NCBI GenBank assembly: GCA_947494715.1
Contig: CANLWG010000004.1
Coordinates: forward strand, 186,001 to 250,000
Direction: 5' to 3'
DNA: 64,000 nt
Origin: an uncultured Flavobacteriaceae bacterium
Lineage (GTDB): Bacteria > Bacteroidota > Bacteroidia > Flavobacteriales > Flavobacteriaceae
In this document: piece after piece, positions 1-64,000 of the stretch
Layout of the letters: every line of letters begins with the position of its first letter
Numbering within the stretch: the stretch's first letter is position 1
Position numbers and translations under genes: made by a program
The notes under the pieces: model-generated
What the model was told of the DNA's origin: nothing
Seen by the model: the letters and a program-made list of their open reading frames with translations, nothing else
Databases searched by the model: none

Positions 1-1
1 A

Positions 2-1177
2 GCACATTTGGCCCAGTATCATCTCGCCAATTATTCCAAAGCGTTTCGAAACTCCCTAACGGAACTTGAAAAGAGCAGAAAGATGTATGTGGATAGCGTA
101 GATCGTGTACAAGAGGTTATGGTAATGAAGGAGATGGACCGACCACGGGAAACCTTTGTCTTGGAACGGGGCCAGTATGATGCCTATGGGGAGCAAGTAC
201 ACCCCGGCACACCTGAAAAAATATTCCCCTATCCCGATAGCCTTCCCAAAAACCGACTGGGATTGGCCAAATGGGTAACCCATAAAAAGAATCCCCTAAC
301 GGCACGCGTTGCGGTAAACCGATATTGGCAAAATATATTTGGTACTGGAATCGTAAGAACCGCGGAGGATTTTGGAAATCAGGGCGAACTGCCTAGTCAT
401 CCTGAACTATTGGACTGGCTGGCTATACAATTCGTAGAATCGGGCTGGGATGTAAAATCCTTGCATAAACTTATGGTAATGTCCCATACCTATCAACAGT
501 CCTCGTTGGCCGGAGAAGAATTGATGGGCAAAGACGGAGAGAACCGTTTATTGGCACGAGGGCCGTCAAAACGATTAACCGGGGAAATGCTACGGAATAA
601 TGTCTTGGCGGCTTCAGGATTGCTGAATAGGACAATTGGCGGTAAAAGTGTTAAGCCCTATCAACCCGAGGGGCTTTGGAAAATAAATGGAGCACACTAT
701 GAGGAAGACAAAGGGGAAAAATTATACCGAAAAAGTATGTATACAATCTGGAAGCGATCGGTACCCCACCCGACCATAGCCACTTTTGATGCTCCAGAAC
801 GCTCAATCTGTACGGTACGGAGGCAAGAAACGAATACACCATTGCAAGCGTTGGTACTCCTCAATGACCCCACCTATGTGGAAGCCGCCAGGGTGCTGGG
901 GAAAAATATGGCGGAATACAAAACGATTCAAGAGGGAATAACCAGGGTGTTTAGACAGTTGACCGGAAGAAAAATAGGGCAAGATGAATTGAAGTTATTG
1001 GCAGACCTACAAAGAGATGAACTTGAAAATTTCAAACATAATCCACCTAAGGCCAAAGGATGGTTGAATACAGGGGAATTCCGTATCGATTCCAATGATG
1101 ATGCCGCCTTGGTAGCGGCCAATGCTGTAGTGGCCAGTACGATTATGAATTTGGATGCCACAATTACAAAAAGATAA
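2..1177 (+). CDS. DUF1553 (PSD1-type) protein, 5'-truncated by window edge
   Basis: The reading frame is open from the first base of the window and the first in-frame ATG lies well inside conserved sequence, so the true start is upstream and only the C-terminal part is present. The block with LAKWVTHKKNP, NRYWQNIFG and GELPSHPELLDWLA (roughly residues 85-140 of the visible part) is the hallmark of DUF1553, which normally follows a DUF1549 domain and often a cytochrome c-like domain in large exported proteins of Planctomycetes, Verrucomicrobia and marine Bacteroidetes. The biochemical function of the family is unknown. It lies 15 bp before a DUF1501 gene, the usual genomic partner. The following sulfatases suggest a role in sulfated polysaccharide use, which is inference. 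Confidence 0.85.
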   Translation, partial: AHLAQYHLANYSKAFRNSLTELEKSRKMYVDSVDRVQEVMVMKEMDRPRETFVLERGQYDAYGEQVHPGTPEKIFPYPDSLPKNRLGLAKWVTHKKNPLTARVAVNRYWQNIFGTGIVRTAEDFGNQGELPSHPELLDWLAIQFVESGWDVKSLHKLMVMSHTYQQSSLAGEELMGKDGENRLLARGPSKRLTGEMLRNNVLAASGLLNRTIGGKSVKPYQPEGLWKINGAHYEEDKGEKLYRKSMYTIWKRSVPHPTIATFDAPERSICTVRRQETNTPLQALVLLNDPTYVEAARVLGKNMAEYKTIQEGITRVFRQLTGRKIGQDELKLLADLQRDELENFKHNPPKAKGWLNTGEFRIDSNDDAALVAANAVVASTIMNLDATITKR

Positions 1178-1192
1178 AAACAGACCAAAGTT

Positions 1193-2698
1193 ATGTGTCA
1201 CAATCACGACATTTTAAAATCGAACAATAAGGACTTACAACAGATAGAACAGCAATGGGATAGAAGGAATTTTTTGACCAAGACTTCCCTTGGCTTGGGC
1301 GCTCTGGCTTTAGGTTCCCTATTAAATCCGGAAAAGGCCCTTGGCTCCATGAAGAGCTTTGGTGGGAACAGTGCTAACTTGTTTACTAAAAACAGACTGG
1401 GGCTTCCCCATCATTTGCCCAAGGCCAAACGTATTGTTTATCTTTTCCAGAGTGGTGGACCTTCACAATTGGATATGTTCGATTACAAACCGAAACTGAG
1501 GGATATGTTCGGGAAGGACTTACCGGATTCCGTCCGACAGGGACAGCGCCTTACGGCGATGAGTGCCGAACAAACTACTTTTCCAATCGCACCCTCCATT
1601 ATGGATTTTAAACAATATGGGGAGTCACGGACTTGGGTGAGTGAATTGATGCCGCATACCGCTGAAGTAGTCGATGACCTATGTTTTGTAAAATCCATGC
1701 AGACCGATGCTATTAACCATGATCCTGCCATCACCTTTCTCCAGACGGGAAGTCAACTACCGGGTAGACCGTCTATTGGAGCTTGGCTGAGTTATGGGCT
1801 TGGGTCGGACAATGATAACTTGCCCACTTTCATTACGTTAATAACCAAAGGCATGGGCGGCCAACCTTTGTATTCACGCTTATGGGGCAACGGTTTTTTA
1901 CCGACCGAGCATCAAGGCGTACAGTTCCGATCGGGGAAAGACCCCGTATTGTATTTAAGTGACCCTGAAAACTATGATGGCAATGACCGCAGAAAAATGT
2001 TGGACTATTTGGGCAAACTCAACGAGCTACAACATGATGCCTACGGCGACCCCGAAATAAGGGCCCGAATGACACAATATGAAATGGCTTTCCGGATGCA
2101 AACATCGGTACCAGAAGTGACCGATATTTCGGATGAACCAGATTATATTTTTGATATGTACGGGGAGGATAGTAGAGATCCGGGTACCTATGCCGCCAAT
2201 TGTCTTATGGCCCGTAAGTTGTTGGAAAAGGACGTGAAGTTCGTACAATTATATCACCAAGGGTGGGATCAGCACATTGGTTGTCCAGGTGGAGTGCGTA
2301 ATCAATGTAAGCTCACCGATCAGGCCAATGCCGCTTTGATAAAAGATTTAAAGCAGCGGGGAATGCTTGAGGATACACTTGTAATCTGGGGAGGCGAGTT
2401 TGGACGTACTGTGTATTCCCAAGGACAGCTAACCACTGAAAATTATGGACGAGACCATCACCCAAAAGCATTTACCATGTGGATGGCCGGTGCTGGGGTA
2501 AAACCTGGGTTTACTTATGGCGAAACCGACGATTTCAGTTATAACGTAGTAAAAGATCCGGTACATGTTCATGATTTTCATGCCACACTGATGCACCTTT
2601 TCGGCATTGACCATGAAAGGTTGACCTTTAAACATCAGGGTAGACGTTACCGCCTCACCGATGTGCATGGCCATGTGGTAAAGGATTTATTGACTTAA
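1193..2698 (+). CDS. Tat-exported DUF1501 protein
   Basis: A 501-residue protein of the DUF1501 family, which belongs structurally to the alkaline phosphatase/sulfatase superfamily but has no settled reaction. A twin-arginine signal is visible near residues 24-35 ([11 protein letters not shown] followed by a small hydrophobic stretch), so it is probably exported folded to the periplasm. Family-typical segments include [13 protein letters not shown], the WGGEFGRT block and GRDHHPKAF near the C-terminal third, all rich in possible metal ligands. It follows the DUF1553 gene by 15 bp and precedes a second Tat substrate by 42 bp. The DUF1553/DUF1501 pairing is a recurrent gene pair. No catalytic role should be assumed from the sulfatase neighbours. 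Confidence 0.9.
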
Positions 2699-2740
2699 AA
2701 TTAGAGTGCCAACTACTAAAAATCAAACAACTACCCGATA

Positions 2741-3847
2741 ATGGACAATAGAAGAAATTTCCTGAAAAAAACCGCAATGGCTGGAGCGGCTATTGCTACC
2801 CCGCCTTCCTTTGGTTTCGGAACCCTAAAAAATAGACTGCCGGAAGGTGAAATAATCGGGCATGGAGATTTTAGATACAAGGTCCAAAAAGATTGGGCTA
2901 AAATGACGGTAGGTCACAACCCCATCCTCAATTGCCATGAAATGCAAATGGATAGCAAAGGCCGATTGATCATGTTGGGAGATCATACGGACAATAATAT
3001 TCTGGTTTTTGATAAATCGGGAAAACTTTTGGATTACTGGGGTACAAGATATCCGGGAGGCCACGGATTAACAGTGCACGATGAAGGAGGCGAGGATATG
3101 CTCTATATTGTGGATTGTGGATGGTTTCAGGACAGATCGGGGAAATGGACTAAACAGGCTGGAACGGTAAGTAAGACTACTGTGGACGGTAGGCTACTGT
3201 TTATGTTACCTGATCCGCATACTATAGGGGTATACACAAAGGAACAGGACTATCTTCCCACAGAAACGGCTATAGGCCCCAACGGGGACATTTATGTAGC
3301 GGATGGTTACGGTTCCGATTACATACTACAATTCAATGCCAAGGGAGAGTTTATTAGAAAATGGGGTGGTCATGACCATGAGGATGAAAACTTGAACCTA
3401 AGGAACGCCCATGGTATAACCGTAGATTATCGCAATAAGGAAAATCCGGTACTGATTATTACTTCCAGGGCCACTAACAGTTTTAAATTCTTTACCTTGA
3501 ACGGGCAATATATCAAAACAGTGGAGTTGCCGGGGGCATTTATCTGTAGGCCAGTTATGGACGATTCCAACATCTATTCCGGTGTATGTTGGTCCCAGAC
3601 TCGAGAAGGAAAGGATTATGTGAGAGATACCGGCTTTGTTACTATTTTGGACAAAGACAATAAAGTGGTCTCCAATCCCGGAGGAGAAGCACCCCAATAT
3701 AAAAATGGCAAGTTGCAAAAAATGTATCAGTCAAAGATTCCTATTTTTAATCACGGGCACGATGTATGTATTGATGAGGACAAAAATGTATACGTTTGCC
3801 AGTGGAATGCACATCATACTCCGCCGGTAAAATTGGAGCGGGTCTGA
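2741..3847 (+). CDS. Tat-exported NHL-type beta-propeller protein
   Basis: A 368-residue protein starting with a twin-arginine signal (NRRNFLKKTAMAG, residues 3-15) and continuing as a beta-propeller of NHL type. Repeats can be recognised by segments such as DSKGRLIMLGD, GPNGDIYVADGYG and DEDKNVYVCQWN, each a short strand with a glycine turn. Similar propellers resemble the lyase domain of peptidylglycine alpha-amidating monooxygenase, but nothing here fixes a reaction. It is the second Tat substrate in a row, in the same operon as the DUF1553 and DUF1501 genes and just before sulfatase A. Folded export may mean a bound cofactor or metal. The function is unknown, and binding or an accessory role in the periplasm is inferred. 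Confidence 0.8.
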   Translation: MDNRRNFLKKTAMAGAAIATPPSFGFGTLKNRLPEGEIIGHGDFRYKVQKDWAKMTVGHNPILNCHEMQMDSKGRLIMLGDHTDNNILVFDKSGKLLDYWGTRYPGGHGLTVHDEGGEDMLYIVDCGWFQDRSGKWTKQAGTVSKTTVDGRLLFMLPDPHTIGVYTKEQDYLPTETAIGPNGDIYVADGYGSDYILQFNAKGEFIRKWGGHDHEDENLNLRNAHGITVDYRNKENPVLIITSRATNSFKFFTLNGQYIKTVELPGAFICRPVMDDSNIYSGVCWSQTREGKDYVRDTGFVTILDKDNKVVSNPGGEAPQYKNGKLQKMYQSKIPIFNHGHDVCIDEDKNVYVCQWNAHHTPPVKLERV

Positions 3848-3938
3848 TTTTTTCTGGATCATTTGTCATAGATTATTGCTCAGGCCTTTCGTGGAAACTT
3901 TACCGTATTCCTTATTTTTAAGCAGTAAAATATATCCT

Positions 3939-5627
3939 ATGTCACTTTTTTTTAGAAGTCGGTCTTTCCCAATTTTCATTCTTTTTTCAATCTTGATTTT
4001 GGCGTGTAAGACAAAAGAAACGCCCAAAACTCAACAAAAACCCAACATAATTTTCATTATGTCCGATGACCACACTACACAGGCATTTGGAATTTATGGA
4101 AGTCGTTTGGCCGATTTGAATCCTACCCCCAATCTGGACAAGATGGCGAAGGAAGGGATGATTTTTGATAATTGTTTTGTGAACAATTCCATTTGTGTAC
4201 CTAGTAGAGCCGCCATTATTACTGGACAACGGGCACAGACCAATGGGGTAATCGACCTTGAAGGTCACATAGATCCAGAAAGACAATATCTGCCCAAAGA
4301 GATGAAAAAGTTGGGATATCACACGGCAATTGTGGGTAAATGGCATTTGCAAAAAGAACCTGCGGCCTTTGACTTTTATCAGGTATTGCCCTCTCAAGGC
4401 AAATATTTTGATCCGGAATTTCGTGTTCGTGGAGATAAGCCATGGCCAGAAAATGTGGTCCGGACCAAAGGACACTCTTCGGATAAGATCATGGATATTA
4501 CGTTGGACTATTTAAAGAACCGGAGGGACCCCGATAAACCGTTTTTCCTGATGCATCATTTTAAGGCACCACACGACGATTTTGAATATGCCCCTAGATA
4601 TGAAGATTATTTGGCGGATACCTTTATTCCTGAACCGGAAAGCCTGTATGATAATGGAAATAACGGTTCCATCGCTACCCGAGGAAGCAAGGATTCCTTG
4701 ACCCGCATCATAGGTTCTTCAGTTTCGCACCGGAATCTGATTCGGAACCAGGCAATGAACATTTACTGGAACGATAGCACGGTTTACCAAAAATATAGGA
4801 ACGCAAGGGATATCGGACCCGAGGAGTTTGAGAAGTGGGAGATGAATCCTGTTGAAAGGGAATATACCAGTAAAGTATACCAGGATTACCTAAAGAAATA
4901 TTTGCGCTGTGTGAAAGGCGTCGATGACAACATAAAACGGCTTATGGATTATTTGAAGGAAGAAGGCCTGCTGGAAAACACAGTTATCGTCTATACGGGG
5001 GATCAAGGTTTTATGTTGGGCGAGCATGATTATATCGATAAACGATGGATGTACGAAGAATCCATGCGCATGCCCTTTTTTGTGCGTTATCCGAGATCTA
5101 TCGAATCAGATGGCAGAACGGATGCCATAATCAACAATACGGATTTTGCCCCTACAATGATTGAATTGGCAGGGGGCAAAACGCCCAATTATATGCAAGG
5201 AAAAAGTTTTAAGTCCATTTTGGAAACAGGCGAGGAGCCAGAGGATTGGCAAAAGGCTACATATTATCGGTATTGGATGCACTTGGCGCATAGGCATCAA
5301 AACCCGGCCCACTTTGGTATCCGTACCAAGGATTATAAATTAATTTTCTTTTATGGAAAATATTGGGCGGACACGGACGACCCCAATACCACGTGGAACA
5401 AGAAGAGCTGGGGAAACGATTTCGCAAACCATACGCCGGCGGCTTGGGAATTTTACGATTTGAAAAAAGACCCCAAAGAGATGAACAATGCATATAACGA
5501 TTCCCAATATGCTGAAATCATAGCAGACCTTAAGCTACAAATGATAAAGATGCGCAAGGATTTAAACGAAACTGATGAGAACTACCCACACATTCGGAAG
5601 GTAATCGACGCGCATTGGGAGGATTGA
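3939..5627 (+). CDS. Sulfatase A, formylglycine-dependent (S1 family), lipoprotein
   Basis: A type I sulfatase that should hydrolyse sulfate esters on a carbohydrate. The signature C-V-P-S-R lies at residues 86-90, so Cys86 would be converted to formylglycine by a maturase not in the window. The metal-binding SDDH is at residues 42-45 and the second half contains GKWHL and the TGDQGFMLGEHD metal/substrate segment. I chose the ATG at 3939 rather than one 63 bp upstream because it gives a short lipoprotein signal with Cys23 (LILAC). Length 562 residues, normal for the family. It is followed 51 bp later by GH117-1. The SulfAtlas subfamily cannot be fixed by eye. Sulfated galactan is the likely substrate from context. 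Confidence 0.92.
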   Translation: MSLFFRSRSFPIFILFSILILACKTKETPKTQQKPNIIFIMSDDHTTQAFGIYGSRLADLNPTPNLDKMAKEGMIFDNCFVNNSICVPSRAAIITGQRAQTNGVIDLEGHIDPERQYLPKEMKKLGYHTAIVGKWHLQKEPAAFDFYQVLPSQGKYFDPEFRVRGDKPWPENVVRTKGHSSDKIMDITLDYLKNRRDPDKPFFLMHHFKAPHDDFEYAPRYEDYLADTFIPEPESLYDNGNNGSIATRGSKDSLTRIIGSSVSHRNLIRNQAMNIYWNDSTVYQKYRNARDIGPEEFEKWEMNPVEREYTSKVYQDYLKKYLRCVKGVDDNIKRLMDYLKEEGLLENTVIVYTGDQGFMLGEHDYIDKRWMYEESMRMPFFVRYPRSIESDGRTDAIINNTDFAPTMIELAGGKTPNYMQGKSFKSILETGEEPEDWQKATYYRYWMHLAHRHQNPAHFGIRTKDYKLIFFYGKYWADTDDPNTTWNKKSWGNDFANHTPAAWEFYDLKKDPKEMNNAYNDSQYAEIIADLKLQMIKMRKDLNETDENYPHIRKVIDAHWED

Positions 5628-5678
5628 TTACCGACCGAATTGATGTTTTTTTGACTTCTGATCTTTGAGAACATATAA

Positions 5679-6923
5679 ATGAAACAAATGAAAAATCTTG
5701 TCCTGATCTTATTCCTTTTAATAGGCCAAAACGTTTTTGTAAGGGCACAAGCATCTGAACAAAAAGGTTTTCCGTTTATTCTTCCGAAAGAAAGACCAAA
5801 TAGGGAATTAAGTACAGCCATGCAACGTAATTATGAGGGATATTTGGCACCAAGACCTTCGCAGAACGAGCTGTACTCCCAATTCAAATATACCGAACTG
5901 AAAGGCTTTGATTACAATGGTGATGATGGTACCATTTCGCGCCGTGACCCCTCAAAGGTCATTTTTGCCAATGGAAAATACTACGTTTGGTATACCTATA
6001 GAAACACACCAACACCACCTCAGGGGGCGGAAAAATCAAACGATACCATTCCATCCAGTGACTGGGATCTCGCCGATATTTGGTATGCGTCCAGTACGGA
6101 CGTTTTTACCTGGGAAGAACAGGGTGTTGCTGTACCTAGACCACCAAAACCCAATGTAGGTTGGCGATCTGTGACCACCACTGATATCCTGGTATGGAAA
6201 GGAAAATATTACCTCTACTATCAAGGTTTTATGGAAGCTAGTGGCAAGCGTGGAGATGATTGTCCCGTAGCCGTCTCGTATGCCGATTCACCCGATGGAC
6301 CTTGGACGCCTCATAACAAAATAGTAATTCCCAACGGAGCCGAAGGCGAATGGGACCAATATTCGATTCACGATCCGTACCCCTTGGTCTACAAGGGTAA
6401 AATTTATCTGTATTATAAATCAGACTTTGACGGAGACCCGGAATTGGTACGTATGCAAGGCTTGGCCATAGCGGATAACCCATTGGGGCCATTCAAGAAA
6501 CATCCTTTGAACCCCATTATTAATTCGGGTCATGAAACTACGCTCTTTCCTTTTATGGAAGGTATAGCCGCCCTTGTCATTCGGGATGGTAATGAACACT
6601 ATACGATTCAATACTCCGAGGACGGGATAAACTTCAATATTGCTGCCATCACTTCATTAATGCCCAACGCCGCAGGACCCTATGTTTCGGATGCGTTTAC
6701 GAACACCTCATATGGAAAGGGTATCACATGGGGAATTTCTCATTTTACCAATGCTACCACATGGGACGAAAACCATGCTATTCTCACCCGTTTTGATTGT
6801 GATCTAAATCTGGATGTGCACGATCCCGAGATGAAACGTGCGGGGGAATACTACAAACCAAGTTTTTACTATCAGCATGGGCTAAGCGACAAACAGCGCA
6901 AACGCATCCAGCAGAACCATTGA
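5679..6923 (+). CDS. GH117-like exo-anhydrogalactosidase family protein (GH117-1)
   Basis: A five-bladed propeller glycosidase related to GH117 (clan with GH43-like folds). The three family catalytic positions are visible: Asp90 in RRDPS, Asp232 in HDPY and His285 in SGHE. A signal peptide occupies about the first 24 residues, ending near VRAQA, so it is exported. GH117 founders release 3,6-anhydro-L-galactose from the non-reducing end of neoagaro-oligosaccharides, but other clades have no proven substrate. This copy differs clearly from GH117-2 at 60669-61895 in its N-terminus and loops, which may mean a different specificity. It sits between two sulfatases, 13 bp before sulfatase B, suggesting joint removal of sulfate and end sugars. 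Confidence 0.82.
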   Translation: MKQMKNLVLILFLLIGQNVFVRAQASEQKGFPFILPKERPNRELSTAMQRNYEGYLAPRPSQNELYSQFKYTELKGFDYNGDDGTISRRDPSKVIFANGKYYVWYTYRNTPTPPQGAEKSNDTIPSSDWDLADIWYASSTDVFTWEEQGVAVPRPPKPNVGWRSVTTTDILVWKGKYYLYYQGFMEASGKRGDDCPVAVSYADSPDGPWTPHNKIVIPNGAEGEWDQYSIHDPYPLVYKGKIYLYYKSDFDGDPELVRMQGLAIADNPLGPFKKHPLNPIINSGHETTLFPFMEGIAALVIRDGNEHYTIQYSEDGINFNIAAITSLMPNAAGPYVSDAFTNTSYGKGITWGISHFTNATTWDENHAILTRFDCDLNLDVHDPEMKRAGEYYKPSFYYQHGLSDKQRKRIQQNH

Positions 6924-6936
6924 TTTACTGATAAAA

Positions 6937-8604
6937 ATGGGAAAAGTAGTTGTTTTTATTTTACTTCTTTTGGGGCATCTACCAAGCGCAATCCTAGCAC
7001 AGGAACGCCCCAATTTTATTTTTATACTGACAGATGACCAGTCCTATGGCTATATGGGCTGTACAGGTAACCCAATTGTAAATACCCCTAACTTGGATGC
7101 CCTTGCCACAGAAGGAGTACTATTTACCAATGCCCATATTACAAGTGCGATCTGCACACCAAGCCGTGCCAGTATTTTAACGAGTCAGTTTGAACGAAAA
7201 CACGGCATCAATTTCAATTCCGGCACCAGTATGGCCTTGGAAGCTTGGAAACAAACGTATCCCATGATTATGCGTGAGAATGGCTATTACACGGGTTGGA
7301 TCGGGAAAAACCATGTACCTGTTGGTGAGGGCGGTTATGATAGTGGTATTATGGAAAGGAGTTTTGACTACTGGTATGCAGGGCATGGTCATTTAGGTTT
7401 CTATCCAAAGGAACGTCATAAAATTTTTGAAGGGGCCGAGTCGGAAACCCAAGTAGAGGTTGTTGGAGAGGGAGTGTATGATTTTTTATCTAACGAAGAA
7501 AAGCTTGAAGGAGCCTTGAGGTTTGTAGAAAAAAGACCAGAAAGTCAACCTTTTATACTATCGGTCTGTTTTAATCTTCCACATAGTGCAGGTACTTCCA
7601 CTATGGAAATGAGGGAGGCGGACGATACTATGTATAAATCTTTATATCGTGATATCCAGATTCCGCTTCCAGATCATTATGTGGCCAAAAAAGATATACA
7701 AACCCCAAAACTTCCTCCCAATATACATCGGGCCGAAGATAGACAAACTTCATATTCGTTTGTGGATACACCAGAGGACACCAAAGAGCGATACATACGG
7801 CAATTACAGGCCATGACAGGAATCGATCGTCTTGTGGGACGGTTGCGTAAAACGCTAAAAGAAAAGAACTTGGATAAGAATACCATTATTGTATTTACTT
7901 CGGACCATGGTCTTTTTATGGGACAATTCGGCTTGGGGGGTAAGGCTTTGTGTTATGAAGTAACCACACATGTTCCCCTGATTATTTATGATCCTACCTC
8001 AAAAAAATCGGCAAGGGGAAAAAAATCGGATGCACTGGTGCAGAGTATCGATATAGCACCGACACTACTTTCCATGGCCGGTATTTCCACTCCATCTAGC
8101 TATCAGGGAAGAGATTTGACCAATATACTCTCAGGAACGGAAGCTTCTGTTAGGAGCTATCTATATACGGAAAACCTTTGGTCCACGCACTTCGGCAATC
8201 CCAGATGCGAGTCCGTTCAAAACAAGGAATGGAAATATATCCGTTACTATAAGAACGAGAACCTTTCGGCCCGTAAAATAATAAAAACGGCCAAGGAAAT
8301 GGATATAACACCGGCCGGTATGCTCTATAAGGTACATGATACGGATATTGCTGTTTATCGTAATTATGTGGAAGGGCCATTACAAGGGGAAGCCACGGTA
8401 TACGAAGAGCTGTTCGATTTAAGGATGGATCCCGATGAAACTACCAACTTGGCCAATGAGGCCTCATATGCAGAAAAACTTATTGAGATGCGGACTGCAT
8501 GGCAAAAAGAAATTCGATATGCCAGAGGCGAAGGTTTCCCTAAAGTATTACGATATACTGCCGATAGCGAAACTGAAAGAGGTTTTGGCATTGAGCCAAA
8601 ATAG
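6937..8604 (+). CDS. Sulfatase B, formylglycine-dependent (S1 family)
   Basis: A 555-residue type I sulfatase. Signal peptide in residues 1-21 (hydrophobic FILLLLGHLPSAILA), then the metal-binding LTDDQ at 31-35 and the signature C-T-P-S-R at 73-77, with Cys73 as the expected formylglycine. GKNH replaces the more usual GKWH at about residue 126, and TSDHGLFMGQFG supplies the later metal-binding segment. It starts 13 bp after GH117-1 and is the last gene of this operon, which ends against the convergent GH28 gene 41 bp away. The sequence is quite different from sulfatase A, so a different sulfate position is likely. Subfamily and regioselectivity are not determined. Confidence 0.92.
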   Translation: MGKVVVFILLLLGHLPSAILAQERPNFIFILTDDQSYGYMGCTGNPIVNTPNLDALATEGVLFTNAHITSAICTPSRASILTSQFERKHGINFNSGTSMALEAWKQTYPMIMRENGYYTGWIGKNHVPVGEGGYDSGIMERSFDYWYAGHGHLGFYPKERHKIFEGAESETQVEVVGEGVYDFLSNEEKLEGALRFVEKRPESQPFILSVCFNLPHSAGTSTMEMREADDTMYKSLYRDIQIPLPDHYVAKKDIQTPKLPPNIHRAEDRQTSYSFVDTPEDTKERYIRQLQAMTGIDRLVGRLRKTLKEKNLDKNTIIVFTSDHGLFMGQFGLGGKALCYEVTTHVPLIIYDPTSKKSARGKKSDALVQSIDIAPTLLSMAGISTPSSYQGRDLTNILSGTEASVRSYLYTENLWSTHFGNPRCESVQNKEWKYIRYYKNENLSARKIIKTAKEMDITPAGMLYKVHDTDIAVYRNYVEGPLQGEATVYEELFDLRMDPDETTNLANEASYAEKLIEMRTAWQKEIRYARGEGFPKVLRYTADSETERGFGIEPK

Positions 8605-8645
8605 CTTCTAAATCAATAACCGAGATTCGTTTAACCTTTTAGGGC

Positions 8646-10025
8646 TTAAAAAGTGACGGAACTTCCATTTAATTTTATGTTATCAATTGTGACTCTTAAA
8701 ACATCATCAAAGACCACGGGTTTGCGTGCATCCTTATTTACGGTTTTTATGTTGATGTTATCCAAGGTAAGGCCATCGATATGTCGTGCATAGATTCCCG
8801 AGGCGGGCAAGGTGCCTACCAAACTGAATTCGGGCCACCAACCATTGAGCACTTCCTGGGTATATTCGTTCAAGTCCGTTTTTTGTGCGTCTTCCTTTGT
8901 GCCTCCTCCTGAAATTGTAAACTGAACGTCCCTTATGGTAATATCCTCAATATAATATCCGGGAAAACCTGTCAGGAAAAAAGCGGAATTTTTGTCCAGC
9001 TTTGAATTATCCACAATAATGTTACTGAAAATAAAGTTGTGCATGCTTTTTAATGGCTCAAGTTCGCCCTCAGGTGTTTCCACGGAAGCCCTTTGTTGGG
9101 TAAACGTCATAAAAATGGGTCGCGGTACGTTTTCCATGACCAAGTTGGAAAAAACCATGTTCTTCATTTCACCCCCTTCGTTCTGCTGTATTTTCAATCC
9201 CGAATCATCGATGTCCTTAAAGGTACAATTGGTCACGGTAACCGACTCAATATTGCCTCTAGAGAGTAGCCCGATCCGCATTCCTCCCCATTTTGTACTA
9301 AAATGACAATTACTCACAGTGATGTTCTTGCAAGGTTTATCCGGTCGAGAAGCCTGTAAACAGATACTATCATCACTGTTGTCAAAATTGCTGTTGGTCA
9401 CCCGGACATTGGTACATCCATCAAAATCCAGACCATCACCATTGTTATTGACCCGGCTGATGATGGTTATACCGCTAACACTAATATTGTTACAATACAG
9501 CCATGCAGAAGTCCAAGCGGCCGGATTGAGAAGGGTAATATCATTAAGATGAATGTCCTCACAATTCAAGAACCGAATAAGCATGGGACGGCCTTCACTA
9601 AAATTCTTACGATAGCCATTGCCATCAATTTTCCCGTAACCTTCAATGGCTATGGACTTGGCATCTTTAGCAAAAATGAGACAACGGTTCATGTGGGGCT
9701 CGTTCTTATACATATTTTTATATGTATCCGTGGTATAATCATCGTAATTAGGACTCCCTAGCAAAGTTGTGCCATTGGCCACGTGAAGCGTTACATTATC
9801 CTTCAGGTAAATGGTGCCTGTCATATAAGTACCGCCTCCTCTCAACAAAACCTTTCCTCCTCCATTTCGTGTACATTCATTTATAGCGGTTTGAATGGCT
9901 ACGGTATTTAGGGTAATTCCATCACCGATAGCTCCATAGTCCGAAACATCATAGGTTTGCCCGGGGAGCGATTTTGAGACTAATGAGAGACTTAAAATCA
10001 AAAGATGGATGAAATATGGTTTCAT
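8646..10025 (-). CDS. GH28-family beta-helix glycoside hydrolase
   Basis: A 459-residue right-handed beta-helix protein of the GH28 (polygalacturonase-like) family. It has a signal peptide in residues 1-22. The opening block YDVSDYGAIGDG and GGGKVLLRGGGTYMTG is typical. Expected acidic residues are Asp197 (NGDGLD) and Asp218-Asp219 (SDDS). The classical G-H-G is replaced by W-G-G near residue 246 and the R-I-K by G-L-K near 276; bacterial exo-acting relatives also vary here, so activity is still plausible. It is the last gene of the long reverse-strand operon, 10 bp after sulfatase C. No uronic acid-specific import genes are near, so a galactan-associated exo-activity is more likely than pectin degradation, by inference. 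Confidence 0.85.
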   Translation of the reverse strand: MKPYFIHLLILSLSLVSKSLPGQTYDVSDYGAIGDGITLNTVAIQTAINECTRNGGGKVLLRGGGTYMTGTIYLKDNVTLHVANGTTLLGSPNYDDYTTDTYKNMYKNEPHMNRCLIFAKDAKSIAIEGYGKIDGNGYRKNFSEGRPMLIRFLNCEDIHLNDITLLNPAAWTSAWLYCNNISVSGITIISRVNNNGDGLDFDGCTNVRVTNSNFDNSDDSICLQASRPDKPCKNITVSNCHFSTKWGGMRIGLLSRGNIESVTVTNCTFKDIDDSGLKIQQNEGGEMKNMVFSNLVMENVPRPIFMTFTQQRASVETPEGELEPLKSMHNFIFSNIIVDNSKLDKNSAFFLTGFPGYYIEDITIRDVQFTISGGGTKEDAQKTDLNEYTQEVLNGWWPEFSLVGTLPASGIYARHIDGLTLDNINIKTVNKDARKPVVFDDVLRVTIDNIKLNGSSVTF

Positions 10026-10035
10026 ACGATTGCGT

Positions 10036-11550
10036 TTAAAAGTTTGCCCAGAACTTATCCTCCCACTGCAGTCCCTTTTTTCTATGTGTTATTAAGCGCT
10101 GTCTCAAATCTTCCAATGTCCTGGCATAGCCACTTTCTTTGCTGAGGTCTGTGGTTTCATAAGGATCGTTTTGAATATCGAACAATTGGGTATAACGCCT
10201 GCCCTGCACCACGTATTCTATCAACTTAAAACGTTCGTTGCGTAAAGCTCTTTGGGTATGGGTATACCCAAAATAAAGTTCTTTTCTTACCGATAGGGTA
10301 GAGGAATCCTGTATCGATTTTGCCAAGCTTTTCCCTTTGACAGAATTAGGAATTTCCGTTCCTGTAAGTTCACAGATTGTTGGGAAAATATCAAAAGTAT
10401 AGCATAGGGTCTTTCGTTTTTCATTTTTGGGAATTCCCGGACCTTTGAAAACTAAAGGAACATGTATTCCACTGTCATCATATAGATTTTGTTTTCCAAA
10501 AAGACCTTGGCTACCCATACCTAACCCACTATCCGAAGCAAAAATAATAATGGTGTTATCCCTCATACCTTTCCGTTCCAATGTTCGCAATACCTTTCCA
10601 ATTTGGTCATCCATATGGGTAATTATGGCATAATAGTCCGCCAGCTGTTTTTTAGTATCAAGTTCCGTTCTGGGGTAGGGTGCCAATTTCTCATCCCGAA
10701 TATAAAGGTCTCCATTATCGAACGGATGCATGGTTCTGAAATTTACAGGGAGCTTTATCTCCTCTATGGGATACATTTCATGATATTTAACCGGAGCGTT
10801 ACGGGTATCGTGTGGTGCGTGAAACGGGAGATATAGTAAAAAAGGGTCTTTTTTATCATATCCCTCCAAGAAATCCATGGCCGCCTTGGCAAAAATTTCA
10901 CTGGAATGTGGCCCGATATGATGCAAATTCTCATCGGGATTTAACTTTATGTCGTGTCCTTTTCCTTCAACAAAATACAAATGCTCCCTATCATAGGCTC
11001 CATCCTCTCTAAAGTCCTGATAGGGCATTCTAAAATGGGGCACATAATATCCGTTGGAAAGTCCGTATAGTTTGGCACCTTCTCTAAAACCCCGCATAGA
11101 TGCTTCCGGACCATTATGGGATTTTCCGGTTATGAATGTGAAATAACCTGCATTCCCTAGAACAGTGGGAAATGAAACCATACTTGCCGGGAAGTAATGC
11201 CCGTTGCCATCAGGTAGATCAAATACTCCTCTCCCTGTCAATAGTTGCGCACGACTTGGAGCACAGACAGCACCAGAATTGGCTCTTTGGATATAGGCAT
11301 TGGTAAAAGTGGTACCGTCGTTGATCAGGGCATCGATGTTAGGGGTTTTTACTTGACCGTTACCCAAAGCCCCAATGGCGTCATAGCGATGATCGTCCGT
11401 AAAAATTATAAGAATGTTGGGTTTCTCCCTGTTGTTCGGTTGAAACGCTTGTATATTCTGGGAAAAAGCCAAACAAAACAGAAAACCATAAAAACGATAC
11501 CATGAGCCTATTTTGTTCTTCAAACCAAATTCCCGTAAAGTTTTCATCAT
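10036..11550 (-). CDS. Sulfatase C, formylglycine-dependent (S1 family)
   Basis: A 504-residue type I sulfatase with C-A-P-S-R at residues 96-100 (Cys96 as expected formylglycine), metal-binding TDDH at 51-54, and GKSHNG in place of the common GKWHLG. A signal peptide follows a slightly long N-terminus, with cleavage likely near Ala35; the ATG pair at the start leaves one residue of doubt. The start codon overlaps the FucP stop by 4 bp (ATGA), so the two are translationally coupled. The placement between permease and GH28, in an operon with two GH29 enzymes, suggests it desulfates an L-galactosyl or L-fucosyl residue before cleavage, but this is inferred only from order. Confidence 0.92.
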   Translation of the reverse strand: MMKTLREFGLKNKIGSWYRFYGFLFCLAFSQNIQAFQPNNREKPNILIIFTDDHRYDAIGALGNGQVKTPNIDALINDGTTFTNAYIQRANSGAVCAPSRAQLLTGRGVFDLPDGNGHYFPASMVSFPTVLGNAGYFTFITGKSHNGPEASMRGFREGAKLYGLSNGYYVPHFRMPYQDFREDGAYDREHLYFVEGKGHDIKLNPDENLHHIGPHSSEIFAKAAMDFLEGYDKKDPFLLYLPFHAPHDTRNAPVKYHEMYPIEEIKLPVNFRTMHPFDNGDLYIRDEKLAPYPRTELDTKKQLADYYAIITHMDDQIGKVLRTLERKGMRDNTIIIFASDSGLGMGSQGLFGKQNLYDDSGIHVPLVFKGPGIPKNEKRKTLCYTFDIFPTICELTGTEIPNSVKGKSLAKSIQDSSTLSVRKELYFGYTHTQRALRNERFKLIEYVVQGRRYTQLFDIQNDPYETTDLSKESGYARTLEDLRQRLITHRKKGLQWEDKFWANF

Positions 11551-12872
11551 CTTTCTTGATGGTAGATTTTATAGGTCCTGTGGCCGTAGATGGCTACTAC
11601 TAAAAGGCATAACAACGAAAGCACAAAAGAAAAACGCATTTCAGTTACCCCAAGAAAAGTAACGTCTTCATAACCAAATCCCCCGAAGTCGAGCATATAT
11701 CCTTGCAAATAGGGTAACAAGGCTCCACCAACAATGGCCATGACCAAAAACGCCGCTCCAAACTTGGCATCTTCACCTTGACCTTCCAGGGCAATCCCAT
11801 AGATTGTGGGAAACATGATGGACATAAATAGGGACGTGGCTACCAAAGAGTAAATCCCCAACATACCGGGCAGAAAAATAGCGCCAATTAATGTGAGCAT
11901 TCCGCCCATACCAAACCACATCAGCAATTTTCCAGAGTCTATTTTGCTCATTAAGGCCGTGCCTATGGTTCTACCTGTTAGAAAAACTACATATCCGGCC
12001 AATCCGTACCAAACTGCGGATTTCGCATCTATACCTAGGGTTTCCGCATACTGGTAAACGAAGGTCCAGCACATGATCTGCGCACCTACGTAAAAAGCTT
12101 GGGCAATGACACCAAAAGCAAATTTAGGTTGTTTCCATAACCTTTTTACAGAATCTATAAAGTTAACCTTAGTTTCCTGATGCTTGTTCTGCGGCATTTT
12201 AATCACACTAATCAGGACAAAGAAGAGGGCGACCACAATACCTAAAATGACATAGGGATTTCGAATAATTTCAAGGTCGGAAGTTCTAATGACCGCTTTT
12301 GCACTTTCCGATAGGGTGTCAAAAATCGGGGTTCCATCGGCATTGGTATCATCGGACTGCAGGGCACCTAATACAAAATTTTGTGCGATAAGCAAACCTG
12401 TGATCGACCCAACAGGGTTAAACATTTGAGCAAAGTTTAAACGTTGGGTCGCCGTTTCCTCGGCACCCATGGATAGAATGTAGGGGTTTGAGGTCGTTTC
12501 CAAAAAGGCCAATCCAAAAGTCAGGATATACAGGGCCGCTAAAAAGAAGCCATAACTTTCCTTTGCCGCAGCGGGATAAAACAAAAGGGCACCGACTGCG
12601 TATAGGACCAAGCCCAATAAAACTCCTTTTTTATAGGAAAAACGATTTACAAATAAGGCTGCGGGAATGGCCATGGTGAAATAACCACCATAAAATGCCA
12701 ACTGTACCAAAGATGCCTGCGTATTGCTCAGTTCCAATACCTTTTGGAATCCCCGGACCATAGGATTGGTCATGTCATTGGCCAAACCCCATAAGGCGAA
12801 CAGGGAGGTAATTAAAATAAAGGGAACGAGTACCGATTTTGATACTACAGGTATTTTTTTGGTCGTATTCAT
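11547..12872 (-). CDS. fucP: FucP-type sugar:H+ symporter
   Basis: A 441-residue major facilitator of the FHS/FucP family with about 12 hydrophobic segments. It keeps the two family acidic residues: the Asp in LWGLANDM (about residue 33) and the Glu in LAFLETTSNPY (about residue 125), which in E. coli FucP are needed for L-fucose and proton binding. FucP also carries L-galactose and D-arabinose, so it fits either an L-fucose or an L-galactose pathway. It sits downstream of a sugar dehydrogenase and lactonase and overlaps sulfatase C. It would act in the inner membrane to bring released monosaccharide into the cytosol. Confidence 0.88.
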   Translation of the reverse strand: MNTTKKIPVVSKSVLVPFILITSLFALWGLANDMTNPMVRGFQKVLELSNTQASLVQLAFYGGYFTMAIPAALFVNRFSYKKGVLLGLVLYAVGALLFYPAAAKESYGFFLAALYILTFGLAFLETTSNPYILSMGAEETATQRLNFAQMFNPVGSITGLLIAQNFVLGALQSDDTNADGTPIFDTLSESAKAVIRTSDLEIIRNPYVILGIVVALFFVLISVIKMPQNKHQETKVNFIDSVKRLWKQPKFAFGVIAQAFYVGAQIMCWTFVYQYAETLGIDAKSAVWYGLAGYVVFLTGRTIGTALMSKIDSGKLLMWFGMGGMLTLIGAIFLPGMLGIYSLVATSLFMSIMFPTIYGIALEGQGEDAKFGAAFLVMAIVGGALLPYLQGYMLDFGGFGYEDVTFLGVTEMRFSFVLSLLCLLVVAIYGHRTYKIYHQER

Positions 12873-12931
12873 AAGGGGTTGTTTAGTGGTTTTTATGCGA
12901 TAATGTTCATTTGGCTTAAGGCCTTGTTCCT

Positions 12932-13726
12932 TTATTGTTCGGTCAACAATGCCCTATCCAAATGCACATATCCACCATCGACGGTAATGAACTGCCCTGT
13001 GGTATGTGAAGATTTTTCGGAGATGGTAAATAAACAAAGATCCGCAATTTCCTGTGGTGTGGTCATCCGATTTTCCAAGGGAATTTTTTTGACAATGGAC
13101 TTTAACTTCTCTTCACCATTTTCCAATGTTTTTATCCAAGAATCGTAGGCGGGGGTCCAACTCTCCGCAATGATGATGGCATTGGAACGGATACCTTCTT
13201 TGATCAAATCAACGGCCCACTCACGGGTCAATCCCAAAACGCCTCCTTTTGAAGCGGCATAACCGGAAGTGTTTCCCTGTCCTGTCAAAGCTACTTTGGA
13301 ACCTATATTCAGAATATTCCCTTTTGCTTTTTTGATATAGGGAAGGCAGTATTTGGTCATAGCAAAAAAACTGACCAAATTCAGCTTCAAGGAATACATA
13401 AAATCATCAATGGATGCATTCAAACCAGCCCCATCATTAACGCCAATATTATTTATCAGGGCATCAATACGCCCATATTTATCTCCAATTGTTTTTGCGG
13501 CAGTTTCTATTTGTGTCGGATCCGACAAGTCGGTCTTTACAAAAATAGAATCGATACCTCTTTCTTGTAATGCGGCCTCATAATCATAACCACGATCATT
13601 ACGGCAAACGATTACCGGTATGGCACCCTCATCGGCCAAGGCTTGAACTATAGTCTCACCAATACTACCTTTTAGACCGGCTGATCCGGTAACTACTACT
13701 ATCTTATTTTTTAAACCTAAATCCAT
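12932..13726 (-). CDS. SDR L-fucose/L-galactose 1-dehydrogenase
   Basis: A 264-residue short-chain dehydrogenase. The nucleotide-binding motif TGSAGLKGSIG is at residues 14-24, and the catalytic Tyr and Lys are in GYAASKGG near residue 171. The segment AESWTPAYDSWI after the catalytic site resembles the L-fucose dehydrogenases of non-phosphorylative fucose clusters, which oxidise L-fucose and also L-galactose at C1 to the lactone. The gene lies 6 bp after the lactonase, which supports this assignment. The cytosolic product would be L-galactono- or L-fucono-lactone. It could alternatively be a 2-keto-3-deoxy-fuconate dehydrogenase, but the lactonase partner and the downstream enzyme set favour a first-step role. 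Confidence 0.78.
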   Translation of the reverse strand: MDLGLKNKIVVVTGSAGLKGSIGETIVQALADEGAIPVIVCRNDRGYDYEAALQERGIDSIFVKTDLSDPTQIETAAKTIGDKYGRIDALINNIGVNDGAGLNASIDDFMYSLKLNLVSFFAMTKYCLPYIKKAKGNILNIGSKVALTGQGNTSGYAASKGGVLGLTREWAVDLIKEGIRSNAIIIAESWTPAYDSWIKTLENGEEKLKSIVKKIPLENRMTTPQEIADLCLFTISEKSSHTTGQFITVDGGYVHLDRALLTEQ

Positions 13727-13732
13727 CGGTTC

Positions 13733-14563
13733 TTACTTTAAATTATAAAATTGTATTGCATTCAAACCCATAATTGCCGCCTGTTCTGTAAGGCTGAGTT
13801 TGGAAATGAAATCGGTCACTAGTTTTTTGACTTGCCCATATGTACCCGCAACCAGACAGACCGGCCAATCCGAACCATACATAAGTTTAGAGGGTCCAAA
13901 GGCCTCAAGCACTAGATCCATATAAGGAGTTATCTGTTGTGGGATCCACGATTTATAACCTGATTCGGTAATCATTCCCGATAGTTTGCAATACACATTT
14001 TCATGTTTTGCGATCTCAGTCATAAGAACCGACCAACCATCATAAAAGCCATCTTTAATATAAGGCTTGGCAATATGGTCTATTACGAATTTTTGATGTG
14101 GAAATCGTTTTACAAATTCTAAAGCGGCACCAAGCTGGTGTGGAAAAATAAGGATGTCATAGACATAATCGTACTTTTCCAAAAATGAGATTCCCCGCAA
14201 GAAATCGGCTCGTAACAAAAAATTGTGGTCAGGCTCTCCCTGTACAATATGTCGAAAACCTTTGACCTTTCCGTGTTGTTTATACTCCTCTAGTATCCCG
14301 TCGATATTGTTCCCACGTAAGTCGATCCAGCCCACAACACCTTTGATAAACGAATGCTTTTCCGCTAACCACAATAGAAAATTGGTCTCTTCCAACGTCT
14401 GGTCCGCTTGTACGGCCACACAGCCTTCCACACTATTTTCATCATAGGTTTTTTTTAAATCGGAAGGCATAAAATCTTTTCGGATAGCGGACATACTTTC
14501 ATCTATCCACGAATGTTTCACAGGTTCGTACTTCCAAAAATGTTGATGTGCGTCAATAGTCAT
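13733..14563 (-). CDS. Amidohydrolase, L-fucono-/L-galactono-lactonase
   Basis: A 276-residue amidohydrolase_2 (COG3618) protein. The metal-binding HxH occurs at the N-terminus (DAHQHFW), with later His and Asp ligands in IDHIAKP and GSDWPV. This group contains the L-fuconolactonases that open sugar-acid lactones made by fucose or galactose dehydrogenases. No signal peptide, so it is cytosolic. It is packed between the dehydrogenase (6 bp) and GH29-A (1 bp), forming a unit that releases, oxidises and opens the same sugar. L-galactonate is the favoured product because the following oxidoreductases only make sense with a C6 hydroxyl; this part is inference. Confidence 0.82.
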   Translation of the reverse strand: MTIDAHQHFWKYEPVKHSWIDESMSAIRKDFMPSDLKKTYDENSVEGCVAVQADQTLEETNFLLWLAEKHSFIKGVVGWIDLRGNNIDGILEEYKQHGKVKGFRHIVQGEPDHNFLLRADFLRGISFLEKYDYVYDILIFPHQLGAALEFVKRFPHQKFVIDHIAKPYIKDGFYDGWSVLMTEIAKHENVYCKLSGMITESGYKSWIPQQITPYMDLVLEAFGPSKLMYGSDWPVCLVAGTYGQVKKLVTDFISKLSLTEQAAIMGLNAIQFYNLK

Positions 14564-14564
14564 T

Positions 14565-16109
14565 TTATTGGGATATGGTTACTTTGATTACTGTTGCCAA
14601 CTCGTCCAATTGTTTAGAGGGTGCTTTGAGCGATAGCCCTTTTTCATCATCATAGCTCCAAACGATTTTTTCGTCGCTCCCCAAAACGGAAACATTTTCA
14701 ATCGTAGGTATGTCCAAAATATTCTTTTTCGCAAAGGATTTCAGAATAAGTTCCTTATCCGCCTCAACAGATCCTAGAACTATACCATAAATGGTGTAGT
14801 CCTTTGTAGTATAGCGAATGTCCTTGTTGGAATACGTAAGCTTCATAAAGGCCTGATGATTCTCAAAATGACCTTCGGGTTCTTTGGTAGGGCCTTCTCC
14901 AAAAGTATACCAGGCCTCCGTATCGTAAATGGCCTCTCCATATCTTTTGAGCCAATCGCCCATTTTTAATAGGCCTTCCTTTTGATTATCGGGAATGGTA
15001 CCGTCCGATTTTGGGGAAACGTTCAATAACAGCACTCCATTTTTACTTGCAATATCAATGAGCATATGCAATACATCCTTGGCTGGTTTTACGCCAAGGT
15101 TTTCTGTGTAACACCAACTACCGTTGCTAATTGTTGCATCGGTCATCCAGGTTTTTGTTCCTATTTCATTTTTTCTGGCCTGTTCCAAATCTTCTACGCT
15201 CATGCTCAAGGGAAGGTCATGCTGCTTTCGAACCACCACCACCTCCTGCTCTTTATCTTTGGCCTCATTCAGATAATAGGCCGCAAAATCTTTTCGATAT
15301 TCCTGTGGAATATCACCCAAAACGTAATCGAACCAAATGATATCCGGATGATAGTTGTCTACAACCTCCTTGAGCTTACCCAACCAGACTTCCTTATACC
15401 ATTTTTCATGTTCCATATTCCCATACATCAATTGCAAATCAGGGTCGTTGGAGCTTGGAGGTATCCCTTCAAAATAGGGATAATGACTCAACGATTCTTC
15501 TTTCCCTAATTCCGTACTGCGCTGAAGGTTTTTGGCATGGTGAAAAGCGGTTATAAATTTCATGTCCTTACCTTTGATTGCTTTTTCCAACTCACCTGTA
15601 ATATCTCGTTTCGGTCCGGTGTCCATAACATCCCAAGGCGTAATTTTACTGTCCCACATGGCATATCCATCGTGATGCTCCGCTACTGGACCTGCGAATT
15701 TGGCACCGGCATCCTTGAACAGTTGTGCCCATGACTCGGCATCGAATTTTTCGGCCTTGAACATGGGTGCAAAATCATGGTACCCGAATTCCGAAGGGTC
15801 ACCGTATTTTTCTACGTGATGTTTATAGACTTCATGATCCTTAAAGTGCATCCACCGCGGGTACCATTCATTATTGAAAGCCGGTACAGAATACAGACCC
15901 CAATGGAAGTAGATGCCCAATTTGGAATTTTTGAACCATTCGGGAGATTCATCGTGCTTGCCCAAGGAGGCCCAATCTTTGGTATATTCTTCTTTCTCAA
16001 TAAGAAGAGCGTCTTTTAAAGCGGTAGGTTCGGCATCCTTCTTTTCTACGCAGCCCAGCACTCCAATTGCGACCAGGAAGGTAAAAATCTTGATTTTTGA
16101 ACTTTTCAT
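14565..16109 (-). CDS. GH29-A alpha-L-fucosidase-like lipoprotein
   Basis: A 514-residue GH29 enzyme with a lipoprotein signal (GVLGC, Cys20). Family signatures: KLGIYFHWGLYSVPAF at 63-78, EHHDGYAMWDS at 144-154, GPKRDITGEL at 165-174 and the nucleophile-bearing IIWFDY with Asp261. The residue after the nucleophile is Tyr rather than the Gly common in true fucosidases. GH29 enzymes cleave terminal alpha-L-fucose, and some accept alpha-L-galactose, which differs only by a C6 hydroxyl. Genes for an L-galactose-type pathway flank it, so alpha-L-galactosidase activity is worth considering. The acid/base residue cannot be assigned by eye. A gap of 148 bp to the preceding reductase gene could hold an internal promoter. 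Confidence 0.88.
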   Translation of the reverse strand: MKSSKIKIFTFLVAIGVLGCVEKKDAEPTALKDALLIEKEEYTKDWASLGKHDESPEWFKNSKLGIYFHWGLYSVPAFNNEWYPRWMHFKDHEVYKHHVEKYGDPSEFGYHDFAPMFKAEKFDAESWAQLFKDAGAKFAGPVAEHHDGYAMWDSKITPWDVMDTGPKRDITGELEKAIKGKDMKFITAFHHAKNLQRSTELGKEESLSHYPYFEGIPPSSNDPDLQLMYGNMEHEKWYKEVWLGKLKEVVDNYHPDIIWFDYVLGDIPQEYRKDFAAYYLNEAKDKEQEVVVVRKQHDLPLSMSVEDLEQARKNEIGTKTWMTDATISNGSWCYTENLGVKPAKDVLHMLIDIASKNGVLLLNVSPKSDGTIPDNQKEGLLKMGDWLKRYGEAIYDTEAWYTFGEGPTKEPEGHFENHQAFMKLTYSNKDIRYTTKDYTIYGIVLGSVEADKELILKSFAKKNILDIPTIENVSVLGSDEKIVWSYDDEKGLSLKAPSKQLDELATVIKVTISQ

Positions 16110-16257
16110 CTATTTGAATTTATTGTTTTTAATAGGTCATATTGGCCGTCCGTTGGGATTGATATAGGCATTCACTTGGCTCTTTTAAAGTGTTAATCAA
16201 TACTCTGTTTCCTAGTTGAATATATCACTTGGCATCAACTTTCTGCAATGGTATATT

Positions 16258-17697
16258 TTACTTTTTATGGTGCGATGTCAACGCCGCTATCATTCCATTG
16301 GTAATGATATCTTTTAAATTGGTTTCTACCACCTCCTGTAATCCGGAAAATTCAGTGAGATCTTTCCCCCAAAAGGATGTATTCATCAATGTATTTTTGG
16401 TAATTGAAGCGATGTCCCCTGAAGCCCATTGTGCTTTAAAAAAGTCCAGGACTTCGTTGTCATCCTTTAAGGGAATCGATGCTCCGTTTCTTTCCCCTTT
16501 ATAGAAAGCGATTAACGCCGCCAATGAAAACAATAATCTTTTGGGAAGCTCATTTCGTCTGTTGATATATTCCAAAATGGACGGTAGCACCCTTGTTTTA
16601 AATTTAGAAACCGAATTCAACGAAATACTTAGCAATGCGTGCTCCAAATAGGGATTTCTAAATCTATCCAGGACATCATTGGCAAACTGATCCAATTCTT
16701 CCTTGGGTAAATCCAAAGTGGGGCAGATTTCATTGAAAATAGCATCTTTTAGAAAAGCACCTACTGCAGGGTCCTGTAAAGACTCTCGTACTTTATCTAT
16801 TCCATATAAATAGCCCACAGGCACCAACGAGGTATGGGCACCGTTTAATATGCGCACCTTTCGGGTACGGTAAGGTTCCATATTATCCGTAAAGACAACA
16901 TTCAACCCACATTCTTTGGCAGGAAACTCTTGTTGCACGGATTCCGGCGCCTCTATGACCCAAAGATGAAATTGTTCACCTTCAACGATTAGATTATCCT
17001 TATACCCTAGGTCTTGGGTCAGAGTTTCTATTTTATCCCTTGGGTAGCCGGGCACGATGCGATCCACCAAGGTATTGCAAAAGATATTGGCTTCTTCTAT
17101 CCAATCAATGAATTCGTTGCCTAAATCCCAATCATTGGCGTGTTGCAAAGTAATTTTCTTCAAGTTATCCCCATTCCTGTCGATTAGTTCACATGGTATT
17201 ATGATAAGGCCCTTATCCAGATTTCCTTTAAAGATTTGAAACCTTTGGTATAAAAATGCGGCCAGTTTACCTGGGAAACTCTTTTGCGGAGTATCTTCCA
17301 ATCTGTCTGCTTTGGAATACGCTATTCCTGCTTCGGTGGTATTGGAAATGACAAATCGTAAATCGGGATTATCCGCATTGGCCAGGTAATCGGTATAATC
17401 TTCATAAGGATTTATTCCTCTTTGGATACAATCAATAATTTGGTGCTCACTAATTGCTTTTCCGTCTTTAATCCCATTCAAATAAAGAGTATACAGTCCG
17501 TTTTGATCGTTGAGCATTTGGACCATACCTTGTTCTATGGGTTGTACTACCACAACTCCGGCATCAAAATCCGTTTTCCGATTCATTTCATGGATCATCC
17601 AGTCGGCAAATGCCCTAAGAAAGTTTCCTTCTCCAAATTGTAGTATTCTTTCCGTATAGGAGTTTCCGGAAAATGTGCTTCTATTCAATGAATTCAT
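16258..17697 (-). CDS. uxaB: Tagaturonate reductase (UxaB-like)
   Basis: A 479-residue member of the long-chain mannitol dehydrogenase family. The N-terminal block LQFGEGNFLRAFADWMI (about residues 20-36) and the central KVRILNGAHTSLVPVGYLYG are characteristic of UxaB, which reduces D-tagaturonate to D-altronate with NADH. Cytosolic. It is separated by only 11 bp from an altronate dehydratase-like gene, the next step. No uronate isomerase (UxaC) accompanies it, so galacturonate is unlikely to be the source of tagaturonate here. The neighbouring zinc dehydrogenase could supply it from L-galactonate. That connection is inference but each single family call is good. Confidence 0.85.
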   Translation of the reverse strand: MNSLNRSTFSGNSYTERILQFGEGNFLRAFADWMIHEMNRKTDFDAGVVVVQPIEQGMVQMLNDQNGLYTLYLNGIKDGKAISEHQIIDCIQRGINPYEDYTDYLANADNPDLRFVISNTTEAGIAYSKADRLEDTPQKSFPGKLAAFLYQRFQIFKGNLDKGLIIIPCELIDRNGDNLKKITLQHANDWDLGNEFIDWIEEANIFCNTLVDRIVPGYPRDKIETLTQDLGYKDNLIVEGEQFHLWVIEAPESVQQEFPAKECGLNVVFTDNMEPYRTRKVRILNGAHTSLVPVGYLYGIDKVRESLQDPAVGAFLKDAIFNEICPTLDLPKEELDQFANDVLDRFRNPYLEHALLSISLNSVSKFKTRVLPSILEYINRRNELPKRLLFSLAALIAFYKGERNGASIPLKDDNEVLDFFKAQWASGDIASITKNTLMNTSFWGKDLTEFSGLQEVVETNLKDIITNGMIAALTSHHKK

Positions 17698-17708
17698 TTA
17701 CATATTTT

Positions 17709-19361
17709 TTATAAGGAAATTCCTCTTTTCCATGGGATGAAATCCTCTTGACCCAATCGGACCGCGGCCGGAACGGCCTCTCCACTTGCGACCTCAATAA
17801 TATATTCCAAAAGTTCCTCGCCCATACTTTCAATGGTATCTTCACCTGTGATGATGCTTCCCGTGTTAAAGTCGATGATGTCCTTCATACGTTCGCTCAG
17901 GGTATTGTTACTGGATATTTTGATTACCGGGGCTACAGGGTTTCCGGTGGGTGTTCCCAATCCTGTGGTGAAACAGATAACATTGCAACCGGAACCTGCC
18001 AGACCTGTGGTACTTTCAACATCATTCCCGGGCGTGCACAATAAATTAAGCCCTTTTTTTGACACTTTTTCAGTATAATCCAGGACATCGGTTACTGGGG
18101 AGGTACCCCCTTTTTTTGCCGCTCCAGCGGATTTCATGGCATCTGTTATCAATCCGTCTTTAATGTTTCCCGGTGAGGGATTGTTCTTAAAACCAGATCC
18201 CAGGGCGACTGCTTTGGCAGAGTAGGAATCCATTAATTCCGCAAATTTTTTGGCGTTTTCAGACGTTTCACACCGGTTGATAAGCTCCTGTTCCACGCCG
18301 TTGAGCTCTGGAAATTCTGATAATACGGTAGTACCATCCAAAGCAACCAATAAGTCCGATGCATACCCCAATGCCGGGTTCGCCGATATTCCCGAAAAGC
18401 CATCCGAGCCACCACATTCCAACCCCAACACTAGGTGATGTAAAGGAGCAGGCTTTCGTTCCGTCTTATTGGCTTCTATCAACCCTAGAAAAGTCTTTTT
18501 GACCGCTTCTTCAATAAAATGACGTTCACTCTCACTTTTTTGCTGCTCTAGGATATACAAAGGTTTTGAAAAGTTGGGGCTATTTTTTTCTATAGCTTCT
18601 TCCAACAACTTTACTTCTGCATTCTGGCAGCCCAAGCTTAGAACTGTTGCACCGACCACATTGGCATTGGTAATATAGCCCGCCAATAGATTACAAAGTG
18701 TATCGGAGTCCAGACGGAATCCACCGCACCCTCCTTCATGGGTCAAAAACTTAACCCCGTCTACATTCGGGAAAGTACGTGTACGTTTTACATCCTCCGG
18801 GGTCTTCATGATTTCCACGGCTAGCAGATCATCTGTAGTGGCCCCTTTTTTGTATTGATTTATTAGCGTTTCGGTATCCACTATAAAATCTGTTGTGGTA
18901 TGATAGCCGAGAGATTTGGACAAAGAGGATTTTAGTACCTCTACATTTCGGTTCTCACAAAAGACCATAGGAATGACGAGCCAATAATTGGCGGTCCCTA
19001 CACTTCCATCAGCTCTATGGTAACCGTTAAAAGTGCGGTCTTTCCATTTCGAGACATCCGGTGCGTTCCAACTCATCTTTTCTTTGCCCACTGCATATTC
19101 CGAAGAAGCATGTACAACGTTTTCCGTAGTGATGGTCTCTCCTTGGGCAATAGGTTTTATGGCCTTGGCCACCAAAGTACCGTACATGAAAATTTCATCA
19201 CCTACCTGTAGGTCTCTAGTGGCAAATTTGTGCTTTGCCTTGGTTTCACCAACTAGCGGAAAAGTACCGCCAACATGTTCAATAACGGTACCTTTTGGCA
19301 AATCGGCAAGGGCCGCCAATATGTTGTCCTCGGGATGTATCTGTATAAAAGTGTTCGACAT
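17709..19361 (-). CDS. uxaA: Altronate dehydratase family enzyme (UxaA-like)
   Basis: A 550-residue protein with an N-terminal SAF domain (residues 1-90) and a C-terminal galactarate dehydratase/altronate hydrolase domain starting at GYHRADGSVGTANYW. Cysteines in HEGGCGGFR, SLGCQN, LGLECGGSDGFSG and GSGCNVICFTTG may bind the metal. UxaA makes 2-keto-3-deoxy-D-gluconate (KDG) from D-altronate. Members of this family are known to be promiscuous and some act in L-galactose or L-fucose pathways. It is 28 bp downstream of the zinc dehydrogenase and 11 bp upstream of the UxaB-like gene. The product KDG needs a kinase that is not in this window. Confidence 0.85.
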   Translation of the reverse strand: MSNTFIQIHPEDNILAALADLPKGTVIEHVGGTFPLVGETKAKHKFATRDLQVGDEIFMYGTLVAKAIKPIAQGETITTENVVHASSEYAVGKEKMSWNAPDVSKWKDRTFNGYHRADGSVGTANYWLVIPMVFCENRNVEVLKSSLSKSLGYHTTTDFIVDTETLINQYKKGATTDDLLAVEIMKTPEDVKRTRTFPNVDGVKFLTHEGGCGGFRLDSDTLCNLLAGYITNANVVGATVLSLGCQNAEVKLLEEAIEKNSPNFSKPLYILEQQKSESERHFIEEAVKKTFLGLIEANKTERKPAPLHHLVLGLECGGSDGFSGISANPALGYASDLLVALDGTTVLSEFPELNGVEQELINRCETSENAKKFAELMDSYSAKAVALGSGFKNNPSPGNIKDGLITDAMKSAGAAKKGGTSPVTDVLDYTEKVSKKGLNLLCTPGNDVESTTGLAGSGCNVICFTTGLGTPTGNPVAPVIKISSNNTLSERMKDIIDFNTGSIITGEDTIESMGEELLEYIIEVASGEAVPAAVRLGQEDFIPWKRGISL

Positions 19362-19389
19362 AAACTCTAATTCAATAATCTGTTATTTG

Positions 19390-20409
19390 TTACGATTGAA
19401 AATCAACGGTAGCTTTGATTACGCCATTTTCAGGATCAAGCCAGCTATCAAAATTGGCTATCATATCATTATAGCTTACATTATGGGTAATAAAGGAATC
19501 GATGGGAAATTCGCCTTTTCCCAAAATGGAAATTACGTATTCAAAATCTTCCAGAGTAGCATTTCTGCTACATAATAATGTAGTTTCCTTGGCATGTATG
19601 GCCGGATGGGTAAAAGTAAGCTCTCCCTTGGAAAGACCCACCAAGACATATTTCCCTCCGTGTGCCATGTAGTCGGGTCCGGATTCCAAGGCTCCCTTAT
19701 GGCCGGTAGCGTCAAAAACAACGGTAGCCATATCACCTTTTGTGATTTCCGAGACTTTTTGGACCGCATCAGATCCACCCAATATTGTATGATCAATACC
19801 TATTTTTTCTTTTGCATAATCCAGCCGTTGTTGATTCATATCAATGGCGATTACTCGGGCCCCTGCAATTTGGGCCAATTTCATAATACCTATACCGATG
19901 GGCCCACAACCCACTACAACAATGGTTTCCCCACTTTCCAATTGTGCTCTTCTAATCGCATGCGCACCTATCGCTAACGGTTCTACGACAGCCATTTGGT
20001 CGTCACTTAAATTTTGTGCGGGTATTAAAAGATTTACCGGAACAGAAATACGTTCCTGCATTCCGCCATCCGTATGTATGCCCAGGACCTTAAGACTGGT
20101 ACAGCAATTGGTTTTGCCATTTCTGCAAGCTACACACTGTTTACAGTTTACATAGGGCATGATTACCACATTATCACCCGGTTTTATCCCGTGCGGATTA
20201 TCATCGATTTCGATAACCTGTGTTGCCAATTCATGTCCTAAAATCCTAGGGTACGTAAAAAATGCCTGGTTTCCCGTATAGGCATGTAGATCTGTACCAC
20301 AGATACCTACTTTTTTAACTTTAAGAAGTGCTTCGTTAACCTGTTTTTTAGGTTTGTCCTTTTCCTTTAGGATAAATTCACCTGGCTTCTCACAAACAAT
20401 ATAATCCAT
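19390..20409 (-). CDS. Zinc-dependent dehydrogenase, likely L-galactonate 5-dehydrogenase (LgoD-like)
   Basis: A 339-residue medium-chain dehydrogenase. Catalytic zinc ligands are in GICGTDLH and GHE, the structural zinc cysteines in CKQCVACRNGKTNCC, and the nucleotide motif is VVGCGPIGIG. I start it at the ATG at 20409; the longer frame uses a GTG at 20457 and adds 16 non-conserved residues. The general layout resembles LgoD/YjjN, which oxidises L-galactonate at C5 to D-tagaturonate. Being immediately upstream of UxaA- and UxaB-like genes makes that the most economical role. Other polyol or sugar-acid substrates cannot be ruled out by sequence alone. Confidence 0.72.
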   Translation of the reverse strand: MDYIVCEKPGEFILKEKDKPKKQVNEALLKVKKVGICGTDLHAYTGNQAFFTYPRILGHELATQVIEIDDNPHGIKPGDNVVIMPYVNCKQCVACRNGKTNCCTSLKVLGIHTDGGMQERISVPVNLLIPAQNLSDDQMAVVEPLAIGAHAIRRAQLESGETIVVVGCGPIGIGIMKLAQIAGARVIAIDMNQQRLDYAKEKIGIDHTILGGSDAVQKVSEITKGDMATVVFDATGHKGALESGPDYMAHGGKYVLVGLSKGELTFTHPAIHAKETTLLCSRNATLEDFEYVISILGKGEFPIDSFITHNVSYNDMIANFDSWLDPENGVIKATVDFQS

Positions 20410-20503
20410 TCTTGGGTTTAAAAATTCAACATCGAAAAGAGCGCACCAAAAGGGCACGCTCCGAAATTAAAAAAAACTAACTCAAATTAACTATTTTCTC
20501 CGG

Positions 20504-22057
20504 CTATATCCTAATTTCCAATACATATGCAAAATCCCCAGTTTTTTCTCCCAAATTAGAAACCGAAAGCCCTTTATCGGTTTGATTAAAATCCAGTTTT
20601 GAGCTGCTCCCTAACAGGCTCACATTTTTAATATCCAAATCTTTGGCATATTCACTATCCGTACCCAAAGTTTTTATGTTAATCTTTCCGCTCGAAGGCC
20701 AATCCAACATAATGGCGTATAGTTTATCTCCCTTTTGAGTAAAGCGAATATCCTTAGCAGTAAACCCTTCTTTAACGTTATGCTCGGACATATATCCTCC
20801 TTTTACCTCGGTAGGGCCCTCACCAAAAGTTTTCCAATGTTCGGTGTTATAAATGGCTTCTCCATTTATTTTCAGCCAATTACCTATTTGAAGCAAGGTC
20901 TCCTTTTGATCTTCGGGGATGGTTCCATCCGGTTTTGGACCAACGTTGAGCAACAGGTTTCCGTTCTTTGAAACAATATCTACCAGATCGTCCACAAGAC
21001 TATTGGCCGTTTTGGCCTCTTCATTGGTCACATAGCCCCAAGAGTTCTTTCCGATAGAAGTATCCGTTTGCCAGGGCAGTTTGCGAATGCCCGGAAGTTT
21101 TCCACGTTCCAGGTCATAAATTACCGTCCCCTCGGGAAAGGCTTGGTGGTAGAGGTTTTTATCATTGATCACCACCTCTTTGCCCCATTCAATACCTTTA
21201 TTATAATAGTAGGCCGCTATTTTTGGTCGATACGCCTCAAAATCCGGGATGTCCAAATAGAAATCGAACCAAAGAACATCGGGTCGATAGTTATCAATTA
21301 AATCTATGGTTCGATCCCACCATAATTTTTTAAATTCATCCGATACCGGCTCGGTAACATCTTTTCCCTTTTTGGAGTACAAATCCGAATACTCTGGATC
21401 AACTGTGTCAAAATGATCCTTTTTATTGTAAAAGGACCAGTTGAATGCGTAATGGGATGATGCACCCATAATAAGCCCTTGTTTTCTTCCTTCTGTAAAG
21501 AGTTCGCCAAGTACATCCCGTTTAGGCCCCATATCCATGGCATTCCAACGCGTGGTATTGGATTTATACATGGCAAAACCGTCATGATGGTCAGCAACGG
21601 GGATTACATACTTCGCCCCGGCCTTTTTAAAAAGGTCGATCCAGCTTACAGGGTCGAATTTTTCTGCTTTGAACATGGGGATGAAGTCCTTGTAGCCAAA
21701 TGTTTTTTGGTCGCCCCATTTCTTTTTATGGTGTAAATAAATTTCCGTTGGCCCATCACCCAAGTTTTTAAGTTGCGCCGAAAAATTGGCCGTATCCATA
21801 TACATCTGCCTCGGATACCATTCCGAACCATAGGCCGGGACCGAATACCCTCCCCAATGAATAAAAATCCCGAATTTACTGTCATTGAACCACTCCGGAT
21901 CTTTATAGTTCTTTTTAATAGACTCCCAATTTGGCTCAAAAACAGTAATTTGATTATCCGCGGAAGACTGCGCTACCTGTTTTTCATTTTTACTGCCACA
22001 AGAAAATAGTATTGAAATAATAAGAAAAGAACCAAAAAAATGTTTTGAAATCTTCAT
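20504..22057 (-). CDS. GH29-B alpha-L-fucosidase-like lipoprotein
   Basis: A 517-residue GH29 enzyme with a lipoprotein signal (ILFSC, Cys20). It shows KFGIFIHWGGYSVPAYGSEWY near residue 61, DHHDGFAMYKS at 157-167 and VLWFDF with the presumed nucleophile Asp265. It is a paralogue of GH29-A and GH29-C. The Gly normally following the nucleophile is Phe here. It is the first catalytic gene of the reverse operon, 94 bp or less from the LgoD-like gene and 161 bp after AraC-1. A 12-base sequence upstream (22151-22162) is shared with the GH29-C promoter. Substrate: terminal alpha-L-fucose or alpha-L-galactose on a sulfated glycan. Confidence 0.88.
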   Translation of the reverse strand: MKISKHFFGSFLIISILFSCGSKNEKQVAQSSADNQITVFEPNWESIKKNYKDPEWFNDSKFGIFIHWGGYSVPAYGSEWYPRQMYMDTANFSAQLKNLGDGPTEIYLHHKKKWGDQKTFGYKDFIPMFKAEKFDPVSWIDLFKKAGAKYVIPVADHHDGFAMYKSNTTRWNAMDMGPKRDVLGELFTEGRKQGLIMGASSHYAFNWSFYNKKDHFDTVDPEYSDLYSKKGKDVTEPVSDEFKKLWWDRTIDLIDNYRPDVLWFDFYLDIPDFEAYRPKIAAYYYNKGIEWGKEVVINDKNLYHQAFPEGTVIYDLERGKLPGIRKLPWQTDTSIGKNSWGYVTNEEAKTANSLVDDLVDIVSKNGNLLLNVGPKPDGTIPEDQKETLLQIGNWLKINGEAIYNTEHWKTFGEGPTEVKGGYMSEHNVKEGFTAKDIRFTQKGDKLYAIMLDWPSSGKINIKTLGTDSEYAKDLDIKNVSLLGSSSKLDFNQTDKGLSVSNLGEKTGDFAYVLEIRI

Positions 22058-22218
22058 GTAGAAAAAGTTGGTTAGTGGGCACTTTGGCCGTTAAAACTAT
22101 GGCTAAATTGAAGTTTTTGATGGGAAACCGAAACATCTTATGTTCAAATGAGTGCAACAAATGGTTATTTGTGCATATTTGTATCTATTTTACTACAAGT
22201 ATGCATGTTTTAGGCGCA
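22058..22218 (-). promoter_or_regulatory. Upstream region of GH29-B with a shared 12-base element
   Basis: The 161 bp between AraC-1 and GH29-B contain AGTGCAACAAAT at 22151-22162 (plus-strand orientation). The identical 12 bases occur at 28772-28783, upstream of GH29-C, in the same orientation to the gene. Both are followed, in the plus direction, by a CTATTTT core. Two exact copies in front of two paralogous genes suggest an operator, perhaps for an AraC protein. No clear terminator is visible after AraC-1. Confidence 0.5.
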
Positions 22219-23067
22219 TCACCTTGTAAAACCTGAAGAAAATTTTTTCTGATACACCAAAGGTGAAGACCCCATTATTCTTTTGAATTGTCTATAAAAA
22301 AAGGGAAGACTTTCATAACCGCAGGAAAAACCTATTTGTGAAATAGAATGGTCCGTATCCAACAACATACGTGCGGCCATATTAATGCGGTATTCATTTA
22401 AGAAGGTAAAAAAAGGACGCCCCATCATTTTACTGAAAAAACGGGAAAAGGACTGTTCGGACATATTTACCAGACCTGCCAATTCCTTTAAATAAATTTT
22501 CCGATTGAAATGAATACTTACGAAATCGTGGACCTTTGCCATACGACTGCCGTATTCGGTAGGAATATCATCTGTAAAACTGGCCTCGGAAAGTGTCTCG
22601 TATTTTCGTTTTGATAACTCTACCAACAAAGTCAATAATCGAATATACAGATCATGCCCTTTTAATTGAGGCAGTTCCTTAAATGACTTGATTAACGGAA
22701 GGGTTTCCTTTTTATCAAAAATAATTCCCTTGGAAGCAGTTTTTAACATTTTAAAAATTGATGCCAACTCGGGTACTTTTACGAATATACCTTTGTCCCA
22801 TTGCACCACTACCGATTTGGATTGTCCCTCCAGTTGCACCTGATTTTTCCAACAATGAGGTAAGTTGGAACGGATCAGCACCAATTCACCCGGCTCATAG
22901 GGACCCACATAATCACCAATAAATTTGGTCCCTACACTTTCTTCTATATAGGTCAATTCGTGTTGCGGATGAAAATGCCAAGGGGTTTCAAAATTTTTCT
23001 TCGCAAAGCAAAATCCCGTTATAGTTTGCTGTTGATCCAAATGGATCGGTTCTAAAATGGGCTTCAT
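22219..23067 (-). CDS. AraC-family regulator with cupin sensor domain (AraC-1)
   Basis: A 282-residue transcription factor. The N-terminal half is a cupin-like sugar-sensing domain (WHFHPQHELTYIEE at about 31-44, PGELVLIRSNLPH at about 59-71). The C-terminal 100 residues carry two helix-turn-helix motifs, the second including IGFSCGYESLPFFYRQFKR. It probably controls both the reverse operon following it and the divergent dehydrogenase-esterase-dioxygenase operon that starts 355 bp away. It resembles AraC-2 at 43463-44347 throughout, so the two are likely duplicates with different inducers. No binding site is proven. Confidence 0.9.
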   Translation of the reverse strand: MKPILEPIHLDQQQTITGFCFAKKNFETPWHFHPQHELTYIEESVGTKFIGDYVGPYEPGELVLIRSNLPHCWKNQVQLEGQSKSVVVQWDKGIFVKVPELASIFKMLKTASKGIIFDKKETLPLIKSFKELPQLKGHDLYIRLLTLLVELSKRKYETLSEASFTDDIPTEYGSRMAKVHDFVSIHFNRKIYLKELAGLVNMSEQSFSRFFSKMMGRPFFTFLNEYRINMAARMLLDTDHSISQIGFSCGYESLPFFYRQFKRIMGSSPLVYQKKFSSGFTR

Positions 23068-23422
23068 TACTGGATTTTAAAATATTGGTTTATTCAATGC
23101 TGATTCTTGAATAAAAAGTAGGATAGTTATTATCTTTAATTGTACTTTATTTTAGCTCAAAAACATGAAATTGGGCATAATATATACAGAAAAGTTTATT
23201 TATTGGTCAAAAAAAGAGAAGTATGCTGTTATTTTTCTAGCAATTTTTGCCACGGATGGATAACAATAATGTATAAGAGAATCAAAATGAAAAAAAGTGA
23301 ACTTTAAGATCCTTTTGAACAAGCGTACTTAATTAGCGGAATAAGTTTTTTGTATGCCCAAAATTGGTTAACATAGAACTGTAAATGGAAAACTGATTTT
23401 AAAACTCCAGAAAAGAATAATT
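23068..23422. promoter_or_regulatory. Divergent AT-rich intergenic region between AraC-1 and the dehydrogenase operon
   Basis: No convincing coding sequence in these 355 bp. The region is strongly AT-rich with several T and A runs and separates two divergent transcription units, so it must hold both promoters. I see no perfect inverted repeat long enough to name as an operator and no exact Bacteroidetes TAnnTTTG box that I would trust. Confidence 0.55.
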
Positions 23423-24541
23423 ATGTCCCTACATTCTAAAAGTGCAATTGCTACAGGAGATGGTAATTTTGTTATAGAACAGGTAAACTTGAGCAATCCC
23501 AGGTCTGACGAAGTATTGGTTAAAATAAAGGCGGCCGGGCTTTGCCATACGGACCATGATTCCCTGCATTGGGGAAAGCCTATCGTGATGGGTCATGAAG
23601 GTGCCGGGGTCATCGAAGCGGTAGGTGACCAGGTCAAAAATGTAACCGTTGGTGATTCCGTAATTTTGAATTGGGCCACACCCTGCAGAAGTTGTTTTCA
23701 ATGTGAGGAGGGAAATGAACATATCTGTGAGAATAATTCCCCCGTGGTGGCCGGTGCAAATGGATATACGGAAGGCCATGCCCATTTGGAAGGTACAACC
23801 TGGAAGAATGCACCTATAGAACGCTCCTTCAATATTGGGACCTTATCGGAATATGCCTTGGTGAAGGCCTCGGCGGTGGTAAGGAACCCTTCAAGCAAAC
23901 TCTCTTTTCCTGCCGCCAGTATTATAAGCTGTGGGGTAATGACCGGATATGGTTCCGTAATAAATTCAGCAAAGGTGAAGGAAAATAGTTCTGTTGTAGT
24001 CCTGGGAACGGGTGGGGTAGGACTTAGTGTAATCCAAGGTGCTAAAATCAATAAAGCTTCAAAAATTATAGCTATCGATATCAATGAGCAACGATTGCAA
24101 ATGGCCCAAACTTTTGGGGCTACCCATCTGTTAAAAGCGGACAAAAATGATAAAGGATTATTGGAAGCTGCTGAAAAAGTACGACAAATGACCGACGGGC
24201 GAGGTGCCGATTATGCCTTTGAGTGTACCGCCGTACCCGAACTCGGTGCAGCTCCCCTGGCCATGGTCAGAAATGCAGGAACGGCCGTTCAGGTAAGTGG
24301 GATAGAGCAGGAAATTGTAATTGATATGAACCTATTTGAATGGGATAAGGTGTATATTAATCCCCTATATGGTGGATGTAATCCCGAACGCGATTTCCCG
24401 AAAATCGTGTCCCATTACGAATCAGGAATCCTTAAATTGGATGAAATGATTACCCGAACCTATGCGTTGGAGGATCTCCAACAAGCTTTTGATGATATGT
24501 TGGCAGGAAGGAATGCCAAAGGAGTAGTCCTTTTTGACTAG
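23423..24541 (+). CDS. Class III-like zinc alcohol dehydrogenase
   Basis: A 372-residue zinc dehydrogenase of the class III/glutathione-dependent formaldehyde dehydrogenase type. Catalytic zinc ligands lie in AAGLCHTDH and MGHEGAG, the four structural zinc cysteines in PCRSCFQCEEGNEHIC, and the NAD motif in VLGTGGVGLS. Related dehydrogenases sit next to the cytochrome P450 genes that demethylate 6-O-methyl-galactose in porphyran-degrading flavobacteria. Here no P450 is present, but an esterase and a PhyH dioxygenase follow. A role in disposing of an aldehyde made by the dioxygenase is the working idea. The substrate could also be a different alcohol. Confidence 0.85.
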   Translation: MSLHSKSAIATGDGNFVIEQVNLSNPRSDEVLVKIKAAGLCHTDHDSLHWGKPIVMGHEGAGVIEAVGDQVKNVTVGDSVILNWATPCRSCFQCEEGNEHICENNSPVVAGANGYTEGHAHLEGTTWKNAPIERSFNIGTLSEYALVKASAVVRNPSSKLSFPAASIISCGVMTGYGSVINSAKVKENSSVVVLGTGGVGLSVIQGAKINKASKIIAIDINEQRLQMAQTFGATHLLKADKNDKGLLEAAEKVRQMTDGRGADYAFECTAVPELGAAPLAMVRNAGTAVQVSGIEQEIVIDMNLFEWDKVYINPLYGGCNPERDFPKIVSHYESGILKLDEMITRTYALEDLQQAFDDMLAGRNAKGVVLFD

Positions 24542-24554
24542 AAAAGAAAAACAG

Positions 24555-25343
24555 ATGTTCAGAACTACCGAGTTGTCCGACCCTTGTTTTGAGAATGGAA
24601 ACCTGAGGTTTATAACCGTAAAAACGCCAAATTTGAAAGGACGTGGGGACATTTGTGTATTCGTGCCTCCTTTGGATACTATTGAAAACCTTCCTTTGGT
24701 CATACTTTTACATGGTGTTTATGGTAGTGCATGGGTTTGGTCTCAGAAAGCAGGAGTGCATTTATCCGCTTGGCAAATGATGGAAAATGGAGATATACCC
24801 CCGATGGTTATAGCAATGCCTTCGGATGGACTATGGGGTGATGGTTCCGGGTACGTGCCGCATGGTGGGTTTAACTTTGAAAAATGGATCATTGAAGACG
24901 TGCCGCAGGCAGTGGTAGAAAATATTCCATCGGTCAGTGAAAACTCGTCTTTGTTTATTTCCGGATTGTCCATGGGTGGGTTCGGTGCCTTACGTCTCGG
25001 AATAAAATATAGGGAGAAGTTCAAGGCCATATCCGCACATTCCTCCATAACGGATCTAGAACAGATGCCATTGTTTGTTGAGGAACCCCTAGAAGGATAT
25101 CTTCAAGGAGATGTAATGGAAAACTCAGTATGGTCTATGATCCGCAACAATCCTGACAATTTACCAAAACTTAGGTTTGATTGTGGTACGGAAGACCTAC
25201 TTATAGAATACAATCGAAAATTACACCAACAATTACAGGATTACCATATAGACCACACCTATGAAGAATTCCCCGGTGAGCATGAATGGAAGTATTGGGG
25301 CGAACACATTAAAGATACGCTTAAATTTTTCGGAGATCAATAA
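24555..25343 (+). CDS. Esterase D / S-formylglutathione hydrolase-like alpha/beta hydrolase
   Basis: A 262-residue alpha/beta hydrolase of the PF00756 esterase type. The nucleophile is Ser139 in GLSMGG, the oxyanion region is LLHGVYGS at about 51-58, and the acid and His partners probably lie in GTEDLL and GEHEWKYW. I chose the ATG at 24555, 14 bp after the dehydrogenase stop; an earlier TTG overlaps that gene but adds no conserved residues. S-formylglutathione hydrolases of this fold complete formaldehyde oxidation after a class III dehydrogenase, which this gene immediately follows. A carbohydrate acetyl or other esterase is the alternative. No signal peptide, so it is cytosolic. Confidence 0.8.
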   Translation: MFRTTELSDPCFENGNLRFITVKTPNLKGRGDICVFVPPLDTIENLPLVILLHGVYGSAWVWSQKAGVHLSAWQMMENGDIPPMVIAMPSDGLWGDGSGYVPHGGFNFEKWIIEDVPQAVVENIPSVSENSSLFISGLSMGGFGALRLGIKYREKFKAISAHSSITDLEQMPLFVEEPLEGYLQGDVMENSVWSMIRNNPDNLPKLRFDCGTEDLLIEYNRKLHQQLQDYHIDHTYEEFPGEHEWKYWGEHIKDTLKFFGDQ

Positions 25344-25415
25344 TAGACTTGTATTACATTCTTACAATAGATTATGATTATTAATTAAATAGAAAAAACA
25401 TAAAAACTAGGTATT

Positions 25416-26297
25416 ATGGCATTAGTAAAAGACTTCGCAGATGAACATAGATTGATATCAGACCTTTTTAAACTACCAAGAACAGCAGAGGAGTGGAATC
25501 AATATAGATTGAGTGATGAACAAGTTTCACACTTTCATGAATATGGCTACTTGGCCGGTATTAAAATGTTGGATGACCATCAAGTGGAAGTTTTGCGACA
25601 AGAATTGGCAGAGGTCATTGATCCGGAACATCCTGCACACCATTTGTTCTATGAGTTCCAAAGTAATGAGTCGGAGGATCCCAATTCGGTGTTGTTCCAT
25701 TCCTTGGGACATTGGCGAATTACTCCCGGTTTTCATGATATTTTATGGAATCCCGCTTTTGTAATGGCCGCACATCAACTTTTGGAAAATAGACCCGTTC
25801 GTTTTTGGCACGATCAATTATTCTGTAAGCCGGCCAAACATGGTGGTGTGGTGGCTTGGCATCAAGATTATTCATACTGGACTCGGACCATCGCCATGCA
25901 GCATTTAACCTGCTGGACGGGATTGGACGATGCCTCTGTTGAAAACGGATGTTTGCACTACATTCCTAAAAGTCATAAATGGGGGTTGTTGGACGCACCC
26001 TCATTAGCCGGAGATATGAACGGATTGATGGCGTATCTTAATGAGGAACAGAAAGAACAGTTCAAAAACCCAGTGCCCATCGAGCTCAAAAAAGGATATG
26101 CCACCTTCCACCATCCGTTGATGGTACATGGTTCTTATGAGAACAAATCGGATATAAGCCGTAGGGCCTTTGTCTTGAATGTTTTTGCGGACGGTACGAT
26201 AAGTAATACCGATGATGAGCTTTTGGCCGGTGTTCCACATATCCCAAAGGGAAACAAAATGGAAGGCAAATTTTTCCCGTTATTGTTTGAAGGCTAG
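25416..26297 (+). CDS. PhyH-family Fe(II)/2-oxoglutarate dioxygenase
   Basis: A 293-residue protein of the phytanoyl-CoA dioxygenase family. The iron triad is visible as His149 and Asp151 (WHQDYS) with the distal His238 (MVHGSYEN), and an Arg (249 or 250) suited to bind 2-oxoglutarate follows. The residues needed for catalysis are thus intact. No signal peptide, so it acts in the cytosol on an imported small molecule. It is the third gene of the operon after the dehydrogenase and esterase, 72 bp downstream. Such enzymes can hydroxylate methyl or methylene groups, including O-methyl groups, releasing formaldehyde. That fits its partners but is not shown. Confidence 0.85.
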   Translation: MALVKDFADEHRLISDLFKLPRTAEEWNQYRLSDEQVSHFHEYGYLAGIKMLDDHQVEVLRQELAEVIDPEHPAHHLFYEFQSNESEDPNSVLFHSLGHWRITPGFHDILWNPAFVMAAHQLLENRPVRFWHDQLFCKPAKHGGVVAWHQDYSYWTRTIAMQHLTCWTGLDDASVENGCLHYIPKSHKWGLLDAPSLAGDMNGLMAYLNEEQKEQFKNPVPIELKKGYATFHHPLMVHGSYENKSDISRRAFVLNVFADGTISNTDDELLAGVPHIPKGNKMEGKFFPLLFEG

Positions 26298-26310
26298 GAA
26301 TATATCCGGG

Positions 26311-27153
26311 TTACTTAATAGGTTCTAGAGTATATGCCCTTACCCAATCGTAATAGGTAGTGTTTCTTGAATCATCTACCAATTCATCCGGTGTTGGCGG
26401 AGTTTCCCAATTATAGGTTTCGGTGACCAAATGCATATACATTGGGCGGTAAAAAGGGTCTTCCCTTATGGCCGTACTTGGATTGATGGTATACACGAAT
26501 TTACCATCCAAATAAAAATGAAGAGTGGTGGCATCTACCCACCAACAACCATATACATGGTAGGTCTCATTGGCCGGAGGGTCAATTTTAGCTCCGGCCC
26601 CCGGTGCCGAGATATACTTCTCTTTGCCGTCGCAAGGCGTATCTATAAAGTGGGCATTTGATTTCATAGTGGTCCTAAAGTCTCCCGCCCTTTTTTGCTG
26701 GCCTACGATTTCAACAATGTCCAACTCTTGTTGCTCCGTAACACAGCCATTTTTTAGTCTTTTGTTCTTTAACCAAAATGTGGATGACATAGAGATACCG
26801 GAGGCCTTTATACGGGATTCATAATAGCCATAATGTGCATCCCGTGCCACGGATGCAACTGCCCCGCCTGCAATGTTATAAATACTATCACCCTTCAGAA
26901 CCGAGTTTTTTATTCGAAGATTGCCGTCTTTTACCGAAACTGAATAAGCCCTAAAAGTGGCCGGGGGTCTACCGTTTACCCAGTAGGGCGAACGATCGTA
27001 CCATTTTTTGGAATCTATTTTTGAGCCCTCGAACTCGTCCGAGAACTTTTCGTTGACAATCCATTGATAGCCCTTGGGAGGTTCTGGCGTTTGTGCGCTT
27101 AGATGAAAACCGAAAATCAGCAAGGTGATATAGAAAAAATTTCGCATGTTCAT
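26311..27153 (-). CDS. GH16 endo-galactanase (agarase/porphyranase-type)
   Basis: A 280-residue GH16 enzyme with signal peptide (cleavage near LSA-Q, residue 20). The catalytic block ELDIVE sits at about residues 141-146, giving nucleophile and acid/base glutamates. The early segment with SDEFEGSKIDSKKWYDRSPYW and NGRPPATF is typical of marine beta-agarases and porphyranases, and differs from kappa-carrageenases. It cleaves internal beta-1,4 linkages of a red-algal galactan. It starts immediately after the GH29-C stop codon, so both are co-transcribed. It has no extra binding module or secretion tag and is likely surface or periplasmic. Subfamily (porphyranase, agarase or furcellaranase) is not resolved. 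Confidence 0.87.
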   Translation of the reverse strand: MNMRNFFYITLLIFGFHLSAQTPEPPKGYQWIVNEKFSDEFEGSKIDSKKWYDRSPYWVNGRPPATFRAYSVSVKDGNLRIKNSVLKGDSIYNIAGGAVASVARDAHYGYYESRIKASGISMSSTFWLKNKRLKNGCVTEQQELDIVEIVGQQKRAGDFRTTMKSNAHFIDTPCDGKEKYISAPGAGAKIDPPANETYHVYGCWWVDATTLHFYLDGKFVYTINPSTAIREDPFYRPMYMHLVTETYNWETPPTPDELVDDSRNTTYYDWVRAYTLEPIK

Positions 27154-28728
27154 TTAGCTTTTAGGTGTAATTTTAAGTACAAAGGCATGTTCCCCGACTT
27201 TTTCCGAAGGGAAGTCAACATGCAGTGCATCGTCATTGATTTTAAAATTCAAATTTTCCGGATATCCTAGCAATTGAATGCTACCTATTTCTTTCTTGCC
27301 TATATGATGATTTCCTCTTTTCAAACTTTCTAACCGTACAGTTCCTTTGGGCCAGTCCAATACTATAGCGTATAATATTCCATTCTTTGTTGTATATCTA
27401 ATATCTTCTGCCGTGTTATCAGGATTTTCCTGTTCGCTCAAATGGCCCTCAACGACCTTGGCAGGGCCTTCTCCATAAATTTTCCAAGGTCTTGTGCCAT
27501 AAATGGCCTCACCATTTTTACCAAGCCAAGCTCCAATTTCGAGCAAACGTTCTCTAACTGGTCTGGGAATTTCCCCGTTGGCCTTAGGGGTGATGTTCAA
27601 GAGTAGACATCCATTTTTACTTACAACATCCACTAAAAAATCAATGATTCTATTGGCACTCTTGTAATCGGGATTACTGATGTGGCTCCAAGCTTTCCAA
27701 TCGATGGAATCGTCCGTCAACCAAGGAAAATCTTTCATCTCACTCATTCTGGCCCGTTCTACATCCAGAACTGCGGTTTCTTTGGCAAAATCATAGAATT
27801 TATAGGTGGCGACTACTTCCTTGTTTTTTTTGGAAGCATTGTTATAATAGTATGATAGGAATTCCTTTCTGTAAGCTTCACCGATAACGTCCATTTTATT
27901 ATCGAACCAAACCAGATCGGGATTGTATTTGTCCACAATTTCCTTTAGTCTGTTTAGCCAATCTTGATTAAATTTTTCATCGGCTGTGGGATAATAACCA
28001 TCAAATCCCTTGTCCAGATCATGAGTGGATGGAGGGTATTTGAAATCGCTCTTCTTCATTTTTGGACCGTAAAGATCGGCATAGTTGGGATCCGCTGCAT
28101 CCGTAGTTTCATCCCATGTCGGATACCAACCCAACAACCAATGGCGATGAAAAGTGGCCACGAATTTCATGTTCCGCTTTTTAATTTCCTGGGACAGTTC
28201 ACCCATAATATCTCTTTTCGGTCCCATATCTTTGGCGTTCCATCGAGTCAGGTCACTGTCCCACATGGCAAATCCATCCGCATGTTCGGAAACCGGACCG
28301 GCAAATTTGGCACCTGCTTTTTCAAATAGATCGGCCCATTCCGCCGCATTGAATTTTTCAGCTTTGAACAGAGGCACTAAATCCTTATACCCAAATTCGT
28401 TGAGGGGACCATACGTCTTCACATGATGTTCATAATATTTTTTACCCAACTCATGCTCTGGATTATTATCGTTACAATACATCCAATGGGAATACCATTC
28501 GTTTTCGAACTCGGGAACGGAATAGGGCCCCCAATGGCAATAAATTCCAAACTTGGCATCCCTAAACCATTCCGGGGTTGTATGTTGCCTTAGTGATTCC
28601 CAATCGGCTTGGTACTCTTTATTTTGACCAACCATAGGTCTTATCACCAAAACAAGAAATAACAGTGTAAGCGCAATTTTAGCGGTATGTTTACCGGCAC
28701 TTGAAACAAAGGAGAACAAAATATTCAT
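27154..28728 (-). CDS. GH29-C alpha-L-fucosidase-like enzyme with altered HHDG motif
   Basis: A 524-residue GH29 protein with an N-terminal hydrophobic signal (residues 17-34). It has KFGIYCHWGPYSVPEF near residue 59, GPKRDIMGEL at 169-178 and LVWFDN with presumed nucleophile Asp276. The sugar-binding HHDG found in GH29-A and GH29-B reads HADG here (residues 149-152), removing one of the conserved His residues that contact the sugar. This may widen or change the specificity. It is cotranscribed with the GH16 gene, which directly follows its stop. Its promoter carries the 12-base element also present in front of GH29-B. True fucosidase activity should not be presumed. Confidence 0.86.
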   Translation of the reverse strand: MNILFSFVSSAGKHTAKIALTLLFLVLVIRPMVGQNKEYQADWESLRQHTTPEWFRDAKFGIYCHWGPYSVPEFENEWYSHWMYCNDNNPEHELGKKYYEHHVKTYGPLNEFGYKDLVPLFKAEKFNAAEWADLFEKAGAKFAGPVSEHADGFAMWDSDLTRWNAKDMGPKRDIMGELSQEIKKRNMKFVATFHRHWLLGWYPTWDETTDAADPNYADLYGPKMKKSDFKYPPSTHDLDKGFDGYYPTADEKFNQDWLNRLKEIVDKYNPDLVWFDNKMDVIGEAYRKEFLSYYYNNASKKNKEVVATYKFYDFAKETAVLDVERARMSEMKDFPWLTDDSIDWKAWSHISNPDYKSANRIIDFLVDVVSKNGCLLLNITPKANGEIPRPVRERLLEIGAWLGKNGEAIYGTRPWKIYGEGPAKVVEGHLSEQENPDNTAEDIRYTTKNGILYAIVLDWPKGTVRLESLKRGNHHIGKKEIGSIQLLGYPENLNFKINDDALHVDFPSEKVGEHAFVLKITPKS

Positions 28729-29046
28729 TGGGAAATGGTTTTAATCGCCTACTAAATTTTACCAAATACAAAGTGCAACAAATTGTACTATTTTGTAGCT
28801 TCAGATGTATTTTTTTATACCATAGATGTTTTTGGATAGAAACAAACCATTTCACCTAGGTTGCCCATGTAAGGCCCATGCCATTATCTGCCAAAGCAAG
28901 GCACGTAGGATAAAATAATGTTATGGTCGGGTAAATTACACAATTGAACATTTGATATATACCATTTCATTTGTAATTAGGATATTGTAATCAAAATCTT
29001 GGATTACGTAAGTTAACCGACCATGAAAACCATAAATTAAAGCTGA
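28729..29046. promoter_or_regulatory. Divergent promoter region between GH29-C and the anhydrogalactose operon
   Basis: No gene in these 318 bp. Near the GH29-C end lies AGTGCAACAAAT (28772-28783), shared with the GH29-B promoter. Towards the forward operon there is a 12-base inverted pair, ATGGTCGGGTAA at 28923-28934 and TTAACCGACCAT at 29013-29024, which match in 11 of 12 positions as reverse complements. Between them sits a smaller imperfect inverted repeat, GTAATC at 28987 and GATTAC at 29002. This architecture suggests a repressor or activator binding two sites with a DNA loop. Confidence 0.55.
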
Positions 29047-30216
29047 ATGAACATAGCCAAGATAGAGCCATTTGTAATCGTAAATAATCTGGACACTCCA
29101 TTTTACTTTTCTCAATGGCAGTACGATATCAGAAAAATTTGTCTTGTAAAGGTTACCTTGGAGGATGGTACTTACGGTTGGGGCGAGGGCTATGGGCCGG
29201 CAAGTGTTATAAAAGCAGGCATAGAGTTTTTCACCCCTTTTTTGTTGGGTCGTGAGGCACTGGGTCATGAGGTCCTTTGGCAAGAAATGTACCGTCGTTC
29301 GTTGGACTACGCCCGTAGCGGAACCCTTCAAGCCGCAATAAGCGCCATAGATGTAGCCCTTTGGGACATTAAAGGCAAACTTTTGGGACAACCGGTTTCT
29401 GTTTTGTTGGGCGGAATAAAAAATCCGATTATAGAACCTTATGCGACGGGTCTATATTTTACCAAGGCCGATAACCTGGAAGAAGAACTGGTAGCTGAGG
29501 CTTTACGCTACAAAAAAGAAGGTTTTAAAGCCATAAAGATGAAAGTGGGGCTTGGTATCAAGAAAGACGTCAAGTATGTTGCTGCGATTCGAAAGGCAAT
29601 AGGGGGAGATATACGATTAATGATCGATGCCAACCATGCCTACAATTATAGGGAAGCCTTTGAACTGGCACAGAAAGTGGCCTTGTATGATATTTCGTGG
29701 TTCGAGGAACCAGTTTCCCCAGAGGACTATGAGGGATATGGAAGGTTACGTGAGAACACTACCATGCCCATTGCAGGCGGAGAATGTGAATACTTAAAGT
29801 TTGGCTTCAAGCGTTTGCTGGAGAACGAATGCGTGGACATAGTTCAACCTGATATTTGCGCTAGTGGGGGACTAACCGAAGCTAAGCGTATTGCTACCTT
29901 GGCCCAAGCCTACAGTAAAGATGTAATACCCCATACTTGGGGTACATGGATCGCCATTAGTGCCGCTGCCCACTTTGTAGGGAATTTGGACGAAAATCCA
30001 GGTAGAATGTACAACGACTTGCCTACAATGGAGTTGGATCGGACCGAGAATGCTCTGCGTGATATGGTCACCCTGCATAGCCTAAAAATAGAGAATGGTC
30101 TCTTGCATGTTCCAAAAACTCCGGGATTAGGAGTGGATGTGGACATGGGTGCCCTCGAAAAATATAGAGAACGCGAAATAGATAAAGATGAGGCAAGTTT
30201 TGAAATTCGGCCATAA
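29047..30216 (+). CDS. Enolase-superfamily 3,6-anhydro-D-galactonate cycloisomerase (DauB-like)
   Basis: A 389-residue enolase-superfamily enzyme of the mandelate racemase subgroup. Visible residues: the K-x-K motif at Lys164/Lys166, metal ligands Asp194, Glu220 and Glu246, Asp269, and His296 in PHTWGTW. It lacks a signal peptide and is cytosolic. With the three following genes it reproduces the carrageenan-type pathway in which 3,6-anhydro-D-galactonate is converted to 2-keto-3-deoxy-D-galactonate. A plain galactonate dehydratase (DgoD) is the alternative, but the partner aldehyde dehydrogenase and the GH127/GH117 surroundings favour the anhydro-sugar. The next gene overlaps its end by 29 bp. 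Confidence 0.8.
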   Translation: MNIAKIEPFVIVNNLDTPFYFSQWQYDIRKICLVKVTLEDGTYGWGEGYGPASVIKAGIEFFTPFLLGREALGHEVLWQEMYRRSLDYARSGTLQAAISAIDVALWDIKGKLLGQPVSVLLGGIKNPIIEPYATGLYFTKADNLEEELVAEALRYKKEGFKAIKMKVGLGIKKDVKYVAAIRKAIGGDIRLMIDANHAYNYREAFELAQKVALYDISWFEEPVSPEDYEGYGRLRENTTMPIAGGECEYLKFGFKRLLENECVDIVQPDICASGGLTEAKRIATLAQAYSKDVIPHTWGTWIAISAAAHFVGNLDENPGRMYNDLPTMELDRTENALRDMVTLHSLKIENGLLHVPKTPGLGVDVDMGALEKYREREIDKDEASFEIRP

Positions 30217-31642
30217 GAAGTTATATATAGGAGGTGCCTTGGGAGAAGCTTCGAATAAAGAATCCTTTGAGGTTATTTGCCCCGCTGACGAAAAACCAAT
30301 TGCCACTATAGCCTGGGCAGGGAGGGAAGACACCGATCGAGCTCTTTTTTCGGCAAAGGAAGGTTTTGAGCTATGGTCCCGTCTCCCTCTGGAAGAGAGA
30401 TTACAATGGACAAGGAAGTTGAGAGACAAGATATCCGAAAAGAGCGACCTGCTCCGTGAAAGTATCATGTATGAAATGGGCAAGACCTGGGAAGGAACCG
30501 AAGAAGACCTTTCCAGTATTATTAATTCCTTGACCTATTATTCCGAAGAGATTGTAAAAAGGAAGGATATTCCTATTGCGGACAAGGACGGTACACACAA
30601 ACACCGTATCATCTCTCAACCCCTGGGTGTGGTCGTAGCGTTTTTGGCCTATAATTTTCCCTTATTAAATCTCGGTTTCAAGTTGGGTCCTGCATTGGCG
30701 GCCGGGTGCAGTATTATCTTAAAGCCATCTGAATTTTCACCGTTGTCCGCCTATTTGATCGGGGAAATCTGTACGGAAATCAATTTTCCAAAAGGAGTGG
30801 TCAACATACTTTGTGGAGATGTGGAAAATGTAGGCATTCCACTTTGTGAAAGTAAAGTGCCAAGTTTGATTACTATGATCGGCTCTACGGAGACCGCACA
30901 AAAGCTTATTGCACAGAGCAGTAGAACATCAATCAAAAGGTATAGTATGGAATGTGGTGGCAACGCACCTTTCATTGTTTTTGAGGATGCGGACATAGAC
31001 TTGGCGATAACCCATGGTGCAGCACTGAAAATTGGAAATACAGGCCAGATTTGTGTCGCTCCCAATAGATTCTATATTCATGAATCGGTCATTGATAATT
31101 TTATTGAAGGAATTACCGGAATATTTGAAAATGTAAAAATTGGATTTGGCCGAGAGAACAATCCTGATATGGGACCTTTGGCCAATAAACAATCCGTGGA
31201 AAAAGTATATCACATTGTTAAGGATGCCCTTGCGGAAGGTGGTGAATTGGTATATGGAGGAGGCCCCATAGATGGCCAAGGATATTATTTTGAACCTACG
31301 GTAATACGGATGCCGGATAACAAAGTAGAGATTGTTCAACGGGAAATCTTTGGCCCCGTTGCGCTAATACTTCCATTTTCAACCAAGGAAGAGGTTTTGG
31401 AATTGGCCAATAGCACGGAAGCGGGTCTGGCCTCCTATGTGTATTCAAAAGATGAATCGACCCTCTCGTATTTTATTGAAAATTTGGCATTTGGAGAAGT
31501 ACATATAAACGGATTGAAGTTCGATATTTATCTTCCTCATGGCGGGATAAAAAATAGTGGAATCGGTGTGGATTGTTCTACCTTTGCCCTTGAAGATTAC
31601 TTGATCAAAAAGAGGGTAACCAGAGCATTGAACACGGTATGA
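30188..31642 (+). CDS. NAD(P)-dependent 3,6-anhydro-D-galactose dehydrogenase (DauA-like aldehyde dehydrogenase)
   Basis: A 484-residue aldehyde dehydrogenase. The general-base Glu255 lies in MECGGNAP and the catalytic Cys289 in NTGQICVAPNR. Asn156 in AYNFP is the family residue next to the active site. The sequence resembles succinate semialdehyde-type dehydrogenases, the group that oxidises 3,6-anhydrogalactose to its acid. The start overlaps the cycloisomerase by 29 bp and the end overlaps the kinase start by 4 bp, so the set is translationally coupled. A different sugar aldehyde cannot be excluded by eye. Confidence 0.82.
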   Translation: MRQVLKFGHKKLYIGGALGEASNKESFEVICPADEKPIATIAWAGREDTDRALFSAKEGFELWSRLPLEERLQWTRKLRDKISEKSDLLRESIMYEMGKTWEGTEEDLSSIINSLTYYSEEIVKRKDIPIADKDGTHKHRIISQPLGVVVAFLAYNFPLLNLGFKLGPALAAGCSIILKPSEFSPLSAYLIGEICTEINFPKGVVNILCGDVENVGIPLCESKVPSLITMIGSTETAQKLIAQSSRTSIKRYSMECGGNAPFIVFEDADIDLAITHGAALKIGNTGQICVAPNRFYIHESVIDNFIEGITGIFENVKIGFGRENNPDMGPLANKQSVEKVYHIVKDALAEGGELVYGGGPIDGQGYYFEPTVIRMPDNKVEIVQREIFGPVALILPFSTKEEVLELANSTEAGLASYVYSKDESTLSYFIENLAFGEVHINGLKFDIYLPHGGIKNSGIGVDCSTFALEDYLIKKRVTRALNTV

Positions 31643-32589
31643 GCTTCACTTCCCATTTTATAAGCTGCGATTGGGGTACTACCAATTTCAGATTGCGATT
31701 GGTAGAGACGGAAACACTTCGGGTCATCTGGGAAAACCGGACAGATCAAGGTGTAAAAAAGTGCCATGCAGCTTTTAGAGCCCAAACGGAATTGGACCAA
31801 AAAAATCTCTACTTGGATCATTTGGTTGGAGAGCTTCAAAAGCTTCCTAACGAGCATCGAAATCATCCTATAGTTTCATCCGGCATGAGCTCTTCAAATA
31901 TAGGTTTGTACGAACTGCCCTATGCCGACCTCCCTTTTGACCAAGACGGGAATACCCTCATTCATAAAAATATACCTATAGCCCATGGCCAAGATCTATT
32001 GCTCGTTTCAGGGGTACGAAGCAAAACAGGTATGATGCGTGGGGAAGAAGTTCAGGCCATAGGCTTAGGAGAGTATTTGGATTCCTACTCCGAGGGAGTG
32101 CTTTTACTCCCGGGCACTCATAGTAAGCATATTTCATATAGGAAGGGGAGCTTTTATGCCCTGAAAAACTTCATGACAGGGGAGCTTTTTGAGGTACTGG
32201 GCAATAAAAGTATTTTGGCGAATTCTATTGAAACGGCAGAATGGAATGCCCAAAGTAAAAGGGCCTTTCTTGAAGGATTCCATCTGGGATTAATGGAGGG
32301 ATCAACTTCCAATTTATTGGGCATCCGCGCGAGGCATGTTGTTGAGGATAAGAGTAAGAAGGATAATTATTTTGGGTTAAGTGGGCTTTTGATAGGGGAT
32401 GAGTTGTCCTATTTAAGGAATGTTGGGGAAAACGTTTTTTTGGCGGCTCCGAATGCCATTTTCGAATTATACAAAACAGGGCTCGAAACTTTTATCGCCC
32501 CTGATAAATTGATACTTTTGAACGATACCATTCTTGAACGGGCCCTGCTAATTGGCCAAAGAAAAATGCTTCAACTTCATGCAAAATAA
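31639..32589 (+). CDS. 2-dehydro-3-deoxygalactonokinase (DgoK/DauC-like)
   Basis: A 316-residue member of the DgoK family (PF05035), recognised by the N-terminal phosphate-binding CDWGTTNFRLRL and the block GMMRGEEVQAIG near residue 130, plus LLPGTHSKHI. It phosphorylates 2-keto-3-deoxy-D-galactonate at C6. The ATG overlaps the preceding stop (ATGA). It gives the third step of a four-gene route ending in pyruvate and glyceraldehyde 3-phosphate. KDG from the altronate branch is a C4 epimer of this substrate, and a dedicated KDG kinase is not present in the window. Confidence 0.9.
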   Translation: MSFTSHFISCDWGTTNFRLRLVETETLRVIWENRTDQGVKKCHAAFRAQTELDQKNLYLDHLVGELQKLPNEHRNHPIVSSGMSSSNIGLYELPYADLPFDQDGNTLIHKNIPIAHGQDLLLVSGVRSKTGMMRGEEVQAIGLGEYLDSYSEGVLLLPGTHSKHISYRKGSFYALKNFMTGELFEVLGNKSILANSIETAEWNAQSKRAFLEGFHLGLMEGSTSNLLGIRARHVVEDKSKKDNYFGLSGLLIGDELSYLRNVGENVFLAAPNAIFELYKTGLETFIAPDKLILLNDTILERALLIGQRKMLQLHAK

Positions 32590-33226
32590 TACGGCCTTTT
32601 CCTGGGAATACTTTCAAGAAGCACCTCTTGTGGGAATTATTAGAGGATTGGATATGGATACTATCCTTCACATAACCAAGGTGTATCTGGAAGCTGGACT
32701 TTCTACACTTGAGGTCACCATGAATACCCCGGGTGCCACAAAAATAATTTCGATTTTAAGAAAGGAGTTTTCCGAACTTAATATAGGCGCAGGTACAGTA
32801 TGTTCTCCAACTGACCTTCAAATTGCGGTGGAAGCTGGATCACAATTCATTGTTACCCCTATTCTAGACGAAGAGGTCATAAAAAACTGCGTATCCCAAA
32901 ATATCCCAATTTTCCCTGGAGCATTTACCCCAACGGAGATTTACAGGGCATGGAATCTGGGGGCTTCGGCAGTTAAGGTGTTTCCTGCTACACAATTCGG
33001 TCCTCAATATATAAAGGATGTTCTAGGACCTCTGAATGAAATAAAATTGATGCCTACCGGAGGGGTTTCAAAAGAAAATATCAAATCTTTTTTTCAAGCT
33101 GGGGCCTTTGGAGCCGGTCTGGGCGGCTCACTCTTCGACAAAAAACTGATTAAAGATGGTGATTATGAAGGTTTAAAGCATCACTTTAAATCCTTTAAAA
33201 GTGAACTAGAGGGCTTTCTCTCCTAG
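32579..33226 (+). CDS. KDPGal/KDPG aldolase (DgoA/DauD-like)
   Basis: A 215-residue class I aldolase of the KDPG/KDPGal family. Glu in LEVTMNTPGA, the Schiff-base Lys in AVKVFPA and GAGTVC near residue 65 are visible. It splits 2-keto-3-deoxy-6-phospho-galactonate to pyruvate and glyceraldehyde 3-phosphate. I start it at the ATG at 32579, which overlaps the kinase stop by 11 bp; a TTG 27 bp earlier is less likely. It ends the compact anhydro-galactose operon. Discriminating KDPGal from KDPG preference needs biochemistry. Confidence 0.9.
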   Translation: MQNNTAFSWEYFQEAPLVGIIRGLDMDTILHITKVYLEAGLSTLEVTMNTPGATKIISILRKEFSELNIGAGTVCSPTDLQIAVEAGSQFIVTPILDEEVIKNCVSQNIPIFPGAFTPTEIYRAWNLGASAVKVFPATQFGPQYIKDVLGPLNEIKLMPTGGVSKENIKSFFQAGAFGAGLGGSLFDKKLIKDGDYEGLKHHFKSFKSELEGFLS

Positions 33227-33392
33227 GGCATTCATCCACATATTTTTTGAAATACTTGGGTTTTTAGGGTGTTTGTTCATATTTTGTCTAGTCCCTAGGG
33301 GTTAATTCAAAAATGACATTGCTTACATTTAGTGTGTTTATTTTGAAGAAAGTCAAATTGGGAAAATGAAGAACAATTTAAGTTGATGATCC
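33227..33392 (+). promoter_or_regulatory. Intergenic region before the FAD oxidoreductase with two recurring motifs
   Basis: This 166 bp spacer contains TTGTCTAGT at 33284-33292, also found upstream of SusC and of GH117-2, and GGGGTTAATT at 33298-33307, also found upstream of sulfatase F (44459-44468). The motifs are adjacent. I read them as candidate binding sites for regulators that link the transcription units. No terminator hairpin is evident after the aldolase gene. Confidence 0.45.
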
Positions 33393-35195
33393 ATGTATCC
33401 ATTTCAATTCAGAAAACTCCTTACCGTTTATACCATTTTCTATTGCTGTGTTGTTTATTGCCAAGACATGCTAATAGAAGCCGAAAGCTTTGACAATCCT
33501 GGGGGATGGGTCATAGACCCTCAATTTGAGCAACAAATGGGCTCACCATATTTATTGGCACATGGTATGGGCCAACCTGTTAAGAATGCGGAGACCAAAA
33601 TAAAGTTTAATACCAGTGGTGTATACCATGTCTGGGTTCGTACAAAAAACTGGGTGCCCGGTAACTGGGAAGCTCCGGGGAGGTTTCAATTAAAAATTGA
33701 CGGCGTAGTAGTCGGGAAACCTTTGGGACTTCGTTCCGGTTGGGGTTGGGAATATGTGGATGGCATTTCCGTGACTGCTAAGGAAATAGATTTGGAGCTG
33801 GTAGATTTAACCGGTTTTAACGGAAGAGTGGATGCCGTTTATTTTTCAACCGTTAAGGAAGAACCACCAGCTTCTCGGAAAAAACTGGTAGAATGGCGAA
33901 AAACAATCAAGGCCGAACCAAATGCACCTCCCCTGACAAAATCATACGACCTTATAGTGGTCGGTGGAGGAATTGCAGGTTGCGCCGCTTCCATAGCTGC
34001 GGCGGAACAAGGTTTGAATGTTGCTCTGATTCATGATCGCCCAGTCCTAGGCGGAAATGCCAGTGAGGAAATTCGTGTCCATACTTTGGGTATCTACGGA
34101 AATTTTGAACGGATTCTAAAAAAACTGGATACGGAGCATTACCCCAATGGAAGTGCAGATGCCAAATTGGACCAGAAAAAGCGAGATGATAATGTAAAAA
34201 GTTATGACAACATTGCTCTGTTTCTCAATCACAGGGCCTATGATGCCAAAGCGGAGGGTAATACCATTCAATATGTTGATGCAAGACACACGTCTACAGG
34301 TGAACGTATCCGATTTATTGCGCCGCGATTTGTAGATTCAACCGGAGACGGCTGGGTTGGGTATTGGGCAGGTGCCGAGTTTTCATATGGTCGCGAAAGC
34401 GTAACTACCTATGGGGAAGATTGGGAAGAACATGGTGAACTATGGAGCCCAAAGGAGCCAGATAATGCGGTAATGGGCTCATCAGTGTTATGGGGTTCCA
34501 AAGAAACGGATATGGAACATACATTTCCAGAGGTACCATGGGCAATGCCTGTGGCAAAGAAGTATGCCAAGGTAGCAGGAGAATGGCAGTGGGAGTTTAG
34601 TAGGCCGGATTTAAACCAAATTGATGATGCCGAAGAAATTCGAGATCATATGCTCCGTGCAATCTATGGCTCTTTTTACAATGCAAAGCAAGATTCTACA
34701 AATACCAATCGCAAATTGGAATGGGTGTCTTATCTGGTCGGAAAAAGAGAATCGAGAAGATTGGTAGGTGACCATATTTTTACGTTCAAGGATGCCAAGG
34801 AAGGGCGTAAATTTCCAGACGGGGTGGTTATTGAGACAAGGGATGTCGATATCCACTACCAAACCGTTCTGGAAAGCGAAGAAAATCCTGATTTTATTTC
34901 CGAGGCCTTATTTTACAAAACCCCAGAATATTATATTCCATACAGAAGTTTGTATTCCAGAAACATTTCCAATCTCTTCATGGCCGGTAGAAATTTTAGT
35001 TGTTCACATGCGGGACTGGGAGGGCCCAGAGTTATGCGTACAACTGGGCAGATGGGCGCTGCGGTGGGATTGGCGGCGGCCCTCTGTAAGAAGTACAATG
35101 TGGGTCCTAGGGAAATCTATACAGGCTATCTGAATGAATATTTGGCCCTAATAGAAGAACAGAAATTTGAAAAAATCCCGGAAACAAAAAGATGA
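33393..35195 (+). CDS. Exported FAD-dependent oxidoreductase with N-terminal beta-sandwich domain
   Basis: A 600-residue protein. A signal peptide covers about residues 1-24. Residues 25-155 form a golvesin/carbohydrate-binding-like beta domain (WVRTKNWVPGNWEAPG). From about 185 an FAD_oxidored (PF12831) fold begins with the dinucleotide motif VVGGGIAGCAAS at 189-200, followed by GGNASEEIRVHTLG. The C-terminal LFMAGRNFSCSHAGLGGPRVM block is a typical FAD-contacting end. The substrate is unknown. An exported flavoenzyme in a glycan locus may oxidise a sugar hydroxyl or an aglycone. Its stop overlaps the start of the next gene, so the two are likely partners in one redox system. Confidence 0.82.
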   Translation: MYPFQFRKLLTVYTIFYCCVVYCQDMLIEAESFDNPGGWVIDPQFEQQMGSPYLLAHGMGQPVKNAETKIKFNTSGVYHVWVRTKNWVPGNWEAPGRFQLKIDGVVVGKPLGLRSGWGWEYVDGISVTAKEIDLELVDLTGFNGRVDAVYFSTVKEEPPASRKKLVEWRKTIKAEPNAPPLTKSYDLIVVGGGIAGCAASIAAAEQGLNVALIHDRPVLGGNASEEIRVHTLGIYGNFERILKKLDTEHYPNGSADAKLDQKKRDDNVKSYDNIALFLNHRAYDAKAEGNTIQYVDARHTSTGERIRFIAPRFVDSTGDGWVGYWAGAEFSYGRESVTTYGEDWEEHGELWSPKEPDNAVMGSSVLWGSKETDMEHTFPEVPWAMPVAKKYAKVAGEWQWEFSRPDLNQIDDAEEIRDHMLRAIYGSFYNAKQDSTNTNRKLEWVSYLVGKRESRRLVGDHIFTFKDAKEGRKFPDGVVIETRDVDIHYQTVLESEENPDFISEALFYKTPEYYIPYRSLYSRNISNLFMAGRNFSCSHAGLGGPRVMRTTGQMGAAVGLAAALCKKYNVGPREIYTGYLNEYLALIEEQKFEKIPETKR

Positions 35196-36310
35196 AGTTT
35201 TTATCAGCCATTCTATTTGTTTTCACACTCTTTCTTACAAATGGGGAAAGTGAATTTCGGGAATCTTTCTCAACTGAAACCTATAATGACATTTTGGACA
35301 AGGCTCCCGAGTATTACCTATTGGAATGGAAAGCAGGTACAAAACTGTCGAAAAGGAAAGCAGGCTTGTTTATTAAGATTGATTCCTTTGATGACCAGGA
35401 AGTTGTGGTTATGGTCAACGAGAACGAAGACCCCGTACTATACGCATCGGACATCTCTACACCAGTATGCGCCGATGGAGAATGTAAATTGATGCACATT
35501 CGCCTATATTGGACCTTGTTGGGTGAATATGCCGGTTTTGATACCTATCCGAAACTTCCACTTACCAAACACGACCATGACGAATTCCGAAAGGAGGATT
35601 ATGAGAAACTTCATAAACTATTGGCCGATGATAAATCCATATTAAAAAGGAGACGACTTGATGAATTGGTGGAAGAACCTGTAATGCGAAATGTAAACGG
35701 TGTAGATGCACTTTCAGGGGCCACCGTAGCCGAAGTAAAGGAATCCGTGGTGTCAGGCGCGCTTTATTCTTGTTATGTAGCCTGGCATTTGACGCATGGT
35801 ACCATTCGGGATGAAATAAAGACACATACCCTTTCAGCTTTGAATGCCAATATGCTCATCGATATGCTTTACAGTACGAATACCGATTATCAACTTTTGG
35901 CCTTGGAAAAAATGGATTCCAGTCAATTTATTGAACATCATTTGCAAATAGTTCAGATTTTCAAAACGGCAGTCCCCCTGGTGCGGAGTATCATAGCTAA
36001 AGACCTGCCAAATAGATTTCTGGACTCACCGGAACTACAAAGACCATTTTGGGAAGCTTTCTCGGAAATAGATATTGGCAGTCGCAGTTTATTGTTGAAG
36101 CATTTGGAAAGTGCTCCGTCATTCGTATCGGATATCATCTCTACCCAGCTTGGGTCAATGACAAAAAATCAAATAATAGTATTTCTAGAGTTTCTTTCAC
36201 CCAAAAAACATTCTCCTAAACTACTTGAGAACTTACATTCTTTTGCCGATTCGGAAAACGAAGCCTACTCTTATTTGGTTGAAAACTATCTCGAAGAACA
36301 TGGACAATAG
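35192..36310 (+). CDS. Exported protein with FMN-binding-domain-like motif and helical C-terminus
   Basis: A 372-residue protein I cannot assign to a named family with certainty. It has a signal peptide (about residues 1-18). Residues 166-180 read RNVNGVDALSGATVA, matching the flavinylation consensus (D-x-x-S-G-A-T) at which ApbE-type transferases attach FMN to Thr, here Thr178. Before it, a block with two Cys (VCADGEC) and LTKHDHDEF is present; the remainder (about 195-372) looks like helical repeats. Coupled by a 4 bp ATGA overlap to the FAD oxidoreductase, it could be an electron-transfer partner. No ApbE gene is in the window. Confidence 0.6.
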   Translation: MKFLSAILFVFTLFLTNGESEFRESFSTETYNDILDKAPEYYLLEWKAGTKLSKRKAGLFIKIDSFDDQEVVVMVNENEDPVLYASDISTPVCADGECKLMHIRLYWTLLGEYAGFDTYPKLPLTKHDHDEFRKEDYEKLHKLLADDKSILKRRRLDELVEEPVMRNVNGVDALSGATVAEVKESVVSGALYSCYVAWHLTHGTIRDEIKTHTLSALNANMLIDMLYSTNTDYQLLALEKMDSSQFIEHHLQIVQIFKTAVPLVRSIIAKDLPNRFLDSPELQRPFWEAFSEIDIGSRSLLLKHLESAPSFVSDIISTQLGSMTKNQIIVFLEFLSPKKHSPKLLENLHSFADSENEAYSYLVENYLEEHGQ

Positions 36311-36495
36311 GATGAAAACCCAAAGAGTTCATGTGCAATCGTTTAACCTATGACCAGAATACAATTGCTAACGAAACCCGAACAACCATTATTTTAACCA
36401 AAAAGAAAGACATTTTGAACTACAACGGTAAAATAAAGCTACCGCCAGTTAATTTTTGCAAATATGGCCCTAGATGAAAGAATTAGTTTTGAACA

Positions 36496-37905
36496 ATGGA
36501 TAGTATAAAAATGAAGAAACCTTTAGTAGTCTTACTTACAATTTGTTTTCATTTCGTATGCCTTGCCCAAGAAAAACCGAATATTATTTTGCTTTTTGCG
36601 GATGATGCCGGTTATGCCGATTTTGGTTTTCAGGGCAGCGAGGAAATGAAGACCCCCAACTTGGATAAACTGGCAAGTCAAGGCGTCAGATTTACACAGG
36701 CCTATGTAACGCATCCTACATGCGGCCCATCCAGAGCTGGATTGATTACGGGAAAATATCAATATCGTTTTGGTTATGAAGAAAATAATGTGCCCACGTA
36801 TATGAGCAAGGTGTCTGCTGTAGACGGCCCCGAAATGGGATTGCCCCTTGAAGAAGTTACAATGGCCAATTATTTAAAGGAACAAGGATATGTTACTGGT
36901 TTTTTTGGTAAATGGCATTTAGGCGGAGCAGATAGGTTTCATCCTACAAAACGTGGCTTTGACAAATTCTATGGATTTCGGGGTGGGGCACGGAGTTATT
37001 TCGAATATACGGAAAGTCCAAAAGAACCTTTGAATAAAATGGAGCGGGGTTTTGGGAATTTCGAGGAACATGATGGGTATTTAACAGATGCTCTAGCCCA
37101 GGAAGCTTCAGGGTTCATCGTAACAAGTGAAAAGGAGAAAAAACCATTTTTCGCCTTTCTTTCCTTCAATGCCGTCCACATGCCAATGGATGCCAAGGCG
37201 GAAGACCTGGACCAATTTCCTCACTTAACGGGGAAACGAAAAATAGTGGCCGCAATGACCTTGGCATTGGATCGGGCGGTTGGGACGGTCTTGGATAAAC
37301 TGACGGAATTGGGTATAGATGAAAACACAATAGTAGTATTTACCAATGACAATGGAGGCCCAACAGACGCCAATGCCTCTAGCAACCATCCTCTAAGTGG
37401 TATTAAGGCTACCCATCTGGAGGGCGGAATTCGGGTGCCATTTCTTATGAAGTACCCCAGCACGTTAAAACCGGGGACGGTTTATAAAAAACCCATTAGC
37501 ACCTTTGATCTATTGCCCACTTTTTATACCGCGGCCGGGGGCAGTACAAAAAAAATGAAGGATATAGACGGGGTTGATTTGGTTCCGTATGTTACCGGAG
37601 CAATTCAGGAGCGACCACATGAAACCCTCTTTTGGAAGCGGGATGCAAGGGCCGCAATGCGGAAAGGGGATTGGAAGCTAATTCGTTTTCCCGATCGTCC
37701 TGCAGAACTCTTTTACCTACCCGATGACGAAAAGGAATTGAACGATTTGGCCGATTCAGAACCGGAAAGATTACGAAAAATGTATAAAGAACTCTTTGCA
37801 TGGGAGACCACCCTGGAACGTCCTAGATGGTTGTTAAAAAAACTATATGAACAAAGGGATGTTGAACGTATGGATGCTTTTTGGCATAAAAAAGAATCCG
37901 AATAA
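36496..37905 (+). CDS. Sulfatase D, formylglycine-dependent (S1 family, arylsulfatase-like)
   Basis: A 469-residue type I sulfatase with signal peptide (about residues 1-24; an ATG five codons downstream is an equal start). Metal-binding FADDAGY at 34-40, signature C-G-P-S-R at 76-80 (Cys76 as expected formylglycine), GKWHLGG near 139 and FTNDNGG for the later metal site. The block [10 protein letters not shown] and [12 protein letters not shown] is typical of arylsulfatase A/B-like subfamilies known from carrageenan and other algal loci. It lies 24 bp before GH127, so a shared substrate is likely. Exact subfamily is not resolved by eye. Confidence 0.92.
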
Positions 37906-37929
37906 CACTCAAAATAGTCCAAACCTAAA

Positions 37930-40014
37930 ATGAACAAAGTACTTGTCGCCCTCGGAAGTTTTGCCGTGTTTATTGGTTGTGGAACGGACGTGGAAAATAC
38001 TGAAAAAAAGGAAAAATCGGAATCTGATAATAGAACCATTGCCATGCTAAAGGATAATAATCGAGGTATTATTAACAATACGAATAGCCCCCACGTAAAA
38101 TTAAAAAGTATCGATATAGGCGATTGTCAATGGACCGAGGGTTTCTGGGCGGACAAGTGGCGAACGGCCGAGAAAGTGATGATACCTTATATGGGTACAC
38201 TTTTAAAAGGTGACATCGGTCATGGCTATAACAACTTTAAAATTGCCGCAGGCCTTAAAGAAGGTGAGCATCAGGGTTTTTGGTGGCACGATGGGGATTT
38301 CTATAAATGGATGGAGGCCAGCGTGTACATCTATGCCATCAACAAAGATGAGCAGATTATCAATGAACTGGATGAGATTATTGAAGTAATCGGAATGGCC
38401 CAGCAAGAGGATGGATATTTATCGACACCGATTATCATTCGCGATGATATCAAACCCTTTTCCAATAGGCGGTACCATGAATTGTACAATAGTGGTCATT
38501 TGCTAACGAGTGCTTGCATACACCATCGTGTAACGGGGAAAACCAACTTTTTGGACATTGCCATTAAACACGCCAATTATTTATATGACCTTTTTACCCC
38601 TGTACCGGACCATCTGAAGAGATTTGGATTTAACCAGACACAGATTATGGGTTTGGTAGAGTTGTACCGGACCACCAAGGACAAGAGATACCTTGCTTTG
38701 GCAGAGCAGTTCATCAATTTACGCGGCACTTATAAAATAGATGATGATGAGACCACAAAGGGTTATCCCATTGGGGATATGGTCCAGGAACGGGTTCCGT
38801 TACGTGAAGAAACCGAGGCGGTCGGTCATGCCGTACTGGCCTTGTATTATTATGCCGGGGCGGCAGATGTATATGCAGAAACCGGTGAAAAGGCCTTGCT
38901 GGATGCCCTTGACCGCCTTTGGGAAAATGTGACCCATAAAAAAATGTATGTTACAGGAGCAGTTGGTCAAACCCACTACGGAAGGTCATCCCGATTGGAT
39001 AAAATAGAAGAGGGGTTTATAGATGAATATATGATGCCCAATATGACCGCCTATAATGAAACCTGTGCCAACATCTGCAATTCCATGTTCAACTATCGTA
39101 TGTTGACCTTGAGGGGGGATTCAAAACATGGCGATATTATGGAGTTGGTGCTGCATAATAGCGGACTTTCCGGAATTAGTATTGAAGGCAAGGACTATTA
39201 TTATTCCAATCCACTTCGAAAAATAGATGAAGCGTTGGATTATGAGAATATGAACGTGGAATTTCCGAAACGCCAGCCCTATCTAAAATGCTTTTGTTGC
39301 CCTCCCAACTTGGTACGGACCATTGCCAAATCCCCAGGTTGGGCCTATAGCAAGTCAGAAAATGGCATTGCCGTAAATCTCTATGGAGGAAATAAACTGG
39401 AGACCACTTTACTGGACGGCTCTGAAATCAAGCTTTCACAAAAAAGTGATTATCCCTGGGATGGAGCAGTCCAAATTACCATTGAAGAAAGTAAATCCGA
39501 ACCTTTTGAGATACTCCTGAGAATTCCTGCATGGGCTAAAGGAAGTAAAGTAACCGTAAATGGTCAAGCGGTTGATAATATAACCGCCGGAAGTTTTGTC
39601 CGGATAGAGCGGAAGTGGTCAGAAGGCGATGTAATTTCATTGGAAATGCCCATGGAAGTGAAATTCATTGAAGGGCACCCAAGAATTGAAGAGATACGCA
39701 ATCAAGTGGCCATTAAGCGAGGACCTGTTGTATACTGTCTGGAGTCGCCGGATCTTCCTAAAGAAACAAATATTACGGATGTCTATATTTCTGGAAGTAA
39801 AGAACTTAAGCCAAAATTCCAACCAGACCTTTTTGGAGGAGTGACTACCATAGAAACTGAGGTAATGATTCGAAAAGATACCCTGACGGGTATGTACAAT
39901 GAGGTGAGCAAGCCGATACTAGAACCTTTTAAAACCAATTTTATCCCCTACTACGCTTGGAGCAATAGGGGGCAAGGAGAAATGACCGTTTTTATGCCTA
40001 TAATTTGGGACTAA
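37930..40014 (+). CDS. GH127 glycoside hydrolase (candidate alpha-1,3-(3,6-anhydro)-D-galactosidase), lipoprotein
   Basis: A 694-residue GH127 protein with a lipoprotein signal (Cys17 in VFIGC). The zinc/catalytic positions are visible: Glu377 and Cys379 (NETCAN) and Cys456-Cys457 in CFCCPPN, one being the proposed nucleophile. In Bifidobacterium the family is a beta-L-arabinofuranosidase, but in marine flavobacteria GH127 members release 3,6-anhydro-D-galactose from carrageenan oligosaccharides. The adjacent DauBACD-type operon and sulfatases make that the better call here. It is flanked by sulfatase D and a sugar porter. Substrate assignment is by context only. Confidence 0.85.
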   Translation: MNKVLVALGSFAVFIGCGTDVENTEKKEKSESDNRTIAMLKDNNRGIINNTNSPHVKLKSIDIGDCQWTEGFWADKWRTAEKVMIPYMGTLLKGDIGHGYNNFKIAAGLKEGEHQGFWWHDGDFYKWMEASVYIYAINKDEQIINELDEIIEVIGMAQQEDGYLSTPIIIRDDIKPFSNRRYHELYNSGHLLTSACIHHRVTGKTNFLDIAIKHANYLYDLFTPVPDHLKRFGFNQTQIMGLVELYRTTKDKRYLALAEQFINLRGTYKIDDDETTKGYPIGDMVQERVPLREETEAVGHAVLALYYYAGAADVYAETGEKALLDALDRLWENVTHKKMYVTGAVGQTHYGRSSRLDKIEEGFIDEYMMPNMTAYNETCANICNSMFNYRMLTLRGDSKHGDIMELVLHNSGLSGISIEGKDYYYSNPLRKIDEALDYENMNVEFPKRQPYLKCFCCPPNLVRTIAKSPGWAYSKSENGIAVNLYGGNKLETTLLDGSEIKLSQKSDYPWDGAVQITIEESKSEPFEILLRIPAWAKGSKVTVNGQAVDNITAGSFVRIERKWSEGDVISLEMPMEVKFIEGHPRIEEIRNQVAIKRGPVVYCLESPDLPKETNITDVYISGSKELKPKFQPDLFGGVTTIETEVMIRKDTLTGMYNEVSKPILEPFKTNFIPYYAWSNRGQGEMTVFMPIIWD

Positions 40015-40067
40015 AATATCTGTTGCCCATTAAAACCAAAATACAACCAACTAAATTTTAAAGACAC

Positions 40068-41636
40068 ATGGCCAACCATAAAAAAAATGCATTTACCTAT
40101 GCAACTATTGTAGCCATGGGGGGCTTTGTTTTCGGTATTGATGCCGCATTGATTTCCGGAACGGTTAAATTCATCACAGAGGAATTTGTACTTACCGATC
40201 TTCAGCTAGGCACGGTAGTAGGTGCCCCGGCTTTCGGAGTTTTGTTCGCCCTGCTCTTGGTAGGATATGCCTGTAATACATTTGGAAGGAAAAAAGCTTT
40301 ACAAATATCCGCCGCGCTATATCTTGTTTCTGCAATTTTTTCCTGTTTGGCACCAACTTACGAAACATTGATAGCCGCTCGTTTTTTAGGAGGACTGGCT
40401 TTTAGTTCCATCTCCATGGCCTCCATGTACATTGGGGAAATCGCTCCTCCGCGGTGGCGGGGAAAATTGGTTTCGATGATACAAATCAACATCGTGGTAG
40501 GTTTATCTGCGGCCTACTTTTTGAATTACCTGATTTTGAATCTGGCCAATTCCGATGTATCATGGACCAAAACACTTGGCATGGATGTATATACTTGGCG
40601 GTGGATGCTGGGATCAGAGGTTCTTTTTGCTATGTTGTGGTTGGTGTTCCTATTTTTTATACCGAGAAGCCCTGCCTGGTTGGTATTCATGGATAGAATA
40701 GAAGAGGCAAAGAATACCTTACTCAAGGTAATCCCGGAGAGCGAGGTGCCGGCCCAGATTTCCGAGATGAGGCAAGGTCTTTCCCATGGTACCGAAGATC
40801 GTTCCATTATGGCACAATTAAGGGAGATTTTTGACAAACCTATGCGTATAACGCTCATCATTGCAATGACCATAGCCATAGCCCAACAGGCCACTGGTAT
40901 TAATGCCATTCTATTTTATGCTCCTACAATATTTGAACAATTGGGCCTAGGTACGGACGCAGCTTTTGCCCAAGCCATTTGGATTGGTTTGGTCAGTGTT
41001 GTCTTTACGGTCCTGGGGTTACTTTTAGTTGATAAAATTGGACGTAGACCTATGATAATCGGTGGCATGCTATGGATAATCATAAGTTTGTGTATTTGTT
41101 TCTACGGATTTAAGACGGCAAGTTATTCCTTAAATAAGGAAGCCATTAGCGAAATGGCAGATATTCCCGACTCCGAACGGCTGAATGCCCTTGTAGATGT
41201 CCCGTTTAAAAGCGATATCGATTTCAAACAAGCTCTTATGAAAACCTTAGGTGCAGAAGATGCCCGGAAACACTCAAGTTTGTTACTGCAAAAAGCCGTA
41301 AAGATTGATGCCTTATTAATTTTAATAGGTATCCTAAGTTTTATTGGAGCGTTTCAATTTTCCGTAGGACCTGTAATGTGGGTATTGTTTTCTGAAATAT
41401 TTTCGATATCTATCAGGAGTGTGGCCATTCCATTTTTTACATTGATTACCAGTGCCACGAGCTATTTGGTACAGCAGTTTTTTCCTTGGCAACTGGCCAC
41501 CATGGGGATCAGTGCCACTTTGTTGTTCTATGCCAGTACGGTGGCCATAGGACTGATTATTCTTTTTGTCTACCTAAAGGAAACCAAGAATATGACTATT
41601 GAAGAAGTACAATTGGTTTTAGCACCGAAGTGGTAA
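40068..41636 (+). CDS. MFS sugar porter
   Basis: A 522-residue major facilitator of the sugar porter family with 12 predicted helices. Motifs include FGRKKAL after helix 2, RFLGGLAFSSIS and the MYIGEIAPPRWRGKL segment, QQATGINAILFYAPTIFE, and KIGRRPM. A long loop between helices 9 and 10 (about residues 350-405) is unusual for the family. It imports monosaccharides such as anhydrogalactose or galactose into the cytosol, judging from position between GH127 and sulfatase E. Substrate is not fixed. Confidence 0.88.
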   Translation: MANHKKNAFTYATIVAMGGFVFGIDAALISGTVKFITEEFVLTDLQLGTVVGAPAFGVLFALLLVGYACNTFGRKKALQISAALYLVSAIFSCLAPTYETLIAARFLGGLAFSSISMASMYIGEIAPPRWRGKLVSMIQINIVVGLSAAYFLNYLILNLANSDVSWTKTLGMDVYTWRWMLGSEVLFAMLWLVFLFFIPRSPAWLVFMDRIEEAKNTLLKVIPESEVPAQISEMRQGLSHGTEDRSIMAQLREIFDKPMRITLIIAMTIAIAQQATGINAILFYAPTIFEQLGLGTDAAFAQAIWIGLVSVVFTVLGLLLVDKIGRRPMIIGGMLWIIISLCICFYGFKTASYSLNKEAISEMADIPDSERLNALVDVPFKSDIDFKQALMKTLGAEDARKHSSLLLQKAVKIDALLILIGILSFIGAFQFSVGPVMWVLFSEIFSISIRSVAIPFFTLITSATSYLVQQFFPWQLATMGISATLLFYASTVAIGLIILFVYLKETKNMTIEEVQLVLAPKW

Positions 41637-41661
41637 TGGTTCTTACAAAAATTGTGAACAC

Positions 41662-43311
41662 ATGAAAAAAATTTATGGGTACATCAGTATTTTGATCCTT
41701 ATCCTTTCTTGTCAAGAAGAAAGAAAGGTGGAGAAGGCAACCGTCAAAAAGCCAAATGTTTTGTTTATTGCGGTTGATGACCTACGGCCAGAACTAGGTG
41801 CGTATGGATCTAAAATTGCCATAACCCCAAATCTGGATACCTTGGCGAGCGACGGACTTCTATTTGAAAATGCGTATTGCCAGCAGGCAATTTGCAGTCC
41901 GTCTCGTGCAAGCTTAATGACCGGGGCCCGACCGGAAACTATTGGAGTCATTGAAAACTACACTTATTTCCGTGATGCTAATCCTGATATCGTAACATTA
42001 CCCCAACATTTTAGGAACAACGGATATGAAACCGTTTACGCGGGAAAAATATACCACGGAAAATTTACGGATTCCGCACTTTCATGGAGTCGACAGCCTG
42101 CTGTTGACAAAGTTAAATTTGAAAAACCGAATTATCCAGGGGCCTATGCGCTCAAGGAAAATCAAGAAATTTACAAAAAGAATCAAGCGGATATCCGAGC
42201 TAAATATAACAGTGTAAGTCATTATGCACTGGGTAGGGGACCAGCTTATGAAAGTGCAGATGTCTCGGACCATGCATACATAGATGGGTATCATACCGAA
42301 TTGGCCATGGTTACTCTAAAGGATTTGGTAGAGAATGGTGATAAACCCTTCTTTTTAGGTCTGGGCTTTCGCTTACCGCATCTTGATTGGAATGCGCCAA
42401 AGAAGTATTGGGATTTATACGATAGGGAAAAAATACCCATGGCGGAGCACATGGAAGCACCTAAGGACGGTGCGGCTATGGGTCTGCATGCTTCATTTGA
42501 GCTTCGTGTTCGGCATGGCATTCCTAAGAGTGGACCAATTGACGGTGAATTGGCCAAGACACTTAAGCATGCCTATTTAGCTTCCGTAAGTTATGTGGAC
42601 GCTCAAATCGGAAAAATGATTACTGCCTTGGAGGAAAATGGGGTACGGGATAATACTATCATCATTGTTTGGAGTGACCACGGTTGGCATTTAGGCGATA
42701 TGAGTGTCTGGGGCAAGGCGACCAATTATGAAATCGCCACACGGGTACCCATGATGATATGGACACCGGATATGCCAAAGGGAACTCGGGGCAAAAAAAC
42801 GGATGCCTTGGTGGAACTCATCGATATGTATCCCACTTTATCCGAATTAGCGGGCCTTAAGGCTCCAAGCCATTTAGAAGGGCAAAGTTTTGTACCCTTG
42901 CTCAAAGATCCGGAAAAAGAGTGGAAGAAAGCTGTATTTAGCCAATTTCCAAGTCCGGCACTTCGTGAATGGGCCGCCAATCCCTTGACGGCGGAAATGC
43001 GGGAAACGTATTTTGGCCCTCTAATCGAGGAAGTAGAAGGACGGATTATTAAGCAACAAGGAGATTCTTGGAATCGTAATTTTTTTGAGAATGATTTAAT
43101 GGGGTATTCCATGCGTACCGAACGATATCGCCTTATCGCTTGGAAAGATCGTAAAAAACCCGATGCAAAACCTATTTATGTGGAGCTATATGATCATCAC
43201 TTAGATCCTAAAGAAACAACAAACATAGCCGGGGAAAATCCGGGACTGGTACATCAATTGAATTCCCAAATGGAAGCAGGCTGGATGGGTAACCGGGCTT
43301 ATATGGATTAG
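41662..43311 (+). CDS. Sulfatase E, iduronate-2-sulfatase-like (S1_7-type), lipoprotein
   Basis: A 549-residue type I sulfatase with a lipoprotein signal (LILSC, Cys17). The DDLRPELGAYG segment and C-S-P-S-R at 78-82 match the iduronate-2-sulfatase-like S1_7 group, which includes carrageenan sulfatases. AGKIYHG substitutes for GKWHLG, as in that group, and SDHGWHLGD supplies the later metal ligands. It ends the forward operon starting at 33393. The substrate is presumably a sulfated galactose or anhydrogalactose. The subfamily call is moderate confidence. Confidence 0.92.
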   Translation: MKKIYGYISILILILSCQEERKVEKATVKKPNVLFIAVDDLRPELGAYGSKIAITPNLDTLASDGLLFENAYCQQAICSPSRASLMTGARPETIGVIENYTYFRDANPDIVTLPQHFRNNGYETVYAGKIYHGKFTDSALSWSRQPAVDKVKFEKPNYPGAYALKENQEIYKKNQADIRAKYNSVSHYALGRGPAYESADVSDHAYIDGYHTELAMVTLKDLVENGDKPFFLGLGFRLPHLDWNAPKKYWDLYDREKIPMAEHMEAPKDGAAMGLHASFELRVRHGIPKSGPIDGELAKTLKHAYLASVSYVDAQIGKMITALEENGVRDNTIIIVWSDHGWHLGDMSVWGKATNYEIATRVPMMIWTPDMPKGTRGKKTDALVELIDMYPTLSELAGLKAPSHLEGQSFVPLLKDPEKEWKKAVFSQFPSPALREWAANPLTAEMRETYFGPLIEEVEGRIIKQQGDSWNRNFFENDLMGYSMRTERYRLIAWKDRKKPDAKPIYVELYDHHLDPKETTNIAGENPGLVHQLNSQMEAGWMGNRAYMD

Positions 43312-43462
43312 TATGTTTTAAACTTGGCCATTGTGAAATTGCAGACTAAAAGATAATTTTTCAAGTACACTATTTTATCTTTAGATAGCCTTTGTTTCGA
43401 TTGATTGGGGTAATTTATTATTTTTAGATAGGGTATTTGGGAAATAGTTTAAGTAAAAAATA
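43312..43462 (+). promoter_or_regulatory. AraC-2 upstream region with elements repeated after the gene
   Basis: Contains ACACTATTTTATC at 43367-43379, whose exact reverse complement GATAAAATAGTGT lies at 44441-44453, and TTGATTGGGG at 43401-43410 followed by TAATTTA, repeated as TTGATTGGGGTTAATTTA at 44453-44470. The same pair of elements therefore sits in front of AraC-2 and in front of sulfatase F, with the first one inverted. They are likely regulator sites; the bound protein is unknown. Confidence 0.55.
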
Positions 43463-44347
43463 ATGAAACTTACCTATAAACAAACCGAAAGAAAGCCTGA
43501 AAATTCCTTTCTTGTTCGGCAGGATAGAATGCCGTGTATAGAGCAGGACTGGCATTTTCATAAGGAATTGGAACTTATTTATTTTATAAAAAGTTCTGGT
43601 ACCCGGTATGTCGGAAATTCGATAGGTAATTTTGCACCTGGGGAATTATATCTCATCGGGAGTAATGTCCCCCATCTTTTTAGGAACAATAGGGAGTACT
43701 ATTCGGATATTCTGGAGGATGAGGCAGTTAACCTTGTTGTCATCAAGTTTGAGAGCGAATTTCTGGGGGCGGTTTTTTTGGATTTGGCCGAAACCAAAAA
43801 ACTACATACACTTTTTCAAAAAGCCAATCGGGGATTAAAATTTTCAAAGGCCGTAACACATTTGGTTCACAATTACATATTGGGAATGGTAGGAGATCAA
43901 GGGCTATCTAGAATCGTAGGACTTTTAAAAATACTGGATATACTTTCCATAAGTGAGAATTATGTTCCCTTGTGTTCCGAAGTAATTATCAATAACTATA
44001 ATCAAAATGAAAAAGACCGAATGGCCCGGGTCATTTCGTTTCTAACGGAAAATTTTGATAGAAAAATAGAGTTGGATCAGGTGGCTTCCATAGCCTATAT
44101 GACCCCGAATGCATTCTGCCGATATTTTAAGAAAAGGACGAAGAAATCCTTTACGCAGTACTTGAACGAAATTCGTTTACGGCATGCTTGTAAATTATTG
44201 ATTGAAGGGGAGTTGCAAATTTCTACCATTTGCTATCAATCAGGATTCAATACAATCACCAATTTTAATAGACAATTTAAAACCTTGATGGGGGTAACGC
44301 CTTCCAATTATATGGAAAGGTATAAGAATACCACAGAATTGGTTTGA
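43463..44347 (+). CDS. AraC-family regulator with cupin sensor domain (AraC-2)
   Basis: A 294-residue regulator related to AraC-1. It has a cupin-like N-terminus (DWHFHKELELIYFI at about 29-42, PGELYLIGSNVPH at about 59-71) and a C-terminal double helix-turn-helix with FCRYFKKRTKKSFTQYL and STICYQSGFNTITNFNRQFK. It stands alone between two intergenic regions that share 13- and 10-base elements, consistent with autoregulation plus control of sulfatase F and GntP. Confidence 0.9.
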   Translation: MKLTYKQTERKPENSFLVRQDRMPCIEQDWHFHKELELIYFIKSSGTRYVGNSIGNFAPGELYLIGSNVPHLFRNNREYYSDILEDEAVNLVVIKFESEFLGAVFLDLAETKKLHTLFQKANRGLKFSKAVTHLVHNYILGMVGDQGLSRIVGLLKILDILSISENYVPLCSEVIINNYNQNEKDRMARVISFLTENFDRKIELDQVASIAYMTPNAFCRYFKKRTKKSFTQYLNEIRLRHACKLLIEGELQISTICYQSGFNTITNFNRQFKTLMGVTPSNYMERYKNTTELV

Positions 44348-44640
44348 TTACCCTTTCCAATAGCATAAAACATATCCGCCTTATTCTATTTTTATACTTT
44401 AGCATTCCTGATTTTGGATAGAATTACAGGCCCTACTTGGGATAAAATAGTGTTGATTGGGGTTAATTTAGGTTTAAAATCGGATAAATTGAATGTGTAG
44501 GTTTAAGGCGTTTCAATTTGAAGTATTTCAAAATTTGGTTATGGACTATTGAGGCGGGTTTCAACCCTAAAAAAGAAATCGAAACTATTGATCAAGTAGA
44601 ATAACCCATATAAATAATATAGGTAATAAAAGATATCACC
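44348..44640 (+). promoter_or_regulatory. Upstream region of sulfatase F with candidate operator
   Basis: Non-coding 293 bp. The combined element GATAAAATAGTGTTGATTGGGG-TTAATTTA spans 44441-44470 and repeats the parts found upstream of AraC-2. It contains GGGGTTAATT (44459-44468), also present upstream of the FAD oxidoreductase. No terminator hairpin is obvious after AraC-2. The element sits about 170 bp before the sulfatase start, far enough for an activator site. Confidence 0.5.
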
Positions 44641-46215
44641 ATGAATTCAACCTTAAAAAAAAGAAAGTACTTCATTTCTATTTCATTATTCATATTAGTG
44701 GGTCTAGTGGCCTGTAAGCAACAGGAGAAGGGGGAAAAAATAGTAAAAAAGGAAATTTCAAAACCAAACATTATCATTATATATGCGGATGATTTGGGTT
44801 ATGGAGAAATGGGGGCTTATGGTGCAACCGAATTGAGTACACCCAACTTGGATAAATTAGCCAATGGGGGTATGCGATTTACCAACGGTTATGCCTCTTC
44901 CGCTACTTGTACGCCCAGTAGATATGCTTTATTGACCGGGATTTATCCATGGCGTAACAAAAAAGCAAAGATTCTTCCGGGAACGGCTCCATTAATTATC
45001 GATACGGCCCAGACCACTATTCCAAAAATGTTGAAAAGGCAGGGCTATCACACAGGTATTGTTGGAAAATGGCATTTAGGACTGGGAAACGGAAATGTAG
45101 ATTGGAACAAACGCATCACTCCAGGTCCAAATGAAATTGGTTTTGATTACAGTAATATCTTGGCGGCCACCCAGGATAGGGTACCCACGGTGTATATTGA
45201 AAATGGGCATGTAGTCAATCTGGACCCCAATGATCCCATAGAGGTCGATTATTCCAAAAATTTTCCTGGCGAGCCCACCGGACTTAAAAATCCTGAAATG
45301 CTTAAAATGAAATGGCACCATGGGCATAATAATAGTATTGTTAACGGAATTCCTCGTATAGGTTTCATGAAAGGAGGTGAATCGGCGAAATGGATAGACG
45401 AAGATATGGCCGACTATTTTTTGGCCGAAGCCCAAAACTATGTAAAGCAACATAAAAACGCTCCTTTTTTCTTATACTATGCGTTACAGCAACCGCATGT
45501 ACCGCGTACACCACATCCGAGATTTGTGGGCAAATCCGGGATGGGGCCAAGGGGAGATGTTATAGTCGAAGCGGATTGGGTAGTCGGTGAGTTCACAAAA
45601 ACGTTGGAAGCCCAAGGATTATTGGAAAATACCCTGATCATATTTTCCAGTGACAACGGCCCGGTGGTCAATGACGGATATTATGACGATTCAGTTGAAA
45701 AGTTAGGAGATCACAAACCTGCCGGTAACCTGAGAGGCGGAAAATATAGTTTGTTCGAGGCGGGAACCCGTGTCCCATTTTTTACCTATTGGAAGGGAAA
45801 AATCAATCCCGGTGTGTCGGATGCCATGGTATCGCAATTGGATTTATTTTCGTCCTTGGCCTCTTTGGTAGAAAGCAATGAAACTACTAATGACAGTAAA
45901 CAACTGTTGGATGTTTTACTGGGCAAAAGCCAAAAGGGTAGGGAGGAACTCGTTATCGAGGCTACTTCCCGAACTGCATTTCGCAAGGGAGATTGGGCAA
46001 TGATTCCACCGTATGAAGGCCCGGCAGTCAATACACAAGTGAATATTGAATTAGCGAATGCGGACGAATATCAGCTTTACAATATAAAGGAGGATATTGG
46101 GCAGCAAAATAACCTGGCAAAAAACAAGCCCAAAAAATTAAGGGAGATGATTACCGCTTTTCAGGCCATTCGCGGTGTTGGAGATTCGGAAATCCAACAA
46201 CTGGAATTGAAATAA
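44641..46215 (+). CDS. Sulfatase F, formylglycine-dependent (S1 family), lipoprotein
   Basis: A 524-residue type I sulfatase with a lipoprotein signal (Cys25 in GLVAC). Metal-binding YADDLGYG at 48-55, signature C-T-P-S-R at 90-94 (Cys90), GKWHLGLG near 143 and FSSDNGPV for the later metal site. It is different from sulfatases A-E and adds a sixth sulfatase. It forms a two-gene unit with the GntP permease, 7 bp downstream, under a promoter sharing elements with AraC-2. Pairing with a sugar-acid permease is unusual and may mean that the desulfated product is a sugar acid. Confidence 0.92.
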   Translation: MNSTLKKRKYFISISLFILVGLVACKQQEKGEKIVKKEISKPNIIIIYADDLGYGEMGAYGATELSTPNLDKLANGGMRFTNGYASSATCTPSRYALLTGIYPWRNKKAKILPGTAPLIIDTAQTTIPKMLKRQGYHTGIVGKWHLGLGNGNVDWNKRITPGPNEIGFDYSNILAATQDRVPTVYIENGHVVNLDPNDPIEVDYSKNFPGEPTGLKNPEMLKMKWHHGHNNSIVNGIPRIGFMKGGESAKWIDEDMADYFLAEAQNYVKQHKNAPFFLYYALQQPHVPRTPHPRFVGKSGMGPRGDVIVEADWVVGEFTKTLEAQGLLENTLIIFSSDNGPVVNDGYYDDSVEKLGDHKPAGNLRGGKYSLFEAGTRVPFFTYWKGKINPGVSDAMVSQLDLFSSLASLVESNETTNDSKQLLDVLLGKSQKGREELVIEATSRTAFRKGDWAMIPPYEGPAVNTQVNIELANADEYQLYNIKEDIGQQNNLAKNKPKKLREMITAFQAIRGVGDSEIQQLELK

Positions 46216-46222
46216 GGAAACC

Positions 46223-47524
46223 ATGACCGGGCTGACCGTATTAGTCTTTTGCATTGTTCTGCTCATCGTTGCTATTACGGTACTACAAATACATCCGATT
46301 CCCGCACTTTTAATAGTAGGTCTTATTTTAGGATTGGCTTCGGGTAGTTCTGTAGAAGCGGTTACCGAAAGTCTGCTTAGTGGTTTTGGTAATACCTTAA
46401 AATGGATAGGACTTGTTATTCTCTTTGGGACCCTACTTGGTGAAATTCTTGCGGTTACGGGTGGAGCCGATGTTATTGCCGAGAGTGTCATTAAGCTATT
46501 TGGCGTTAAACATTTGCCTTTGGCCATGGCGGTCATTGGTTTTCTTGTAGGTATTCCTGTTTTTGTAGATGTGGCCTACTTGACATTGTTGCCGACTATT
46601 ACGGCCCTATCTAAAAAATCAGGTCATTCCGTGCTGGTTTTGGGGCTCTCCCTTGCCAGTAGCTTAACGGTGGCCCATGCACTTATACCGCCTACGCCAG
46701 GTCCATTGGCCGTTGCCGCGATACTGGAAACCGATATCGGGGGGATGATTCCTTTTAATATAATAGTTGGTTTAACAGCGGTGATCGGTGGACTAGTTTG
46801 GATAAAATTCAATACAAAAAATCTCGCATTCCCAATTACAAACTTGGTGACGGAAACAGAGGCAAAGAAAATTTCTATACGGGGCATAAGGCGTATTTTA
46901 CCTTTTGTTTCCTTATTAATACCTCTATTCTTAATGGGAATCGGCAATTTATTTTCAGGTGAGAATCCTTTCATTGCATTCATTAGGAATCCGGTCTGGG
47001 CTCTTTTGATCGGGGTTGTTTTTGCCTTACCTCTTCTGGAAAAAAAAGAATTTTCAAAAAAGCTGAATAATTATTTTCAGACTTCAGGTGCCAAATCGGC
47101 AACGGTCATACTAATTACGGGGACCGGGGGCGCATTCGGTCAGGTTATTAAGGATACGGAAGTAATAAACATGTTGTTGCCAGATGCCGGTGGACTCGAA
47201 GCTATTGGTATTATCCTTCCATTTTTACTAAGTCTTATGTTTACAACGGTTACGGGTTCCATTACGGTTTCCCTAATAACCACAGCTTCCATTATGGCTC
47301 CTATGGTCACCAATGGAACACTCCCTGCAGAATTAACAGCCGCTGCCATTGGAGCTGGTTCCCTTGGAATTATACATGTAAACAGCAGTTTTTTCTGGTT
47401 GTTTAAAGAAGTACATGAAGTAGGGACGTCCAAACTTTTAAAAACTTTTAGTGTGCTCACAGCAGTTGTGGCACTATCCGGAGGGTTCATGGTGTTATTC
47501 CTTTACCTATTGGATACGCTTTAA
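46223..47524 (+). CDS. GntP-family sugar-acid:H+ symporter
   Basis: A 433-residue, highly hydrophobic permease of the gluconate permease (GntP) family, with about 12 helices. Typical segments: HPIPALLIVGLILGLASG, GFLVGIPVFVDVAYLTLLP, HALIPPTPGP and a C-terminal NSSFFWLFKE. GntP relatives carry gluconate, galactonate, idonate or other sugar acids across the inner membrane. It follows sulfatase F by 7 bp. Because the locus makes sugar acids such as galactonate derivatives inside the cell, it may instead import acids formed by periplasmic oxidation, for example by the exported FAD enzyme. That link is inference. Confidence 0.88.
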   Translation: MTGLTVLVFCIVLLIVAITVLQIHPIPALLIVGLILGLASGSSVEAVTESLLSGFGNTLKWIGLVILFGTLLGEILAVTGGADVIAESVIKLFGVKHLPLAMAVIGFLVGIPVFVDVAYLTLLPTITALSKKSGHSVLVLGLSLASSLTVAHALIPPTPGPLAVAAILETDIGGMIPFNIIVGLTAVIGGLVWIKFNTKNLAFPITNLVTETEAKKISIRGIRRILPFVSLLIPLFLMGIGNLFSGENPFIAFIRNPVWALLIGVVFALPLLEKKEFSKKLNNYFQTSGAKSATVILITGTGGAFGQVIKDTEVINMLLPDAGGLEAIGIILPFLLSLMFTTVTGSITVSLITTASIMAPMVTNGTLPAELTAAAIGAGSLGIIHVNSSFFWLFKEVHEVGTSKLLKTFSVLTAVVALSGGFMVLFLYLLDTL

Positions 47525-48134
47525 GCCATTAAGAACGAATGGTTTGTATCTATCTTCACTATCGTTATTTGTTGTTCTCTCCTAGGTTAAAATAATACCA
47601 GCACAGGTTATTCTTCGCATAGGCTATGGTATGATCAAAACATATCTTGCCACTATGAATGGCGCAGGATGAGGGAAGTCTTTTTTGATATACATTTTGA
47701 AATGTACGCTTTCCGATCATTTATGGGACAAAATCATTTGTGATAGCTTTCAAATCATATGTTTCCTTGATACAAACTATATATGTAAATCTTTGTTGCA
47801 GGTATTTAAAGGGGATTTGATAACGCTATCAAGGAACCAACAGGAGCTTATCAATAATCTGGACATGATGTATAGCAACAAGGTCAAATTTGGAATCAAG
47901 AGGCCAAACGGTTTAGTAGTCTTCAGGTATTTTTTTGCCCTTGTCTAGTTTTAGTCTAGTTGTGTTAACATTCAAAACAATGCGATATTCCTATTTTTCA
48001 GACCAGTTAATTGAAATCATGGCAATCAAAGACTTTAACTATTGTCAAGTAAACAATATGTCAAGTGTCTAGAAAGTAAAGGAACGTCTAACTTTTAATT
48101 CATTCAAAACTCGAACTTTTTCAACTTAAACCAA
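47525..48134 (+). promoter_or_regulatory. 610 bp region upstream of SusC with GTCTAG direct repeats
   Basis: An 87-codon open frame at 47685-47948 matches no family I know and I do not call it a gene. At 47941-47961 are two direct copies of GTCTAGTT at 47943 and 47954, exactly 11 bp apart, so on one face of the helix. Another GTCTAG is at about 48064. The 9-mer TTGTCTAGT (47941-47949) is repeated before the FAD oxidoreductase and GH117-2. This looks like a regulator binding region for the SusCD operon, perhaps for the TPR-HTH regulator. The start of transcription is not identified. Confidence 0.5.
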
Positions 48135-51100
48135 ATGATTATGAAAAAACAATTTTTTAAAGTTTTGGGGAAATGCCTTTTAGCGGGGGTTTTTCTCATT
48201 TGCTTCGGGCTTCAACAATTGTATGCCCAGCAGACCATCACGGGAACCGTGACGGATGAAAACGGACAAGGTATTCCAGGGGCCAATATTGTAGTACAAG
48301 GAACAACAAATGGCGTAGTAACCGATTTTGACGGAAACTTTAGTATAGAAGCTGATTCCGATGATGTATTGGTGCTATCATATTTAGGTTATGCTACTCA
48401 AAATGTCCCGGTTGGAAACCAAACAACTATAGCCATTCAAATGGCACCGGATGCAGCACAACTGGATGAAGTGGTTGTTATTGGTTATGGTACTTCTAGG
48501 AGAAAAGATCTTACGGGTGCTGTAGCTAGTGTATCTGCCGAGTCTTTTGAAAACCAACCGGTAACAAGGGTGGATGAAGCCTTACAAGGTAGAGCTGCCG
48601 GTGTTAGTGTTGCGAGAGCTAATGGAGCTCCCGGTGGAGGTATTAAAGTGCGTATTAGAGGGGTAAACTCCATTACCGGAAACAACGATCCCCTAGTGGT
48701 GGTCGATGGTATTATTGGAGGCGACCTTAGTACGCTAAACCCAAATGACATTGAAAACCTGCAAGTATTGAAAGATGCTTCCGCTACGGCCATTTATGGG
48801 GTTAGAGGTTCCAACGGGGTTATTCTTGTTTCCACAAAAAAAGGTTCTGGTAAAGCGAAAGTTAATGTGAATTATTTTACCGCGATTTCAGAAGTACCTG
48901 ATTTTCTTCCAACCCTGGCAGATAACGTTGGAGACTTTGCTAGAATTGAAAATATTAGAAAGTTGAGTATTGGTCAAAACCCTACGTTTACAGATGCCGA
49001 GATTGCAGGTTTTGATGCTAACGGAGGAACCCTATATCAAGATGAGATCTTCAAGACCGGCATTAGCGAAAATTTGCAAATTTCCTTCAGTGGGTCAGAA
49101 GGTAAATTGCGTTATTTCTTATCTGGAAACTACAGGGACGAAGAAGGTACCGTAATTAACACAGGATATCAACAATTATCGGTCAGGTCTAATATAGAAG
49201 CACAAATCACAGATAAATTGAAGATAGGTGTTAATATTTATGGTAGCCATGGCGAATGGAAAAACAACTTTCAATCCTTTGGAAATGGCCAAGGAAGTTT
49301 GGTTGCCAAGGCCTTGACTTGGGATCCTACAACCCCGGTTTTTGATGAGAACGGCGATTATAACAGGCGTTCAACAAGAGGGATTGCCTCTCTAAACTTG
49401 AATCCTGTTTTAACATTAAATGAAAGTGATTTTCAGGATATACAAAAACTTCTAAACGCCACATTAAATGTAACCTATAATATCACGAATAATTTCTCGT
49501 ATCAACTAGTGGCGGGTACTACTTCAAACGATTATAATGTTCAAAGATATGCAGTTGAAGGGCCAAACGATACTCCAGATGCTATCTTTAGAAATGACAA
49601 GGACACGTTCTTTCAAGTAAGTAACATCTTTACTTGGCAAAAGGTATTCAATGAAAAACATGATGTAACGCTAACAGGGGTCCAGGAATATTCCAATCAA
49701 AAGAATATTTTTAATAGATTTACTGCGAATGATCTTATTTTACCCAATGGGTACTACTTTGCCGAGACAGCGGGTGGATTTGAAATTGGCAACGATTTTG
49801 AAGAACGTGAGTTGCAGTCCTATATGCTGAGAGCAGTATATACTCTTAATAACAATCTGTCCATTACGGCTACAGGGCGTTATGACGGAACGTCGGTTTT
49901 TAGACCAGGTAACAAGTGGGGGTTCTTCCCATCTATAGCTGCCGGATATACACTGAATAGTATTGTAGATAACTCTACTTTCCTTAGCAACCTTAAAATA
50001 AGGGCTGGTTGGGGACAAGTAGGTAATCAGGGTGTTGATACGTATGGAACCTTTGCCAATTTGGGTACGAATGCGTATTCCTATGACGGAGGAACCCAAG
50101 TAACCGGTTCTGAAATTATTGGTTTTGCCAATCCAGATCTTACTTGGGAAACTACTACGCAGACCAATATAGGAATTGATCTTGGGTTTAACGATGGTAG
50201 GGGTAATTTAAGTGTAGATGTTTTCCAAAAGGACATTAAAGACTTACTTCTTGAAACACCTGTTACTGGATTTAACGGTGGGGATTTTATTAATGAAAAT
50301 GTGGGAACGGTAGAAAACCAGGGTATCGACGTCACTTTTGGGTATGATATCATTCAAAACGATAACTTTAACTGGAATGCCAACCTTGCACTTTCCTATG
50401 TAAAGAATGAAGTGGTTTCTTTATTTGACGGTCTTCAAGAAATTGAAGGGGAGTTTCAAGCACCGGGAGGTCAGGCCAGAAGGCTTAACATCATTCAGGT
50501 AGGGCAGCCCATAGGACAATTAAACGGTGCCACCTTTTTGGGTACGTGGAAAAGCTCGGAAGCCGCAGCGGCCGAGGCCGTTGGCAAAGTGCCAGGAGAT
50601 GCAAAATACCTTAGGGACGGGGACGACAATATTGTGTTTGGCGCTATTGGCAATGGTCAACCTACTACTACGTGGGGTTTCAATAATACTATTACGTACA
50701 AAAACTGGGACCTAAATATTTTCATCAATGGCTCCCACGATTTTGAAGTATACAATTTAACCAGAGCCATGATTACTGGAGGTGCAGGGGATTCAAGAAG
50801 CTTCTTGGCCTCAGACCAAGTGAATCAATGGACACCGTCAAATGAAACCGATATCCCTGCAACGGTACAATTTTACAATTCTTCAAGATATATTGAAAAA
50901 GGTGACTTCATTAGATTGAGTAACTTAAATATTGGTTATACATTTAACAATGTTGCCAGTCTGGAAGGTACAACGCTTAAGTTGTATGCTAGTGGACAAA
51001 ACCTATTTTTGATTACAGACTATAGCGGTTATGATCCTGAATTATCGTCTAGAAGAACTGAGCAAGGAAATGCGGATGTAGCACCAGGGATAGATGTTGG

Positions 51101-51152
51101 TAATTATCCTAACCCTAGGACATTCACCCTTGGGATAAAGGTTGGATTCTAA
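48135..51152 (+). CDS. susC: SusC-like TonB-dependent outer-membrane transporter
   Basis: A 1005-residue TonB-dependent transporter. It has a signal peptide (end near LYAQ, about residue 32), then a carboxypeptidase-D-like regulatory domain (TITGTVTDENGQGIPGANIVV at about 34-54), the TonB box region with DEVVVIGYG, a plug domain with RGVNSITGNNDPLVVVDG, and a beta-barrel ending in an aromatic-rich strand. It imports oligosaccharides across the outer membrane with SusD. The ATG at 48141 is an equally good start. It begins a new unit, and the GTCTAG repeats lie about 190 bp upstream. Its cargo is likely the oligogalactan, inferred from neighbours. Confidence 0.95.
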   Translation: MIMKKQFFKVLGKCLLAGVFLICFGLQQLYAQQTITGTVTDENGQGIPGANIVVQGTTNGVVTDFDGNFSIEADSDDVLVLSYLGYATQNVPVGNQTTIAIQMAPDAAQLDEVVVIGYGTSRRKDLTGAVASVSAESFENQPVTRVDEALQGRAAGVSVARANGAPGGGIKVRIRGVNSITGNNDPLVVVDGIIGGDLSTLNPNDIENLQVLKDASATAIYGVRGSNGVILVSTKKGSGKAKVNVNYFTAISEVPDFLPTLADNVGDFARIENIRKLSIGQNPTFTDAEIAGFDANGGTLYQDEIFKTGISENLQISFSGSEGKLRYFLSGNYRDEEGTVINTGYQQLSVRSNIEAQITDKLKIGVNIYGSHGEWKNNFQSFGNGQGSLVAKALTWDPTTPVFDENGDYNRRSTRGIASLNLNPVLTLNESDFQDIQKLLNATLNVTYNITNNFSYQLVAGTTSNDYNVQRYAVEGPNDTPDAIFRNDKDTFFQVSNIFTWQKVFNEKHDVTLTGVQEYSNQKNIFNRFTANDLILPNGYYFAETAGGFEIGNDFEERELQSYMLRAVYTLNNNLSITATGRYDGTSVFRPGNKWGFFPSIAAGYTLNSIVDNSTFLSNLKIRAGWGQVGNQGVDTYGTFANLGTNAYSYDGGTQVTGSEIIGFANPDLTWETTTQTNIGIDLGFNDGRGNLSVDVFQKDIKDLLLETPVTGFNGGDFINENVGTVENQGIDVTFGYDIIQNDNFNWNANLALSYVKNEVVSLFDGLQEIEGEFQAPGGQARRLNIIQVGQPIGQLNGATFLGTWKSSEAAAAEAVGKVPGDAKYLRDGDDNIVFGAIGNGQPTTTWGFNNTITYKNWDLNIFINGSHDFEVYNLTRAMITGGAGDSRSFLASDQVNQWTPSNETDIPATVQFYNSSRYIEKGDFIRLSNLNIGYTFNNVASLEGTTLKLYASGQNLFLITDYSGYDPELSSRRTEQGNADVAPGIDVGNYPNPRTFTLGIKVGF

Positions 51153-51184
51153 AAAAATTGTTAATGGAAAAATATATCGAAAAT

Positions 51185-52798
51185 ATGAAAACAAGAAAAA
51201 TTTATAAATCATTTAAGGGGCTTATTGCTGTCTTTGGCTTGGCCGCTATGGCCTTAAGCTTCAATGGTTGTGAGCAATTTGATCTTGAAGAAGACCCTTT
51301 GTCTTCTCAATTGCAGGTAGGAACGTATAGTACCATGGCACAATTAGAATTGGGTGTGACCGGAATCTTCGGAAAATTGAATAAAGCTGCCTGGATGTCT
51401 ACGTTCTATGTAAACGGATGGTCGGGTGATGATATCACCACACATGTTGCCAGTAACAAAGCTGACTTTAGGGAGTACGATCAACGTTTTGTAACACCGG
51501 AGAATTCAAGAACATTAACGAACTGGAACGGAGTTTATGAAATGATTCGTGCTGCAAATACAGTTTTGCAGAGTGTGGAAGGCGTAACATTTTCCCCCGC
51601 AGAGCCCGAAAAGAGAGAACGATTGATAGGGGAAACTTACTTTTTAAGAGCCATCATGTTTAATCATTTAATGCGTATTCACGGTAGAATTCCATTGATT
51701 TTAACGGTTGATCCTTTTCAACAACCTGGCTTAAACACCCAATTGGAGGTGTTTGAACAAATTGAGAGCGATCTTTTAGCGGCGGAGTCCAGATTGCCCA
51801 TGTCTACTGCTGTTGGGTCGGCAAACCCGAATGCTGGTACTGCCAGGGCGTTTTTAGCACGCCTCTATATGGACTGGGCCGGTTTTCCCTTAAAAGATGC
51901 AGGTAAATATGCACAAGCGGCGGCAAGTGCCAAAACGGTCATGGATAATGCAGCGGAGCATAACTTTTCATTAGAACCGGATTTAACCAAATTATGGTCT
52001 CAAGCAGGAAGATTTACCGAAGAAGGTGTCTTCACAATTGTTTATAGTCAGAGCGGTGGCAATCTTTCAAACCGTAAGATGGGTAAATTAGGATTACCAT
52101 CTGATCCAGGTTTAAATGGATGGCAAGAAACCTTTGCAGAAATTCGCTTTTTTGAGGATATGCCTGAAGGAGCCAGAAAGGATGCAACATATTATGACGT
52201 ATTACCAGTGGCCGATGATGGGGCAATCGATGTTGCCAACCCTACTAGAATGTTGCGTTGGGAAGAGTTTAAAGATCAGCAAAACCCAATTTTAAGAAAA
52301 ATTGTCGGAGAGTTGGCTGATGGCGATTGGGCCCAATTTCAAACGGAACGAAGTGATTTATTTATGCGTTACGCAGAGGTATTGTTAATTTATGCCGAAG
52401 CTTCAGGTGAGGCTGGTACGGCCGGTGCCGATGCCTGGGAAGCTTTAAATATGGTACATAGAAGAGCTATGGGACTTGATCCCAATACACCGGATGCAAG
52501 TGATTTGACAGCAGCTGATGGAACTATCCAAGATTTAGCATTTACGGAACGTAAGTGGGAGTTTGCCGGAGAGTTTATCCGTTGGAATGACTTGGTTCGT
52601 AAAGAAAAAGTTGAGGAGGCGTTAGGGAATAGAAATCCACAGGCCTCTATTGGTACCTCATTTGACGAAAATGGTGTTGGCACTCCAATACCTTTGACAA
52701 GTGCGGCTAACCCAATTTTAGGTTCTTTGGGCACCGATAATTATTTTGCGCCAATACCACTTGAGGAAGTGGAAAAAAATCCAAATTTGGCGAATTAG
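51185..52798 (+). CDS. susD: SusD-like surface glycan-binding lipoprotein
   Basis: A 537-residue SusD/RagB family lipoprotein that forms the lid on SusC and binds glycan at the cell surface. I chose the ATG at 51185, which gives a short signal ending at Cys29 (LSFNGC); earlier TTG and ATG codons add only a long charged tail. Helical repeats are visible, including the YEMIRAANTVLQ and FLRAIMFNHLMRIHGRIPL segments and the C-terminal RKWEFAGEFIRWNDLVR. It follows SusC by 32 bp. The unit ends with a strong terminator, so it is a two-gene operon. Confidence 0.95.
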   Translation: MKTRKIYKSFKGLIAVFGLAAMALSFNGCEQFDLEEDPLSSQLQVGTYSTMAQLELGVTGIFGKLNKAAWMSTFYVNGWSGDDITTHVASNKADFREYDQRFVTPENSRTLTNWNGVYEMIRAANTVLQSVEGVTFSPAEPEKRERLIGETYFLRAIMFNHLMRIHGRIPLILTVDPFQQPGLNTQLEVFEQIESDLLAAESRLPMSTAVGSANPNAGTARAFLARLYMDWAGFPLKDAGKYAQAAASAKTVMDNAAEHNFSLEPDLTKLWSQAGRFTEEGVFTIVYSQSGGNLSNRKMGKLGLPSDPGLNGWQETFAEIRFFEDMPEGARKDATYYDVLPVADDGAIDVANPTRMLRWEEFKDQQNPILRKIVGELADGDWAQFQTERSDLFMRYAEVLLIYAEASGEAGTAGADAWEALNMVHRRAMGLDPNTPDASDLTAADGTIQDLAFTERKWEFAGEFIRWNDLVRKEKVEEALGNRNPQASIGTSFDENGVGTPIPLTSAANPILGSLGTDNYFAPIPLEEVEKNPNLAN

Positions 52799-52828
52799 TA
52801 TTGAGTTAGTTTTTTTTTAGTTTTAACC

Positions 52829-52871
52829 CATAACGGTAAGATCGGTAGCAAATCTTACCGTTATGTTTTTT
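52829..52871 (+). terminator. Rho-independent terminator after SusD
   Basis: A perfect 14 bp stem (52829-52842 pairing with 52852-52865; arms CATAACGGTAAGAT and ATCTTACCGTTATG) with a 9-base loop, followed by six Ts at 52866-52871. It sits 30 bp after the SusD stop and should end the SusCD transcript. Confidence 0.9.
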
Positions 52872-53097
52872 AAAGGGATTCCTATAGGATTGGTATCGTT
52901 TTAAAGATAGAAAACACCAAATTTTGATACTTACTTCATTTACAAACTATGTACCTTAGCAACACGGGAGACAGGTCATTTTTGAAAGCCAATTCAAGGC
53001 ATGTCTAAAAAGAGTATCCTAAAAGAAAACGGTTTGCCCTCGGAGTTGTTCTAGGATTTTGCCTATTCGAATACAAGCTTAAATGCAATATTTTTAA

Positions 53098-54573
53098 ATG
53101 CTCGATTCAATTATAAATAAAAAGAACATTTCTATTTCTCACATCGTTTTGGGTATTGGATTTTTTTTGTTTTTGACAAATTGTACCACTGAAAACAAAC
53201 ATGCTGAAGGGAAAGAATTGGCGAAAACTAATTGTGCCTCATGTCATATGTATCCAGATCCTCAAATATTACCCAGAAGGGTATGGGGCGAAAAAGTACT
53301 ACCCAATATGGGTTTATTAATGGGAATGTCACATGGACCCATATATACGTATGGGGATACTGAATCCAATACAAATTTAAAACAGACAATTGCGCAAGAA
53401 GATTGGGATAAGATAGTACATTATTACATCAATGAATCCGAGAGCAGTATCCCCAAATATTTAATCGAAGACCAAGGATATAGTAATGTTTTTGAGCCTC
53501 ATATTTTTTCGCTTGATTCTTTGCCCTTAATTACCATGACCACTTATAATGAAAAAAGTGGAAGTTTGTTTTTAGGGAATGGTAGTAATTCAACATTACT
53601 GACGTTGGATACTAATGGGGAAGTACTTAACTCGGAAGAGTTAGATAGCCCACCAATTAAAATAGTATTTAAGGATTCTTTAGATTATGTATTGACAATC
53701 GGTAATCTAAACCCCTCAGACGAAGCAAAAGGAAAACTGAAGATTGGAAATAATGTTATACAAGAATTGATTAGACCTGTTGATTTTTTGATTTATGATA
53801 TAAATTTAGATGGATATCATGACGTATTTGTGTGTAGCTACGGAAACAATATTGGAGATTTTTCTTTGTTTGAAAATTTAAGGAATGGCACATATAAGAA
53901 AAGAGTAATTCATCCAATATCCGGGGCAATAAAAGTTGAAATAACCAATATGGATGATGATGATGAGAATGAAATTGTAGTTTTATTTGCCCAGGAACAT
54001 GAATTGATTATGATTTGGGATTATGAAAACAATTCTTTTATCGGCAAAAAAGCAGTTCAATTTCAGCCAGCTTTTGGATCTGTAGATTTTCAGCTAAGGG
54101 ATATGAATGGTGATGGCCTTAAGGATATTATCATTGGTAATGGAGATAATTCAGATTTATCAACAGTGCTTAAAAATTTCCATGGAGTAAGGGTCTTGCT
54201 AAATAAAGGTGATAAAGAATTCTCTGAGGACTATTTTTTGCCTATACATGGAGTTAGCAAAATCGTGGCGGAAGATTTTGATTTAGATGGTGATACCGAT
54301 ATTTTAACAATTTCTAACTTTGGCGACTTTTTAAATCCCAGGTTTAAAAGTGTTCAGTTTTTATTGAATGAAGGAGAATTAAAATTTACCCCAAAATATA
54401 TTAATGAGCTTCCGGATTTTAGATGGCAGACCATGGACGTATCAGATTATGATAAAGATGGTGATTTAGATGTGTTCTTAGGTTCCTTTAATTTAAATAT
54501 AGGACCAGAAGAATCGGACATATCCAATAAAAAAGATATTTCTTGGGTGAAACTGGAGAATAAAATTAAATGA
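53098..54573 (+). CDS. Cytochrome c-like heme lipoprotein with VCBS/FG-GAP repeats
   Basis: A 491-residue protein. An N-terminal signal ends at a probable lipid-anchor Cys29 (LTNC; Asn before Cys is not the commonest). A c-type heme motif C-A-S-C-H at 46-50 follows, so a heme would be covalently attached. The rest is a VCBS/FG-GAP-type beta-propeller with repeats such as DINLDGYHDVFVC, DMNGDGLKDIIIG, DFDLDGDTDILTI and DYDKDGDLDVFLG, which resemble calcium-binding DxDxDG loops. Function unknown. It may be an electron-transferring or glycan-binding surface protein. It starts 299 bp after SusD and is followed by a reverse gene. Confidence 0.82.
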   Translation: MLDSIINKKNISISHIVLGIGFFLFLTNCTTENKHAEGKELAKTNCASCHMYPDPQILPRRVWGEKVLPNMGLLMGMSHGPIYTYGDTESNTNLKQTIAQEDWDKIVHYYINESESSIPKYLIEDQGYSNVFEPHIFSLDSLPLITMTTYNEKSGSLFLGNGSNSTLLTLDTNGEVLNSEELDSPPIKIVFKDSLDYVLTIGNLNPSDEAKGKLKIGNNVIQELIRPVDFLIYDINLDGYHDVFVCSYGNNIGDFSLFENLRNGTYKKRVIHPISGAIKVEITNMDDDDENEIVVLFAQEHELIMIWDYENNSFIGKKAVQFQPAFGSVDFQLRDMNGDGLKDIIIGNGDNSDLSTVLKNFHGVRVLLNKGDKEFSEDYFLPIHGVSKIVAEDFDLDGDTDILTISNFGDFLNPRFKSVQFLLNEGELKFTPKYINELPDFRWQTMDVSDYDKDGDLDVFLGSFNLNIGPEESDISNKKDISWVKLENKIK

Positions 54574-54578
54574 CGTTG

Positions 54579-55163
54579 TCAGCGCATATCTTCTTCAGAT
54601 CTATCGGGAACATTAACTATACTGGGTTCTTTCATTAAAGCGATTACGTCACTTAGTTCCCTATCACTAAGTTCCGATACGCCTTTTCTGAAATAAAAAT
54701 TGGCAACCTCTTGTATTCCATGAATATATAAATCAAATTTATAGTTCTCTAAAACCCAATTAAGACACTCTTTCTGAGTCGTTTCTTCTTCCAGTTTCCA
54801 AGCTAAAGTGTAAGCCTTACGATTGGATATTTTTGTACTGTCTTTATCTTGTCTACTGATATCTGAAATCATTGCGGCCAAAAGACTAGGGCTTTTGGTA
54901 AAATCATTTGAAATCAAACCATTTAATATCTGTCTATTTAAATTATGGGATAGAATATTATCATGTTCTTGTTCATACAATTGGTAAAACCTATCCGGCA
55001 ATTCTTCTGCGAACTTTACTTTTGTTACAAATTCTGTTAGCTCATTTTCCGTCACAAAATCCTCCGAAGTATTCTTTAAATAATAGTAGACAAAAAAAGG
55101 GCTGGAAATACCAATGATAAGAACCCAAATTATGATTTTAAAAGCTCGTTTTTTATATATCAT
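54579..55163 (-). CDS. Degenerate GT51-like (transglycosylase domain) protein
   Basis: A 194-residue protein with an N-terminal membrane segment (residues 9-28) followed by a region resembling the C-terminal part of peptidoglycan glycosyltransferases: NRKAYTLAWKLEEET, LENYKFDLYIHGIQEVANFYFRKG and LSDRELSDVIALMKEPS resemble GT51 blocks. The catalytic E-D-x-x-F-x-x-H motif is not intact, as only EHDNILSH is present, so catalysis is doubtful. It lies on the opposite strand between two VCBS-repeat genes, 5 bp from the convergent neighbour. It could be a pseudo-enzyme or an accessory factor. Confidence 0.5.
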   Translation of the reverse strand: MIYKKRAFKIIIWVLIIGISSPFFVYYYLKNTSEDFVTENELTEFVTKVKFAEELPDRFYQLYEQEHDNILSHNLNRQILNGLISNDFTKSPSLLAAMISDISRQDKDSTKISNRKAYTLAWKLEEETTQKECLNWVLENYKFDLYIHGIQEVANFYFRKGVSELSDRELSDVIALMKEPSIVNVPDRSEEDMR

Positions 55164-55444
55164 TTTTAAGTAATGAAATTATGGGATACTGCTATTTTTT
55201 TGATAAACGAAGCTAATTCTTTTCTTTTTAGCAACAAATTAATAAGGCTTCCTTTTAAGGATTGAGTATATAAATTTCGAGCTATTTTTGTTTAAGCCAT
55301 AGCGGTAAGTTTTGTAGCCGGTCCGGCTGCAATGGTCATATATCCTTTTGATACCTGATTACCGAAAATTACCAATGAAATTTGATGGTTTCCCCTAAAA
55401 AACTTCGTATTTTAGGTACATTAATCGAATTACATTCTTGACGT
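55164..55444. other. Intergenic region with a terminator-like remnant
   Basis: At 55291-55309 lies a sequence 17/19 identical to the left part of the SusD terminator region (52822-52840), followed by a 7 bp stem (55314-55320 with 55324-55330, one wobble pair) but without a T-run. It looks like a decayed copy of the terminator or a shared hairpin. The rest is AT-rich and must carry the promoters for the divergent neighbours. Confidence 0.45.
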
Positions 55445-58400
55445 ATGCGCATGACCCGACATCTATGCTTTTTAACAATATTATGGCATCGTGGAGCATG
55501 GAGTTTTCTTCTCGTTTTAATGATTATTGCTTGTGATGAATCGAAAGAAGGCCTCATGGATTCTCAGGCGACCAAAATGCAACCTAAATTGTTTACTTCG
55601 ATATCCTCGAGTCAATCTGGAATCGATTTTGTAAACATATTGGAAGAGACCTTGGAATCAAATTATTACCAATACATGTACACCTACATTGGAGGGGGTG
55701 TAGCCTCCGGGGATATTAATAATGATGGGCTGGTTGACTTGTATTTCACTTCAAATTCATCGGAGGACAAGTTGTATTTAAACCTCGGGGAATTTAAGTT
55801 CAAGGAGATTTCCCTTGGAGCCGGTATTTCGAAAAATGATGGCTTCAACACTGGGGTTACCATGGTAGATGTCAACAACGATGGATTTTTAGATATTTAT
55901 GTGTCCCGTGGGGGTTGGAAGGATGGTAACAACAAGTTTGCAAATTTGCTCTATATCAATAATGGAGACCTTACTTTTACCGAACGCGCCGAGGAATTAG
56001 GCCTAGCGGATGCAAATAGGACTATACAAGCCACATTTTTTGACTATGATAAGGATAATGATTTGGATGTATATGTTTCCAACACCCCCGATATTACAAG
56101 TAGAACACAGGTCCTTGATTTGGACAAAATTCAAAAAGACCCTAAAATTTTGGAGTTAAAGGGGTCTGATCGGCTATATAACAATGATGGTACAGGTCAT
56201 TTTACCGATGTTTCAGATAAAGCCGGACTTCAATATGATATCGGTTTTGGATTGAACCCTCAAGTTGGGGATTTGAACAACGATGGTTGGTTGGATGTCT
56301 ATGTTTGTAATGACTTCAATGTGCCCGATTTGGCCTACATCAACAACGGGGACGGTACGTTTACCGAATCCCGGGACAAACTGTTCAAACATATGTCCTT
56401 CAATAGTATGGGAAGTGATATGGCGGACATCAACAACGATGGCTTATTGGACTTGATGACTTTGGATATGAATCCGGAGGACTATGTCCGTTCAAAGACT
56501 ACCATGGCCATGACATCCATTGACCAATTTGAATTAATGGTGGAAAGAGGATATCACCATCAGTATATGCATAATATGCTTCAAATGAACAATGGTAATG
56601 GAACTTTTAGCGAAATCTCCAAAATGTCCGGGATGGCCAACACGGATTGGAGTTGGTCTTTGTTATCCGCGGATTTTGATTTGGACGGCTACAACGATAT
56701 TTATATAACGAACGGTGTATATCGGGATGTTATAGATAGGGATAAGAACAACGAAATTCTCCAAATTCTCAAGGCCAACAACAGGAAACCTACACCAGAG
56801 GATTTTCTAAGTTTTGCCCAAATGCTCCCGCAGCAAAAGCTGAACAATTACTTTTTTAAGAATAATGGTGATACCACTTACGAAGATGTTTCCGTACATT
56901 GGGCTGATTCCGTACCTACTTTTTCCAATGGTGCCGTCTATGCAGATTTAGACAATGATGGTGATTTGGATATTGTAGTCAATAATATCAATGAGGAGGC
57001 CACAATTCTCAAAAACCTGGCTTCTGACTTACAAAAGGGCAGCTATCTAAAAATCGCTTTTTCGGGTCCGGAAAAGAACACCAACGGATTGGGAGCGGTA
57101 GCCAAAATATATTTAAAAGACGGAAGTCTTCAAACTCGGCAATTAATCAATTCTCGAGGATTTCTATCAGCTGTCTCAAATACCGTCCATTTTGGATTGA
57201 GGAAAAGGGATATGTTGGAAAAGGTTGAGATCATATGGCCCGATGGAAAAAAACAGGATTTAGAAAAGGTTGCCGTCAATCAACTGATTACTGTTGACTA
57301 CGCGGATGCAATTAATGAAAATGTAGCTGCTATCAAGGAAGAAACAATTTTTGTAAAACAACCATCTGAATATAGGCAAGTAGATTCATATTTTAATGAC
57401 TACAACCTACAAGTACTACTTCCCCACAAATTGTCTCAAACAGGTCCCGCACTTGCTAAGGCAGATGTAAACAATGACGGGTTGGAAGATGTATTTCTAG
57501 GTGGGGGAAGTCGCCATGTAGCGCAACTGTTATTGGCCCAAGAATCCGGTTCCTTTGAGTTAAGTGCAATCCCTGATTTTGAAAAAGATAAGGTGTTCGA
57601 AGATGTTGGTGCCATTTTTTTTGATGCTGATAATGATGGTGATCAAGACCTCTATGTAGTTAGTGGAAGCTATGAAATGCACGGTATGCCAAGATTGCTC
57701 CAAGATAGACTATACCTTAACAATGGTAAGGGACTGTTTACTAAAACCAATGATAGATTACCCAAAATAGATTCTGCGGGTTCGGTCGTTATTGCTGGCG
57801 ATTATGATAAGGACGGTGATATGGATTTGTTTGTTGGGGGTAGGGTAGTGCCCGGTCAATATCCTTATCCGCCCGTCAGTTATTTACTTATTAATGATGG
57901 TGGCGTCTTTACAAATGCGACCGAAAATTTGGCCTCGGAGCTCAAAAATATAGGAATGGTTACCGCTGCTGTTTGGACGGACATGAACGATGATAACAAG
58001 TTGGATCTAGTAGTCACAGGTGAGTGGATGGGTATTGAAGTGTTTATGAACCAAAACAATAAGTTGATTAAAAGTGACCAATATGATGAACTTTCTAGTT
58101 CCAAAGGGTGGTGGAATGAACTTCTTGTAGCCGATATTGATAATGATGGTGATCAGGATATCATCGCAGGCAATTTAGGTTTGAACTATAAATTTCATGC
58201 ATCTAAGGAAGAGCCTTTCGATGTATATACCACCGACTTTGATTTTAATGGTTCGGTCGATGTTGTTTTGGCCGAAAAGTACAATGGCAAACAGGTACCT
58301 GTTCGGGGAAAGAGTTGCATGACCCAGCAGCTACCACATTTAGCGAGTAAGATACCCACCTATACGGATTTTGCCAGCAAAGATCTTGAAGGTATTGTGG

Positions 58401-58819
58401 GAAAACGTCTGGAAAATGCCCTGCACTACCAAGCCAACGAGTTTCGTTCCGGTATTTTTATCAATCATGGTAATGGCGTTTTTTCCTTTAGTCCATTTGA
58501 TAATGAAGTACAGCAGTCCCCCATTAACAGTATACTTTTTGATGATTTTGATGGTGATGGAAAAAAAGATTTGGTTCTTGCCGGAAACAATTATCAGTCG
58601 GAGGTAGAGACTACACGCGCCGATGCCGGTATAGGTTCCTTTCTAAAGGGGAACGGTCAAGGAAGTTTTGTGCCAGTCCCACATTTTGAATCCGGTTTTT
58701 TCGCGGATAAGGACGTTAGAAATATGATTACATTGAATACCCCAACGGATAAATTGTTGATGGTAATCAACAATAATGACTACCATGACATTTTTAGGGT
58801 ACAAAAACCGATAGATTGA
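55445..58819 (+). CDS. Large VCBS/ASPIC-UnbV (CRTAC1-type) lipoprotein
   Basis: A 1124-residue lipoprotein (LMIIAC, Cys30) built of about 14 VCBS/FG-GAP repeats with DxNxDG loops such as DINNDGLVDLYF, DVNNDGFLDIYV, DLDNDGDLDIVV and DADNDGDQDLYV. An ASPIC/UnbV domain is present at about residues 535-620 (VHFGLRKRDMLEKVEIIWPDGK). Such proteins are common beside SusCD pairs in marine Bacteroidetes and are thought to be surface binding proteins, but their reaction is unknown. Cys-rich or heme motifs are not visible. A regulator starts 4 bp after its stop, so the two are co-transcribed. Confidence 0.88.
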   Translation: MRMTRHLCFLTILWHRGAWSFLLVLMIIACDESKEGLMDSQATKMQPKLFTSISSSQSGIDFVNILEETLESNYYQYMYTYIGGGVASGDINNDGLVDLYFTSNSSEDKLYLNLGEFKFKEISLGAGISKNDGFNTGVTMVDVNNDGFLDIYVSRGGWKDGNNKFANLLYINNGDLTFTERAEELGLADANRTIQATFFDYDKDNDLDVYVSNTPDITSRTQVLDLDKIQKDPKILELKGSDRLYNNDGTGHFTDVSDKAGLQYDIGFGLNPQVGDLNNDGWLDVYVCNDFNVPDLAYINNGDGTFTESRDKLFKHMSFNSMGSDMADINNDGLLDLMTLDMNPEDYVRSKTTMAMTSIDQFELMVERGYHHQYMHNMLQMNNGNGTFSEISKMSGMANTDWSWSLLSADFDLDGYNDIYITNGVYRDVIDRDKNNEILQILKANNRKPTPEDFLSFAQMLPQQKLNNYFFKNNGDTTYEDVSVHWADSVPTFSNGAVYADLDNDGDLDIVVNNINEEATILKNLASDLQKGSYLKIAFSGPEKNTNGLGAVAKIYLKDGSLQTRQLINSRGFLSAVSNTVHFGLRKRDMLEKVEIIWPDGKKQDLEKVAVNQLITVDYADAINENVAAIKEETIFVKQPSEYRQVDSYFNDYNLQVLLPHKLSQTGPALAKADVNNDGLEDVFLGGGSRHVAQLLLAQESGSFELSAIPDFEKDKVFEDVGAIFFDADNDGDQDLYVVSGSYEMHGMPRLLQDRLYLNNGKGLFTKTNDRLPKIDSAGSVVIAGDYDKDGDMDLFVGGRVVPGQYPYPPVSYLLINDGGVFTNATENLASELKNIGMVTAAVWTDMNDDNKLDLVVTGEWMGIEVFMNQNNKLIKSDQYDELSSSKGWWNELLVADIDNDGDQDIIAGNLGLNYKFHASKEEPFDVYTTDFDFNGSVDVVLAEKYNGKQVPVRGKSCMTQQLPHLASKIPTYTDFASKDLEGIVGKRLENALHYQANEFRSGIFINHGNGVFSFSPFDNEVQQSPINSILFDDFDGDGKKDLVLAGNNYQSEVETTRADAGIGSFLKGNGQGSFVPVPHFESGFFADKDVRNMITLNTPTDKLLMVINNNDYHDIFRVQKPID

Positions 58820-58823
58820 TGTA

Positions 58824-60458
58824 ATGCCCCAAAACCAAAAAACATATTTATTTCATATCATTTTTTGGTTGTGTTGTTTCCCGTTTTCAAAAGTTGCTTA
58901 CACCCAGCATAGCACAGACCAATCCTTAGTAGATCAGATTGGCAATGCTAAGACCATCAGATACCAAAATCCGGACAGTTCCGTGATTGTATTGCAAAAG
59001 GTCTATGATGAATCTATAGCAGTGGGCGATACCCTTCAAGCTATAAACGCATTGTTGGAAATGACAGATGTGTATGGGCATCAGGCCAATTATGCCAAAT
59101 CATATGACTACTTCTGGGACGTACTTTTTTTATCGGATGATATTAAAAACGATTCCCTAAGGGCCATTATTTACTATCGATTGGGCCGTATGTACAGTTT
59201 TTACAAGCGCCGGGAAGATGCTTTTAAGTATTTGCAGACCTCCTTGGATATCAACAAAAATTTGGTCCGTACGGGAAAATTGAACGAAGCTTATTTGGTA
59301 CAGAATTATTACGCCTTTTGTAATACCTATAGGGAACTGGATGAACCTAAAACGGCAAAGGTGTATTTGGACAGTTGCTTTGCTTATTACAAAAATATTC
59401 CGGGGCAGGTAGATATGGCTTCTCTTAAATTTGAGAAGGCATTTATCTTGGATCAAGAGGGTAGGACGGAAGAAGCTTTACGGATTATGGAAGAGGTAGA
59501 GCCCTGGTTTTTGGAGAATCTACCTTCATATTTAGTCTTGGTCTATACCTATTGGGGAGATATGTTCCGAAACATATCCAATTTTGAGGAAAGTGAATCC
59601 CATTATAACAAAGCATTAAAAACTTCCAGCACCTATAACAGTCATATAGATTTTACCCCTCTGGTCTATGAAAGATTGTCGGATTTGTATCTAAAGGCAG
59701 GAGATTATCAAAACGCTTTTGAAAACCAGAAGGCCGCAAAAGACTTGGATGCCCAATTTTTTGATAGCCGCAGCGAAAGCAATAGACCTTTGTTGGAAAT
59801 AAAGGACGAGTTCCGCCGAGAAAAGGAGCGCCAGGAAAAACTGATTCAACAACAGCGTTTGGAACAATTGGAGCAAGAAGATAAAATTTCCTTACTTCAA
59901 CGAATTATTCTTTTGGGCAGCTTAATTTTTTTGATAATCATTGGTCTTATCTACGTAAAGCATCTACGCTCAAAGCACAAGGCAGAGAAACAATTGATAC
60001 GCCGTAACAAGGAGCTTGAGATACAAAAGGCAGAAGAACTTCTGGAACTCAAAAACAAGGAACTTGCCACATCGGCCCTACAATTGGTGGAGAAAGATGA
60101 ATTTCTGCAAATGTTGAAAAGCAAACTCAAAGAGAATGGGGACAGTGTAAAAGCCTCGGAGCTGAATCAAGTACTCAAATCCATTTCTGCGAGCAACAAT
60201 AATAACTGGGAAGAGTTCAAACTACGATTTACCGCTGTCAATGAAAAATTCTACAAAGAATTGATTCAAAGATATCCCAGGCTCACTCAAAGTGACCAAA
60301 AGATATGTGCCTTGATAAAGCTTAATTTTTCCAGTAAGGATATGGCAAGACTTTTAGGAATATCTGTTGAATCAGTACACACCACGCGTTATAGACTTAG
60401 AAAAAAAATGAATCTTGATCGAAGTGTAAATCTTGAGGAATTTATTGCAAGTATGTAA
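58824..60458 (+). CDS. TPR-domain membrane regulator with C-terminal LuxR-type HTH
   Basis: A 544-residue protein. A signal or hydrophobic N-terminus (residues 10-27) is followed by about seven TPR-like helical repeats (residues 60-320), a coiled coil, one transmembrane segment (about 361-378), a second coiled coil and a C-terminal helix-turn-helix (about 490-535, DMARLLGISVESVHTTRYRLRKK). This layout is that of SusR-like inner-membrane regulators that sense glycan in the periplasm and act directly on DNA. It begins 4 bp after the ASPIC gene. It is a natural candidate for control of SusCD and GH117-2, which share the TTGTCTAGT element upstream. Confidence 0.88.
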   Translation: MPQNQKTYLFHIIFWLCCFPFSKVAYTQHSTDQSLVDQIGNAKTIRYQNPDSSVIVLQKVYDESIAVGDTLQAINALLEMTDVYGHQANYAKSYDYFWDVLFLSDDIKNDSLRAIIYYRLGRMYSFYKRREDAFKYLQTSLDINKNLVRTGKLNEAYLVQNYYAFCNTYRELDEPKTAKVYLDSCFAYYKNIPGQVDMASLKFEKAFILDQEGRTEEALRIMEEVEPWFLENLPSYLVLVYTYWGDMFRNISNFEESESHYNKALKTSSTYNSHIDFTPLVYERLSDLYLKAGDYQNAFENQKAAKDLDAQFFDSRSESNRPLLEIKDEFRREKERQEKLIQQQRLEQLEQEDKISLLQRIILLGSLIFLIIIGLIYVKHLRSKHKAEKQLIRRNKELEIQKAEELLELKNKELATSALQLVEKDEFLQMLKSKLKENGDSVKASELNQVLKSISASNNNNWEEFKLRFTAVNEKFYKELIQRYPRLTQSDQKICALIKLNFSSKDMARLLGISVESVHTTRYRLRKKMNLDRSVNLEEFIASM

Positions 60459-60668
60459 GGACAAAATATCTGACTTCAATAAGATGTTGTACAGTTTTTG
60501 TCTAGTGGTTTTTGGATGATCGTACAGTCTAAAATTATACTTTGGAGGCATAGTAAATCATATTTTCCAAATATTTCTAAGTGTAGCTGAAAAATGGAAA
60601 GAGTGTTCCTCTAAGAGCTTGGATTATCAATCTGTTGATATGATTACAATAAACAGCAAACAACCAAT
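60459..60668 (+). promoter_or_regulatory. GH117-2 upstream region with repeated GTACAGT and GTCTAG
   Basis: The 210 bp contain TTGTCTAGT at 60498-60506 and two direct copies of GTACAGT at 60489-60495 and 60522-60528. The first GTACAGT is followed by GTCTAG after a T-run, and the second runs directly into GTCTA. These are candidate regulator sites of the same kind as upstream of SusC. A new unit probably starts here. Confidence 0.45.
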
Positions 60669-61895
60669 ATGACATCATTTGAGAAAACACTATTTGCAGT
60701 TGGATCAGTACTAATAACCTCTTGCACTTCCCCATCAAAATCATCCGAAGTAAGTGAAAATGAATCTACAATGGAGCATGAAATGAAGATTACTGACGAA
60801 AAAATCGACCATTTGGGTATTACCAATAAAGAATTTTTAAGCGCCGCCTCTAAAAGAGCCTTACAATGGCCGGATATCGGCAATGAATGGTTTATAGAAT
60901 TTAGTGACCCACAGCCCTTAAAGGGCGATTTAGCCTATGAAAAGGGTGTTGTTCGTCGTGACCCGAGTGCCATGATCATGGAAAATGGCAAATACTATGT
61001 CTGGTACTCAAAGAGTACGGGCCTTACACAAGGTTTTGGAGGGGATATAGAAAATGACAAGGTATTTCCTTGGGACCGTTGTGACATTTGGTATGCCACC
61101 TCAGAAGATGGGATTACCTGGAAAGAAGAAGGACTGGCCGTTGCTCGAGGGAAAAAAGGAGAATATGATGATCGTTCGGTTTTCACGGTAGAAATTATGA
61201 CGTATGATGGAAAATACTATCTCTGCTATCAAACGGTGAAATCGCCTTATAATGTTAGGGTCAAGAATCAAATTGGTCTGGCATGGGCCGACTCACCGGA
61301 CGGACCTTGGACCAAAAGTAAGGAGCCTGTCTTGAGCCCTGCGGACAACGGTGTGTGGAAAGGAGAGGAACAAAATCGTTTTATGGTAGAAAAGAAAGGC
61401 GATTTTGACAGTCATAAGGTACACGATCCATGCATACTTCCATACAAAGGGAAATTCTACCTATATTATAAAGGTGAACAAATGGGGGAGCAAATTACCT
61501 TTGGTGGTCGTCAAATTCGGCATGGGGTCGCCATTGCCGATAATCCGAAGGGTCCTTACATAAAATCCTCGTACAACCCAATTAGCAATAGTGGGCATGA
61601 AATCTGTGTTTGGCCCTATAACGGGGGAATTGCCTCGTTGATTACCACGGATGGACCGGAAAAAAACACAATTCAATGGGCTCCTGATGGAATTAATTTT
61701 GAAATTGTTTCTTCCATAAAAGATGCTCCCCATGCCATTGGTCTAAATAGAAGTGCCGATAATGAAAAGGAACCTACCGAGATTCTTCGTTGGGGACTTA
61801 CACATATTTACAATAACGGGGACGAACAGAGTATTATGCGGTTTACTTCCAGGCGTAGAACCACGCATACGGCTAAAGGAGAAGCATCAAAATAA
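60669..61895 (+). CDS. GH117 exo-alpha-1,3-(3,6-anhydro)-L-galactosidase-like lipoprotein (GH117-2)
   Basis: A 408-residue GH117 protein with a lipoprotein signal (ITSC, Cys19). The family catalytic positions are present: Asp98 in RRDPS, Asp253 in HDPC and His310 in SGHE. The N-terminal helix [19 protein letters not shown] is characteristic of GH117 and is used for dimer swapping in family structures. It is closer than GH117-1 to enzymes that release 3,6-anhydro-L-galactose from agar oligosaccharides. Downstream are two dehydrogenases and an aldehyde dehydrogenase fitting that sugar. Clade and activity need testing. Confidence 0.88.
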
Positions 61896-61929
61896 TGAAG
61901 ATAAAAGCTTATAAATTCAAATAGGGAAT

Positions 61930-62946
61930 ATGAAAGCAACGATTTACGAAGGAAACAAAACCTTTTCGGTCATCGAAAAGGAAATGGAAATACCTTCAAA
62001 AGGGGAGGTAAGGATTAAAGTGGCGTATTCCGGCATATGTGGTACGGATGTACACATTTATCACGGGATGATGGACAAGCGGGTGAACATCCCCGTAACC
62101 ATTGGTCATGAAATGTCCGGTACCATTGATGCAATTGGTGAAGGGGTATCGGGTTTTTCAGTTGGGAAAAAAGTAGTGGTACGGCCTCTGGACGATCGCG
62201 GTGTAAAACCTTCTGATAAGGGATTCAATCATATTTGCGAGGATTTGAAATTTATAGGCATAGACAGTCCTGGATCCATGCAACAATATTGGAATGTACC
62301 TGCCTTTACTTTACATAAGCTAAAACAGGAAACGGATTTAAAATTGGCCGCTTTGATAGAACCGCTTTCCGTGGCCGTACACGATGTGCGCCTAAGCGGA
62401 TTGGTAGCGGGGGAGACGGCAGTTGTTCTAGGTGGAGGGCCTATTGGACTTCTTGTTGCCCTGGTCGCCAAGGAGACGGGAGCTGACGTAATTGTTTCCG
62501 AAGTAAATGAAAATCGGATTATAAAGGCCAGGGAATTGGGATTAAATGCTGTGAACCCTACAAAAATTGATTTAATCGATTACGTTCAAGAACAGACAAA
62601 AGGCCGAAAAGCGGATGTGGTCTTTGAAGTTGCCGGGGTACAGCCGGCATTGGATGTCATGACCGAAATCGCGGGAATACGTGGACGTATTTTAATGGTC
62701 GCTATTCATGGACAGAAAAGAGAAGTTGATTTGTTCAAGTTTTTTTGGAAGGAATTAAAGTTGATAGGGGCAAGGGTTTACGAGAAGGAAGACTATGAAA
62801 AGGCGATTGCCCTAATTACGGCCAATGAATTACCATTTGAGGAAATGATTACGGATGTACAACCATTAAGCAGCATTCAACAGGTTTTTGAAAATATTGA
62901 TAACAATCCGGATGGTATGAAAGTGCTTATGGATTGTCAAGCCTAA
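61930..62946 (+). CDS. Zinc-type medium-chain dehydrogenase, candidate 2-keto-3-deoxy-L-galactonate 5-dehydrogenase
   Basis: A 338-residue medium-chain dehydrogenase. Catalytic zinc ligands Cys37 (GICGTDVH) and His60-Glu61 (GHEMSG) are present and the nucleotide motif is VVLGGGPIGLL. The structural-zinc lobe is atypical: the four cysteines seen in the other two zinc dehydrogenases of this window are missing, with only one Cys in FNHICED. The family position matches the dehydrogenase that oxidises the L-anhydrogalactose product 2-keto-3-deoxy-L-galactonate. Polyol or sugar-acid substrates are alternatives. Confidence 0.72.
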   Translation: MKATIYEGNKTFSVIEKEMEIPSKGEVRIKVAYSGICGTDVHIYHGMMDKRVNIPVTIGHEMSGTIDAIGEGVSGFSVGKKVVVRPLDDRGVKPSDKGFNHICEDLKFIGIDSPGSMQQYWNVPAFTLHKLKQETDLKLAALIEPLSVAVHDVRLSGLVAGETAVVLGGGPIGLLVALVAKETGADVIVSEVNENRIIKARELGLNAVNPTKIDLIDYVQEQTKGRKADVVFEVAGVQPALDVMTEIAGIRGRILMVAIHGQKREVDLFKFFWKELKLIGARVYEKEDYEKAIALITANELPFEEMITDVQPLSSIQQVFENIDNNPDGMKVLMDCQA

Positions 62947-63092
62947 AATAGAAGTATCATCCTGGGCGCCTACCTGAATGAAATTGTCGGGCAGGCAGTC
63001 GAAGGTCTGGGAACATGGGTTCTAGACTATGTTCGAATCGACAGAACTTTTTAAACTACGAACAGTTAGTAAAAACATAAGAATAGTAGAAA

Positions 63093-63863
63093 ATGAGCAT
63101 ACTAAATCAATTCAGCTTAAAAGGAAAAACTGCACTCGTCACCGGATGTAAAAGAGGTATAGGAAAAGCAATGGCACTGGGCTTGGCCGAAGCTGGTGCC
63201 GACATTATTGGGGTAAGTGCTTCTTTGGAAAAGCATGGCAGTATGGTAGAACAGGAAGTGGAAGGATTAGGAAGAAAATTCAAGGCCTATACCTGCGATT
63301 TTGGAAATCGCGAATCTCTATATGGATTTATCGAACAGGTAAAAGACGATTTTCCAAAAATCGATATTTTGGTAAACAACGCAGGTACAATTTTGAGGGC
63401 ACCGGCAGTAGAACATTCTGATGAGTATTGGGATAAGGTAATCGAGGTAAATCAGACCGCACAATTCGTTCTTACCCGGGAAATAGGAAAGGAAATGGTT
63501 AAAAATGGTAGCGGAAAAATTGTGTTTACCGCTTCGTTGTTGACTTTTCAAGGTGGAATTACCGTTCCTGGATATGCGGCCAGTAAGGGAGCAATAGGAC
63601 AAATGACGATGGCCTTTGCCAACGAATGGGCCGGTACGGGAGTCAACGTAAATGCCATTGCCCCGGGTTACATTAGCACCGATAATACTGAAGCTTTACG
63701 AAATAATCCTGAAAGGAACGATTCCATTTTAGCTCGTATTCCTGCAGGTCGTTGGGGCCAACCCGAGGATTTCAAAGGCCCAATCGTATTTCTGTGCTCT
63801 GATGCTTCAAGTTATATGAACGGAACTACTATGCTGGTCGATGGAGGCTGGATGGGCAGATAA
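63093..63863 (+). CDS. SDR, KduD-like, candidate 2,5-diketo-3-deoxy-L-galactonate 5-reductase
   Basis: A 256-residue short-chain dehydrogenase similar to gluconate 5-dehydrogenase/KduD. It has the nucleotide motif TGCKRGIGKAM (17-27), NNAGT and the catalytic Tyr and Lys in GYAASKGA near 155, and a C-terminal DGGWMGR, which is typical of KduD. In the L-anhydrogalactose route a reductase returns the diketo acid to KDG. The tight set with a zinc dehydrogenase and an aldehyde dehydrogenase fits. A 146 bp gap separates it from the zinc dehydrogenase gene. Confidence 0.78.
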   Translation: MSILNQFSLKGKTALVTGCKRGIGKAMALGLAEAGADIIGVSASLEKHGSMVEQEVEGLGRKFKAYTCDFGNRESLYGFIEQVKDDFPKIDILVNNAGTILRAPAVEHSDEYWDKVIEVNQTAQFVLTREIGKEMVKNGSGKIVFTASLLTFQGGITVPGYAASKGAIGQMTMAFANEWAGTGVNVNAIAPGYISTDNTEALRNNPERNDSILARIPAGRWGQPEDFKGPIVFLCSDASSYMNGTTMLVDGGWMGR

Positions 63864-63927
63864 CATCAAGAGCATTCCAATCCAAACGGATTGGGAATAC
63901 AAAAGATTAACCGAATCAATATATATC

Positions 63928-64000
63928 ATGTCTAAAATCAAAGAATACCAACTGTTCATTGATGGAAAATGGATTCCTTCGGCTTCCGGTGAAACCATTG
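63928..64000 (+). CDS. Aldehyde dehydrogenase, 3'-truncated by window edge
   Basis: Only the first 24 codons are inside the window. They read as the typical ALDH opening KEYQLFIDGKWIPSASGETI, which gives a good family call despite the short length. It lies 64 bp after the KduD-like gene. In the L-anhydrogalactose route an aldehyde dehydrogenase oxidises 3,6-anhydro-L-galactose to its acid. The active site cannot be checked. Confidence 0.65.
   Translation, partial: MSKIKEYQLFIDGKWIPSASGETI

Follow-up and report, generated by a model that had tools for sequence, protein, structure and literature searches.

A PhyH-type dioxygenase as a candidate substitute for the P450 of sugar O-demethylation in a porphyran locus of a Flavobacteriaceae bacterium

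In this seaweed-degrading marine bacterium, a different type of oxygenase appears to replace the P450 that its relatives use on methylated algal sugars. The window (the whole stretch of 64,000 nt that was analysed) carries an operon of a zinc alcohol dehydrogenase (ADH), an esterase (EST) and a PhyH-type dioxygenase. We give about even chances to the reading that this PhyH acts on methylated sugars as an Fe(II)/2-oxoglutarate O-demethylase, and that its product has to be handled by the same ADH-esterase pair as that of the P450. The preliminary description had proposed such a replacement, and the genomic part of it stood, in that the two oxygenases alternated around ADH-EST in genomes, in loci and on the tree. 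The O-demethylation, the formaldehyde and the substrate are predictions from sequence.

The oxidative demethylation of 6-O-methyl-D-galactose by a P450, a ferredoxin and a ferredoxin reductase, with ADH and esterase as accessory proteins, is known from Zobellia and Formosa (reportedly Reisky 2018; Brott 2023). This sugar makes up to 28% of porphyran according to the available sections of PMC10033563, and no removal route besides the P450 was described in the portions of the literature covered. The available text of PMC12316285 expects an undiscovered demethylation route in anaerobes. If the present reading is true, aerobic bacteria would have a second solution in a dioxygenase that works without ferredoxin and is simple to assay and use.

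The operon and its divergent regulator are as follows.

22219..23067, minus strand: AraC-type regulator, divergent from the operon (Pfam HTH_18 and Cupin_2)
23423..24541, plus strand: zinc alcohol dehydrogenase (ADH) of the FoADH/ZoADH group (PDB 8h2a 632 bits, 8h2b 597 bits)
24555..25343, plus strand: alpha/beta-hydrolase esterase (EST; Pfam PF00756; a relative near the ADH in 79 of 80 ADH loci from the best 80 of 221 relatives)
25416..26297, plus strand: PhyH Fe(II)/2-oxoglutarate dioxygenase, putative sugar O-demethylase (Pfam, triad, AF2 model, Foldseek)

The arrangement first described, with three intact reading frames in one direction on the same strand and the AraC gene diverging from them, was borne out by the gene positions. 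The domains were ADH_N/ADH_zinc_N, Esterase (PF00756) and PhyH (PF05721, E 5.3e-36), respectively. All three genes are under purifying selection, with dN/dS values of 0.03–0.07 against the Ulvibacterium marinum locus (L012). Scans for promoters and terminators found no signal above shuffled sequences.

The preliminary description was also right that the window has no P450, yet the window retains the scar of one, composed of the following parts.

23068..23286, no strand: intergenic region, aligning to the AraC-P450 intergenic region of L012 (pairwise alignment)
23287..23324, plus strand: left side of the scar, 38 nt from the very start of a demethylation-locus P450 gene, in which codon 7 is a stop
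23333..23344, plus strand: right side of the scar, the last 12 nt of a ferredoxin reductase gene, 10 identical (alignment to L012)

The left side was identical at 34 of 38 nt to the start of the L012 P450, which is taken as a demethylase by its neighbour genes, and the alignment score was 56 against 27 for the best of 1000 shuffles. The right stretch aligned to L012 9911–9962 with a score of 59 across its whole length; from the reductase remnant to 23385 it corresponds to the intergenic sequence downstream of the L012 ferredoxin reductase gene. About 2.7 kb of L012 (7208–9910) is absent between the two sides. Of the P450 sugar-demethylation module, the P450, ferredoxin and reductase are represented by the 38-nt and 12-nt remnants only, and the accessory ADH and esterase are present. 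The genome has a single P450, outside the window, with neighbours that look housekeeping-like by eye and with LUT5 and CYP4B1 among the nearest solved structures; a search with the L012 P450 (E 1e-80) found none of the demethylation-locus type in this genome. In the closest relative, P450-Fdx-FdR-ADH-EST-PhyH lie within one operon. This order would be the ancestral one, and in the window lineage a deletion would have removed the P450 cassette and left ADH-EST-PhyH in place. The scar may be recent, so no age can be put on the persistence of ADH-EST once the P450 was gone, a point against the present reading. Compared with the Zobellia and Formosa systems, the window shares the ADH group, the esterase partner, a galactan locus and the trace of the P450 cassette; it differs in the missing P450, ferredoxin and reductase, in the PhyH gene following the esterase, and in the adjoining genes of L-galactose catabolism.

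The alternation was followed in 397 genomes of the family, which were not selected by ADH (cut-offs of E 1e-60 for PhyH, 1e-100 for ADH and 1e-80 for P450). ADH occurred in 41 of them, each with a demethylation-locus P450 or PhyH, and all 28 P450 genomes carried ADH. PhyH was present in all 13/13 ADH genomes that lack the P450 but in only 7/28 that carry it, a difference with Fisher p 4.4e-6. Counted by genus, where one genus may appear on either side, the figures were 10/10 and 6/23 (p 8.7e-5). Two of the P450-free genomes (G153 and G374) had a divergent PhyH of 54% identity. PhyH lay within 10 kb of ADH in nine of the 13, but not in the other four. The seven genomes with both oxygenases indicated that PhyH is no simple replacement on the same substrate.

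At the level of loci, an ADH-selected scan of relatives' contigs (the best 80 of 221 relatives) gave 39 loci with the P450 set, 19 with PhyH, one with both and 21 with neither; P450 loci were assigned by clustering, since a regular expression had missed 15 of 40. A check elsewhere in the genome, covering 21 author-chosen genomes with neither oxygenase in the ADH locus, found P450 in eight, PhyH in seven, both in none and neither in six, and these six were all titled MAG. The best ADH tree needed eight P450/PhyH changes over 73 labelled rows, a count that omits the row with both and the six with neither. It was a quick tree in which branches were weak and two long rows (L078 and L084) were flagged, and L082 was omitted because of a split ORF; the well-supported branches alone forced five changes of the PhyH label and six of the P450 label. 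Orthologous loci occurred as P450-ADH-EST (L260), P450-ADH-EST-PhyH (L012, L261, and L262) and ADH-EST-PhyH (the window and L013/L263), and in Flavobacterium flevense (L069, 14 kb) PhyH followed EST at the place that the P450 takes in its kin. Many of the trio loci displayed contained sulfatase, GH or sugar-acid genes. Four repeat loci were omitted from the PhyH tree, and the PhyH of L160 (G080), 82% identical, was passed over by the ORF selection and is missing from that tree and from the PhyH locus counts.

The Fe triad of the PhyH protein (H149, D151, and H238) was intact as first described, and together with R249/R250, presumably the 2-oxoglutarate arginine, it was invariant in 16 alignment rows, the window included. 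The PF05721 match, the H-x-D...H triad and this arginine place it in the PhyH family. An AF2 model from 39 alignment rows (pLDDT 91.6) replaced one from only 16 similar rows (pLDDT 44), and Foldseek matched it to PhyH-type oxygenases. The same fold, triad and arginine are found in SnoK, MysH, EvdO2, proline hydroxylase H11, PHYHD1, and RESC14; among the 50 matches listed, identity was at most 29% and none was a catabolic sugar O-demethylase. In opium poppy, 2-oxoglutarate-dependent O-demethylases of alkaloids hydroxylate the O-methyl group and release formaldehyde. That is the reaction type proposed here, although these are plant enzymes of another superfamily branch that act on alkaloids. Among the titles and abstract beginnings listed for open-licence PMC articles (15 of 93 papers in one case), there was no dioxygenase demethylase of algal sugars. 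In the cytosol, PhyH would hydroxylate a methylated monosaccharide at the carbon of its O-methyl group, and the resulting hemiacetal would split into free sugar and formaldehyde, as with the P450 but with no ferredoxins. ADH and esterase would work downstream of either oxygenase, on a product common to both.

As had been noted, the zinc cysteines of the ADH (C41, C170, and C88/C91/C94/C102) and Ser139 in the GLSMGG motif of the esterase, numbered from the ATG at 24555, are there; the zinc residue H58 of the ADH is present too. The esterase ORF in the program-made list starts at a TTG at 24534, not at this ATG. In sequence the ADH stands very close to FoADH/ZoADH (8h2a 632 bits, 8h2b 597 bits; next best 185), with identical pocket residues (C41, H42, T43, H58, F136, and A270). 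FoADH and ZoADH come from known P450 loci for 6-O-methyl-galactose demethylation, where an esterase is also found. The available sections of PMC10033563 report that an ADH knockout of Z. galactanivorans was impaired in growth on 6-O-methyl-galactose. They also report that the two enzymes were inactive on formaldehyde alone and on formaldehyde with glutathione, mycothiol, bacillithiol, cysteine, CoA, or ergothioneine. This makes the ADH-EST pair a standing puzzle: normal growth on the methyl sugar requires the ADH, but the enzyme does not act on formaldehyde, so the product common to both oxygenases need not be formaldehyde. As two unrelated oxygenases both call for ADH-EST, the substrate of the pair is narrowed to what both reactions have in common. 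PhyH and P450 might yield the same small product other than formaldehyde, for instance another aldehyde derived from some other alkyl group; the ADH would reduce or oxidise this product and the esterase would hydrolyse it. We regard this as unlikely: the available part of PMC10033563 gives the P450 products as D-galactose and formaldehyde in equal amounts.

In the preliminary description, the formaldehyde set free by PhyH was instead to be converted to formate by the other two enzymes, a step that would proceed through a thiol adduct. The layout is that of thiol-dependent formaldehyde oxidation, and among the best 80 of 221 relatives both genes were present in 79 of 80 loci. It resembles frmAB (class III ADH and S-formylglutathione hydrolase), where an alpha/beta-hydrolase esterase likewise accompanies a zinc ADH. 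However, both proteins fall far under the curated NCBIfam cut-offs (TIGR02818, 223 bits against 543.95; TIGR02821, 38.3 against 281.7), so that the labels "class III-like" and "S-formylglutathione hydrolase-like" were weak, and the nearest PDB chains of the esterase are other esterases, not S-formylglutathione hydrolase. The failure of FoADH/ZoADH in the formaldehyde assays with six thiols (PMC10033563, in the sections available), with pocket residues the same in the window ADH, leaves the step from formaldehyde to formate unsupported, and we consider this route improbable.

The surroundings bear on the substrate.

11547..12872, minus strand: FucP-type L-fucose/H+ symporter (TIGR00885 above cut-off)
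12932..13726, minus strand: L-fucose dehydrogenase-type SDR, which may act on L-galactose (NF052481 above cut-off)
13733..14563, minus strand: amidohydrolase, sugar lactonase-like (NF052480 267 bits, under the cut-off of 400)
16258..17697, minus strand: tagaturonate reductase (NF002969 above cut-off)
17709..19361, minus strand: altronate/galactarate dehydratase family (Pfam GD_AH_C)
19390..20457, minus strand: zinc dehydrogenase (ZnDH), putative L-galactonate 5-dehydrogenase by its pathway position
20504..22057, minus strand: GH29 close to the exo-alpha-L-galactosidase BpGH29 (PDB 7snk 443 bits, 7ljj 434 bits)
26311..27153, minus strand: GH16 beta-porphyranase, convergent with PhyH (PDB 4awd 265 bits)
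27154..28728, minus strand: GH29 of the fucosidase/alpha-L-galactosidase family (Pfam)

With a beta-porphyranase, an exo-alpha-L-galactosidase, sulfatases and genes of L-galactose breakdown, whose specificities are predicted from sequence, this is a porphyran/L-galactose locus. Because of this context, the substrate of PhyH is most likely methylated galactose of a porphyran-type galactan. The convergent GH16 was considered as a 6-O-methyl-porphyranase (GH16_14) and rejected, as it keeps Thr in its MSSTFW motif where those enzymes carry Gly, which counts against the present reading; the diagnostic site, Ser129/Thr137 of PorA/PorB, was placed by us from the available text of PMC12316285.

The same neighbours suggest that PhyH might hydroxylate a sugar carbon, for example C6 of L-fucose, giving L-galactose that the adjoining module would degrade via tagaturonate and altronate. 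Genes for FucP, the L-fucose dehydrogenase-type SDR, the lactonase, ZnDH, tagaturonate reductase and altronate dehydratase are frequent in PhyH loci. Altronate dehydratase occurred in L160 and in another 18 of 51 distinct PhyH loci, against 0/39 P450-only loci. ZnDH, AmidoH or UxaA also lie near PhyH without ADH-EST (L158, L162, L163, L170, L173, and L176). However, C6 hydroxylation leaves the tracking of PhyH or P450 by ADH-EST unexplained, and L260, a P450 locus without PhyH, carries the whole L-galactose module. In a survey of 80 author-chosen genomes, ZnDH was present in 33/41 PhyH genomes, 12/14 P450 genomes without PhyH and 4/25 others; because 8/41 PhyH genomes lack it, the idea that PhyH performs a step which the L-galactose pathway always requires was rejected as well. 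We therefore give C6 hydroxylation little credence. It is just as doubtful that ADH-EST, P450 and PhyH merely travel together in degraders of red-algal galactan with no common chemistry: ZnDH, another galactan-associated gene, shows such a distribution, but a shared diet predicts equal PhyH rates with and without P450, not 13/13 and 7/28, and in G104, G211, G212, and G247 ADH-EST and PhyH are both present although unlinked.

Returning to O-demethylation by PhyH, we suggest more tentatively that Bacteroidota possess two classes of catabolic O-demethylases for sugars, the second being one PhyH family that works independently of any P450. Its substrates would be methylated galactoses in red-algal galactan loci and, in sialic-acid loci, perhaps 8-O-methyl sialic acid; a dedicated ADH-esterase pair, shared with the P450, would take care of the C1 unit set free. 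Against O-demethylation by PhyH stands that PhyH does not need ADH, since 21 of the 41 PhyH genomes in the family set lack it; the RuMP pathway was rejected as a filler for these genomes, with HxlB in 1/21 (12/397 overall). PhyH was also found in sialic-acid and other loci without sign of methyl sugars, and there it was 74–81% identical to the window PhyH, which would be odd if the substrates differ. In favour of O-demethylation, G212 and G405, apparently close kin without P450, still carry ADH-EST, although away from the sialidase locus that holds their PhyH.

The three genes named in the preliminary description were confirmed as an intact operon on the plus strand, divergent from an AraC gene:

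23423–24541, plus strand, zinc alcohol dehydrogenase (ADH), intact
24555–25343, plus strand, esterase (EST), intact, starting 13 bp after the ADH stop
25416–26297, plus strand, PhyH-type Fe(II)/2-oxoglutarate dioxygenase (PhyH), intact, 72 bp past the esterase

The closest solved structures to the ADH were 8h2a (632 bits) and 8h2b (597 bits), which are FoADH and ZoADH of the Formosa and Zobellia P450 demethylation loci, and the runner-up scored 185 bits; by score, this was not a class III enzyme. The zinc-binding and pocket residues described in the literature (C41, H42, T43, H58, C88, C91, C94, C102, F136, C170, and A270) were retained. The esterase was a PF00756 hydrolase distant from S-formylglutathione hydrolase. 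The PhyH carried H149/D151/H238 and R249/R250, which were invariant in all 16 rows of the alignment, and its structure model (pLDDT 91.6) resembled PhyH-type oxygenases. The solved fold closest to this model was RESC14 (TM 0.90, 29% identity), which belongs to the RNA-editing complex of trypanosomes. None of the three proteins had a secreted-type N-terminus, as judged by eye, so the enzymes probably act on a sugar that has entered the cell.

In the available text of Brott et al. (2023; PMC10033563), FoADH and ZoADH are encoded near P450, ferredoxin, reductase and esterase genes, and deletion of the Zobellia ADH impaired growth on 6-O-methyl-galactose. Therefore, the window ADH and esterase are components of the known demethylation neighborhood. 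It had been proposed that PhyH demethylates sugars without P450, and that the ADH and esterase turn formaldehyde into formate. The latter role was not upheld, since the same text describes FoADH and ZoADH as inactive on formaldehyde, whether alone or combined with any of the thiols assayed; the former was supported by genomic alternation with P450.

The best 80 of 221 loci found with the window ADH were inspected for up to 10 kb on each side. An esterase relative was present in 79 of these 80, and in the remaining one (L076) the contig ended 307 bases past the ADH. The P450 cassette (P450, ferredoxin, and ferredoxin reductase) occurred in 39 loci, PhyH in 19, both in 1, and neither in 21. Elsewhere in these 21 genomes, P450 was found in 8, PhyH in 7, both in none, and neither in 6, all of which were titled MAG. 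In 397 genomes of the family, the same set for each gene, PhyH and ADH each occurred in 41 and P450 in 28; the P450 query came from the closest relative, Ulvibacterium marinum, and was considered a demethylase on the basis of its neighbors. All 28 P450 genomes contained the ADH. All 13 ADH genomes without P450 contained PhyH, against a base rate of 34/369 non-P450 genomes (hypergeometric p = 3e-15, uncorrected for kinship); in two of the 13 (G153 and G374) it was divergent (54% identity) and likewise adjoined ADH-EST. The frequency of PhyH in ADH genomes was 7/28 with P450 vs. 13/13 without (Fisher p = 4.4e-6), and 6/23 vs. 10/10 by genus (p = 8.7e-5). The best ADH tree comprised 8 P450/PhyH state changes among 73 labeled rows, and its starred branches alone forced 5 PhyH-label and 6 P450-label changes. 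The orthologous operon existed as P450-Fdx-FdR-ADH-EST (L260), the same plus PhyH (U. marinum, L261, and L262), and ADH-EST-PhyH (the window and L013/L263); in other loci (L071, L075, L083, and L191) PhyH lay upstream of the ADH. Solely from this genomic alternation, we infer that PhyH and P450 would share a product. The chance that PhyH performs O-demethylation is put at about even, and that of any one specific substrate considerably lower.

The AraC–ADH gap of the window (355 bp) first aligned to the AraC–P450 gap of U. marinum. The next segment matched the start of the U. marinum P450 gene over 38 nt, of which 34 were identical (score 56 vs. best 27 in 1000 shuffles), with a stop at codon 7 of the remnant, and was followed by the last 12 nt of the reductase gene (10 identical), continuing into the reductase–ADH gap. 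This alignment indicates that the window ancestor carried the P450 cassette and that ~2.7 kb was deleted in the window lineage. The same alignment search for the P450 start in L013 scored nothing above 16. Purifying selection was observed relative to U. marinum (dN/dS: ADH 0.04, EST 0.07, PhyH 0.03; dS 0.8–1.7), and the P450 loss may be too recent for these ratios to prove use of the three genes afterwards.

The ADH was absent, at the cut-off used, from 21 of the 41 PhyH genomes, with-ADH and without-ADH proteins were intermixed in the PhyH tree (13 changes, 52 rows), and RuMP was rejected as a substitute for ADH-EST; this indicates that PhyH functions without the pair. Among 277 genomes of the phylum, 28 (the window's own included) had matches: nine with PhyH at 60–80% identity (one in the window's family) and 18 with only distant proteins (≤35%). 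Neither ADH nor EST was found within 1.5 kb of any of these nine. A hexulose-6-phosphate synthase-like gene (L259:2082–2780; TIGR03128, 147 bits, below the cut-off of 200) lay 6.4 kb from PhyH. In L159, L166, and L175, PhyH and an FAA-hydrolase gene adjoined proline racemase and DAO genes, resembling a hydroxyproline-breakdown set.

The sialic-acid locus L168 contained PhyH with a NanA-like lyase, epimerase, SASA esterase, and NANM-symporter; L171, which also had GH20, shared several gene clusters with it, and L172, L185, and L257 shared clusters with both. In these five loci, a PhyH orthologue accompanied a sialidase-like BNR protein and a creatininase-family amidohydrolase. Starfish sialic acids bear 8-O-methyl groups, according to the text available from PMC3509529, and such sugars would fit O-demethylation by PhyH.

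In the window, the GH16 convergent with PhyH was a predicted beta-porphyranase (4awd, 265 bits), one GH29 was close to the exo-alpha-L-galactosidase BpGH29, and one GH43-like protein matched anhydro-alpha-L-galactosidase structures. A module of FucP, L-fucose-dehydrogenase-type SDR, lactonase-like amidohydrolase, zinc dehydrogenase, tagaturonate reductase, and altronate dehydratase is consistent with L-galactose breakdown via tagaturonate and altronate. Altronate dehydratase occurred in L160 and in 18 of the other 51 distinct PhyH loci, but none of the 39 first-set loci with P450 only contained it; the entire module was nevertheless present in L260, which lies outside that set and has P450 but no PhyH. 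Adjoining the module, at 29047–33226, were an MR/MLE enzyme very near PDB 5olc (713 bits), ALDH, DGOK kinase, and aldolase, which we take to be a 3,6-anhydrogalactose-type pathway. Further on, a 372-residue protein with no Pfam match (35192–36310) overlapped an FAD-dependent oxidoreductase gene (33393–35195) by 4 bp. Candidate substrates of PhyH are 6-O-methyl-D-galactose of porphyran and 4-O-methyl-L-galactose, named for agars in the accessible part of PMC10741836. The former is weakened by the window GH16, which retains Thr where, in the portion of the literature available, 6-O-methyl-porphyranases hold Gly.

A corrinoid methyltransferase set (two MtaA/CmuA-like URO-D proteins, an MtgC/MtbC-like corrinoid protein, CobW, and a B12 reactivation-like domain; one representative scanned per protein, NCBIfam scores under cut-offs) lay beside P450-ADH-EST in L028, L029, L030, L034, L035, and L073. 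Two of its genes were beside PhyH-ADH-EST in L083, and the set is possibly a third demethylation route within these P450/PhyH loci.
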